DNA of 64,000 nt from Utricularia gibba (lineage: Eukaryota > Streptophyta > Magnoliopsida > Lamiales > Lentibulariaceae): positions 3,534,001 to 3,598,000 of the forward strand of contig NEEC01000007.1 of assembly GCA_002189035.1 (NCBI GenBank), in the 5' to 3' direction. This document shows, piece by piece, positions 1 through 64,000 of this stretch (its first letter is position 1; each line of letters begins with the position of its first letter). The notes under the pieces were generated by a model that saw only the letters and a program-made list of their open reading frames with translations, made no database searches and was not told where the DNA came from. Made by a program: the position numbers and the translations under genes.

Positions 1-3000
1 GCCACATCGGGTCCTACTCGACGAAAATCGTGATGCAGTTATTGAAGTTAGGATGTCATGAGCACCCAAAAATGGTTTTCTCAACCGCATGCTTTATATT
101 TGAGGAGGCGCTCTCGTGGGGCAACGGTATCGAGTAGGAGGTCGAGTCGAGCTCGGGCCCATAGTCATTTGTAGCTCGGCAAAAAACTTGATGCATTAAT
201 TAACGTTGGTTTTAATAGGCCTACATTGTTTTCTCAAGGAAAAGCTTGTCGTTTTGGGCGGGTGATTTCGTTGTGAACTTCGTTCTGACCCACGTTCGGT
301 CTGACTCCTTTGCCATCGGGTCCTACTCGACGAAAATCGTGATGCAGTTATTGAAGTTAGCATGTCAGGAGCACCCAAAATGGTTTTCTCAACCGCATGC
401 TTTATATTTGATAAGGTGCTCTCGTGGGCAACGGTATCGAGCAGGAGGTCGAGTCGAGCTCGGGCCAGAGTCATTTGTAGCCCGACAAAAATATTGATGC
501 ATTTATTAACGTTCGGCTATTAGGCTGCCTACATAGTTTCTCAAGGAAAAGCTTGTCGTTTCTGCGCGGGTGATGTCGTTGGAACTTCGTTCGACCCAAG
601 GTTCGGTCTGACTCCTTTGCCACGGTCCTACTCGACGAAAATCGTGATGCAGTTATTGAAGTTAGGATGTCATGAGCACCCAAAATGGTTTTCTCAACCG
701 CATGCTTTATATTTTTGAGGAGGCGCTCTCGTGGGGCAACGGTATCGAGCAGGAGGTCGAGTCGAGCGGGGCCCATAGTCATTTGTAGCTCGGCAAAAAA
801 TTGATGCATTTATTAACGTTGGTTTTAATAGGCCGCCTACATGGTTTCTCAAGAAAAAGCTTGTCGTTTTTGGGCGGGTGATGTCGTTGTGAACTTCGTT
901 CTGACCAAGGTTCGGTCTGACTCCTTTGCCACATCGGGTCCTACTCGACGAAAATCGTGATGCAGTTATTGAAGTTAGGATGTCATGAGCACCCAAAATG
1001 GTTTTCTCAACCGCATGCTTTATATTTGAGGAGGCGCTCTCGTGGGGGCAACGGTATCGAGCAGGAGGTCGAGTCGAGCTCGGGCCCATAGTCATTTGTA
1101 GCCCGAAAAAATTGATGCATTTATTAACGTTCGGCGCTATTAGGCTGCCTACATAGTTTCTCAAGAAAAGCTTGTCGTTTCTGGCGGGTGATGTCGTTGG
1201 AACTTCGTTCGACCCAAGGTTCTGTCTGACTCCTTTGCCACATCGGGTCCTACTCGACGAAAATCGTGATGCAGTTATTGAAGTTAGGATGTCATGAGCA
1301 CCCAAAATGGTTTTCTCAACCGCATGCTTTATATTTGATAAGGGCTCTCGTGGGGCAACGGTATCGAGTAGGAGGTCGAGTCGAGCTCGGGCCCATAGTC
1401 ATTTGTAGCCGACAAAAATTGATGCATTTATTAACGTTCGGCGCTATTAGGCTGCCTACATAGTTTCTCAAGGAAAAGCTTGTCGTTTCTGCGCGGGTGA
1501 TGTCGTTGGAACTTCGTTCGGACCCAAGGTTCTGTCTGACTCCTTTGCCACATCGGGTCCTACTCGACGAAAATCGTGATGCAGTTATTGAAGTTAGGAT
1601 GTCATGAGCACCCAAAATGGTTTTCTCAACCGCATGCTTTATATTTGAGGAGGCGCTCTCGTGGGGCAACGGTATCGAGTAGGAGGTCGAGTCGAGCTCG
1701 GCCCATAGTCATTTGTAGCTCGGCAAAAAACTTGATGCATTATTAACGTTGGGTTTTAATAGAACGCCTACATTGTTTTCTCAAGGAAAAGCTTGTCGTT
1801 TTGGGGCGGTGATTTCGTTGTGAACTTCGTTCTGACCCAGTTCGGTCTGACTCCTTTGCCACATCGGGTCCTACTCGACGAAAATCGTGATGCAGTTATT
1901 GAAGTTAGGATGTCATGAGCACCCAAAATGGTTTTCTCAACCGCATGCTTTATATTTGATAAGGCTCTCGTGGGGCAACGGTATCGAGCAGGAGGTCGAG
2001 TCGAGCTCGGGCCCATAGTCATTTGTAGCTCGGCAAAAATTGATGCATTTATTAACGTTGGTTTTAATAGGCTGCCTAATGTTTCTCATGGAAAAGCTTG
2101 TCGTTTTGGGCGGGTGATGTCGTTGTGAACTTCGTTCTGACCCAAGGTTCGGTCTGACTCCTTTGCCACATCGGGTCCTACTCGACGAAAATCGTGATGC
2201 AGTTATTGAAGTTAGGATTCATGAGCACCCAAAATGGTTTTCTCAACCGCATGCTTTATATTTGAGGAGGCGCTCTCGTGGGGCAACGGTATCGAGCAGG
2301 AGGTCGAGTCGAGCTCGGCCCAGAGTCATTTGTAGCCGGCAAAAATATTGATGCATTTATTAACGTTCGGCGCTATTAGGCTGCCTACATAGTTTCTCAA
2401 GAAAAGCTTGTCGTTTCTGCGCGGGTGATGTCGTTGGGAACTTCGTTCGGACCCAAGGTTCTGTCTGACTCCTTTGCCACATCGGGTCCTACTCAACGAA
2501 AATCGTGATGCAGTTATTGAAGTTAGGATGTCATGAGCACCCAAAATGGTTTTCTCAACCGCATGCTTTATATTTGAGGAGGCGCTCTCGTGGGCAACGG
2601 TATCGAGCAGGAGGTCGAGTCGAGCTCGGGCCCATAGTCATTTGTAGCTCGGCAAAAAACTTGATGCATTTATTAACGTTGGTTTTAATAGGCCGCCTAA
2701 ATGGTTTTCTCAAGAAAAAGCTTGTCGTTTTTGGGCGGGTGATGTCGTTGTGAACTTCGTTCTGACCAAGGTTCGGTCTGACTCCTTTGCCACATCGGGT
2801 CCTACTCGACGAAATCGTGATGCAGTTATTGAAGTTAGGATGTCATGAGCACCCAAATGGTTTTCTCAACCGCATGCTTTATATTTGAGGAGGCGCTCTC
2901 GTGGGGCAACGGTATCGAGCAGGAGGTCGAGTCGAGCTCGGCCCAGAGTCATTTGTAGCCCGACAAAAAATTGATGCATTTATTAACGTTCGGCGTATTA

Positions 3001-5296
3001 GGCTGCCTACATGTTTCTCAAGAAAGCTTGTCGTTTTGCGCGGGTGATGTCGTTGGGAACTTCGTTCGACCCAAGGTTCGTCTGACTCCTTTGCCACATC
3101 GGGTCCTACTCGACGAAAATCGTGATGCAGTTATTGAAGTTAGGATGTCATGAGCACCCAAAATGGTTTTCTAAACCGCATGCTTTATATTTGAGGAGGC
3201 GCTCTCGTGGGGCAACGGTATCGAGCAGGAGGTCGAGTCGAGCTCGGGCCATAGTCATTTGTAGCTCGGCAAAAAACTTGATGCATTTATTAACGGTTGG
3301 TTTTATAGGCCGCCTAAATGGTTTTCTCAAGAAAAGCTTGTCGTTTTTGGGCGGGTGATGTCGTTGTGAACTTCGTTCTGACCAGGTTCGGTCTGACTCC
3401 TTTGCCACATCGGGTCCTACTCAACGAAAATCGTGATGCAGTTATTGAAGTTAGGATGTCATGAGCACCCAAAATGGTTTTCTCAACCGCATGCTTTATA
3501 TTTGAGGAGGCGCTCTCGTGGGGCAACGGTATCGAGCAGGAGGTCGAGTCGAGCTCGGGCCATAGTCATTTGTAGCTCGGCAAAAAAATTGATGCATTTA
3601 TTAACGTTGGTTTTAATAGGCCGCCTAAATGGTTTTCTCAAGGAAAAGCTTGTCGTTTTTGGGCGGGTGATGTCGTTGTGAACTTCGTTCTGACCCAAGG
3701 TTCGGTCTGTCACCTTTGCCAAATCTGGTCCTACTCGACGAAAATCGTGATGCAGTTATTGAAGTTAGGATTTCATGCACCCAAAATGGTTTTCTCAACC
3801 GCATGCTTTATATTTGATAAGGCACTCTCGTGGGGCAACGGTATCGAGCAGGAGGTCGAGTCGAGGCTCGGCCAGAGTCATTTGTAGCCCGACAAAAAAT
3901 TGATGCATTTATTAACGTTCGGTTATTAGGCTGCCTACATAGTTTCTTCAAGGAAAAGCTTGTCGTTTCTGCGCGGGTATGTCGTTTGGAACTTCGTTCT
4001 GACCATAGGTTCGGTCTGACTCCTTTGCCACATCGGGTCCTACTCGACGAAAATCGTGATGCAGTTATTGAAGTTAGGATGTCATGAGCACCCAAAATGG
4101 TTTTCTCAACCGCATGCTTTATATTTGAGGAGGCGCTCTCGTGGGGCAACGGTATCGAGCAGGAGGTCGAGTCGAGCTCGGGCCCAGAGTCATTTGTAGC
4201 CCGACAATTGATGCATTTATTAACGTTCGGTATTAGGCTGCCTACATAGTTTCTCAAAGAAAAAGCTTGTCGTTTCTGCGCGGGTGATGTCGTTGGGAAC
4301 TTCGTTCGGACCCAAGTTCTGTCTGACTCCTTTGCCACATCGGGTCCTACTCAACGAAAAATCGTGATGCAGTTATTGAAGTTAGGATGTCATGAGCACC
4401 CAAAATGGTTTTCTCAACCGCATGCTTTATATTTGAGGAGGCGCTCTCGTGGGGCAACGGTATCGAGCAGGAGGTCGAGTCGAGCTCGGGCCCATAGTCA
4501 TTTGTAGCTCGGCAAAAAACTTGATGCATTAATTAACGTTGGTTTTAATAGGCGCCTACATTGTTTTTCAAGGAAAAGCTTGTCGTTTTGGGGGTGATGT
4601 CGTTGTGAACTTCGTTCTGACCCAAGGTTCGGTCTGACTCCTTTGCCACATCGGTCCTACTCGACGAAAATCGTGATGCAGTTATTGAAGTTAGGATGTC
4701 ATGAGCACCCAAAATGGTTTTCTCAACCGCATGCTTTATATTTGAGGAGGCGCTCTCGTGGGCAACGGTATCGAGCAGGAGGTCGAGTCGAGCTCGGGCC
4801 CATAGTCATTTGTAGCTCGGCAAAAACTTGATGCATTTATTAACGGTTGGTTTTAATAGGCCGCCTAAATGGTTTCTCAAGGAAAAGCTTGTCGTTTTTG
4901 GCGGGTGATGTCGTTGTGAACTTCGTTCTGACCCAAGGTTCGGTCTGTCACTTTGCCAAATCTGGTCCTACTCGACGAAAATCGTGATGCAGTTATTGAA
5001 GTTAGGATGTCATGAGCACCCAAAGTGGTTTTCTCAACCGCATGCTTTATATTTGAGGAGGCGCTCTCGTGGGGCAACGGTATCGAGTAGGAGGTCGAGT
5101 CGAGCTCGGGCCATAGTCATTTGTAGCTCGGCAAAAAACTTGATGCATTTAATTAACGTTGGTTTTAATAGGCGCCTACATGTTTTCTCAAGGAAAAGCT
5201 TGTCGTTTTTGGGCGGGTGATTTCGTTGTGAACTTCGTTCTGACCCAAGTTTGGTCTGACTCCTTTGCCACATCGGGTCCTACTCGACGAAAATCG
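1..5296 (+). repeat. Array block 1: mixed D, E and F monomers
   Basis: About 17 monomers with no stable higher-order order that I can see. My calls from anchor 31 are E, D, F, D, D, E, F, D, F, D, F, F, D, D, E, F, E. Single-base losses are frequent, mostly in GGG, CCC and AAAA runs. There is no unique sequence. Two copies, at 2506 and 3434, share CCTACTCAACG, as does 4365, pointing to local amplification. Confidence 0.8.
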
Positions 5297-7782
5297 TGAT
5301 GCAGTTATTGAAGTTAGCATGTCAGGAGCACCCAAAATGGTTTTCTCAACCGCATGCTTTATATTTGATAAGGTGCTCTCGTGGGGCAACGGTATCGAGC
5401 AGGAGGTCGAGTCGAGCTCGGGCCCATAGTCATTTGTAGCTCGGCAAAAAATTGATGCATTTATTAACGTTGGTTTTAATAGGCTGCCTAATGGTTTTCT
5501 CAAGGAAAAGCTTGTCGTTTTTGGGCGGGTGATGTCGTTGTGAACTTCGTTCTGACCCAAGGTTCGGTCTGTCTCCTTTGCCAAATCTGGTCCTACTCGA
5601 CGAAAATCGTGATGCAGTTATTGAAGTTAGGATTTCATGAGCACCCAAAATGGTTTCTCAACGCATGCTTTATATTTGAGGAGGCTCTCGTGGGGCAACG
5701 GTATCGAGCAGGAGGTCGAGTCGAGCTCGGCCCAGAGTCATTTGTAGCCCGGCAAAAAAATTGATGCATTTATTAACGTTCGGCTTTATTAGGCTGCCTA
5801 CATAGTTTTCTCAAGGAAAAGCTTGTCGTTTCTGGGCGGGTGATGTCTTTTGGAACTTCGTTCTGACCATAGGTTCGGTCTGACTCCTTTGCCACATCGG
5901 GTCCTACTCGACGAAAATCGTGATGCAGTTATTGAAGTTAGGATATCATGAGCACCCAAAATGGTTTTCTCAACCGCATGCTTTATATTGATAAGGCACT
6001 CTCGTGGGCAACGGTATCGAGCAGGAGGTCGAGTCGAGCTCGGGCCAGAGTCATTTGTAGCCGGCAAAAAAAATTGATGCATTTATTAACGTTCGGCTTT
6101 ATTAGGCTGCCTACATAGTTTCTCAAGGAAAAGCTTGTCGTTTCTACGCGGTGATGTCGTTGGAACTTCGTTCGGACCCAAGGTTCTGTCTGACTCCTTT
6201 GCCACATCGGGTCCTACTCGACGAAAATCGTGATGCAGTTATTGAAGTTAGGATGTCATGAGCACCCAAAATGGTTTTCTCAACCGCATGCTTTATATTT
6301 GAGGAGGCGCTCTCGTGGGGCAACGGTATCGAGTAGGAGGTCGAGTCGAGCTCGGGCCCATAGTCATTTGTAGCTCGGCAAAAAACTTGATGCATTAATT
6401 AACGTTGGGTTTAATAGAACGCCTACATGTTTTCTCAAGGAAAAGCTTGTCGTTTTTGGGCGGGTGATTTCGTTGTGAACTTCGTTCTGACCCAAGTTCG
6501 GTCTGACTCCTTTGCCACATCGGGTCCTACTCGACGAAAATCGTGATGCAGTTATTGAAGTTAGCATGTCATGAGCACCCAAAATGGTTTTCTCAACCGC
6601 ATGCTTTATATTTGATAAGGTGCTCTCGTGGGGCAACGGTATCGAGTAGGAGGTCGAGTCGAGCTCGGGCCCATAGTCATTTGTAGCTCGGCAAAAAACT
6701 TGATGCATTTATTAACGTTGGTTTTAATAGGCTGCCTAAATGGTTTTCTCAAGGAAAAGCTTGTCGTTTTTGGGCGGGTGATGTCGTTGTGAACTTCGTT
6801 CTGACCCAAGGTTCGGTCTGTCTCCTTTGCCAAATCGGGTCCTACTCGAAAATCGTGATGCAGTTATTGAAGTTAGGATTCATGAGCACCCAAAATGGTT
6901 TCTCAACGCATGCTTTATATTTGAGGAGGCTCTCGTGGGGCAACGGTATCGGGCAGAGGTCGAGTCGAGCTCGGTCCCAGAGTCATTTGTAGCCCGGCAA
7001 AAAATTGATGCATTTATTAACGTTCGGCTTTATTAGGCTGCCTACATAGTTTCTCAAGGAAAAGCTTGTCGTTTCTGGGCGGGTGATGTCTTTGGAACTT
7101 CGTTCTCACCAAGGTTCGGTCTGACTCCTTTGCCACATCGGGTCCTACTCGACGAAAATCGTGATGCAGTTATTGAAGTTAGGATTCATGAGCACCCAAA
7201 TGGTTTTCTCAACCGCATGCTTTATATTTGATAAGGCCTCTCGTGGGGCAACGGTATCGAGCAGGAGGTCGAGTCGAGCTCGGGCCAAGAGTCATTTGTA
7301 GCCCGGCAAAAAAAATTGATGCATTTATTAACGTTCGGCTTTATTAGGCTGCCTACATAGTTTCTCAAGGAAAAGCTTGTCGTTTCTGCGGGTGATGTCG
7401 TTGGAACTTCGTTCGACCCAAGGTTCTGTCTGACTCCTTTGCCACATCGGGTCCTACTCGACGAAAATCGTGATGCAGTTATTGAAGTTAGGATGTCATG
7501 AGCACCCAAAATGGTTTTCTCAACCGCATGCTTTATATTTGAGGAGGCGCTCTCGTGGGGCAACGGTATCGAGCAGGAGGTCGAGTCGAGCTCGGGCCCA
7601 TAGTCATTTGTAGCTCGGCAAAAAACTTGATGCATTAATTAACGTTGGGTTTTAATAGAACCCTCATTGTTTTCTCAAGGAAAAGCTTGTCGTTTTTGGC
7701 GGGTGATTTCGTTGTGAACTTCGTTCTGACCCAAGGTTCGGTCTGTCACCTTTGCCAAATCGGTCCTACTCGACGAAAATCG
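5297..7782 (+). repeat. Array block 2: two A-C-D-E tetramers
   Basis: The order A (5297), C (5610), D (5921), E (6231) repeats as A (6544), C (6856), D (7162), E (7471). Offsets between matching members are 1247, 1246, 1241 and 1240 bp. This is the first clear higher-order repeat in the window, with a period of about 1.24 kb. Confidence 0.75.
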
Positions 7783-10700
7783 TGATGCAGTTATTGAAGT
7801 TAGGATTTCATGAGCACCCAAAATGGTTTTCTCAACCGCATGCTTTATATTTGAGGAGGCGCTCTCGTGGGGCAACGGTATCGAGCAGGAGGTCGAGTCG
7901 AGCTCGGCCCAGAGTCATTTGTAGCCCGACAAAAATATTGATGCATTTATTAACGTTCGGCTCTATTAGGCTGCCTACATAGTTTCTCAAGAAAAGCTTG
8001 TCGTTTCTGCGCGGGTGATGTCGTTGGGAATTTCGTTCGGACCCAAGGTTCTGTCTGACTCCTTTGCCATCGGGTCCTACTCGACGAAAATCGTGATGCA
8101 GTTATTGAAGTTAGGATGTCATGAGCACCCAAAATGGTTTTCTCAACCGCATGCTTTATATTTGAGGAGGCGCTCTCGTGGGGCAACGGTATCGAGCAGG
8201 AGGTCGAGTCGAGCTCGGGCCCATAGTCATTTGTAGCTCGGCAAAAAACTTGATGCATTAATTAACGTTGGGTTTTAATAGAACGCCTACATTGTTTTCT
8301 CAAGGAAAAGCTTGTCGTTTTTGGGCGGGTGATTTCGTTGTGAACTTCGTTCTGACCCAACGTTCGGTCTGACTCTTTGCCACATCGGGTCCTACTCGAC
8401 GAAAATCGTGATGCAGTTATTGAAGTTAGCATGTCAGAGCACCCAAAATGGTTTTCTCAACCGCATGCTTTATATTGATAAGGTGCTCTCGTGGGGCAAC
8501 GGTATCGAGTAGGAGGTCGAGTCGAGCTCGGGCCCATAGTCATTTGTAGCTCGGCAAAAAACTTGATGCATTTATTAACGTTGGTTTAATAGGCTGCCTA
8601 AATGTTTTTCTCAAGGAAAAGCTTGTCGTTTTTGGGCGGGTGATGTCGTTGTGAACTTCGTTCTGACCCAAGGTTCGGTCTGTCTCCTTTGCCAAATCTG
8701 GTCCTACTCGACGAAAATCGTGATGCAGTTATTGAAGTTAGGATTTCATGAGCACCCAAAATGGTTTTCTCAACGCATGCTTTATATTGAGGAGGCGCTC
8801 TCGTGGGGCAACGGTATCGCAAAGGTCGAGTCGAGCTCGGCCCAGAGTCATTTTTAGCCGTCAAAAAATGATGCATTTATTAACGTTGGGTTTTAATAGG
8901 CTGCCTACATGGTTTCTCAAGGAAAAGCTTGTCGTTTCTGGGCGGGTGATGTCTTTTGGAACTTCGTTCTGACCCAAGGTTCGGTCTGACTCCTTTGCCA
9001 CATCGGGTCCTACTCGACGAAAATCGTGATGCAGTTATTGAAGTTAGGATGTCATGAGCACCCAAAATGGTTTTCTCAACCGCATGCTTTATATTTGAGG
9101 AGGCGCTCTCGTGGGGCAACGGTATCGAGCAGGAGGTCGAGTCGAGCTCGGGCCCATAGTCATTTGTAGCTCGGCAAAAAACTTGATGCATTTATTAACG
9201 TTGGTTTTAATAGGCTGCCTAAATGGTTTCTCATGAAAAAGCTTGTCGTTTTTGGCGGGTGATGTCGTTGTGAACTTCGTTCTGACCCAAGGTTCGGTCT
9301 GTCTCCTTTGCCAAATCGGTCCTACTCGACGAAAATCGTGATGCAGTTATTGAAGTTAGGATGTCATGAGCACCCAAAATGGTTTTCTCAACCGCATGCT
9401 TTATATTTGATAAGGCGCTCTCGTGGGGCAACGGTATCGAGTAGGAGGTCGAGTCGAGCTCGGGCCCATAGTCATTTGTAGCTCGGCAAAAAACTTGATG
9501 CATTTATTAACGTTGGTTTTAATAGGCTGCCTAAATGGTTTTCTCAAGGAAAAGCTTGTCGTTTTTGGCGGGTGATGTCGTTGTGAACTTCGTTCTGACC
9601 AAGGTTCGGTCTGTCTCCTTTGCCAAATCGGTCCTACTCGACGAAAATCGTGATGCAGTTATTGAAGTTAGGATTTCATGAGCACCCAAAATGGTTTTCT
9701 CAACGCATGCTTTATATTGAGGAGGCGCTCTCGTGGGGCAACGGTATCGAGCAAAGGTCGAGTCGGGCTCGCTCCCAGCATTTTTTAGCCTGGCAAAAAA
9801 ATGATGCATTTATTAACGTTGGGTTTTAATAGGCTGCCTACATGGTTTCTCAAGGAAAAGCTTGTCGTTTCTGGGCGGGTGATGTCTTTGGAACTTCGTT
9901 CTGACCAAGGTTCGGTCTGACTCCTTTGCCACATCGGGTCCTACTCGACGAAAATCGTGATGCAGTTATTGAAGTTAGGATGTCATGAGCACCCAAATGG
10001 TTTTCTCAACCGCATGCTTTATATTTGAGGAGGCGCTCTCGTGGGGCAACGGTATCGAGCAGGAGGTCGAGTCGAGCTCGGGCCCAGAGTCATTTGTAGC
10101 CCGACAAAAAATTGATGCATTTATTAACGTTCGGCGCTATTAGGCTGCCTACATAGTTTCTCAAGGAAAAGCTTGTCGTTTCTGGGCGGGTGATGTCGTT
10201 GGGAACTTCGTTCGGACCCAAGGTTCTGTCTGACTCCTTTGCCACATCGGGTCCTACTCGACGAAAATCGTGATGCAGTTATTGAAGTTAGGATGTCATG
10301 AGCACCCAAAATGGTTTTCTCAACCGCATGCTTTATATTTGAGGAGGCGCTCTCGTGGGGCAACGGTATCGAGTAGGAGGTCGAGTCGAGCTCGGGCCCA
10401 TAGTCATTTGTAGCTCGGCAAAAAACTTGATGCATTAATTAACGTTGGGTTTTAATAGAACGCCTACATGTTTTCTCAAGGAAAAGCTTGTCGTTTGGCG
10501 GGTGATGTCGTTGGGAACTTCGTTCGGACCCAAGGTTCTGTCTGACTCCTTTGCCACATCGGGTCCTACTCGACGAAAATCGTGATGCAGTTATTGAAGT
10601 TAGGATGTCATGAGCACCCAAAATGGTTTTCTCACCGCATGCTTTATATTTGAGGAGGCGCTCTCGTGGGCAACGGTATCGAGCAGGAGGTCGAGTCGAG

Positions 10701-12749
10701 CTCGGGCCCATAGTCATTTGTAGCTCGGCAAAAAACTTGATGCATTAATTAACGTTGGGTTTTAATAGGCGCCTACATTGTTTTCTCAAGGAAAAGCTTG
10801 TCGTTTCTGGCGGGTGATGTCGTTGGGAACTTCGTTCGGACCCAAGGTTCTGTCTGACTCCTTTGCCACATCGGGTCCTACTCGACGAAAATCGTGATGC
10901 AGTTATTGAAGTTAGGATGTCATGAGCACCCAAAATGGTTTTCTCAACCGCATGCTTTATATTTGAGGAGGCGCTCTCGTGGGGCAACGGTATCGAGCAG
11001 GAGGTCGAGTCGAGCTCGGGCCCATAGTCATTTGTAGCTCGGCAAAAAACTTGATGCATTTATTAACGTTGGTTTAATAGGCGCCTAAATGGTTTTCTCA
11101 AGGAAAAGCTTGTCGTTTTTGGGCGGGTGATGTCGTTGTGAACTTCGTTCTGACCCAAGGTTCGGTCTGTCACCTTTGCCAAATCGGTCCTACTCGACGA
11201 AAATCGTGATGCAGTTATTGAAGTTAGGATTTCATGAGCACCCAAAATGGTTTTCTCAACCGCATGCTTTATATTTGAGGAGGCGCTCTCGTGGGGCAAC
11301 GGTATCGAGCAGGAGGTCGAGTCGAGCTCGGGCCCATAGTCATTTGTAGCTCGGCAAAAAACTTGATGCATTTATTAACGTTGGTTTTAATAGGCCGCCT
11401 AATGGTTTTCTCAGAAAAAGCTTGTCGTTTTTGGCGGGTGATGTCGTTGTGAACTTCGTTCTGACCCAAGGTTCGGTCTGTCTCCTTTGCCAATCGGTCC
11501 TACTCGACGAAAATCGTGATGCAGTTATTGAAGTTAGGATATCATGAGCACCCAAAATGGTTTTCTCAACCGCATGCTTTATATTTGATAAGGCGCTCTC
11601 GTGGGGCAACGGTATCGAGCAGGAGGTCGAGTCGAGCTCGGCCCAGAGTCATTTGTAGCCCGACAAAAATATTGATGCATTTATTAACGTTAATAGGCTG
11701 CCTACATAGTTTCTCAAGAAAAGCTTGTCGTTTCTGGCGGGTGATGTCGTTGGGAACTTCGTTCGGACCCAAGGTTCTGTCTGACTCCTTTGCCACATCG
11801 GGTCCTACTCGACGAAAATCGTGATGCAGTTATTGAAGTTAGGATGTCATGAGCACCCAAAATGGTTTTCTCAACCGCATGCTTTATATTTGAGGAGGCG
11901 CTCTCGTGGGGCAACGGTATCGAGCAGGAGGTCGAGTCGAGCTCGGGCCCATAGTCATTTGTAGCTCGGCAAAAAACTTGATGCATTTATTAACGTTGGT
12001 TTTAATAGGCGCCTAAATGGTTTTCTCAAGGAAAAGCTTGTCGTTTTTGGGCGGGTGATGTCGTTGTGAACTTCGTTCTGACCCAAGGTTCGGTCTGTCT
12101 CCTTTGCCAAATCGGTCCTACTCGACGAAAATCGTGATGCAGTTATTGAAGTTAGGATTTCATGAGCACCCAAAATGCTTTTCTCAACGCATGCTTTATA
12201 TTGAGGAGGCGCTCTAGTGGGGCAACGGTATCGGCAAAGGTCGAGTCGGGCTCGCCCAGAGTTTTTAGCCTGTCAAAAAAATGATGCATTTATTAACGTT
12301 GGGTTTTAATAGGCTGCCTACATGGTTTCTCAAGGAAAAGCTTGTCGTTTCTGGCGGGTGATGTCTTTTGGAACTTCGTTCTGACCATAGGTTCGGTCTG
12401 ACTCCTTTGCCACATCGGGTCCTACTCGACGAAAATCGTGATGCAGTTATTGAAGTTAGGATGTCATGAGCACCCAAAGTGGTTTTCTCAACCGCATGCT
12501 TTATATTTGAGGAGGCGCTCTCGTGGGGCAACGGTATCGAGTAGGAGGTCGAGTCGAGCTCGGGCCCATAGTCATTTGTAGCTCGGCAAAAAACTTGATG
12601 CATTAATTAACGTTGGGTTTTAATAGGCGCCTACATTGTTTTCTCAAGGAAAAGCTTGTCGTTTGGGCGGGTGATTTCGTTGTGAACTTCGTTCTGACCC
12701 AAGTTTGGTCTGACTCCTTTGCCACATCGGTCCTACTCGACGAAAATCG
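7783..12749 (+). repeat. Array block 3: mixed monomers with the first B-like copies
   Basis: Sixteen monomers, mainly D, E, F and A, without a lasting higher-order period. Three copies (8721, 9651, 12135) are B-like in H2 (GGGTTTTAATAGG, GATGTCTTTGGAAC). In H1 they have only part of the B set, such as a loss before GCATGC, TATATTGAGGAGG, CAAAGG and AATGATGCAT. They look like intermediates between C and the later full B. Confidence 0.7.
8094..8408 (+). repeat. Type E monomer, reference copy (315 bp)
   Basis: Type E carries TTTGAGGAGGCGCTCTCG, CCCATAGTC and CTCGGCAAAAAACTTG in H1. In H2 it has GCATTAATTAACG (a PacI palindrome TTAATTAA), GGGTTTTAATAGAACGCC, CTACATTGTTTTCTC, GATTTCGTTGTGAAC and usually GGTCTGACTCC. 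It is common left of about 28.9 kb. I found only one clear copy further right, at 41418. Confidence 0.8.
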
Positions 12750-14609
12750 TGATGCAGTTATTGAAGTTAGGATGTCATGAGCACCCAAATGGTTTTCTCA
12801 ACCGCATGCTTTATATTTGATAAGGTGCTCTCGTGGGGCAACGGTATCGAGTAGGAGGTCGAGTCGAGCTCGGGCCATAGTCATTTGTAGCTCGGCAAAA
12901 AACTTGATGCATTTATTAACGTTGGTTTTAATAGGCTGCCTAAATGGTTTTCTCAAGGAAAAGCTTGTCGTTTTTGGGCGGTGATGTCGTTGTGAACTTC
13001 GTTCTGACCAAGGTTCGGTCTGTCCTTTGCCAAATCGGTCCTACTCGACGAAAATCGTGATGCAGTTATTGAAGTTAGGATTTCATGAGCACCCAAAATG
13101 GTTTTCAACCGCATGCTTTATATTTGAGGAGGCTCTAGTGGGGCAACGGTAAGAGGTCGAGTCGAGCTCGGTCCCAGAGTCATTTGTAGCCCGGCAAAAA
13201 AATTGATGCATTTATTAACGTTCGGCTTTATTAGGCTGCCTACATAGTTTCTCAAGGAAAAGCTTGTCGTTTCTGGGCGGTGATGTCTTTTGGAACTTCG
13301 TTCTCACCAAGGTTCGGTCTGACTCCTTTGCCACATCGGGTCCTAGTCGACGAAAATCGTGATGCAGTTATTGAAGTTAGGATATCATGAGCACCCAAAA
13401 TGGTTTTCTCAACCGCATGCTTTATATTTGATAAGGCACTCTCGTGGGCAACGGTATCGAGCAGGAGGTCGAGTCGAGCTCGGGCCAAGAGTCATTTGTA
13501 GCCCGGCAAAAAAATTGATGCATTTATTAACGTTCGGCTTTATTAGGCTGCCTACATAGTTTCTCAAGGAAAAGCTTGTCGTTTCTACGCGGGTGATGTC
13601 GTTGAACTTCGTTCGGACCCAAGGTTCTGTCTGACTCCTTTGCCACATCGGGTCCTACTCGACGAAAATCGTGATGCAGTTATTGAAGTTAGGATGTCAT
13701 GAGCACCCAAAATGGTTTTCTCAACCGCATGCTTTATATTTGAGGAGGCGCTCTCGTGGGGCAACGGTATCGAGCAGGAGGTCGAGTCGAGCTCGGGCCC
13801 ATAGTCATTTGTAGCTCGGCAAAAAACTTGATGCATTTATTAACGGTTGGTTTTAATAGGCGCCTAAATGGTTTTCTCAAGGAAAAGCTTGTCGTTTTTG
13901 GCGGGTGATGTCGTTGTGAACTTCGTTCTGACCCAAGGTTCGGTCTGACCCTTTGCCACATCGGGTCCTACTCGACGAAAATCGTGATGCAGTTATTGAA
14001 GTTAGGATTCATGAGCACCCAAAATGGTTTTCTCAACCGCATGCTTTATATTTGATAAGGTGCTCTCGTGGGGCAACGGTATCGAGTAGGAGGTCGAGTC
14101 GAGCTCGGGCCCATAGTCATTTGTAGCTCGGCAAAAAACTTGATGCATTTATTTAACGGTTGGTTTTTAATAGGCTGCCTAAATGGTTTTCTCAAGGAAA
14201 AGCTTGTCGTTTTTGGGCGGTGATGTCGTTGTGAACTTCGTTCTGACCCAAGGTTCGGTCTGTCTCCTTGCCAAATCTGGTCCTACTCGACGAAAATCGT
14301 GATGCAGTTATTGAAGTTAGGATTTCATGAGCACCCAAAATGGTTTCTCAATCGCATGCTTTTATTTGAGGAGGCTCTGTAGTGGGCAACGGTATTGGGC
14401 AGAGGTCGAGTCGAGCTCGGTCCCAGAGTCATTTGTAGCCCGGCAAAAAATTGATGCATTTATTAACGTTCGGCTTTATTAGGCTGCCTACATAGTTTCT
14501 CAAGGAAAAGCTTGTCGTTTCTGGGCGGGTGATGTCTTTTGGAACTTCGTTCTCACCATAGGTTCGGTCTGACTCCTTTGCCACATCGGGTCCTAGTCGA
14601 CGAAAATCG

Positions 14610-14921
14610 TGATGCAGTTATTGAAGTTAGGATATCATGAGCACCCAAAATGGTTTTCTCAACCGCATGCTTTATATTTGATAAGGCACTCTCGGGGCAA
14701 CGGTATCGAGCAACAGGTCGAGTCGAGCTCGGGCCAAGAGTCATTTGTAGCCCGGCAAAAAAATTGATGCATTTATTAACGTTCGGCTTTATTAGGCTGC
14801 CTACATAGTTTCTCAAGGAAAAGCTTGTCGTTTCTACGCGGGTGATGTCGTTGAGAACTTCGTTCGACCCAAGGTTCTGTCTGACTCCTTTGCCACATCG
14901 GGTCCTACTCGACGAAAATCG
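14610..14921 (+). repeat. Type D monomer, reference copy (312 bp)
   Basis: Type D is marked by GGATATCATGAGC or GGATGTCATGAGC, GCACTCTCG, GCCAAGAGTC or CCAGAGTC, GTAGCCCGGC, TTATTAGGCTGCC, CTACATAGTTTC, TTTCTACGCGGG or TTTCTGCGCGGG, GATGTCGTTG(A)GAAC, TTCGGACCCAAGG and TTCTGTCTGACTCC. Close relatives are at 5921, 7162, 13360 and 15855. This copy and the one at 13360 share a private change, CCTAGTCGACG for CCTACTCGACG, just upstream of the anchor. Confidence 0.75.
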
Positions 14922-15232
14922 TGATGCAGTTATTGAAGTTAGGATGTCATGAGCACCCAAAATGGTTTTCTCAACCGCATGCTTTATATTTGAGGAGGCG
15001 CTCTCGTGGGGCAACGGTATCGAGCAGGAGGTCGAGTCGAGCTCGGGCCCATAGTCATTTGTAGCTCGGCAAAAAACTTGATGCATTTATTAACGGTTGG
15101 TTTTAATAGGCCGCCTAATGGTTTTCTCAAGGAAAAGCTTGTCGTTTTTGGGCGGGTGATGTCGTTGTGAACTTCGTTCTGACCCAAGGTTCGGTCTGTC
15201 ATTTGCCAATCGGTCCTACTCGACGAAAATCG
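14922..15232 (+). repeat. Type F monomer, reference copy (311 bp)
   Basis: Type F pairs an E-like H1 (TTTGAGGAGGCGCTCTCG, GAGCAGGAGG, CCCATAGTC, CTCGGCAAAAAACTTG) with an A-like H2 (GGTTTTAATAGGCCGCC, CTAATGGTTTTCTC, TTTTTGGGCGGG, GATGTCGTTGTGAAC). It replaces E in the fourth slot of the tetramers at 12750-16164. It is also frequent between 645 and 4985, often with GGCCGCC. The mosaic structure suggests an E/A recombinant. Confidence 0.65.
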
Positions 15233-16164
15233 TGATGCAGTTATTGAAGTTAGGATATCATGAGCACCCAAAATGGTTTTCTCAACCGCATGCTTTATAT
15301 TTGATAAGGTGCTCTCGTGGGGCAACGGTATCGAGTAGGAGGTCGAGTCGAGCTCGGGCCCATAGTCATTTGTAGCTCGGCAAAAAACTTGATGCATTTA
15401 TTAACGGTTGGTTTTAATAGGCTGCCTAAATGGTTTTCTCAAGGAAAAGCTTGTCGTTTTTGGGCGGTGATGTCGTTGTGAACTTCGTTCTGACCCAAGG
15501 TTCGGTCTGTCTCCTTGCCAAATCTGGTCCTACTCGACGAAAATCGTGATGCAGTTATTGAAGTTAGGATTTCATGAGCACCCAAAATGGTTTCTCAATC
15601 GCATGCTTTATATTTGAGGAGGCTCTGTAGTGGGCAACGGTATTGGGCAGAGGTCGAGTCGAGCTCGGTCCCAGAGTCATTTGTAGCCCGGCAAAAAAAT
15701 TGATGCATTTATTAACGTTCGGTTTTTAGGCTGCCTACATAGTTTCTCAAGGAAAAGCTTGTCGTTTCTGGGCGGGTGATGTCTTTGGAACTTCGTTCTG
15801 ACCATAGGTTCGGTCTGTCCCTTTGCCAAATCTGGTCCTACTCGACGAAAATCGTGATGCAGTTATTGAAGTTAGGATATCATGAGCACCAAAATGGTTT
15901 TCTCAACCGCATGCTTTATATTTGATAAGGCACTCTCGTGGGCAACGGTATCGAGCAGGAGGTCGAGTCGAGCTCGGCCAAGAGTCATTTGTAGCCCGGC
16001 AAAAAAAATTGATGCATTTATTAACGTTCGGCTTTTATTAGGCTGCCTACATAGTTTCTCAAGGAAAAGCTTGTCGTTTCTACGCGGGTGATGTCGTTGA
16101 GAACTTCGTTCGGACCCAAGGTTCTGTCTGACTCTTTGCCACATCGGGTCCTCGACGAAAATCG

Positions 16165-18900
16165 TGATGCAGTTATTGAAGTTAGGATGTCATGAGCACC
16201 CAAAATGGTTTTTCAACCGCATGCTTTATATTTGAGGAGGCGCTCTCGTGGGGCAACGGTATCGAGCAGGAGGTCGAGTCGGGCTCGGGCCAGAGTCATT
16301 TGTAGCCCGAAAAAATGATGCATTTTAACGTTCGGCTCTATTAGGCTGCCTACATAGTTTCTCAAGAAAAGCTTGTCGTTTCTGGGCGGGTGATGTCGTT
16401 GGGAATTTCGTTCGGACCAAGGTTCTGTCTGACTCCTTTGCCACATCGGGTCCTACTCGACGAAAATCGTGATGCAGTTATTGAAGTTAGGATGTCATGA
16501 GCACCCAAAATGGTTTTCTCAACCGCATGCTTTATATTGATAAGGTGCTCTCGTGGGGCAACGGTATCGAGTAGGAGGTCGAGTCGAGCTCGGGCCCATA
16601 GTCATTTGTAGCTCGGCAAAAAACTTGATGCATTTATTAACGTTGGTTTTAATAGGCTGCCTAAATGGTTTCTCAAGGAAAAGCTTGTCGTTTTTGGGCG
16701 GGTGATGTCGTTGTGAACTTCGTTCTGACCCAAGTTCGGTCTGACTCCTTTGCCACATCGGTCCTACTCGACGAAAATCGTGATGCAGTTATTGAAGTTA
16801 GGATGTCATGAGCACCAAAATGGTTTTCTCAACCGCATGCTTTATATTTGATAAGGTGCTCTCGTGGGGCAACGGTATCGAGTAGGAGGTCGAGTCGAGC
16901 TCGGGCCATAGTCATTTGTAGCTCGGCAAAAAACTTGATGCATTTATTAACGGTTGGTTTTAATAGGCTGCCTAATGGTTTTCTCAAGGAAAAGCTTGTC
17001 GTTTTTGGGCGGGTGATGTCGTTGTGAACTTCGTTCTGACCAAGGTTCGTCTGTCTCCTTTGCCAAATCTGGTCCTACTCGACGAAAATCGTGATGCAGT
17101 TATTGAAGTTAGGATTTCATGAGCACCCAAAATGCTTTTGTCAATCGCATGCTTTGTATTGAGGAGGCGCTCTAGTGGGGCACGGTATCGGGCAGGTCGA
17201 GTCGGGCTCGCTCCAGAGTTTTTTAGCCTGTCAAAAAAAGTGATGCATTTATTAACGTTGGGTTTAATAGGCTGCCTACATGGTTTCTCAAGGAAAAGCT
17301 TGTTGTTTCTGGGCGGTGATGTCTTTTGGAACTTCGTTCTGACCATAGGTTCGTTCTGACTCCTTTGCCACATCGGGTCCTACTCGACGAAAATCGTGAT
17401 GCAGTTATTGAAGTTAGGATGTCATGAGCACCCAAAATGGTTTTCTCAACCGCATGCTTTATATTTGAGGAGGCGCTCTCGTGGGCAACGGTATCGAGCA
17501 GGAGGTCGAGTCGAGCTCGGGCCCAGAGTCATTTGTAGCCCGGCAAAAAATTGATGCATTTATTAACGGTTGGTTTAATAGGCTGCCTCAATGGTTTTCT
17601 CAAGGAAAAGCTTGTCGTTTTTGGGCGGGTGATGTCGTTGTGAACTTCGTTCTGACCCAAGGTTCGGTCTGTCTCCTTTGCCAAATCTGGTCCTTCGACG
17701 AAAATCGTGATGCAGTTATTGAAGTTAGGATTTCATGAGCACCCAAAATGCTTTTGTCAATCGCATGCTTTGTAGTTGAGGAGGCTCTAGTGGGGCACGG
17801 TATCGGGCAAAGGTCGAGTCGGGCTCGCTCCCAGAGTCATTTTAGCCTGTCAAAAAAAGTGATGCATTTATTAACGTTGGTTTAATAGGCTGCCTACATG
17901 GTTTCTCAAGGAAAAGCTTGTCGTTTCTGGGCGGGTGATGTCTTTTGGAACTTCGTTCTGACCAAGGTTCGTCTGACTCCTTTGCCACATCGGGTCCTAC
18001 TCGACGAAAATCGTGATGCAGTTATTGAAGTTAGGATGTCATGAGCACCCAAAGTGGTTTTCTCAACCGCATGCTTTATATTTGAGGAGGCGCTCTCGTG
18101 GGGCAACGGTATCGAGCAGGAGGTCGAGTCGAGCTCGGGCCCAGAGTCATTTGTAGCCCGACAAAAATTGATGCATTTATTAACGTTGGTTTAATAGGCT
18201 GCCTCAATGGTTTTCTCAAGGAAAAGCTTGTCGTTTGGGCGGGTGATGTCGTTGTGAACTTCGTTCTGACCCAAGGTTCGGTCTGTCTCCTTTGCCAATC
18301 TGGTCCTACTCGACGAAAATCGTGATGCAGTTATTGAAGTTAGGATTTCATGAGCACCCAAAATGCTTTTGTCAATCGCATGCTTTGTATTTGAGGAGGC
18401 TCTCGTGGGGCAACGGTATCGGGCAAAGGTCGAGTCGGCTCGCTCCAGAGTCATTTTTAGCCTGGCAAAAAAATTGATGCATTTATTAACGTTGGTTTTA
18501 ATAGGCTGCCTACATGGTTTCTCAAGGAAAAGCTTGTCGTTTCTGGGCGGGTGATGTCTTTTGGAACTTCGTTCTGACCATAGGTTCGGTCTGACTCTTT
18601 GCCACATCGGGTCCTACTCGACGAAAATCGTGATGCAGTTATTGAAGTTAGGATGTCATGAGCACCAAATGGTTTTCTCAACCGCATGCTTTATATTTGA
18701 TAGGCGCTCTCGTGGGCAACGGTATCGAGCAGGAGGTCGAGTCGAGCTCGGCCCAGAGTCATTTGTAGCCCGGCAAAAAATTGATGCATTTATTAACGTT
18801 GGTTTAATAGGCTGCCTCAATGGTTTCTCAAGGAAAAGCTTGTCGTTTTTGGCGGGTGATGTCGTTGTGAACTTCGTTCTGACCCAAGGTTCGGTCTGTC
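16165..18900 (+). repeat. Array block 5: transition to X-B dimers
   Basis: After a D-like and two A copies (16165, 16470, 16781), fully formed type B begins at 17092 and alternates with type X: B 17092, X 17397, B 17708, X 18014, B 18323, X 18631. The B-to-B distances are 616 and 615 bp, then 607 to the B-derived copy at 18930. This is the earliest dimeric higher-order repeat in the window. Confidence 0.75.
17397..17707 (+). repeat. Type X monomer (D-like H1, A-like H2), reference copy
   Basis: H1 has GAGGAGGCGCTCTCG, GAGCAGGAGG, CCCAGAGTC and GTAGCCCGGC. H2 has GGTTGGTTTAATAGG, GCCTCAATGG, TTTTTGGGCGGG and GATGTCGTTGTGAAC. The same combination recurs at 18014, 18631 and 25461, each time followed by type B. 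These are the earliest copies where I see GCCTCAATGG, later a hallmark of type A. Confidence 0.65.
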
Positions 18901-20475
18901 TCCTTTGCGGTCCTATTCGACGAAAATCGTGATGCAGTTATTGAAGTTAGGATTCATGAGCACCCAAAATGCTTTTGTCAACGCATGCTTTGTATTGAGG
19001 AGGCGCTCTAGTGGGGCACGGTATCGGGCAAAAGGTCGAGTCGGCTCGCTCCCAGAGTCATTTTTAGCCGAAAAATGATGCATTTATTAACGTTCGGTTT
19101 ATTAGGCTGCCTACATAGTTTCTCAAGGAAAAGCTTGTCGTTTCTGGGCGGTGATGTCTTTGGAACTTCGTTCTGACCATAGGTTCGGTCTGACTCCTTT
19201 GCCACATCGGGTCCTACTCGACGAAAATCGTGATGCAGTTATTGAAGTTAGGATATCATGAGCACCCAAAATGGTTTTCTCAACCGCATGCTTTATATTT
19301 GATAAGGCACTCTCGTGGGGCAACGGTATCGAGTAGGAGGTCGGGTCGAGCTCGGGCCCAGAGTCATTTGTAGCCCGGCAAAAAAATTGATGCATTTATT
19401 AACGTTGGCTTTATTAGGCTGCCTACATAGTTTCTCAAGGAAAAGCTGTCGTTTCTGCGCGGGTGATGTCGTTGGAACTTCGTTCGGACCCAAGGTTCGT
19501 CTGACTCCTTTGCCACAGCGGGTCCTACTCGACGAAAATCGTGATGCAGTTATTGAAGTTAGGATTTCATGAGCACCAAAATGGTTTTCTCACCGCATGC
19601 TTTATATTTGAGGAGGCGCTCGTGGGGCAACGGTATCGAGCAGGAGGTCGAGTCGAGCTCGGGCCCATAGTCATTTGTAGCTCGGCAAAAAACTTGATGC
19701 ATTAATTAACGGTTGGTTTTAATAGGCTGCCTAAATGGTTTTCTCAAGGAAAAGCTTGTCGTTTTTGGGCGGGTGATTTCGTTGTGAACTTCGTTCTGAC
19801 CCAAGGTTCGGTCTGTCACCTTTGCCAAATCGGGTCCTACTCGACGAAAATCGTGATGCAGTTATTGAAGTTAGGATTTCATGAGCACCCAAAATGGTTT
19901 TCTCAACCGCATGCTTTATATTTGATAAGGCACTCTCGTGGGGCAACGGTATCGAGCAGGAGGTCGAGTCGAGCTCGGTCCCAGAGTCATTTGTAGCCCG
20001 GCAAAAATATTGATGCATTTATTAACGTTCGGCTCTATTAGGCTGCCTACATAGTTTCTCAAGGAAAGCTTGTCGTTTCTGCGCGGGTGATGTCGTTGGG
20101 AACTTCGTTCGGACCCAAGGTTCTGTCTGACTCCTTTGCACATCGGGTCCTACTCGACGAAAATCGTGATGCAGTTATTGAAGTTAGGATGTCATGAGCA
20201 CCCAAAATGGTTTTCTCAACCGCATGCTTTATATTTGATAAGGCACTCGTGGGGCAACGGTATCGAGCAGGAGGTCGAGTCGAGCTCGGGAGAGTCATTT
20301 GTAGCCCGGCAAAAAAATTGATGCATTTATTAACGTTCGGCTTATTAGGCTGCCTACATAGTTTCTCAAGGAAAAGCTTGTCGTTTCTGGGCGGGTGATG
20401 TCTTTTGGAACTTCGTTCTGACCATAGGTTCGGTCTGATTCCTTTGCCACATCGGGTCCTACTCGACGAAAATCG
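18901..20475 (+). repeat. Duplicated segment, copy 1 (partner 25750-27006)
   Basis: This stretch shares an ordered series of rare variants with the segment about 6.5-6.8 kb to the right: CCTATTCGACG near 18911, AAAAGCTGTC (HindIII site destroyed) near 19441, CCACAGCGGG near 19513 and TTCTCACCGC near 19588. A related loss of the CCC run follows GAGCTCGGG near 20289. Matching anchors are 18930/25772, 19231/26081, 19542/26388, 20167/26699 and 20476/27007. The offset drops from about 6846 to 6532 because the monomer at 19854 has no counterpart. Confidence 0.75.
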
Positions 20476-22348
20476 TGATGCAGTTATTGAAGTTAGGATT
20501 CATGAGCACCCAAAATGGTTTTCTCAACCGCATGCTTTATATTTGATAAGGCACTCTCGTGGGGCAACGGTATCGAGTAGGAGGTCGAGTCGAGCTCGGG
20601 CCCAGAGTCATTTGTAGCCCGGCAAAAAACTTGATGCATTTATTAACGTTGGTTTTAATAGGCTGCCTAAATGGTTTCTCAAGGAAAAGCTTGTCGTTTT
20701 TGGGCGGGTGATGTCGTTGTGAACTTCGTTCTGACCCAAGGTTCGGTCTGTCTCCTTTGCAAATCTGGTCCTACTCGACGAAAATCGTGATGCAGTTATT
20801 GAAGTTAGGATTTCATGAGCACCCAAAATGCTTTTGTCAATCGCATGCTTTGTAGTTGAGGAGGCGCTCTAGTGGGGCACGGTATCGGGCAAAAGGTCGA
20901 GTCGGGCTCGCTCCCAGAGTCATTTTTAGCCTGTCAAAAAAGTGATGCATTTATTAACGTTGGGTTTTAATAGGCTGCCTACATGGTTTCTCAAGGAAAA
21001 GCTTGTCGTTTCTGGGCGGGTGATGTCTTTTGGAACTTCGTTCTGACCATAGGTTCGGTCTGACTCCTTTGCCACATCGGGTCCTACTCGACGAAAATCG
21101 TGATGCAGTTATTGAAGTTAGGATGTCATGAGCACCCAAAATGGTTTTCTCAACCGCATGCTTTATATTTGAGGAGGCGCTCTCGTGGGCAACGGTATCG
21201 AGCAGGAGGTCGAGTCGAGCTCGGCCCATAGTCATTTGTAGCTCGGCAAAAAACTTGATGCATTAATTAACGTTGGGTTTTAATAGGCGCCTACATTGTT
21301 TTCTCAAGGAAAAGCTTGTCGTTTTTGGGCGGGTGATTTCGTTGTGAACTTCGTTCTGACCCAAGTTCGGTCTGACTCCTTTGCCACATCGGGTCCTACT
21401 CGACGAAAATCGTGATGCAGTATTGAAGTTAGGATTTCATGAGCACCCAAAATGGTTTTCTCAACCGCATGCTTTATATTTGAGGAGGCGCTCTCGTGGG
21501 GCAACGGTATCGAGCAGGAGGTCGAGTCGAGCTCGGGCCCAGAGTCATTTGTAGCCCGCAAAAAATTGATGCATTTATTAACGTTCGGCTCTATTAGGCT
21601 GCCTACATAGTTTCTCAAGGAAAAGCTTGTCGTTTCTGCGCGGGTGATGTCGTTGGGAACTTCGTTCGACCCAAGGTTCTGTCTGACTCCTTTGCCACAT
21701 CGGGTCCTACTCGACGAAAATCGTGATGCAGTTATTGAAGTTAGGATGTCATGAGCACCCAAAATGGTTTTCTCAACCGCATGCTTTATATTTGAGGAGG
21801 CGCTCTCGTGGGGCAACGGTATCGAGCAGGAGGTCGAGTCGAGCTCGGCCCATAGTCATTTGTAGCTCGGCAAAAAACTTGATGCATTAATTAACGTTGG
21901 GTTTTAATAGCCCTACATTGTTTTCTCAAGGAAAAGCTTGTCGTTTTTGGGCGGGTGATTTCGTTGTGAACTTCGTTCGACCCAAGGTTCTGTCTGACTC
22001 CTTTGCCACATCGGGTCCTACTCGACGAAAATCGTGATGCAGTTATTGAAGTTAGGATGTCATGAGCACCCAAAATGGTTTTCTCAACCGCATGCTTTAT
22101 ATTTGAGGAGGCGCTCTCGTGGGGCAACGGTATCGAGCAGGAGGTCGAGTCGAGCTCGGGCCCATAGTCATTTGTAGCTCGGCAAAAAACTTGATGCATT
22201 AATTAACGTTGGGTTTTAATAGAACCCTACATTGTTTTCTCAAGGAAAAGCTTGTCGTTTTTGGGCGGGTGATTTCGTTGTGAACTTCGTTCTGACCCAA
22301 GGTTCGGTCTGTCACCTTTGCCAATCTGGTCCTACTCGACGAAAATCG
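20476..22348 (+). repeat. Array block 6: mixed D, E and B monomers
   Basis: Six monomers at 20476, 20788 (B), 21101, 21413, 21724 and 22035. E-type H2 features (GCATTAATTAACG, GATTTCGTTGTGAAC) dominate after 21101. No stable higher-order period and no unique sequence are visible. Confidence 0.65.
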
Positions 22349-25300
22349 TGATGCAGTTATTGAAGTTAGGATTTCATGAGCACCCAAAATGTTTTTCTCA
22401 ACCGCATGCTTTATATTTGATAAGGTGCTCTCGTGGGGCAACGGTATCGAGTAGGAGGTCGAGTCGAGCTCGGGCCCATAGTCATTTGTAGCTCGGCAAA
22501 AAACTTGATGCATTTATTAACGGTTGGTTTTAATAGGCTGCCTCAATGGTTTTCTCAAGGAAAAGCTTGTCGTTTTTGGGCGGGTGATGTCGTTGTGAAC
22601 TTCGTTCTGACCCAAGGTTCGGTCTGTCTCCTTTGCCAAATCGGTCCTACTCGACGAAAATCGTGATGCAGTTATTGAAGTTAGGATTTCATGAGCACCC
22701 AAAATGCTTTTGTCAATCGCATGCTTTGTAGTTGAGGAGGCGCTCTAGTGGGGCACGGTATCGGGCAAAGGTCGAGTCGGGCTCGCTCCCAGAGTTTTTT
22801 TAGCCTGTCAAAAAAAGTGATGCATTTATTAACGTTGGGTTTTAATAGGCTGCCTACATGGTTTCTCAAGGAAAAGCTTGTCGTTTCTGGGCGGGTGATG
22901 TCTTTTGGAACTTCGTTCTGACCATAGGTTCGGTCTGACTCCTTTGCCACATCGGGTCCTACTCGACGAAAATCGTGATGCAGTTATTGAAGTTAGGATG
23001 TCATGAGCACCCAAAATGGTTTTCTCAACCGCATGCTTTATATTTGAGGAGGCGCTCTCGTGGGCAACGGTATCGAGCAGGAGGTCGAGTCGAGCTCGGG
23101 CCAGAGTCATTTGTAGCCCGACAAAAATATTGATGCATTTATTAACGTTCGGTATTAGGCTGCCTACATAGTTTCTCAAGGAAAAGCTTGTCGTTTCTGG
23201 GCGGGTGATGTCGTTGGAACTTCGTTCGGACCCAAGGTTCTGTCTGACTCCTTTGCCACATCGGGTCCTACTCGACGAAAATCGTGATGCAGTTATTGAA
23301 GTTAGGATTTCATGAGCACCCAAAATGGTTTTCTCAACCGCATGCTTTATATTTGATAAGGTGCTCTCGTGGGGCAACGGTATCGAGCAGGAGGTCGAGT
23401 CGAGCTCGGGCCCATAGTCATTTGTAGCTCGGCAAAAAACTTGATGCATTAATTAACGTTGGTTTTAATAGGCCTACATTGTTTTCTCAAGGAAAAGCTT
23501 GTCGTTTTTGGGCGGGTGATTTCGTTGTGAACTTCGTTCTGACCCAAGTTCGGTCTGACTCCTTTGCCACATCGGGTCCTACTCGACGAAAATCGTGATG
23601 CAGTTATTGAAGTTAGGATGTCAGAGCACCCAAAATGGTTTTCTCAACCGCATGCTTTATATTTGATAAGGTGCTCTCGTGGGCAACGGTATCGAGTAGG
23701 AGGTCGAGTCGAGCTCGGGCCCATAGTCATTTGTAGCTCGGCAAAAAACTTGATGCATTTATTAACGGTTGGTTTTAATAGGCTGCCTAAATGGTTTCTC
23801 AAGGAAAAGCTTGTCGTTTTTGGCGGGTGATGTCGTTGTGAACTTCGTTCTGACCCAAGGTTCGGTCTGTCTCCTTTGCCAAATCTGGTCCTACTCGACG
23901 AAAATCGTGATGCAGTTATTGAAGTTAGGATTTCATGAGCACCCAAAATGCTTTTGTCAATCGCATGCTTTGTAGTTGAGGAGGCGCTCTAGTGGGGCAC
24001 GGTATCGGGCAAATGGTCGAGTCGGGCTCGCTCCGAGCCTTTTTTAGCCTGTCAAAAAAAGTGATGCATTTATTAACGTTGGGTTTTAATAGGCTGCCTA
24101 CATGGTTTCTCAAGGAAAAGCTTGTCGTTTCTGGGCGGGTGATGTCTTTTGGAACTTCGTTCTGACCATAGGTTCGGTCTGACTCCTTTGCCACATCGGG
24201 TCCTACTCGACGAAAATCGTGATGCAGTTATTGAAGTTAGGATGTCATGAGCACCCAAATGGTTTTCTCAACCGCATGCTTTATTTGAGGAGGCGCTCTC
24301 GTGGGGCAACGGTATCGAGCAGGAGGTCGAGTCGAGCTCGGGCCTAGAGTCATTTGTAGCCCGACAAAAATATGATGCATTTATTAACGTTCGGCGCTAT
24401 TAGGCTGCCTACATAGTTTCTCAAGGAAAAGCTTATCGTTTCTGGGCGGGTGATGTCGTTGGGAACTTCGTTCGGACCCGGTTCTGTCTGACTCCTTTGC
24501 CACATCGGGTCCTACTCGACGAAAATCGTGATGCAGTTATTGAAGTTAGGATTTCATGAGCACCAAATGGTTTTCTCAAATGCTTTATATTTGATAAGGT
24601 GCTCTCGTGGGCAACGGTATCGAGCAGGAGGTCGAGTCGAGCTCGGGCCATAGTCATTTGTAGCTCGGCAAAAAACTTGATGCATTAATTAACGTTGGGT
24701 TTTAATAGAACCCTACATTGTTTTCTCAAGGAAAAGCTTGTCGTTTTTGGGCGGGTGATTTCGTTGTGAACTTCGTTCTGACCCAAGTTCGGTCTGACTC
24801 CTTTGCCACATCGGGTCCTACTCGACGAAAATCGTGATGCAGTTATTGAAGTTAGCATGTCAGGAGCACCCAAAATGGTTTTCTCAACCGCATGCTTTAT
24901 ATTTGATAAGGTGCTCTCGTGGGGCAACGGTATCGAGTAGGAGGTCGAGTCGAGCTCGGGCCCATAGTCATTTGTAGCTCGGCAAAAAACTTGATGCATT
25001 TATTAACGGTTGGTTTTAATAGGCTGCCTAAATGGTTTTCTCAAGGAAAAGCTTGTCGTTTTTGGGCGGGTGATGTCGTTGTGAACTTCGTTCTGACCCA
25101 AGGTTCGGTCTGTCTCCTTTGCCAAATCTGGTCCTATTCGACGAAAATCGTGATGCAGTTATTGAAGTTAGGATTTCATGAGCACCCAAAATGCTTTTGT
25201 CAATCGCATGCTTTGTAGTTGAGGAGGCGCTCTAGTGGGGCACGGTATCGGGCAAAAGGTCGACTCGGGCTCGTCCCAGAGTCATTTTTAGCCTGTCAAA

Positions 25301-25460
25301 AAAAGTGATATTTATTAACGTTGGGTTTTAATAGGCTGCCTACATGGTTTCTCAAGGAAAAGCTTGTCGTTTCTGGCGGGTGATGTCTTTTGGAACTTCG
25401 TTCTGACCATAGGTTCGGTCTGACTCCTTTGCCACATCGGGTCCTACTCGACGAAAATCG
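22349..25460 (+). repeat. Array block 7: A-B-D-E tetramers, two and a half copies
   Basis: Order: A 22349, B 22664, D 22976, E 23285; A 23596, B 23908, D 24220, E 24529; A 24835, B 25151. Offsets between like members are 1239-1247 bp. The arrangement equals the A-C-D-E tetramer of 5297-7782 with type B in place of type C in the second slot. Confidence 0.78.
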
Positions 25461-25749
25461 TGATGCAGTTATTGAAGTTAGGATTTCATGAGCACCCAAA
25501 ATGTTTTCTCAACGCATGCTTTATATTTGAGGAGGCGCTCTCGTCGGGCAACGGTATCGAGCAGGAGGTCGAGTCGAGCTCGGGCCCAGAGTCATTTGTA
25601 GCCCGACAAAAATTGATGCATTTATTAACGGTTGGTTTAATAGGCTGCCTCAATGTTTTTCTCAAGGAAAAGCTTGTCGTTTTTGGGCGGGTGATGTCGT
25701 TGTGAACTTCGTTCTGACCCAAGGTTCGGTCTGTCTCCTTTGCCAAATC

Positions 25750-27006
25750 TGGTCCTATTCGACGAAAATCGTGATGCAGTTTTGAAGTTAGGATTTCATG
25801 AGCACCCAAAATGCTTTTGTCAATCGCATGCTTTGTAGTTGAGGAGGCGCTCTAGTGGGGCACGGTATCGGGCAAAGGTCTAGTCGGGCTCGCTCCCAGA
25901 GTCATTTTAGCCGTTCAAAAAAAGTGATGCATTCATTAACGTTCGGTTTATTAGGCTGCCTACATAGTTTCTCAAGGAAAGCTTGTCGTTTCTGGGCGGG
26001 TGATGTCTTTTGGAACTTCGTTCTGACCATAGGTTCGGTCTGACTCCTTTGCCACATCGGGTCCTACTCGACGAAAATCGTGATGCAGTTATTGAAGTTA
26101 GGATCATGAGCACCCAAAATGGTTTTCTCAACCGCATGCTTTATATTTGATAAGGCACTCTCGTGGGGCAACGGATCGAGTAGGAGGTCGGTCGAGCTCG
26201 GGCCCAGAGTCATTTGTAGCCCGGCAAAAAATTGATGCATTTATTAACGTTCGGCTTTATTAGGCTGCCTACATAGTTTCTCAAGGAAAAGCTGTCGTTT
26301 CTGCGCGGGTGATGTCGTTGGAACTTCGTTCGGACCCAAGGTTCTGTCTGACTCCTTTGCCACAGCGGGTCTACTCGACGAAAATCGTGATGCAGTTATT
26401 GAAGTTAGGATGTCATGAGCACCCAAAATGGTTTTCTCACCGCATGCTTTATTTGAGGAGGCGCTCTCGTGGGCAACGGTATCGAGCAGGAGGTCGAGTC
26501 GAGCTCGGGCCCATAGTCATTTGTAGCTCGGCAAAAAACTTGATGCATTTATTAACGTTGGTTTTAATAGGCTGCCTAAATGTTTTTCTCAAGGAAAAGC
26601 TTGTCGTTTTTGGGCGGGTGATGTCGTTGTGAACTTCGTTCTGACCCAAGGTTCGGTCTGTCTCCTTTGCCAAATCTGGTCCTACTCGACGAAAATCGTG
26701 ATGCAGTTATTGAAGTTAGGATGTCATGAGCACCCAAATGTTTTCTCAACCGCGTGCTTTATATTTGATAAGGCACTCTCGTGGGGCAACGGTATCGAGC
26801 AGGAGGTCGAGTCGAGCTCGGGAGGAGTCATTTGTAGCCGGCAAAAAAATTGATGCATTTATTAACGTTCGGCTTTATTAGGCTGCCTACATGTTTCTCA
26901 AGGAAAAGCTTGTCGTTTCTGGGCGGGTGATGTCTTTGGAACTTCGTTCTGACCATAGGTTCGGTCTGACTCCTTTGCCACATCGGGTCCTACTCGACGA
27001 AAATCG
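25750..27006 (+). repeat. Duplicated segment, copy 2 (partner 18901-20475)
   Basis: It carries CCTATTCGACG near 25753, AAAAGCTGTC near 26287, CCACAGCGGG near 26360 and TTCTCACCGC near 26433, in the same order as copy 1. One further AAAGCTGTC lesion occurs near 27218, just past this block. Relative to copy 1 it lacks one monomer, as expected if unequal exchange or slippage removed one unit after the duplication. Confidence 0.75.
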
Positions 27007-28870
27007 TGATGCAGTTATTGAAGTTAGGATTCATGAGCACCCAAAATGGTTTTCTCAACCGCATGCTTTATATTTGATAAGGCACTCTCGTGGGGCAACG
27101 GTATCGAGTAGGAGGTCGGTCGAGCTCGGGCCCAGAGTCATTTGTAGCCCGGCAAAAAAAATTGATGCATTTATTAACGTTCGGCTTTATTAGGCTGCCT
27201 ACATAGTTTTCTCAAGGAAAAGCTGTCGTTTCTGGCGGGTGATGTCGTTGGGAACTTCGTTCGGACCCAAGGTTCTGTCTGACTCCTTTGCCACATCGGG
27301 TCCTACTCGACGAAAATCGTGATGCAGTTATTGAAGTTAGGATTCATGAGCACCCAAAATGGTTTTCTCAACCGCATGCTTTATATTTGATAAGGTGCTC
27401 TCGTGGGGCAACGGTATCGAGTAGGAGGTCGAGTCGAGCTCGGGCCATAGTCATTTGTAGCTCGGCAAAAAACTTGATGCATTTATTAACGTTGGTTTTA
27501 ATAGGCTGCCTAAATGGTTTTCTCAAGGAAAAGCTTGTCGTTTTTGGCGGGTGATGTCGTTGTGAACTTCGTTCTGACCAAGGTTCGGTCTGTCTCCTTT
27601 GCAAATCTGGTCCTACTCGACGAAAATCGTGATGCAGTTATTGAAGTTAGGATGTCATGAGCACCCAAAATGCTTTTTCAATCGCATGCTTTGTAGTTGA
27701 GGAGGCGCTCTAGTGGGGCACGGTATCGGGCAAAGGTCGACTCGGGCTCGCTCCAGAGTCATTTGTAGCCCGGCAAAAAATTGATGCATTTATTAACGTT
27801 CGGCTTTATTAGGCTGCCTACATAGTTTCTCAAGGAAAAGCTTGTCGTTTCTGGCGGGTGATGTCGTTGGGAACTTCGTTCGACCAAGGTTCGTCTGACT
27901 CCTTTGCCACATCGGGTCCTACTCGACGAAAATCGTGATGCAGTTATTGAAGTTAGGATGTCATGAGCACCCAAAATGGTTTTCTCAACCGCATGCTTTA
28001 TATTTGAGGAGGCGCTCTCGTGGGGCAACGGTATCGAGCAGGAGGTCGAGTCGAGCTCGGCCCATAGTCATTTATAGCTCGGCAAAAAAACTTGATGCAT
28101 TTATTAACGTTGGTTTTAATAGAACGCCTACATTGTTTTCTCAAGGAAAAGCTTGTCGTTTTTGGGCGGGTGATTTCGTTGTGAACTTCGTTCTGACCCA
28201 ACGTTCGGTCTGACTCCTTTGCCACATCGGGTCCTACTCGACGAAAATCGTGATGCAGCTATTGAAGTTAGGATTTCATGAGCACCCAAAATGGTTTTCT
28301 CAACCGCATGCTTTATATTTGAGGAGGCGCTCTCGTGGGGCAACGGTATCGAGCAGGAGGTCGAGTCGAGCTCGGGCCCAGAGTCATTTGTAGCCCGACA
28401 AAAATTGATGCATTTATTAACGTTCGGCTCTATTAGGCTGCCTACATAGTTTCTCAAGGAAAAGCTTGTCGTTTCTGCGCGGGTGATGTCGTTGGAACTT
28501 CGTTCGGACCCAAGGTTCTGTCTGACTCCTTTGCCACATCGGGTCCAACTCGATGAAAATCGTGATGCAGTTATTGAAGTTAGGATGTCATGAGCACCCA
28601 AAGTGGTTTTCTCAACCGCATGCTTTATATTTGAGGAGGCGCTCTGGGGCAACGGTATCGAGCAGGAGGTCGAGTCGAGCTCGGCCCATAGTCATTTGCA
28701 TGCACCCAAAATGGTTTGATGCATTAATTAACGTTGGGTTTTAATAGAACACCTACATTGTTTCTCAAGGAAAAGCTGGTCGTTTTGGGCGGGTGATTTC
28801 GTTGAACTTCGTTCTGACCCAAGGTTCGGTCTGTCACCTTTGCCAATCTGGACCTACTCGACGAAAATCG
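27007..28870 (+). repeat. Array block 8: mixed D, A, B, F and E monomers
   Basis: Six monomers, at 27007, 27320, 27630, 27936, 28251 and 28563. The copy at 27630 begins as type B and ends as type D (GTAGCCCGGC, GGCTTTATTAGG, CATAGTTTC), so it is a recombinant. The E copy at 28563 holds a short misplaced insertion, listed separately. There is no unique sequence. Confidence 0.65.
28699..28717 (+). other. Misplaced H1 fragment replacing the end of H1
   Basis: After GTCATTTG the expected GTAGCTCGGC...ACTT is replaced by CATGCACCCAAAATGGTTT, a word from early in H1. The sequence then resumes with GATGCATTAATT. Length is roughly preserved. The cause may be template switching or a consensus error. 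Confidence 0.7.
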
Positions 28871-31800
28871 TGATGCAGTTATTGAAGTTAGGATTTCATG
28901 AGCACCCAAAATGGTTTTCTCAACCGCATGCTTTATATTTGATAAGGTGCTTCGTGGGGCAACGTATCGAGTAGGAGGTCGAGTCGAGCTCGGCCCATAG
29001 TCATTTGTAGCTCGGCAAAAAACTTGATGCATTTATTAACGGTTGGTTTTAATAGGCTGCCTCAATGGTTTTCTCAAGGAAAAGCTTGTCGTTTTTGGGC
29101 GGGTGATGTCGTTGTGAACTTCGTTCTGACCCAAGGTTCGGTCTGTCTCCTTTGCCAAATCTGGTCCTACTCGACGAAAATCGTGATGCAGTTATTGAAG
29201 TTAGGATTTCATGAGCACCCAAAATGCTTTTGTCAATCGCATGCTTTGTAGTTGAGGAGGCGCTCTAGTGGGGCACGGTATCGGGCAAAAGGTCGAGTCG
29301 GCTCGCTCCAGAGTCATTTTTAGCCTGTCAAAAAAAGTGATGCATTTATTAACGTTGGGTTTTAATAGGCTGCCTACATGGTTTCTCAAGGAAAAGCTTG
29401 TCGTTTCTGGGCGGGTGATGTCTTTTGGAACTTCGTTCTGACCATAGTTCGGTCTGACTCCTTTGCCACATCGGGTCCTACTCGACGAAAATCGTGATGC
29501 AGTTATTGAAGTTAGGATTTCATGAGCACCCAAAATGCTTTTGTCAACGCATGCTTTGTAGTTGAGGAGGCGCTCTAGTGGGGCACGGTATCGGGCAAAG
29601 GTCGAGTCGGGCTCGCTCCCAGAGTTTTTTAGCCAAAAAAGTGATGCATTTATTAACGTTGGTTTTTAATAGGCTGCCTACATGTTTCTCAAGGAAAAGC
29701 TTGTCGTTTCTGGCGGGTGATGTCTTTGGAACTTCGTTCTGACCATTGGTTCGGTCTGACTCCTTTGCCACATCGGGTCCTACTCGACGAAAATCGTGAT
29801 GCAGTTATTGAAGTTAGGATTTCATGAGCACCAAAATGGTTTTCTCAACCGCATGCTTTATATTTGATAAGGTGCTCTCGTGGGGCACGGTATCGGTAGG
29901 AGGTCGAGTCGAGCTCGGGCCATAGTCATTTGTAGCTCGGCAAAAAACTTGATGCGTTTATTAACGGTTGGTTTTAATAGGCTGCCTCAATGGTTTTCTC
30001 AAGGAAAAGCTTGTCGTTTTTGGGCGGGTGATGTCGTTGTGAACTTCGTTCTGACCCAAGGTTCGGTCTGTCTCCTTTGCCAAATCTGGTCCTACTCGAC
30101 GAAAATCGTGATGCAGTTATTGAAGTTAGGATTTCATGAGCACCAAAATGCTTTTTTCAATCGCATGCTTTGTAGTTGAGGAGGCGCTCTAGTGGGGCAC
30201 GATATCGGGCAAAAGGTCGAGTCGGGCTCGTCCCAGAGTCATTTTTAGCCTGTCAAAAAAAGTGATGCATTTATTAACGTTGGGTTTTAATAGGCTGCCT
30301 ACATGGTTTCTCAAGGAAAAGCTTGTCGTTTCTGGGCGGGTGATGTCTTTTGGAACTTCGTTCTGACCATAGTTCGGTCTGACTCCTTTGCCACATCGGG
30401 TCCTACTCGACGAAAATCGTGATGCAGTTATTGAAGTTAGGATTTCATGAGCACCCAAAATGGTTTTCTCAACCGCATGCTTTATATTTGATAAGGTGCT
30501 CTCGTGGGGCAACGGTATCGAGTAGGAGGTCGAGTCGAGCTCGGCCCATAGTCATTTGTAGCTCGGCAAAAAACTTGATGCATTTATTAACGTTGGTTTT
30601 AATAGGCTGCCTCAATGGTTTCTCAAGGAAAAGCTTGTCGTTTTTTGGCGGGTGATGTCGTTGTGAACTTCGTTCTGACCCAAGGTTCGGTCTGTCCTTT
30701 GCCAAATCTGGTCCTACTCGACGAAAATCGTGATGCAGTTATTGAAGTTAGGATTTCATGAGCACCCAAAATGCTTTTTCAATCGCATGCTTTGTAGTTG
30801 AGGAGGCGCTCTAGTGGGGCACGGTATCGGGCAAAGGTCGAGTCGGGCTCGCTCCAGAGTCATTTTAGCCTGTCAAAAAAAGTGATGCATTTATTAACGT
30901 TGGGTTTAATAGGCTGCCTACATGGTTTCTCAAGGAAAAGCTTGTCGTTTCTGGGCGGGTGATGTCTTTGGAACTTCGTTCTGACCATAGGTTCGGTCTG
31001 ACTCCTTTGCCACATCGGGTCCTACTCGACGAAAATCGTGATGCAGTTATTGAAGTTAGGATTTCATGAGCACCCAAAATGGTTTTTCAACCGCATGCTT
31101 TATATTTGATAAGGCGCTCTCGTGGGGCAACGGTATCGAGCAGGAGGTCGAGTCGAGCTCGGGCCCATAGTCATTTGTAGCCCGGCAAAAAAATTGATGC
31201 ATTTATTAACGTTGGCTTTATTAGGCTGCCTACATAGTTTCTCAAGGAAAAGCTTGTCGTTTCTGGCGGGTGATGTCTTTTGGAACTTCGTTCTGACCAT
31301 AGGTTCGGTCTGACTCCTTTGCCACATCGGGTCCTACTCGACGAAAATCGTGATGCAGTTATTGAAGTTAGGATTTCATGAGCACCCAAAATGGTTTTCT
31401 CAACCGCATGCTTTATATTTGATAAGGTGCTCTCGTGGGGCAACGGTATCGAGTAGGAGGTCGAGTCGAGCTCGGGCCCATAGTCATTTGTAGCTCGGCA
31501 AAAAACTTGATGCATTTATTAACGGTTGGTTTTAATAGGCTGCCTCAATAGTTTTCTCAAGGAAAAGCTTGTCGTTTTTGGGCGGGTGATGTCGTTGTGA
31601 ACTTCGTTCTGACCCAAGGTTCGGTCTGTCTCCTTTGCCAAATCTGGTCCTACTCGACGAAAATCGTGATGCAGTTATTGAAGTTAGGATTTCATGAGCA
31701 CCCAAAATGCTTTTGTCAATCGCATGCTTTGTAGTTGAGGAGGCGCTCTAGTGGGCACGGTATCGGCAAAAGGTCGAGTCGGGCTCGCTCCCAGAGTCAT

Positions 31801-32280
31801 TTTTAGCCTGTCAAAAAAAGTGATGCATTTATTAACGTTGGTTTTAATAGGCTGCCTACATGGTTTCTCAAGGAAAAGCTTGTCGTTTCTGGCGGGTGAT
31901 GTCTTTTGGAACTTCGTTCTGACCAGGTTCGGTCTGACTCCTTTGCCACATCGGGTCCTACTCGACGAAAATCGTGATGCAGTTATTGAAGTTAGGATTT
32001 CATGAGCACCCAAAATGGTTTTCTCAACCGCATGCTTTGTAGTTGAGGAGGCGCTCTAGTGGGGCACGGTATCGGCAAAGGTCGAGTCGGCTCGCCCATA
32101 GTCATTTTAGCCGGCAAAAAACTTGATGCATTTATTAACGTTGGTTTTAATAGGCTGCCTCACATGGTTTTCTCAAGGAAAAGCTTGTCGTTTTGGGGGT
32201 GTGATGTTTTGTGAACTCTCGTTCTGACCCAAGGTTCGGTCTGTCTCCTTTGCCAATCTGGTCCTACTCGACGAAAATCG
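28871..32280 (+). repeat. Array block 9: A-B dimers
   Basis: A at 28871, 29797, 30420 and 31351 is followed by B at 29184, 30109, 30731 and 31667. Single extra monomers lie at 29495 (a second B) and 31039 (C-like). The copy at 31975 begins like A (GGTTTTCTCAACCGC) and switches to B at CTTTGTAGTTGAGG. Tetramer order is gone from here rightward. Confidence 0.7.
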
Positions 32281-32785
32281 TGATGCAGTTATTGAAGTTA
32301 GGATTTCATGAGCACCCAAAATGCTTTTTTCAATCGCATGCTTTGTAGTTGAGGAGGCGCTCTAGTGGGGCACGGTATCGGGCAAAAGGTCGAGTCGGGC
32401 TCGCTCCCAGAGTCATTTTTAGCCTGTCAAAAAAAAGTGATGCATTTATTAACGTTGGGTTTTAATAGGCTGCCTACATGGTTTCTCAAGGAAAAGCTTG
32501 TCGTTTCTGGGCGGGTGATGTCTTTTGGAACTTCGTTCTGACCATAGGTTCGGTCTGACTCCTTTGCCACATCGGGTCCTACTCGACGAAAATCGTGATG
32601 CAGTTATTGAAGTTAGGATTTCATGAGCACCCAAAATGGTTTTCTCAACCGCATGCTTTATATTTGATAAGGTGCTCTCGTGGGGCAACGGTATCGAGTA
32701 GGAGTCGAGTCGAGCTCGGGCCCATAGTCATTTGTAGCCCGGCAAAAAAATTGATGCATTTATTAACGTTGGTTTTAATAGGCTG

Positions 32786-32885
32786 CCTATCATAGTCGTT
32801 CTTCAAAGGCAATTAACGCGTTGTCGTTTCTCAAGGGCTTGGGTGATGTCGTTTTGGAACTTCGTTCCTGACCATAGTTCGGTTC
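32786..32885 (+). other. Scrambled patch with interleaved H1 and H2 words
   Basis: Words such as CATAGTCGTT, AAGGCAATTAACG and TTTCTCAAGG occur out of order, followed by extra bases (GTTTTGGAAC, GTTCCTGACC, GGTTCTGAC). A normal anchor follows at 32926. Confidence 0.7.
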
Positions 32886-34423
32886 TGACTCCTTTGCCAC
32901 ATCGGGTCCTACTCGACGAAAATCGTGATGCAGTTATTGAAGTTAGGATTTCATGAGCACCCAAAATGGTTTTCTCAACCGCATGCTTTATATTTGATAA
33001 GGTGCTCTCGTGGGGCAACGGTATCGAGTAGGAGGTCGAGTCGAGCTCGGGCCCATAGTCATTTGTAGCTCGGCAAAAAATTGATGCATTTATTAACGGT
33101 TGGTTTTAATAGGCTGCCTCAATGGTTTTCTCAAGGAAAAGCTTGTCGTTTTTGGCGGGTGATGTCGTTGTGAACTTCGTTCTGACCCAAGGTTCGGTCT
33201 GTCTCCTTTGCCAAATCTGGTCCTACTCGACGAAAATCGTGATGCAGTTATTGAAGTTAGGATTTCATGAGCACCCAAAATGTTTTGTCAATCGCATGCT
33301 TTGTAGTTGAGGAGGCGCTCTAGTGGGGCACGGTATCGGCAAAAGGTCGAGTCGGGCTCGCCCAGAGTCATTTTTAGCCTGTCAAAAAAAGTGATGCATT
33401 TATTAACGTTGGTTTTAATAGGCTGCCTACATGGTTTCTCAAGGAAAAGCTTGTCGTTTCTGGCGGGTGATGTCTTTTGGAACTTCGTTCTGACCAGGTT
33501 CGGTCTGACTCCTTTGCCACATCGGGTCCTACTCGACGAAAATCGTGATGCAGTTATTGAAGTTAGGATTTCATGAGCACCCAAAATGGTTTTCTCAACC
33601 GCATGCTTTATATTTGATAAGGCCTCTCGTGGGAACGGTATCGAGCAGGAGGTCGAGTCGAGCTCGGCCCAGAGTCATTTGTAGCCGGCAAAAAAATTGA
33701 TGCATTTATTAACGTTGGTTTTATAGGCTGCCTACATGGTTTCTCAAGGAAAAGCTTGTCGTTTTGGCGGGTGATGTCGTTGGAACTTCGTTCTGACCAA
33801 GGTTCGGTCTGACTCCTTTGCCACATCGGTCCTACTCGACGAAAATCGTGATGCAGTTATTGAAGTTAGGATTCATGAGCACCCAAAATGGTTTTCTCAA
33901 CCGCATGCTTTATATTTGATAAGGCACTCTCGTGGGGCAACGGTATCGAGCAGGAGTCGAGTCGAGCTCGCCCAGAGTCATTTGTAGCCCGGCAAAAAAC
34001 TTGATGCATTTATTAACGTTGGCTTTATAGGCTGCCTACATGTTTCTCAAGGAAAAGCTTGTCGTTTCTGGGGGTGATGTCTTGGAACTTCGTTCTGACC
34101 CAGGTTCGGTCTGACTCCTTTGCCACATCGGTCCTACTCGACGAAAATCGTGATGCAGTTATTGAAGTTAGGATTTCATGAGCACCCAAAATGGTTTTCT
34201 CAACCGCATGCTTTATATTTGATAAGGCGCTCTCGTGGGCAACGGTATCGAGCAGGAGGTCGAGTCGAGCTCGGGCCCATAGTCATTTGTAGCTCGGCAA
34301 AAAACTTGATGCATTATTAACGTTGGTTTTAATAGCTGCCTCATGTTTTCTCAAGGAAAAGCTTGTCGTTTTTGGGCGGTGATGTCGTTGTGAACTTCGT
34401 TCTGACCCAAGGTTCGGTCTGAC

Positions 34424-35015
34424 TCACATAGTCATGCAGTTGTTAGGATTTCATCGGCTCAACCGCATGCTTTATATTTGATAAGGTGCTCTCGTGGGGC
34501 AACGGTATCGAGTAGGAGGTCGAGTCGAGCTCGCCCATAGTCATTTGTAGCTCGGCAAAAAAATTGATGCATTTATTAACGTTGGTTTTAATAGCTGCCT
34601 TTTTCTCAAGGAAAAGCTTGTCGTTTTTGGCGGTGATGTCGTTGTGAACTTCGTTCTGACCCAAGGTTCGGTCTGACATCTGGTCCTTCTCAAGTTATTG
34701 AAAGGATTTCATGCTTGTCGCATGCTTCGCTCTAGTGGGGCACGGTATCGTCGAGTCGTCTTCATTGGCAACTTCGTTGGGTTTTAATAGGCTGCCTACA
34801 TGGTTTCTCAAGGAAAAGCTTGTCGTTTCTGGGCGGGTGATGTCTTTTGACTCCTGACCATTTCGCCACATCGGGTCCTACTCGACGAAAATCGTGATGC
34901 AGTTATTGAAGTTAGGATTTCATGAGCACCCAAAATGGTTTTCTCAACCGCATGCTTTATATTTGATAAGGTGCTCTCGAGTCGAGGGCAACGGTCGGCA
35001 TCGAGGCTACATGGA
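34424..35015 (+). other. Run of truncated and scrambled monomers
   Basis: The anchors at 34433 and 34692 are broken, leaving CATGCAGTTGTTAGG and AAGTTATTGAAAGG. Near 34720-34785 a B-like H1 is cut to fragments (GCATGCTTCGCTCTAG, CGTCGAGTCGTC). Near 34978-35013 most of the second part of H1 and the start of H2 are missing. Net loss is several hundred bases compared with intact copies. Confidence 0.7.
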
Positions 35016-37511
35016 AAAGCTTGTCGTTTTTGGGCGGGTGATGTCGTTGGAACTTCGTTCTGACCAAGGTTCGGTCTGACCTTTGCCAAATCGGTCCTAC
35101 TCGACGAAAATCGTGATGCAGTTATTGAAGTTAGGATTTCATGAGCACCCAAAATGGTTTTCTCAACCGCATGCTTTATATTTGATAAGGGCTCTCGTGG
35201 GCAACGGTATCGAGTAGGAGGTCGAGTCGAGCTCGGGCCCATAGTCATTTGTAGCTCGGCAAAAAACTTGATGCATTTATTAACGTTGGTTTTAATAGGC
35301 TGCCTAATGGTTTTCTCAAGGAAAAGCTTGTCGTTTTGGCGGTGATGTCGTTTTGAACTTCGTTCTGACCAAGGTTCGGTCTGACTCCTTTGATCGGTCC
35401 TACTCGACGAAAATCGTGATGCAGTTATTGAAGTTAGGATTTCATGAGCACCAAAATGTTTTTCAACCGCATGCTTTATATTTAGGCGCTCTAGTGGGGC
35501 ACGGTATCGGGCAAAGGTCGAGTCGGCTCGCCCAGAGTCATTTTAGCCTGCAAAAAAATTGATGCATTTATTAACGTTGGGTTTTAATAGGCTGCCTACA
35601 TGGTTTCTCAAGGAAAAGCTTGTCGTTTCTGGGGGTGATGTCTTTTGGAACTTCGTTCTGACCATAGGTTCGGTCTGACTCCTTTGCCACATCGGGTCCT
35701 ACTCGACGAAAATCGTGATGCAGTTATTGAAGTTAGGATTCATGAGCACCCAAAATGGTTTTCTCAACCGCATGCTTTATATTTGATAAGGCACTCTCGG
35801 GGCAACGGTATCGAGCAGGAGGTCGAGTCGAGCTCCCATAGTCATTTGTAGCCCGGCAAAAAATTGATGCATTTATTAACGTTGGTTTTATAGGCTGCCT
35901 ACATGTTTCTCAAGGAAAAGCTTGTCGTTTCGGCGGGTGATGTCGTTGGAACTTCGTTCTGACCAAGGTTCGGTCTGTCTCCTTTGCCAATCGGTCCTAC
36001 TCGACGAAAATCGTGATGCAGTTATTGAAGTTAGGATTTCATGAGCACCCAAAATGCTTTTGTCAACGCATGCTTTGTAGTTGAGGAGGCGCTCTAGTGG
36101 GCACGGTATCGGGCAAAGGTCGAGTCGGGCTCGGGCCAGAGTCATTTTTAGCCTGCAAAAAAAGTGATGCATTTATTAACGTTGGTTTATAGGCTGCCTA
36201 CAAGTTTCTCAAGGAAAAGCTTGTCGTTTCTGCGGGTGATGTCGTTGGAACTTCGTTCTGACCAAGGTTCGGTCTGACTCCTTTGCCACATCGGGTCCTA
36301 CTCGACGAAAATCGTGATGCAGTTATTGAAGTTAGGATTCATGAGCACCCAAAATGGTTTTCTCAACCGCATGCTTTATATTTGAAAGGCACTCTCGTGG
36401 GGCAACGGTATCGAGCAAGGTCGAGTCGAGCTCGGCCCAGAGTCATTTGTAGCCCGGCAAAAAAATTGATGCATTATTAACGTTGGTTTATAGGCTTACA
36501 TAGTTTCTCAAGAAAAGCTTGTCGTTTCTGGGCGGGTGATGGGAACTTCGTTCTGACCATAGGTTCGGTCTGACCCTTTGCCAATCGGGTCCTACTCGAC
36601 GAAAATCGTGATGCAGTTATTGAAGTTAGGATTTCATGAGCACCCAAAATGGTTTTCTCAACCGCATGCTTTATATTTGATAAGGTGCTCTCGTGGGCAA
36701 CGGTATCGAGTAGGAGGTCGAGTCGAGCTCGGGCCCATAGTCATTTGTAGCTCGGCAAAAAACTTGATGCATTTATTAACGGTTGGTTTTAATAGGCTGC
36801 CTCAATGGTTTTCTCAAGGAAAAGCTTGTCGTTTTGGGCGGGTGATGTCGTTGTGAACTTCGTTCTGACCCAAGGTTCGGTCTGTCTCCTTTGCCAATCT
36901 GGTCCTACTCGACGAAAATCGTGATGCAGTTATTGAAGTTAGGATTTCATGAGCACCCAAAATGTTTTGTCAATCGCATGCTTTGTAGTTGAGGAGGCGC
37001 TCTAGTGGGCACGGTATCGGGCAAAAGGTCGAGTCGGGCTCGCTCCCAGAGTCATTTTTAGCCTGTCAAAAAAGTGATGCATTTATTAACGTTGGGTTTA
37101 ATAGGCTGCCTACATGGTTTCTCAAGGAAAAGCTTGTCGTTTCTGGGCGGGTGATGTCTTTTGGAACTTCGTTCTGACCATAGGTTCGGTCTGACTCCTT
37201 TGCCACATCGGTCCTACTCGACGAAAATCGTGATGCAGTTATTGAAGTTAGGATTTCATGAGCACCCAAAATGGTTTTCTCAACCGCATGCTTTATATTT
37301 GATAAGGCACTCTCGTGGGGCAACGGTATCGAGCAGGAGGTCGAGTCGAGCTCGGGCCAGTCATTTGTAGCTCGGCAAAAAACTTGATGCATTTATTAAC
37401 GTTGGTTTATAGGCTGCCTAATGGTTTCTCAAGGAAAAGCTTGTCGTTTTTGGCGGGTGATGTCGTTGGAACTTCGTTCTGACCCAAGGTTCGGTCTGTC
37501 TCCTTTGCCAA

Positions 37512-37735
37512 ATTTATTAACGTTTTTTTCTAGGCTGCATACATAGTTTCTCATTTGAAAAGCTTGTCTGTTTTCTGGGCGCGGGTGATGTCTTGAACTT
37601 CGTTCTGACCCGAGTAGGAGTGACTCGAGCTTTGCCACATCATAGTCACTCGACGTAGCTCGTGATAAAACTTGATGCAAGTTAGGTTAACGAGCACCCA
37701 TGCCTGGTTCATGGTTTTCTACCGGAAAAGCTTGT
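37512..37735 (+). other. Interleaved patch joining two registers of the monomer
   Basis: From 37605 words alternate strictly between the end of H2 leading into H1 and the end of H1 leading into H2: GACCC, GAGTAGGAG, TGACTC, GAGCT, TTGCCACATC, ATAGTCA, CTCGACG, TAGCTCG, TGAT, AAAACTTGATGCA, AGTTAGG, TTAACG, AGCACCCA. This is what results when two copies offset by half a monomer are zipped together. Confidence 0.75.
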
Positions 37736-37904
37736 TGTTTCTGGGCGGGCTGATGTCTTTTGGAACTTCGTTCTGACCATAGGTTCGGTCTGACTCCTTT
37801 GCCACATCGGGTCCTACTCGACGAAAATCGTGATGCAGTTATTGAAGTTAGGATTTCATGAGCACCCAAAATGGTTTTCTCAACCGCATGCTTTATATTT
37901 GATA

Positions 37905-38020
37905 AGGTCATAGTCGTTTGGTATCTCGGCAAAAAACTTGTCGATGTCATTTAATTAACATAGTCATTTAATAGCTGCGCATGCTTTTCTCAACTTGAAA
38001 GCTTTATCGTTTTGGTTTTA
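37905..38020 (+). other. Scrambled patch, duplicated and reordered words
   Basis: GATAAGG is followed directly by TCATAGTCG, then TATCTCGGCAAAAAACTTG, TTTAATTAACATAGTC, a second CATTTAATAG, and GCATGCTTTTCTCAACTTG. Normal order resumes at GGTTTTAATAGG near 38013. Confidence 0.7.
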
Positions 38021-38377
38021 ATAGGCTGCCTAATGGTTTTCTCAAGGAAAAGCTTGTCGTTTTGGGCGGGTGATGTCGTTGTGAACTTCGTTCTGACCCA
38101 AGGTTCGGTCTGTCTCCTTTGCCAAATCTGGTCCTACTCGACGAAAATCGTGATGCAGTTATTGAAGTTAGGATTTCATGAGCACCCAAAATGTTTTGTC
38201 AATCGCATGCTTTGTAGTTGAGGAGGCGCTCTAGTGGGGCACGGTATCGGGCAAAAGGTCGAGTCGGGCTCGCTCCCAGAGTCATTTTTAGCAAAAAAAA
38301 GTGATGCATTTATTAACGTTGGGTTTTAATAGGCTGCCTACATGGTTTCTCAAGGAAAAGCTTGTCGTTTCTGGGCG

Positions 38378-38425
38378 GGATGAGCACCCGGTCTGAAAAT
38401 GGTTTTCATGAGCAAAAATGGTTTT
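38378..38425 (+). other. Broken monomer junction without an anchor
   Basis: H2 stops at TTTCTGGGCGGGATGAGC and passes into GAAAATGGTTTTCATGAGC and AAAAATGGTTTTCTC. Most of the second part of H2 and the conserved core are lost, and the ATGGTTTT word is duplicated. Confidence 0.7.
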
Positions 38426-40830
38426 CTCAACCGCATGCTTTATATTTGATAAGGTCTCGTGGGGCAACGGTATCGAGCAGGAGGTCGAGTCGAGCTCGGG
38501 CCAAGTCATTTGTAGCCGGCAAAAAACTTGATGCATTTATTAACGTTGGTTTATAGGCTGCCTAGTTTCTCAAGGAAAAGCTTGTCGTTTCTGGCGGGTG
38601 ATGTCGTTGGGAACTTCGTTCTGACCAAGGTTCGGTCTGTCTCCTTTGCCAATCTGGTCCTACTCGACGAAAATCGTGATGCAGTTATTGAAGTTAGGAT
38701 TTCATGAGCACCCAAAATGTTTTGTCAATCGCATGCTTTGTAGTTGGGAGGCTCTAGTGGGGCACGGTATCGGGCAGGTCGAGTCGGGCTCGCCCAGAGT
38801 CATTTTTAGCCTGCAAAAAATTGATGCATTATTAACGTTGGTTTAATAGGCTGCCTACATGGTTTCTCAAGGAAAAGCTTGTCGTTTCTGGGCGGGTGAT
38901 GTCTTTTGGAACTTCGTTCTGACCAGGTTCGGTCTGACTCCTTTGCCACATCGGGTCCTACTCGACGAAAATCGTGATGCAGTTATTGAAGTTAGGATTT
39001 CATGAGCACCCAAAATGGTTTTCTCAACCGCATGCTTTATATTTGATAAGGCGCTCTCGTGGGCAACGGTATCGAGCAGGAGGTCGAGTCGAGCTCGGCC
39101 CAGAGTCATTTGTAGCCCGGCAAAAAAATTGATGCATTTATTAACGTTGGTTTAATAGGCTGCCTACATGTTTCTCAAGGAAAAGCTTGTCGTTTTGGGG
39201 GTGATGTCGTTGGAACTTCGTTCTGACCAAGGTTCGGTCTGACTCCTTTGCCAATCGGTCCTACTCGACGAAAATCGTGATGCAGTTATTGAAGTTAGGA
39301 TTTCATGAGCACCCAAAATGGTTTTCTCAACCGCATGCTTTATATTTGATAAGTGCTCTCGTGGGGCAACGGTATCGAGTAGGAGGTCGAGTCGAGCTCG
39401 GGCCCATAGTCATTTGTAGCTCGGCAAAAAAACTTGATGCATTTATTAACGTTGGTTTTAATAGGCTGCCTCAATGGTTTTCTCAAGGAAAAGCTTGTCG
39501 TTTTTGGGCGGTGATGTCGTTGTGAACTTCGTTCTGACCCAAGGTTCGGTCTGTCTCCTTTGCCAAATCTGGTCCTACTCGACGAAAATCGTGATGCAGT
39601 TATTGAAGTTAGGATTTCATGAGCACCCAAAATGCTTTTCAATCGCATGCTTTGTAGTTGAGGAGGCGCTCTAGTGGGGCACGGTATCGGCAAAAGGTCG
39701 AGTCGGGCTCGCCCAGAGTCATTTTTAGCCTGTCAAAAAAAGTGATGCATTTATTAACGTTGGGTTTTAATAGGCTGCCTACATGGTTTCTCAAGGAAAA
39801 GCTTGTCGTTTCTGGGCGGGTGATGTCTTTTGGAACTTCGTTCTGACCATAGGTTCGGTCTGACTCCTTTGCCACATCGGGTCCTACTCGACGAAAATCG
39901 TGATGCAGTTATTGAAGTTAGGATTCATGAGCACCCAAAATGTTTTCTCAACCGCATGCTTTATGATAAGGCACTCTCGTGGGGCAACGGTATCGAGCAG
40001 GAGGTCGAGTCGAGCTCGGCCCAGAGTCATTTGTAGCCCGGCAAAAAAATTGATGCATTTATTAACGTTTTTTATTAGGCTGCCTACATGTTTCTCAAGG
40101 AAAAGCTTGTCGTTTCTGGGCGGGTGATGTCTTTTGGAACTTCGTTCTGACCATAGGTTCGGTCTGACTCCTTTGCCACATCGGGTCCTACTCGACGAAA
40201 ATCGTGATGCAGTTATTGAAGTTAGGATTTCATGAGCACCCAAAATGGTTTTCTCAACCGCATGCTTTATATTTGATAAGGTGCTCTCGTGGGCAACGGT
40301 ATCGAGTAGGAGGTCGAGTCGAGCTCGGGCCCATAGTCATTTGTAGCTCGGCAAAAAACTTGATGCATTTATTAACGGTTGGTTTTAATAGGCTGCCTCA
40401 ATGGTTTTCTCAAGGAAAAGCTTGTCGTTTTTGGGCGGGTGATGTCGTTGTGAACTTCGTTCTGACCCAAGGTTCGGTCTGTCTCCTTTGCCAAATCTGG
40501 TCCTACTCGACGAAAATCGTGATGCAGTTATTGAAGTTAGGATTTCATGAGCACCCAAAATGCTTTTGTCAATCGCATGCTTTGTAGTTGAGGAGGCGCT
40601 CTAGTGGGGCACGGTATCGGGCAAAAGGTCGAGTCGGCTCGCTCCCAGAGTCATTTTTAGCCTGTCAAAAAAGTGATGCATTTATTAACGTTGGTTTTAA
40701 TAGGCTGCCTACATGGTTTCTCAAGGAAAAGCTTGTCGTTTCTGGGCGGGTGATGTCTTTTGGAACTTCGTTCTGACCATAGGTTCGGTCTGACTCCTTT
40801 GCCACATCGGGTCCTACTCGACGAAAATCG

Positions 40831-41109
40831 TGATGCAGTTATTGAAGTTAGGATTTCATGAGCACCCAAAATGGTTTTCTCAACCGCATGCTTTATATTT
40901 GATAAGGTGCTCTCGTGGGGCAACGGTATCGAGTAGGAGGTCGAGTCGAGCTCGGGCCCATAGTCATTTGTAGCCCGGCAAAAAAATTGATGCATTTATT
41001 AACGGTTGGCTTTATTAGGCTGCCTACATAGTTTCTCAAGGAAAAGCTTGTCGTTTCTGGGCGGGTGATGTCTTTGAACTTCGTTCTGACCAAGGTTCGG
41101 TCTGTCTCC
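40831..41109 (+). repeat. A/C recombinant monomer
   Basis: H1 is type A through GAGTAGGAGG and CCCATAGTC. It then switches to C features (GTAGCCCGGC, GGCTTTATTAGG, CATAGTTTC). The change lies within roughly 40965-41010. This is consistent with unequal crossing over or gene conversion between an A and a C copy. Confidence 0.6.
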
Positions 41110-41350
41110 TTTGCCAAATCGACGAAAATCGTCGTTATTGCATGAGCACCCAAAATGGTTTTCTCAACCGCATGCATATTTGATAAGGCATCTTGGGGCA
41201 ACGGTATCGGCAGGAGGTCGAGTCGAGCTCGGGCCAGAGTCATTTGTATTGATGCATTTATTAACGTTCGGCTTTATTAGGCTGCCTACATAGTTTCTCA
41301 AGGAAAAGCTTGTCGTTTCTGGCGGGTGATGTCTCGGCAAAAAACTTGGG
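41110..41350 (+). other. Eroded monomer with a misplaced insertion
   Basis: The core is reduced to ATCGACGAAAATCGTCG followed by TTATTGCATGAGC. H1 lacks several short blocks. In H2 the word CTCGGCAAAAAACTT, normally at the end of H1, is inserted between GATGT and GGGAAC near 41333-41348. Confidence 0.7.
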
Positions 41351-41417
41351 AACTTCGTTCTGACCCAAGGTTCTGTCTGACTCCTTTGCCACATCGGGTC
41401 CTACTCGACGAAAATCG

Positions 41418-41723
41418 TGATGCAGTTATTGAAGTTAGGATTCATGAGCACCCAAAATGGTTTTCTCAACCGCATGCTTTATATTTGATAAGGCGCTCTC
41501 GTGGGGCAACGGTATCGAGCAGGAGGTCGAGTCGAGCTCGGCCCATAGTCATTTGTAGCTCGGCAAAAAACTTGATGCATTAATTAACGTTGGGTTTTAA
41601 TAGAACCCTACATTGTTTTCTCAAAAAAGCTTGTCGTTTTGGGCGGGTGATTTCGTTGTGAACTTCGTTCTGACCCAAGGTTCGGTCTGTCTCCTTTGCC
41701 AAGGTCCTACTCGACGAAAATCG
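41418..41723 (+). repeat. Isolated type E monomer inside the A-B-C domain
   Basis: It has GCATTAATTAACG, GGGTTTTAATAGAACCC, CTACATTGTTTTCTC and GATTTCGTTGTGAAC, all type E markers. The nearest other clear E copies are left of 28.9 kb. It therefore looks like a relic of the older tetramer organisation or a transferred copy. Confidence 0.7.
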
Positions 41724-42352
41724 TGATGCAGTTATTGAAGTTAGGATTTCATGAGCACCCAAAATGGTTTTCTCAACCGCATGCTTTATATTTGATAAGG
41801 TGCTCTCGTGGGGCAACGTATCGAGTAGGAGGTCGAGTCGAGCTCGGGCCCATAGTCATTTGTAGCTCGGCAAAAAACTTGATGCATTTATTAACGGTTG
41901 GTTTTAATAGGCTGCCTCAATGGTTTTCTCAAGGAAAAGCTTGTCGTTTTTGGGCGGGTGATGTCGTTGTGAACTTCGTTCTGACCAAGGTTCGGTCTGT
42001 CTCCTTTGCCAAATCTGGTCCTACTCGACGAAAAATCGTGATGCAGTTATTGAAGTTAGGATTTCATGAGCACCCAAAATGCTTTTGTCAATCGCATGCT
42101 TTGTAGTTGAGGAGGCGCTCTAGTGGGGCACGGTATCGGGCAAAAGGTCGAGTCGGGCTCGCTCCCAGAGTCATTTTTAGCCTGTCAAAAAAAGTGATGC
42201 ATTTATTAACGTTGGGTTTTAATAGGCTGCCTACATGGTTTCTCAAGGAAAAGCTTGTCGTTTCTGGGCGGGTGATGTCTTTTGGAACTTCGTTCTGACC
42301 ATAGATTCGGTCTGACTCCTTTGCCACATCGGGTCCTACTCGACGAAAATCG

Positions 42353-42979
42353 TGATGCAGTTATTGAAGTTAGGATTTCATGAGCACCCAAAATGGTTTT
42401 CTCAACCGCATGCTTTATATTTGATAAGGCTCTCGTGGGGCAACGGTATCGAGTAGGAGGTCGAGTCGAGCTCGGGCCCATAGTCATTTGTAGCTCGGCA
42501 AAAAACTTGATGCATTTATTAACGGTTGGTTTTAATAGGCTGCCTCAATGGTTTTCTCAAGGAAAAGCTTGTCGTTTTTGGGCGGGTGATGTCGTTGTGA
42601 ACTTCGTTCTGACCAAGGTTCGGTCTGTCTCCTTTGCCAAATCTGGTCCTACTCGACGAAAATCGTGATGCAGTTATTGAAGTTAGGATTTCATGAGCAC
42701 CCAAAATGCTTTTGTCAATCGCATGCTTTGTAGTTGAGGAGGCGCTCTAGTGGGGCACGGTATCGGGCAAAAGGTCGAGTCGGGCTCGCTCCCAGAGTCA
42801 TTTTTAGCCTGTCAAAAAAAGTGATGCATTTATTAACGTTGGGTTTTAATAGGCTGCCTACATGGTTTCTCAAGGAAAAGCTTGTCGTTTCTGGGCGGGT
42901 GATGTCTTTTGGAACTTCGTTCTGACCATAGGTTCGGTCTGACTCCTTTGCCACATCGGGTCCTACTCGACGAAAATCG
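42353..42979 (+). repeat. A-B dimer, reference higher-order unit (627 bp)
   Basis: One complete A (42353-42665) and B (42666-42979) pair, followed directly by another A-B pair at 42980 and 43297. It represents the basic higher-order unit of the right-hand domain. Confidence 0.85.
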
Positions 42980-45833
42980 TGATGCAGTTATTGAAGTTAG
43001 GATTTCATGAGCACCCAAAATGGTTTTCTCAACCGCATGCTTTATATTTGATAAGGTGCTCTCGTGGGGCAACGGTATCGAGTAGGAGGTCGAGTCGAGC
43101 TCGGGCCCATAGTCATTTGTAGCTCGGCAAAAAACTTGATGCATTTATTAACGGTTGGTTTTAATAGGCTGCCTCAATGGTTTTCTCAAGGAAAAGCTTG
43201 TCGTTTTTTGGGCGGGTGATGTCGTTGTGAACTTCGTTCTGACCCAAGGTTCGGTCTGTCTCCTTTGCCAAATCTGGTCCTACTCGACGAAAATCGTGAT
43301 GCAGTTATTGAAGTTAGGATTTCATGAGCACCCAAAATGCTTTTTCAATCGCATGCTTTGTAGTTGAGGAGGCGCTCTAGTGGGGCACGGTATCGGGCAA
43401 AAGGTCGAGTCGGGCTCGCTCCAGAGTCATTTTTAGCCTGTCAAAAAAATGATGCATTTATTAACGTTGGGTTTTAATAGGCTGCCTACATGGTTTCTCA
43501 AGGAAAAGCTTGTCGTTTCTGGGCGGGTGATGTCTTTTGGAACTTCGTTCTGACCATAGGTTCGGTCTGACTCCTTTGCCACATCGGGTCCTACTCGACG
43601 AAAATCGTGATGCAGTTATTGAAGTTAGGATTTCATGAGCACCCAAAATGTTTTCTCAATCGCATGCTTTATATTTGAGGAGGCGCTCTCGTGGGGCACG
43701 GTATCGAGCAAAGGTCGAGTCGAGCTCGCCCAGAGTCATTTGTAGCCTGCAAAAAAAGTGATGCATTTATTAACGTTGGGTTTTAATAGGCTGCCTACAT
43801 GGTTTCTCAAGGAAAAGCTTGTCGTTTCTGGGCGGGTGATGTCTTTTGGAACTTCGTTCTGACCATAGGTTCGGTCTGACTCCTTTGCCACATCGGGTCC
43901 TACTCGACGAAAATCGTGATGCAGTTATTGAAGTTAGGATTTCATGAGCACCCAAAATGGTTTTCTCAACCGCATGCTTTATATTTGATAAGGTGCTCTC
44001 GTGGGGCAACGGTATCGAGTAGGAGGTCGAGTCGAGCTCGGGCCCATAGTCATTTGTAGCTCGGCAAAAAACTTGATGCATTTATTAACGGTTGGTTTTA
44101 ATAGGCTGCCTCAATGGTTTTCTCAAGGAAAAGCTTGTCGTTTTTGGGCGGGTGATGTCGTTGTGAACTTCGTTCTGACCAAGGTTCGGTCTGTCTCCTT
44201 TGCCAAATCTGGTCCTACTCGACGAAAATCGTGATGCAGTTATTGAAGTTAGGATTTCATGAGCACCCAAAATGCTTTTGTCAATCGCATGCTTTGTAGT
44301 TGAGGAGGCGCTCTAGTGGGGCACGGTATCGGGCAAAAGGTCGAGTCGGGCTCGCTCCCAGAGTCATTTTTAGCCTGTCAAAAAAGTGATGCATTTATTA
44401 ACGTTGGGTTTTAATAGGCTGCCTACATGGTTTCTCAAGGAAAAGCTTGTCGTTTCTGGCGGGTGATGTCTTTGGAACTTCGTTCTGACCATAGGTTCGG
44501 TCTGACTCCTTTGCCACATCGGGTCCTACTCGACGAAAATCGTGATGCAGTTATTGAAGTTAGGATTTCATGAGCACCCAAAATGGTTTTCTCAACCGCA
44601 TGCTTTATATTTGATAAGGCACTCTCGTGGGGCAACGGTATCGAGCAGGAGGTCGAGTCGAGCTCGGCCCAGAGTCATTTGTAGCCGGCAAAAAAATTGA
44701 TGCATTTATTAACGTTGGTTTAATAGGCTGCCTACATGTTTCTCAAGGAAAAGCTTGTCGTTTCTGGGCGGGTGATGTCTTTTGGAACTTCGTTCTGACC
44801 ATAGGTTCGGTCTGACTCCTTTGCCACATTGGTCCTACTCGACGAAAATCGTGATGCAGTTATTGAAGTTAGGATTTCATGAGCACCCAAAATGGTTTTC
44901 TCAACCGCATGCTTTATATTTGATAAGGTGCTCTCGTGGGGCAACGGTATCGAGCAGGAGGTCGAGTCGAGCTCGGTCCCAGAGTCATTTGTAGCCCGGC
45001 AAAAAAATTGATGCATTTATTAACGTTGGTTTAATAGGCTGCCTACATGGTTTCTCAAGGAAAAGCTTGTCGTTTCTGGGCGGGTGATGTCTTTTGGAAC
45101 TTCGTTCTGACCATAGGTTCGGTCTGACTCCTTTGCCACATCGGGTCCTACTCGACGAAAATCGTGATGCAGTTATTGAAGTTAGGATTTCATGAGCACC
45201 CAAAATGGTTTTCTCAACCGCATGCTTTATATTTGATAAGGTGCTCTCGTGGGGCAACGGTATCGAGTAGGAGGTCGAGTCGAGCTCGGGCCCATAGTCA
45301 TTTGTAGCTCGGCAAAAAACTTGATGCATTTATTAACGGTTGGTTTTAATAGGCTGCCTCAATGGTTTTCTCAAGGAAAAGCTTGTCGTTTTTGGGCGGG
45401 TGATGTCGTTGTGAACTTCGTTCTGACCAAGGTTCGGTCTGTCTCCTTTGCCAAATCTGGTCCTACTCGACGAAAATCGTGATGCAGTTATTGAAGTTAG
45501 GATTTCATGAGCACCCAAAATGCTTTTGTCAATCGCATGCTTTGTAGTTGAGGAGGCGCTCTAGTGGGGCACGGTATCGGGCAAAAGGTCGAGTCGGGCT
45601 CGCTCCAGAGTCATTTTTAGCCTGTCAAAAAAAGTGATGCATTTATTAACGTTGGGTTTTAATAGGCTGCCTACATGGTTTCTCAAGGAAAAGCTTGTCG
45701 TTTCTGGCGGGTGATGTCTTTTGGAACTTCGTTCTGACCATAGTTCGGTCTGACTCCTTTGCCACATCGGGTCCTACTCGACGAAAATCGTGATGCAGTT
45801 ATTGAAGTTAGGATTTCATGAGCACCCAAAATG

Positions 45834-46030
45834 CCACATTTTCGACGAAAATCAAGTTATTGAAGTTAGGATTTCGCATGCTTTTTATATTTGATATTGA
45901 ACGGTAGGCGCTCTAGTGGGGCAAAAAACGGTATCGGGCAATGGTTTTCTCAAGGTCGAGTCGTTGCTCGCTGACCAGAGTCATTTATTAGCATGAGCAC
46001 CCAAAATGTTTTGTCAAAAAAGGCGCTCTA
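45834..46030 (+). other. Scrambled patch inside a B-type monomer
   Basis: B-type words occur in order but are interrupted by others. CACATTTTCGACG precedes a second GAAGTTAGG; AAAAAAC follows GTGGGGC; ATGGTTTTCTCAA is set between TCGGGCA and GGTCGAG; CATGAGCACCCAAAATG follows ATTTATTAG. The sequence returns to normal at GATGCATTTATTAACG near 46031. Confidence 0.75.
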
Positions 46031-49000
46031 GATGCATTTATTAACGTTGGGTTTTAATAGGCTGCCTACATGGTTTCTCAAGGAAAAGCTTGTCGTTTCT
46101 GGGCGGGTGATGTCTTTTGGAACTTCGTTCTGACCATAGGTTCGGTCTGACTCCTTTGCCACATCGGGTCCTACTCGACGAAAATCGTGATGCAGTTATT
46201 GAAGTTAGGATTTCATGAGCACCCAAAATGGTTTTCTCAACCGCATGCTTTATATTTGATAAGGTGCTCTCGTGGGGCAACGGTATCGAGTAGGAGGTCG
46301 AGTCGAGCTCGGGCCCATAGTCATTTGTAGCTCGGCAAAAAACTTGATGCATTTATTAACGGTTGGTTTTAATAGGCTGCCTCAATGGTTTTCTCAAGGA
46401 AAAGCTTGTCGTTTTGGGCGGGTGATGTCGTTGTGAACTTCGTTCTGACCAAGGTTCGTCTGACTCTTGCCAAATCTGGTCCTACTCGACGAAAATCGTG
46501 ATGCAGTTATTGAAGTTAGGATTTCATGAGCACCCAAAATGCTTTTGTCAATCGCATGCTTTGTAGTTGAGGAGGCGCTCTAGTGGGGCACGGTATCGGG
46601 CAAAAGGTCGAGTCGGGCTCGCTCCAGAGTCATTTTTAGCCTGTCAAAAAAGTGATGCATTTATTAACGTTGGGTTTTAATAGGCTGCCTACATGGTTTC
46701 TCAAGGAAAAGCTTGTCGTTTCTGGGGGGTGATGTCTTTGAACTTCGTTCTGACCATAGGTTCGGTCTGACTCCTTTGCCACATCGGGTCCTACTCGACG
46801 AAAATCGTGATGCAGTTATTGAAGTTAGGATTTCATGAGCACCCAAAATGGTTTTCTCAACCGCATGCTTTATATTTGATAAGGCACTCTCGTGGGGCAA
46901 CGGTATCGAGCAGGAGGTCGAGTCGAGCTCGGCCCAGAGTCATTTGTAGCCCGGCAAAAAAATTGATGCATTTATTAACGTTGGTTTTAATAGGCTGCCT
47001 ACATGGTTTCTCAAGGAAAAGCTTGTCGTTTCTGGGCGGGTGATGTCTTTTGGAACTTCGTTCTGACCATAGGTTCGGTCTGACTCCTTTGCCACATCGG
47101 GTCCTACTCGACGAAAATCGTGATGCAGTTATTGAAGTTAGGATTTCATGAGCACCCAAAATGGTTTTCTCAACCGCATGCTTTATATTTGATAAGGTGC
47201 TCTCGTGGGGCAACGGTATCGAGCAGGAGGTCGAGTCGAGCTCGGCCCAGAGTCATTTGTAGCCGGCAAAAAATTGATGCATTTATTAACGTTGGTTTAT
47301 AGGCTGCCTACATGGTTTCTCAAGGAAAAGCTTGTCGTTTCTGGGCGGGTGATCTTTTGGAACTTCGTTCTGACCATAGGTTCGGTCTGACTCCTTTGCC
47401 ACATCGGGTCCTACTCGACGAAAATCGTGATGCAGTTATTGAAGTTAGGATTTCATGAGCACCCAAAATGGTTTTCTCAACCGCATGCTTTATATTTGAT
47501 AAGGCTCTCTGGGGCAACGGTATCGAGTAGGAGGTCGAGTCGAGCTCGGGCCCATAGTCATTTGTAGCTCGGCAAAAAACTTGATGCATTTATTAACGGT
47601 TGGTTTTAATAGGCTGCCTCAATGGTTTTCTCAAGGAAAAGCTTGTCGTTTTTGGCGGGTGATGTCGTTGTGAACTTCGTTCTGACCCAAGGTTCGGTCT
47701 GTTCCTTTGCCAATCTGGTCCTACTCGACGAAAATCGTGATGCAGTTATTGAAGTTAGGATTTCATGAGCACCCAAAATGCTTTTGTCAATCGCATGCTT
47801 TGTAGTTGAGGAGGCGCTCTAGTGGGGCACGGTATCGGCAAAAGGTCGAGTCGGGCTCGCTCCAGAGTCATTTTTAGCCTGTCAAAAAAAGTGATGCATT
47901 TATTAACGTTGGGTTTTAATAGGCTGCCTACATGGTTTCTCAAGGAAAAGCTTGTCGTTTCTGGGCGGGTGATGTCTTTGGAACTTCGTTCTGACCAAGG
48001 TTCGGTCTGACTCCTTTGCCACATCGGGTCCTACTCGACGAAAATCGTGATGCAGTTATTGAAGTTAGGATTCATGAGCACCCAAAATGGTTTTCTCAAC
48101 CGCATGCTTTATATTTGATAAGGTCTCGTGGGGCAACGGTATCGAGCAGGAGGTCGAGTCGAGCTCGGGCCAGAGTCATTTGTAGCAAAAAATTGATGCA
48201 TTTATTAACGTTGGCTGCCTACATAGTTTCTCAGGAAAAGCTTGTCGTTTCTGGGCGGTGATGTCTTTTGGAACTTCGTTCTGACCAAGGTTCGGTCTGA
48301 CTCCTTTGCCACATCGGTCCTACTCGACGAAAATCGTGATGCAGTTATTGAAGTTAGGATTTCATGAGCACCCAAAATGTTTTCTCAACCGCATGCTTTA
48401 TATTTGATAAGGTGCTCTCGTGGGGCAACGGTATCGAGTAGGAGGTCGAGTCGAGCTCGGGCCCATAGTCATTTGTAGCTCGGCAAAAAACTTGATGCAT
48501 TTATTAACGGTTGGTTTTAATAGGCTGCCTCAATGGTTTTCTCAAGGAAAAGCTTGTCGTTTTTGGGCGGTGATGTCGTTGTGAACTTCGTTCTGACCAA
48601 GGTTCGGTCTGTCTCCTTTGCCAAATCTGGTCCTACTCGACGAAAATCGTGATGCAGTTATTGAAGTTAGGATTTCATGAGCACCCAAAATGCTTTTCAA
48701 TCGCATGCTTTGTAGTTGAGGAGGCGCTCTAGTGGGGCACGGTATCGGGCAAAAGGTCGAGTAGAGTCATTTTTAGCCTGTCAAAAAAAGTGATGCATTT
48801 ATTAACGTTGGTTTTAATAGGCTGCCTACATGTTTCTCAAGGAAAAGCTTGTCGTTTCTGGCGGGTGATGTCTTTTGGAACTTCGTTCTGACCATAGGTT
48901 CGGTCTGACTCCTTTGCCACATCGGGTCCTACTCGACGAAAATCGTGATGCAGTTATTGAAGTTAGGATTTCATGAGCACCCAAAATGGTTTTCTCAACC

Positions 49001-49260
49001 GCATGCTTTATATTTGATAAGGTGCTCTCGTGGGGCAACGGTATCGAGTAGGAGGTCGAGTCGAGCTCGGCCCATAGTCATTTGTAGCTCGGCAAAAAAC
49101 TTGATGCATTTATTAACGTTGGTTTTAATAGGCTGCCTCAATGGTTTTTCTCAAGGAAAAGCTTGTCGTTTTTGGGCGGGTGATGTCGTTGTGAACTTCG
49201 TTCTGACCCAAGGTTCGGTCTGTCTCCTTTGCCAAATCTGGTCCTACTCGACGAAAATCG

Positions 49261-49574
49261 TGATGCAGTTATTGAAGTTAGGATTTCATGAGCACCCAAA
49301 ATGCTTTTGTCAATCGCATGCTTTGTAGTTGAGGAGGCGCTCTAGTGGGGCACGGTATCGGGCAAAAGGTCGAGTCGGGCTCGCTCCCAGAGTCATTTTT
49401 AGCCTGTCAAAAAAAGTGATGCATTTATTAACGTTGGGTTTTAATAGGCTGCCTACATGGTTTCTCAAGGAAAAGCTTGTCGTTTCTGGGCGGGTGATGT
49501 CTTTTGGAACTTCGTTCTGACCATAGGTTCGGTCTGACTCCTTTGCCACATCGGGTCCTACTCGACGAAAATCG
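49261..49574 (+). repeat. Type B monomer, reference copy (314 bp)
   Basis: Type B is the most divergent type. In H1 it has ATGCTTTTGTCAATCGC, GCTTTGTAGTTGAGG, GGCGCTCTAGTGGGGCACGG, TCGGGCAAAAGG, TCGGGCTCGCTCCCAG and TTTTTAGCCTGTC. In H2 it has AAAAGTGATGCAT, CGTTGGGTTTTAATAGG, TTTCTGGGCGGG, GATGTCTTTTGGAAC, GACCATAGG and CCACATCGGG. Compared with other types it has lost the SacI palindrome and the TATA-like TTTATATTTGAT. Copies that look like precursors, with only part of this variant set, are at 8721, 9651 and 12135; fully formed copies begin at 17092. Confidence 0.85.
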
Positions 49575-49597
49575 TGATGCAGTTATTGAAGTTAGGA
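49563..49597 (+). other. Most conserved ~35-bp core of the monomer (reference copy)
   Basis: The block spanning the H2/H1 junction, from CGACGAAAATCG through TGATGCAGTTATTG to GTTAGGA, is almost invariant over the window. I found only a handful of indel lesions in it outside the scrambled patches, for example near 2811, 6848, 21421, 25781, 42031 and 60597. Flanking G and C runs vary in most copies. It contains a short dyad, ACGA-AAA-TCGT, at 49565-49575. Conservation could reflect a protein-binding site, but no known box is matched, and low homopolymer content could also make it look clean. Function is unproven. Confidence 0.5.
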
Positions 49598-49731
49598 TTT
49601 CATGAGCACCCAAAATGGTTTTCTCAACCGCATGCTTTATATTTGATAAGGTGCTCTCGTGGGGCAACGGTATCGAGTAGGAGGTCGAGTCGAGCTCGGG
49701 CCCATAGTCATTTGTAGCTCGGCAAAAAACT
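49575..49731 (+). repeat. H1 half-monomer (157 bp), reference copy
   Basis: First half of the type A monomer, from TGATGCAG to just before TGATGCAT. Its first 53 bases align without gaps to the first 53 bases of H2 (49732 onward), with 40 identities counted by hand. Shared blocks include TGATGCA, TTATT, and a 14-base run AATGGTTTTCTCAA. Further on, a GGTG...TCGT...AAC block and a terminal CTCG.C.AAAA element before TGATGCA also match. H1 carries the SphI site, the palindrome CGAGCTCG and an A5-A8 tract at its 3' end. The homology shows that the 312-bp monomer arose by duplication of a unit of about 156 bp. Confidence 0.9.
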
Positions 49732-49890
49732 TGATGCATTTATTAACGGTTGGTTTTAATAGGCTGCCTCAATGGTTTTCTCAAGGAAAAGCTTGTCGTT
49801 TTTGGGCGGGTGATGTCGTTGTGAACTTCGTTCTGACCCAAGGTTCGGTCTGTCTCCTTTGCCAAATCTGGTCCTACTCGACGAAAATCG
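49732..49890 (+). repeat. H2 half-monomer (159 bp), reference copy
   Basis: Second half of the type A monomer, starting TGATGCAT and ending just before the next TGATGCAG. It is homologous to H1 over its whole length, strongest at both ends. It holds the HindIII site within GGAAAAGCTTG, where H1 has the related GCATGCTT. Half lengths are regular: 157+159 in this A copy, 156+158 in the B copy at 49261, 155+157 in the C copy at 58310 and 155+157 in the D copy at 14610. Confidence 0.9.
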
Positions 49891-50509
49891 TGATGCAGTT
49901 ATTGAAGTTAGGATTTCATGAGCACCCAAAATGCTTTTGTCAATCGCATGCTTTGTAGTTGAGGAGGCGCTCTAGTGGGGCACGGTATCGGGCAAAAGGT
50001 CGAGTCGGCTCGCTCCCAGTCATTTTTAGCCTGTCAAAAAAAGTGATGCATTTATTAACGTTGGGTTTTAATAGGCTGCCTACATGGTTTCTCAAGGAAA
50101 AGCTTGTCGTTTCTGGGGGTGATGTCTTTGGAACTTCGTTCTGACCATAGGTTCGGTCTGACTCCTTTGCCACATCGGGTCCTACTCGACGAAAATCGTG
50201 ATGCAGTTATTGAAGTTAGGATTTCATGAGCACCCAAAATGGTTTTCTCAACCGCATGCTTTATATTTGATAAGGCACTCTCGTGGGGCAACGGTATCGA
50301 GCAGGAGGTCGAGTCGAGCTCGGCCCAGAGTCATTTGTAGCCCGGCAAAAAAATTGATGCATTTATTAACGTTGGTTTATTAGGCTGCCTACATGTTTCT
50401 CAAGGAAAAGCTTGTCGTTTCTGGGCGGGTGATGTCTTTTGGAACTTCGTTCTGACCATAGGTTCGGTCTGACTCCTTTGCCAAATCGGGTCCTACTCGA
50501 CGAAAATCG

Positions 50510-51438
50510 TGATGCAGTTATTGAAGTTAGGATTTCATGAGCACCCAAAATGGTTTTCTCAACCGCATGCTTTATATTTGATAAGGTGCTCTCGTGGGGC
50601 AACGGTATCGAGTAGGAGGTCGAGTCGAGCTCGGGCCCATAGTCATTTGTAGCTCGGCAAAAAACTTGATGCATTTATTAACGTTGGTTTTAATAGGCTG
50701 CCTCAATGGTTTTCTCAAGGAAAAGCTTGTCGTTTTTGGGCGGTGATGTCGTTGTGAACTTCGTTCTGACCCAAGGTTCGGTCTGTCTCCTTTGCCAAAT
50801 CTGGTCCTACTCGACGAAAATCGTGATGCAGTTATTGAAGTTAGGATTTCATGAGCACCCAAAATGCTTTTCAATCGCATGCTTTGTAGTTGAGGAGGCG
50901 CTCTAGTGGGGCACGGTATCGGGCAAAAGGTCGAGTCGGGCTCGCCAGAGTCATTTTTAGCCTGTCAAAAAAAGTGATGCATTTATTAACGTTGGGTTTT
51001 AATAGGCTGCCTACATGGTTTCTCAAGGAAAAGCTTGTCGTTTCTGGGCGGTGATGTCTTTGGAACTTCGTTCTGACCATAGGTTCGGTCTGACTCCTTT
51101 GCCACATCGGTCCTACTCGACGAAAATCGTGATGCAGTTATTGAAGTTAGGATTCATGAGCACCCAAAATGGTTTTCTCAACCGCATGCTTTATATTTGA
51201 TAAGGCACTCTCGTGGGGCAACGGTATCGAGCAGGAGGTCGAGTCGAGCTCGCCCAGAGTCATTTGTAGCCCGGCAAAAAATTGATGCATTTATTAACGT
51301 TGGTTTTAATAGGCTGCCTACATGTTTCTCAAGGAAAAGCTTGTCGTTTCTGGGCGGGTGATGTCTTTTGGAACTTCGTTCTGACCATAGGTTCGGTCTG
51401 ACTCCTTTGCCACATCGGGTCCTACTCGACGAAAATCG
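50510..51438 (+). repeat. A-B-C trimer, reference higher-order unit (929 bp)
   Basis: A 50510, B 50824 and C 51130, followed by the next A-B-C at 51439, 51755 and 52064. The A copy has GGGCGGTGATG and the B copy has ATGCTTTTCAATCGC. The same two linked variants occur together in the A-B pairs at 39278-39900 and 48337-48945. Confidence 0.8.
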
Positions 51439-52339
51439 TGATGCAGTTATTGAAGTTAGGATTTCATGAGCACCCAAAATGGTTTTCTCAACCGCATGCT
51501 TTATATTTGATAAGGTGCTCTCGTGGGGCAACGGTATCGAGTAGGAGGTCGAGTCGAGCTCGGGCCCATAGTCATTTGTAGCTCGGCAAAAAACTTGATG
51601 CATTTATTAACGGTTGGTTTTAATAGGCTGCCTCAATGGTTTTCTCAAGGAAAAGCTTGTCGTTTTTGGGCGGGTGATGTCGTTGTGAACTTCGTTCTGA
51701 CCCAAGGTTCGGTCTGTCTCCTTTGCCAAATCTGGTCCTACTCGACGAAAATCGTGATGCAGTTATTGAAGTTAGGATTTCATGAGCACCCAAAATGCTT
51801 TTGTCAATCGCATGCTTTGTAGTTGAGGAGGCGCTCTAGTGGGGCACGGTATCGGGCAAAGGTCGAGTCGGGCTCGCTCCCAGAGTCATTTTTAGCCTGT
51901 CAAAAAAAGTGATGCATTTATTAACGTTGGGTTTTAAAGGCTGCCTACATGGTTTCTCAAGAAAAGCTTGTCGTTTCTGGGGGGTGATGTCTTTTGGAAC
52001 TTCGTTCTGACCATAGTTCGGTCTGACTCCTTTGCCACATCGGGTCCTACTCGACGAAAATCGTGATGCAGTTATTGAAGTTAGGATTTCATGAGCACCC
52101 AAAATGGTTTTCTCAACCGCATGCTTTATATTGATAAGGCACTCTCGTGGGGCAACGGTATCGAGCAGGAGGTCGAGTCGAGCTCGGCCCAGAGTCATTT
52201 GTAGCCCGGCAAAAAATTGATGCATTTATTAACGTTCGGCTTTATTAGGCTGCCTACATAGTTTCTCAAGGAAAAGCTTGTCGTTTCTGCGGGTGATGTC
52301 TTTTGGAACTTCGTTCTGACCAAGGTTCGGTCTGACTCC

Positions 52340-52830
52340 TTTGCCACCTACTCGACGAAAATCGTGATGCAGTTATTGAAGTTAGGATTTCATGAGCTGG
52401 TTTTCTCAACCGCATGCGATAAGGTGCTCTCGTGGGGCAACGGTATCGAGTAGGAGGTCGAGTCGAGCTTAGTCATTTGTAGCTCGGCAAAAAACTTGAT
52501 GCATTTATTAACGGAATAGGCTGCCTCAATGGTTTTCTCAAGGAAAAGCAACTTCCCAAAAATCTGGTCCTACTCGACGAAAATCGTGATGCAGTTATTG
52601 AAGTTAGGATTTCATGAGCACCCAAAATGCTTTTGTCAATCGCATGCTTTGTATAGGAGGCGCTCTAGTGGGGCACGGTAAGGTCGAGTCGGGCTCTCAT
52701 TTTTAGTGGTGATGCATTTATTAACGTTGGGTTTTAATAGGCTGCCTAGGAAAAGCTTGTCGTTTCTGGCGGGTGATGGGAACTTCGTTCTGACCATAGT
52801 TCGAGCCACATCGGGTCCTACTCGACGAAA
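52340..52830 (+). other. Monomers with many short block deletions
   Basis: The A-B pair at 52365 and 52587 spans 470 bp instead of about 627. Losses are of 5-20 bases, for example the bases between CCAC and CTACTCG, ACCCAAAAT after CATGAGC, TTTATATTT after GCATGC, and part of H2 after GGAAAAGC near 52549. The order of the remaining words is normal, unlike in the scrambled patches. Confidence 0.75.
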
Positions 52831-53649
52831 ATCGTGATGCAGTTATTGAAGTTAGGATTTCATGAGCACCCAAAATGGTTTTCTCAACCGCATGCTTTAT
52901 ATTTGATAAGTGCTCTCGTGCAACGGTATCGAGTAGGAGGTCGAGTCGAGCTCGGCCCATAGTCATTTGTAGCTCGGCAAAAAACTTGATGCATTTATTA
53001 ACGGTTGGTTTTAATAGGCTGCCTCAATGTTTTCTCAAGGAAAAGCTTGTCGTTTTTGGGCGGGTGATGTCGTTGTGAACTTCGTTCTGACCAAGGTTCG
53101 GTCTCTCCTTTGCCAAATCTGGTCCTACTCGACGAAAATCGTGATGCAGTTATTGAAGTTAGGATTTCATGAGCACCCAAAATGCTGAATCGCATGCTTT
53201 GTAGTTGAGACGCTCTAGTGGGGCACGGTATCGGCAAAAGGTCGAGTCGGCTCGAGAGTCATTTTAGCCTGTCAAAAAAAGTGATGCATTTATTAACGTT
53301 GGGTTTTAATAGGCTGCCTACATGGTTTCTCAAGGAAAAGCTTGTCGTTTCTGGGCGGGTGATGTCTTTTGGAACTTCGTTCTGACCATAGGTTCGGTCT
53401 GACTCCTTTGCCACATCGGGTCCTACTCGACGAAAATCGTGATGCAGTTATTGAAGTTAGGATTTCATGAGCACCCAAAATGGTTTTCTCAACCGCATGC
53501 TTTATATTTGATAAGGTGCTCTCGTGGGGCAACGGTATCGAGTAGGAGTCGAGTCGAGCTCGGGCCCATAGTCATTTGTAGCTCGGCAAAAAACTTGATG
53601 CATTTATTAACGTTGGTTTTATAGGCTGCCTCAATGGTTTCTCAAGGAA

Positions 53650-53830
53650 AAGCTTGTCATGTCGTTGTGAACTTCGTTCTGACCAAGGTTCAAAAGGTCC
53701 TACTCGACGAAAATCGTGATGCAGTTATTGAAGTTAGGATTTCATGAGCACCCAAAATGTGCATGCTTTGTATTGAGGAGGCGCGTGGGGCACGGTATTC
53801 GAGTCGGCTCGCTCCCAGAGTCATTTTAAA
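53650..53830 (+). other. Shortened A/B junction
   Basis: H2 of the A copy at 53440 loses the bases between GCTTGTC and ATGTCG, and GGTTC passes straight into AAAAGGTCC. The following B copy at 53717 lacks parts around GCATGC, CGGGC and AGCCTGTC. The monomer spacings are 277 and 276 bp. Confidence 0.7.
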
Positions 53831-56800
53831 AAAAAGTGATGCATTTATTAACGTTGGGTTTTAATAGGCTGCCTACATGGTTTCTCAAGGAAAAGCTTGT
53901 CGTTTCTGCGGGTGATGTCTTTTGGAACTTCGTTCTGACCATAGGTTCGGTCTGACTCCTTTGCCACATCGGGTCCTACTCGACGAAAATCGTGATGCAG
54001 TTATTGAAGTTAGGATTTCATGAGCACCCAAAATGTTTTCTCAACGCATGCTTTATTGAGGAGGCGCTCTGTGGGGCACGGTATCGAGCAAAGGTCGAGT
54101 CGGGCTCGCTCCCAGAGTCATTTTTAGCCTGCAAAAAAAGTGATGCATTTATTAACGTTGGTTTTAATAGGCTGCCTACATGGTTTCTCAAGGAAAAGCT
54201 TGTCGTTTCTGGGGGTGATGTCTTTTGGAACTTCGTTCTGACCATAGGTTCGGTCTGACTCCTTTGCCACATCGGGTCCTACTCGACGAAAATCGTGATG
54301 CAGTTATTGAAGTTAGGATTTCATGAGCACCCAAAATGGTTTTCTCAACCGCATGCTTTATATTTGATAAGGTGCTCTCGTGGGGCAACGGTATCGAGTA
54401 GGAGGTCGAGTCGAGCTCGGGCCCATAGTCATTTGTAGCTCGGCAAAAAACTTGATGCATTTATTAACGTTGTTTTAATAGGCTGCCTCAATGGTTTTCT
54501 CAAGGAAAAGCTTGTCGTTTTTGGGCGGTGATGTCGTTGTGAACTTCGTTCTGACCAAGGTTCGGTCTGTCTCCTTTGCCAAATCTGGTCCTACTCGACG
54601 AAAATCGTGATGCAGTTATTGAAGTTAGGATTTCATGAGCACCCAAAATGCTTTTTCAATCGCATGCTTTGTAGTTGAGGAGGCGCTCTAGTGGGGCACG
54701 GTATCGGGCAAAAGGTCGAGTCGGCTCGCTCCCAGAGTCATTTTAGCCTGTCAAAAAAAGTGATGCATTTATTAACGTTGGTTTTATAGGCTGCCTACAT
54801 GGTTTCTCAAGGAAAAGCTTGTCGTTTCTGGGCGGGTGATGTCTTTGGAACTTCGTTCTGACCAAGGTTCGGTCTGACTCCTTTGCCACATCGGTCCTAC
54901 TCGACGAAAATCGTGATGCAGTTATTGAAGTTAGGATTTCATGAGCACCCAAAATGGTTTTCTCAACCGCATGCTTTATATTTGATAAGCGCTCTCGTGG
55001 GGCAACGGTATCGAGCAGGAGTCGAGTCGAGCTCGGCCCAGAGTCATTTGTAGCGGCAAAAAATTGATGCATTTATTAACTTGGTTTTTAGGCTGCCTAC
55101 ATGGTTTTCTCAAGGAAAAGCTTGTCGTTTCTGGCGGGTGATGTCTTTTGGAACTTCGTTCTGACCATAGGTTCGGTCTGACTCCTTTGCCACATCGGGT
55201 CCTACTCGACGAAAATCGTGATGCAGTTATTGAAGTTAGGATTTCATGAGCACCCAAAATGTTTTCTCAACCGCATGCTTTATATTTGATAAGGGCTCTC
55301 GTGGGGCAACGGTATCGAGCAGGAGGTCGAGTCGAGCTCGGCCCATAGTCATTTGTAGCTCGGCAAAAAAATTGATGCATTTATTAACGTTGGTTTAATA
55401 GGCTGCCTACATGGTTTCTCAAGGAAAAGCTTGTCGTTTCTGGGCGGGTGATGTCTTTTGGAACTTCGTTCTGACCATAGGTTCGGTCTGACTCCTTTGC
55501 CACATCGGGTCCTACTCGACGAAAATCGTGATGCAGTTATTGAAGTTAGGATTTCATGAGCACCCAAAATGGTTTTCTCAACCGCATGCTTTATATTTGA
55601 TAAGTGCTCTCGTGGGGCAACGGTATCGAGTAGGAGGTCGAGTCGAGCTCGGGCCCATAGTCATTTGTAGCTCGGCAAAAAACTTGATGCATTTATTAAC
55701 GGTTGGTTTTAATAGGCTGCCTCAATGGTTTCTCAAGGAAAAGCTTGTCGTTTTTGGGCGGGTGATGTCGTTGTGAACTTCGTTCTGACCCAAGGTTCGG
55801 TCTGTCTCCTTTGCCAAATCTGGTCCTACTCGACGAAAATCGTGATGCAGTTATTGAAGTTAGGATTTCATGAGCACCCAAAATGCTTTTGTCAATCGCA
55901 TGCTTTGTAGTTGAGGAGGCGCTCTAGTGGGGCACGGTATCGGGCAAAAGGTCGAGTCGGGCTCGCTCCCAGAGTCATTTTTAGCCTGTCAAAAAAAGTG
56001 ATGCATTTATTAACGTTGGGTTTTAATAGGCTGCCTACATGGTTTCTCAAGGAAAAGCTTGTCGTTTCTGGGCGGGTGATGTCTTTTGGAACTTCGTTCT
56101 GACCATAGGTTCGGTCTGACTCCTTTGCCACATCGGGTCCTACTCGACGAAAATCGTGATGCAGTTATTGAAGTTAGGATTCATGAGCACCCAAAATGGT
56201 TTTCTCAACCGCATGCTTTATATTTGATAAGGCACTCTCGTGGGGCAACGGTATCGAGCAGTCGAGTCGAGCTCGGCCCAGAGTCATTTGTAGCCCGGCA
56301 AAAAAAAATTGATGCATTTATTAACGTTGGCTTTATAGGCTGCCTCATAGTTTCTCAAGGAAAAGCTTGTCGTTTTGGGCGGGTGATGTCTTTTGGAACT
56401 TCGTTCTGACCAAGGTTCGGTCTGACTCCTTTGCCACATCGGTCCTACTCGACGAAAATCGTGATGCAGTTATTGAAGTTAGGATTTCATGAGCACCCAA
56501 AATGGTTTTCTCAACCGCATGCTTTATATTTGATAAGGTGCTCTCGTGGGGCAACGGTATCGAGTAGGAGGTCGAGTCGAGCTCGGGCCCATAGTCATTT
56601 GTAGCTCGGCAAAAAACTTGATGCATTTATTAACGGTTGGTTTTAATAGGCTGCCTCAATGTTTTCTCAAGGAAAAGCTTGTCGTTTTTGGCGGGTGATG
56701 TCGTTGTGAACTTCGTTCTGACCCAAGGTTCGGTCTGTCTCCTTTGCCAAATCTGGTCCTACTCGACGAAAATCGTGATGCAGTTATTGAAGTTAGGATT

Positions 56801-58309
56801 TCATGAGCACCCAAAATGTTTTCTCAACGCATGCTTTGTATTTGAGGAGGCGCTCTCGTGGGGCACGGTATCGGCAAAAGGTCGAGTCGGCTCGCCCAGA
56901 GTCATTTTAGCCGCAAAAAAGTGATGCATTTATTAACGTTGGTTTTAATAGGCTGCCTACATGGTTTCTCAAGGAAAGCTTGTCGTTTCTGGGGGTGATG
57001 TCTTTTGGAACTTCGTTCTGACCATAGGTTCGGTCTGACTCCTTTGCCACATCGGGTCCTACTCGACGAAAATCGTGATGCAGTTATTGAAGTTAGGATT
57101 TCATGAGCACCCAAAATGGTTTCTCAACCGCATGCTTTATATTTGATAAGGTGCTCTCGTGGGGCAACGGTATCGAGTAGGAGGTCGAGTCGAGCTCGGG
57201 CCCATAGTCATTTGTAGCTCGGCAAAAACTTGATGCATTTATTAACGTTGGTTTTAATAGGCTGCCTCAATGGTTTTCTCAAGGAAAAGCTTGTCGTTTT
57301 TGGCGGGTGATGTCGTTGTGAACTTCGTTCTGACCAAGGTTCGGTCTGTCTCCTTTGCCAATCTGGTCCTACTCGACGAAAATCGTGATGCAGTTATTGA
57401 AGTTAGGATTTCATGAGCACCAAAATGTTTTGTCAATCGCATGCTTTGTAGTTGAGGAGGCGCTCTAGTGGGGCACGGTATCGGCAAAAGGTCGAGTCGG
57501 CTCGCCCAGAGTCATTTTAGCCTGTCAAAAAAATGATGCATTTATTAACGTTGGTTTTAATAGGCTGCCTACATGGTTTCTCAAGGAAAAGCTTGTCGTT
57601 TCTGGCGGGTGATGTCTTTTGGAACTTCGTTCTGACCATAGTTCGGTCTGACTCCTTTGCCACATCGGGTCCTACTCGACGAAAATCGTGATGCAGTTAT
57701 TGAAGTTAGGATTTCATGAGCACCCAAAATGGTTTTCTCAACCGCATGCTTTTATTTGATAAGGTGCTCTCGTGGGGCAACGGTATCGAGTAGGTCGAGT
57801 CGAGCTCGGGCCCATAGTCATTTGTAGCTCGGCAAAAAACTTGATGCATTTATTAACGGTTGGTTTTAATAGGCTGCCTCAATGGTTTTCTCAAGGAAAA
57901 GCTTGTCGTTTTGGCGGTGATGTCGTTGTGAACTTCGTTCTGACCAAGGTTCGGTCTGTCTCCTTTGCCAAATCTGGTCCTACTCGACGAAAATCGTGAT
58001 GCAGTTATTGAAGTTAGGATTTCATGAGCACCCAAAATGCTTTTGTCAATCGCATGCTTTGTAGTTGAGGAGGCGCTCTAGTGGGGCACGGTATCGGGCA
58101 AAGGTCGAGTCGGGCTCGCTCCCAGAGTCATTTTTAGCCTGTCAAAAAAAGTGATGCATTTATTAACGTTGGGTTTTAATAGGCTGCCTACATGGTTTCT
58201 CAAGGAAAAGCTTGTCGTTTCTGGGCGGGTGATGTCTTTTGGAACTTCGTTCTGACCATAGGTTCGGTCTGACTCCTTTGCCACATCGGGTCCTACTCGA
58301 CGAAAATCG

Positions 58310-58621
58310 TGATGCAGTTATTGAAGTTAGGATTTCATGAGCACCCAAAATGGTTTTCTCAACCGCATGCTTTATATTTGATAAGGCACTCTCGTGGGGC
58401 AACGGTATCGAGCAGGAGGTCGAGTCGAGCTCGGCCCAGAGTCATTTGTAGCCCGGCAAAAAATTGATGCATTTATTAACGTTCGGCTTTATAGGCTGCC
58501 TACATAGTTTCTCAAGGAAAAGCTTGTCGTTTCTGGGCGGGTGATGTCTTTTGGAACTTCGTTCTGACCATAGGTTCGGTCTGACTCCTTTGCCACATCG
58601 GGTCCTACTCGACGAAAATCG
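58310..58621 (+). repeat. Type C monomer, reference copy (312 bp)
   Basis: Type C combines GATAAGGCACTCTCG, GAGCAGGAGG, CTCGGCCCAGAGTC and GTAGCCCGGC in H1 with GGCTTTATAGG (often GGCTTTATTAGG), CTACATAGTTTCTC, TTTCTGGGCGGG and GATGTCTTTTGGAAC in H2. Its H1 resembles D and its H2 resembles B, so it may be an old recombinant between them. In the right-hand domain it is the optional third member after A-B. Confidence 0.75.
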
Positions 58622-59844
58622 TGATGCAGTTATTGAAGTTAGGATTTCATGAGCACCCAAAATGGTTTTCTCAACCGCATGCTTTATATTTGATAAGGCG
58701 CTCTCGTGGGCAACGGTATCGAGTAGGAGGTCGAGTCGAGCTCGGGCCCATAGTCATTTGTAGCTCGGCAAAAAACTTGATGCATTTATTAACGGTTGGT
58801 TTTAATAGGCTGCCTCAATGGTTTTCTCAAGGAAAAGCTTGTCGTTTTTGGGCGGGTGATGTCGTTGTGAACTTCGTTCTGACCAAGGTTCGGTCTGTCT
58901 CCTTTGCCAAATCTGGTCCTACTCGACGAAAATCGTGATGCAGTTATTGAAGTTAGGATTCATGAGCACCCAAAATGCTTTTTCAATCGCATGCTTTGTA
59001 GTTGAGGAGGCGCTCTAGTGGGGCACGGTATGCGGGCAAAAGGTCGAGTCGGGCTCGCCCAGAGTCATTTTTAGCCTGTCAAAAAAAGTGATGCATTTAT
59101 TAACGTTGGGTTTTAATAGGCTGCCTACATGGTTTCTCAAGGAAAAGCTTGTCGTTTCTGGGGGTGATGTCTTTTGGAACTTCGTTCTGACCATAGGTTC
59201 GGTCTGACTCCTTTGCCACATCGGGTCCTACTCGACGAAAATCGTGATGCAGTTATTGAAGTTAGGATTCATGAGCACCCAAAATGGTTTTCTCAACCGC
59301 ATGCTTTATATTTATAAGGCACTCTCGTGGGGCAACGGTATCGAGCAGGAGGTCGAGTCGAGCTCGGCCCAGAGTCATTTGTAGCCCGGCAAAAAAATTG
59401 ATGCATTTATTAACGTTGGCTTTATTAGGCTGCCTACATAGTTTCTCAAGGAAAAGCTTGTCGTTTCTGGGCGGGTGATGTCTTTTGGAACTTCGTTCTG
59501 ACCATAGGTTCGGTCTGACTCCTTTGCCACATCGGGTCCTACTCGACGAAAATCGTGATGCAGTTATTGAAGTTAGGATTTCATGAGCACCCAAAATGGT
59601 TTTCTCAACCGCATGCTTTATATTTGATAAGGCACTCTCGTGGGGCAACGGTATCGAGTAGGAGGTCGAGTCGAGCTCGGGCCCATAGTCATTTAGCCGG
59701 CAAAAAATTGATGCATTTATTAACGTTTGGTTTTAATAGGCTGCCTCAATGGTTTTCTCAAGGAAAAGCTTGTCGTTTTTGGGCGGGTGATGTCGTTGTG
59801 AACTTCGTTCTGACCCAAGGTTCGGTCTGTCTCCTTTGCCAAAT

Positions 59845-59945
59845 CTCCTTTGCCACATCGCATGGTCCTCTACACGGTATCGACGAAAGATCATTTTTAG
59901 CCTGATGCAGTTAATTGAAGTTAAGGATTGTCATGAGTTCTGACC
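59845..59945 (+). other. Interleaved patch mixing H2 end with B-type H1
   Basis: CTCCTTTGCC occurs twice. Then GTCCTCTAC is followed by ACGGTATCG, ACGAAA, GATCATTTTTAGCCT and GATGCAGTTAATTG, and later GAGTTCTGACCCGG. Words of a B-type H1 end are inserted at regular points into an H2-to-H1 junction. An intact anchor follows at 59991. Confidence 0.75.
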
Positions 59946-60949
59946 CGGTCTGACTCCTTTGCCACATCGGGTCCTACTCGACGAAAATCGTGATGCAGTT
60001 ATTGAAGTTAGGATTCATCATGAGCATGCTTTATATTGATAAGGCCTCTCGTGGGGCAACGGTATCGATCGAGTCGGCTCGCCCAGAGTCATTTTAGCCC
60101 GGCAAAAAAATTGATGCATTTATTAACGTTCGGTTTATTAGGCTGCCTACATATTTTCAAGGAAAAGCTTGTCGTTTCTGGGCGGGTGATGTCTTTTGGA
60201 ACTTCGTTCTGACCATAGGTTCGGTCTGACTCCTTTGCCACATCGGGTCCTACTCGACGAAAATCGTGATGCAGTTATTGAAGTTAGGATTTCATGAGCA
60301 CCCAAAATGGTTTTCTCAACCGCATGCTTTATATTTGATAAGGTGCTCTCGTGGGGCAACGGTATCGAGTAGGAGGTCGAGTCGAGCTCGGGCCCATAGT
60401 CATTTGTAGCTCGGCAAAAAACTTGATGCATTTATTAACGTTGGTTTTAATAGGCTGCCTCAATGGTTTTCTCAAGGAAAAGCTTGTCGTTTTTGGGCGG
60501 TGATGTCGTTGTGAACTTCGTTCTGACCAAGGTTCGGTCTGTCTCTTTGCCAAATCTGGTCCTACTCGACGAAAATCGTGATGCAGTTATTGAAGTTAGA
60601 TTTCATGAGCACCCAAAATGCTTTTGTCAATCGCATGCTTTGTAGTTGAGGAGGCGCTCTAGTGGGGCACGGTATCGGGCAAAAGGTCGAGTCGGCTCGC
60701 TCCAGAGTCATTTTTAGCCTGTCAAAAAAAGTGATGCATTTATTAACGTTGGGTTTAATAGGCTGCCTACATGGTTTCTCAAGGAAAAGCTTGTCGTTTC
60801 TGGGCGGTGATGTCTTTTGGAACTTCGTTCTGACCATAGGTTCGGTCTGACTCCTTTGCCACATCGGGTCCTACTCGACGAAAATCGTGATGCAGTTATT
60901 GAAGTTAGGATTTCATGAGCACCCAAAATGGTTTTCTCAACCGCATGCT

Positions 60950-60992
60950 TTATATTTCATAAGGTGCTTTCTCGCATGCTTTATATTTGATA
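60950..60992 (+). other. Short local duplication in H1
   Basis: TTTCATAAGGTGCTTTCTC is followed by a second GCATGCTTTATATTTG and GATAAGGCACTCTCG. The first part looks like A (GGTGCT) and the second like C (GGCACT). The anchor spacing grows to 345 bp, the largest I measured. Confidence 0.7.
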
Positions 60993-63629
60993 AGGCACTC
61001 TCGTGGGGCAACGGTATCGAGCAGGAGGTCGAGTCGAGCTCGGGCCCAGAGTCATTTGTAGCCGGCAAAAAAATTGATGCATTTATTAACGTTCGGTTTA
61101 TTAGGCTGCCTACATAGTTTTCTCAAGGAAAAGCTTGTCGTTTCTGGGCGGGTGATGTCTTTTGGAACTTCGTTCTGACCATAGGTTCGGTCTGACTCCT
61201 TTGCCACATCGGGTCCTACTCGACGAAAATCGTGATGCAGTTATTGAAGTTAGGATTCATGAGCACCCAAAATGGTTTTCTCAACCGCATGCTTTATATT
61301 TGATAAGGTGCTCTCGTGGGGCAACGGTATCGAGTAGGAGGTCGAGTCGAGCTCGGGCCCATAGTCATTTGTAGCTCGGCAAAAAACTTGATGCATTTAT
61401 TAACGGTTGGTTTTAATAGGCTGCCTCAATGGTTTTCTCAAGGAAAAGCTTGTCGTTTTTGGGCGGGTGATGTCGTTGTGAACTTCGTTCTGACCAAGGT
61501 TCGGTCTGTCCTTTGCCAAATCTGGTCCTACTCGACGAAAATCGTGATGCAGTTATTGAAGTTAGGATTTCATGAGCACCCAAAATGCTTTTGTCAATCG
61601 CATGCTTTGTATTGAGGAGGCGCTCTAGTGGGGCACGGTATCGGCAAAAGGTCGAGTCGGGCTCGCTCCCAGAGTCATTTTTAGCCTGTCAAAAAAAGTG
61701 ATGCATTTATTAACGTTGGGTTTTAATAGGCTGCCTACATGGTTTCTCAAGGAAAAGCTTGTCGTTTCTGGGCGGGTGATGTCTTTTGGAACTTCGTTCT
61801 GACCATAGGTTCGGTCTGACTCCTTTGCCACATCGGGTCCTACTCGACGAAAATCGTGATGCAGTTATTGAAGTTAGGATTTCATGAGCACCCAAAATGG
61901 TTTTCTCAACCGCATGCTTTATATTTGATAAGGCTTCTCGTGGGGCAACGGTATCGAGTAGGAGGTCGAGTCGAGCTCGGGCCCATAGTCATTTGTAGCT
62001 CGGCAAAAAACTTGATGCATTTATTAACGGTTGGTTTTAATAGGCTGCCTCAATGGTTTTCTCAAGGAAAAGCTTGTCGTTTTTGGGCGGGTGATGTCGT
62101 TGTGAACTTCGTTCTGACCCAAGGTTCGGTCTGTCTCCTTTGCCAATCTGGTCCTACTCGACGAAAATCGTGATGCAGTTATTGAAGTTAGGATTTCATG
62201 AGCACCCAAAATGCTTTTGTCAATCGCATGCTTTGTAGTTGAGGAGGCGCTCTAGTGGGGCACGGTATCGGGCAAAAGGTCGAGTCGGGCTCGCTCCAGA
62301 GTCATTTTTAGCCTGTCAAAAAAAGTGATGCATTTATTAACGTTGGGTTTTAATAGGCTGCCTACATGGTTTCTCAAGGAAAAGCTTGTCGTTTCTGGGC
62401 GGGTGATGTCTTTTGGAACTTCGTTCTGACCATAGGTTCGGTCTGACTCCTTTGCCACATCGGTCCTACTCGACGAAAATCGTGATGCAGTTATTGAAGT
62501 TAGGATTTCATGAGCACCCAAAATGGTTTTCTCAACCGCATGCTTTATATTTGATAAGGCACTCTCGTGGGGCAACGGTATCGAGCAGGAGGTCGAGTCG
62601 AGCTCGGGCCCAGAGTCATTTGTAGCCCGGCAAAAAAATTGATGCATTTATTAACGTTGGTTTTATTAGGCTGCCTACATGTTTTCAAGGAAAAGCTTGT
62701 CGTTTTGGGCGGGTGATGTCTTTTGGAACTTCGTTCTGACCAAGGTTCGGTCTGACTCCTTTGCCAATCGGGTCCTACTCGACGAAAATCGTGATGCAGT
62801 TATTGAAGTTAGGATTTCATGAGCACCCAAAATGGTTTTCTCAACCGCATGCTTTATATTTGATAAGGTGCTCTCGTGGGGCAACGGTATCGAGTAGGAG
62901 GTCGAGTCGAGCTCGGGCCATAGTCATTTGTAGCTCGGCAAAAAACTTGATGCATTTATTAACGGTTGGTTTTAATAGGCTGCCTCAATGGTTTTCTCAA
63001 GGAAAAGCTTGTCGTTTTTGGGCGGGTGATGTCGTTGTGAACTTCGTTCTGACCAAGGTTCGGTCTGACTCCTTTGCCAAATCTGGTCCTACTCGACGAA
63101 AATCGTGATGCAGTTATTGAAGTTAGGATTTCATGAGCACCCAAAATGCTTTTGTCAATCGCATGCTTTGTAGTTGAGGAGGCGCTCTAGTGGGGCACGG
63201 TATCGGCAAAAGGTCGAGTCGGGCTCGCTCCCAGAGTCATTTTTAGCCTGTCAAAAAAGTGATGCATTTATTAACGTTGGGTTTTAATAGGCTGCCTACA
63301 TGGTTTCTCAAGGAAAAGCTTGTCGTTTCTGGGCGGGTGATGTCTTTTGGAACTTCGTTCTGACCATAGGTTCGGTCTGACTCCTTTGCCACATCGGGTC
63401 CTACTCGACGAAAATCGTGATGCAGTTATTGAAGTTAGGATTTCATGAGCACCCAAAATGGTTTTCTCAACCGCATGCTTTATATTTGATAAGGCTTCTC
63501 GTGGGGCAACGGTATCGAGTAGGAGGTCGAGTCGAGCTCGGGCCCATAGTCATTTGTAGCTCGGCAAAAAACTTGATGCATTTATTAACGGTTGGTTTTA
63601 ATAGGCTGCCTCAATGGTTTTCTCAAGGA

Positions 63630-63692
63630 AAAGTGGGGCGGGTGATGTCGTTGTGAACTTCGTTCTGACCCTTCGGGTTAGAAAATCGTGAT
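63630..63692 (+). other. Altered H2 near the right end
   Basis: GGAAAAGTGGGGCGGG replaces the usual HindIII-site region. CTGACCCTTCGGGTTAGAAAATCG replaces the second part of H2, so about 45 bases are lost and the string TTCGGGTTA is not typical of this satellite. The B-type monomer after it is normal. Confidence 0.65.
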
Positions 63693-64000
63693 GCAGTTAT
63701 TGAAGTTAGGATTTCATGAGCACCCAAAATGCTTTTGTCAATCGCATGCTTTGTAGTTGAGGAGGCGCTCTAGTGGGGCACGGTATCGGGCAAAAGGTCG
63801 AGTCGGGCTCGCTCCAGAGTCATTTTTAGCCTGTCAAAAAAAGTGATGCATTTATTAACGTTGGGTTTTAAATAGGCTGCCTACATGGTTTCTCAAGGAA
63901 AAGCTTGTCGTTTCTGGCGGGTGATGTCTTTTGGAACTTCGTTCTGACCATAGGTTCGGTCTGACTCCTTTGCCACATCGGGTCCTACTCGACGAAAATC

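Follow-up and report, generated by a model that had tools for sequence, protein, structure and literature searches.

The tandem array examined here, on contig C213 of the Utricularia gibba assembly, repeats with a period of 312 bp, and the question it raises is whether this unit is itself a doubled repeat of around 156 bp, and how old the doubling is relative to the amplification of the array. The window, the whole 64,000 nt stretch that was analysed (C213:3,534,001-3,598,000), lies inside the array. The dimer at 49575-49890 serves as a reference, and the features needed for the comparison of its halves are the following.

1..64000, + strand: 312-bp dimeric satellite array, with the window inside it (TRF, HMM dissection)
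49575..49731, + strand: half-unit H1 of the reference dimer, 157 bp
49732..49890, + strand: half-unit H2 of the reference dimer, 159 bp
49575..49627, + strand: 53-bp block of H1, gap-free against the start of H2, with 40 identical bases
49732..49784, + strand: the matching 53-bp block of H2

The motif TGATGCA, found at 49575, 49732 and 49891, bounds the two halves. A preliminary description of the locus held that both begin with this motif and then align without gaps for 53 bases, 40 of them identical, and that they share AATGGTTTTCTCAA as well as a 3' element, CTCG.C.AAAA; the best local alignment of H1 with H2 returned exactly these 53 bases and 40 identities, and both elements were found in each half. 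The register also holds from end to end of the two halves: the full-length pairwise comparison gives 105 identities, 41 mismatches and 24 gap positions. The global score was -6, compared to a mean of -106 (sd 13) and a best value of -63 among 1000 dinucleotide shuffles, and hence lies about 7.7 sd above them; when H2 was rotated, the register starting at TGATGCA outscored all others against H1. Ungapped autocorrelation of the window peaks at lags of 155-157 and 311-313, reaching 0.320 at lag 156 and 0.353 at lag 312 against a four-letter chance level of about 0.25, and in the circular 316-bp unit the lags of 157/159 give 0.399, with the next lag at 0.313. Neither the shuffled-sequence control, in which the real score exceeded all 1000 shuffles, nor the autocorrelation near 156 bp therefore contradicts the proposed dimer. 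The accompanying estimate of about 25% divergence is accurate for the first 53 bp, but over the whole half the divergence is 40-50%, the identity of H1 and H2 in the multiple alignment of the window family being 50-53% over the full length.

The similarity is strongest in the first 53 bp and the last 15 bp or so, and cross-half identity falls to 0.35-0.48 in parts of the middle, as might suit an origin of the resemblance in a short shared motif or in convergence instead of common descent. Such an origin is nevertheless highly improbable, given the advantage of the TGATGCA register over every rotation, the distance of the real score from the shuffles, the equal lengths of the halves, and the better alignment over their length (64%, 9.8 sd) of diverged halves from another contig, C402. 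The 312-bp unit is thereby confirmed as a dimer of homologous halves of around 156 bp.

Within the window, TRF reports 192 copies of period 312 over 1-59845 and a further 11.5 over 60024-63633. One interruption was noted between these tracts:

59846..59990, + strand: scrambled, degenerate stretch breaking the array

It consists of short pieces of both halves, and may represent an assembly or consensus error or a rearranged unit. Many units of the array are also without short homopolymer runs (for example, CCC reduced to C, or GG lost), which suggests long-read consensus error.

The window was cut into half-units with competing profile HMMs (1-64000 covered), giving 421 half-units in 2-1-2-1 alternation with six same-type neighbours, cases in which truncated or partial units are involved. 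Half lengths had been put at 155-157 and 157-159 bp, but the spread is wider across the window, where H1 has a median length of 155 bp (IQR 153-156) and H2 of 156 bp (IQR 154.5-157.5). When each of the 401 full-length halves was split into thirds, 200 were purely H1, 201 purely H2 and none a mosaic of the two. Like halves of different units are 93% alike on average, for H1 and H2 equally, compared to the 50-53% between H1 and H2; fine measures of diversity are uncertain, as units often differ by small deletions, which are perhaps errors of this long-read assembly. There are two main types of H1 in the window and four of H2. Dimers at lags of 1 to 30 are 88-90% alike, and a higher-order pattern of 312-bp types was sought in the window and rejected, since identity hardly changes with lag apart from a slight ripple.

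Because the alternation is near-strict and there are no H1/H2 mosaics, the 312-bp dimer is the unit of copying and homogenisation, in agreement with its earlier designation as the unit of amplification. An identity of around 50% between H1 and H2 would restrict unequal exchange and gene conversion to the 312-bp register, such that like halves would be homogenised with like, H1 and H2 would no longer exchange, and arrays would lengthen or shorten by steps of one dimer. It is from the absence of mosaics that we infer exchange to be the homogenising process.

The genome searched for further copies was the 100.09-Mb assembly of 516 contigs. On C213, which begins with telomere repeats, the array runs from approximately 3,486,168 to the contig end at 3,704,653, a span of at least 218 kb (with limits set by sampling) situated about 3.5 Mb from the telomere; TTTAGGG-type repeats are found at several contig ends, and the histone H3 encoded in this genome is of plant type. 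Next to the left edge of the array is a Ty1/copia element (RVT_2), and further out lies one of Ty3/gypsy type (RVT_1, RNase H). This edge was considered as a store of old monomers and discarded, as it still consists of H1/H2 dimers, cut by the copia element. A 24-base word from H1 has 3,988 exact matches genome-wide and 9,262 with up to two mismatches, the latter count possibly including copies of a 2.33-kb family in which one H1 form differs by two, whilst the reversed-pattern control gave no matches. The 312-bp family comprises thousands of dimers, extending over megabases. At the start of contig C414 (1-160), a diverged satellite fragment, with part of one half resembling H2 and part of another resembling H1, lies directly beside a gag-like reading frame, which has a CCHC motif and no Pfam match.

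Relatives of the two halves are found in different arrangements elsewhere. Contig C402 (2.63 Mb) ends in a tandem repeat of about 2.33 kb with alternating diverged halves, each unit being composed of approximately three diverged H1/H2 pairs and about 1.4 kb of other sequence; this remaining part includes subrepeats of around 62 bp. Contig C22 (42,104 bp) has a strictly alternating H1/H2 array with a period of about 313 in all five stretches read, and a 28-base word of this family has 7,232 matches genome-wide with up to two mismatches. In the array of this type on contig C11, approximately every fifth dimer is without the exact 28-mer, at a spacing of about 1,570 bp, which suggests a second-level repeat of five dimers.

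Between families, identities are 69-77% for H1 with H1, 66-73% for H2 with H2 and 47-64% for H1 with H2, the most alike halves being a pair from the C402 repeat, H1_C402b and H2_C402c (64%, 9.8 sd above shuffles). In a half-unit tree, covering three families only and with few independent units from the 2.33-kb family, all H1 sequences fall in one clade and all H2 sequences in the other, with supports of 99-100, and the AU test rejects a grouping of halves by family (p = 1.2e-8 for the three families together, 1.3e-7 for the window family on its own). Because the H1 and H2 clades are separate and independent doubling is rejected, the dimer predates the separation of the three families; this shows a single origin of the dimer, before the 312-bp, ~313-bp and 2.33-kb families diverged.

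Our preferred reading, to which we assign a probability of about 0.88, is that this is an old dimeric satellite that arose from an ancestor of around 156 bp and has been amplified and kept in the dimer register. An ancestral tandem unit of that size would have given rise to the two-part unit H1+H2, which would then have been amplified whole, and following formation of the dimer at least three families would have diverged to about 70% identity. Searches of the plant's own genome, with patterns and through the best 40 DNA candidates, found no array of 156-bp monomers; the ancestor is for that reason reconstructed from the halves alone, and we infer its former existence as a free-standing repeat.

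The first step may have taken another form, in which an array of ~156-bp monomers had already diversified when a pair of adjacent, already different monomers was captured and amplified as a dimer. This would yield an end product identical to that of doubling a single monomer, and is a route documented in other species (Melters 2013, PMC4053949). Identity between halves reaches 64% in the C402 copy, compared to 50-53% for the window family, and the halves could have acquired much of their divergence prior to amplification. We consider capture to have a little less than an even chance, as neither a surviving monomer array nor a third type of half was seen, every relative found being H1 or H2. 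The old dimeric satellite of the preferred reading, with at least three families descended from it in a small plant genome, allows doubling and amplification to be dated relative to one another.

Conservation within the unit is uneven. Common substitutions occur at 53 of 315 unit positions in the window, and the longest stretch free of them spans the passage from one dimer into the next:

49869..49914, + strand: H2-to-H1 junction block (approximately H2_138 to H1_24), the longest run without a common substitution in 190 copies

These 45 bp, from H2_138 to H1_24, were a post hoc finding (permutation p = 0.0074). Their 20-bp core, AATCGTGATGCAGTTATTGA, has 12 variants in 190 units, compared to an average of about 257 per 20 bp, and two variants in a set of 105 units drawn from other contigs and from the end of C213; both half-starts are among the best-kept stretches between families. 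Recent homogenisation, instead of selection, could produce this conservation. That the block, around CTACTCGACGAAAATCGTGATGCAGTTATTGAAGTTAGGAT, is a selected, half-specific site for protein binding or nucleosome positioning, present once per dimer, appears improbable on the present analysis; if true, it would explain why the dimer, and not the monomer, was the unit retained in three families. The attribution of the unit to nucleosome length was not upheld, as no 10-bp AA/TT periodicity was detected as a nucleosome signal. The CENP-B box, TTCGNNNNANNCGGG, was likewise rejected, having a single match with one mismatch in the 64 kb, against 16.8 expected by chance.

The megabase abundance of the family, the nucleosome-scale halves and the position of the array, flanked by Ty1/copia and Ty3/gypsy elements some 3.5 Mb from the telomere, would suit a CENH3-bound centromeric repeat of the genome. 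However, C3 and C4 have telomere repeats at both ends, and among the matches listed for the window, C402, C22, 340-bp family and junction patterns, there was no exact match on C1, C3 or C4, and a single isolated 15-mer match, with no array, on C2; strongly decayed copies escape exact-match searches, and arrays can be collapsed during assembly. Within these limits of assembly and exact matching, no array of the family lies on C1-C4, such that presence at most or all centromeres, and with it the suggestion of a general centromeric role, did not hold up. Also opposed are the description of the putative centromeric regions of U. gibba as without satellites (PMC8333044), and the occurrence of an unrelated 337-353-bp satellite at the ends of other large contigs. 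Judged from sequence, a centromere role is possible for the 312-bp family, but that it is the centromeric repeat of the genome seems unlikely; on some chromosomes, the arrays presumably occupy a heterochromatic, possibly pericentromeric, location. The result for C1-C4 agrees with the remark on satellite-free putative centromeric regions (PMC8333044), whilst the genome-wide data show that it does not extend to the genome as a whole. The satellite-free claim is qualified by megabases of satellite on other chromosomes and unplaced contigs, so that satellite-rich and apparently satellite-free chromosomes may coexist in U. gibba.

The second satellite, with units of 337, 341 and 353 bp, resembles the 312-bp family in being abundant and situated at the ends of large contigs (C244, C451 and the start of C402). 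A 14-mer from it has 4,054 exact matches genome-wide, none of them on C1-C31, the first listed array being on C32. Kinship with the 312-bp family was considered and dismissed, the scores lying within those of shuffles, and this satellite has neither a half-period autocorrelation peak nor internal halves. In the same plant family, the abundant 161-bp centromeric repeat of Genlisea nigrocaulis, Gn7c161 (PMC4542322), is similar in length to the half-units but, unlike the 312-bp dimer, is monomeric; its two published primers (49 nt in total) have no similarity above shuffles to any family described here.

Of 171 species, 76 were found to have higher-order structure (Melters et al. 2013, PMC4053949), and a dimeric satellite is a known kind of repeat, represented by the 343-bp repeat of New World monkeys and by alpha satellite dimers; new here are the 312-bp family, the descent of three families from one dimer, and the apparent lack of the 312-bp family on complete chromosomes. 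The New World monkey repeat is a doubled form of the 171-bp alpha satellite (Melters et al. 2013, PMC4053949), and no sequence relationship to the plant satellite is claimed. In both, the unit is twice nucleosome scale, the halves are weakly related, each with its own changes, and the dimer is now the repeating unit; however, the 171-bp monomeric relative survives in other primates, whereas none is known here. As in the SF1/SF2 dimers of human alpha satellite (PMC8122249), two half types alternate and one of them bears a specific conserved block. The SF1/SF2 halves differ by up to about 30%, compared to 40-50% in the 312-bp satellite, and the CENP-B box of the alpha dimers (PMC8122249) is absent from the latter; the placement of the putative junction site would be analogous to that of the CENP-B box in alternate alpha monomers.
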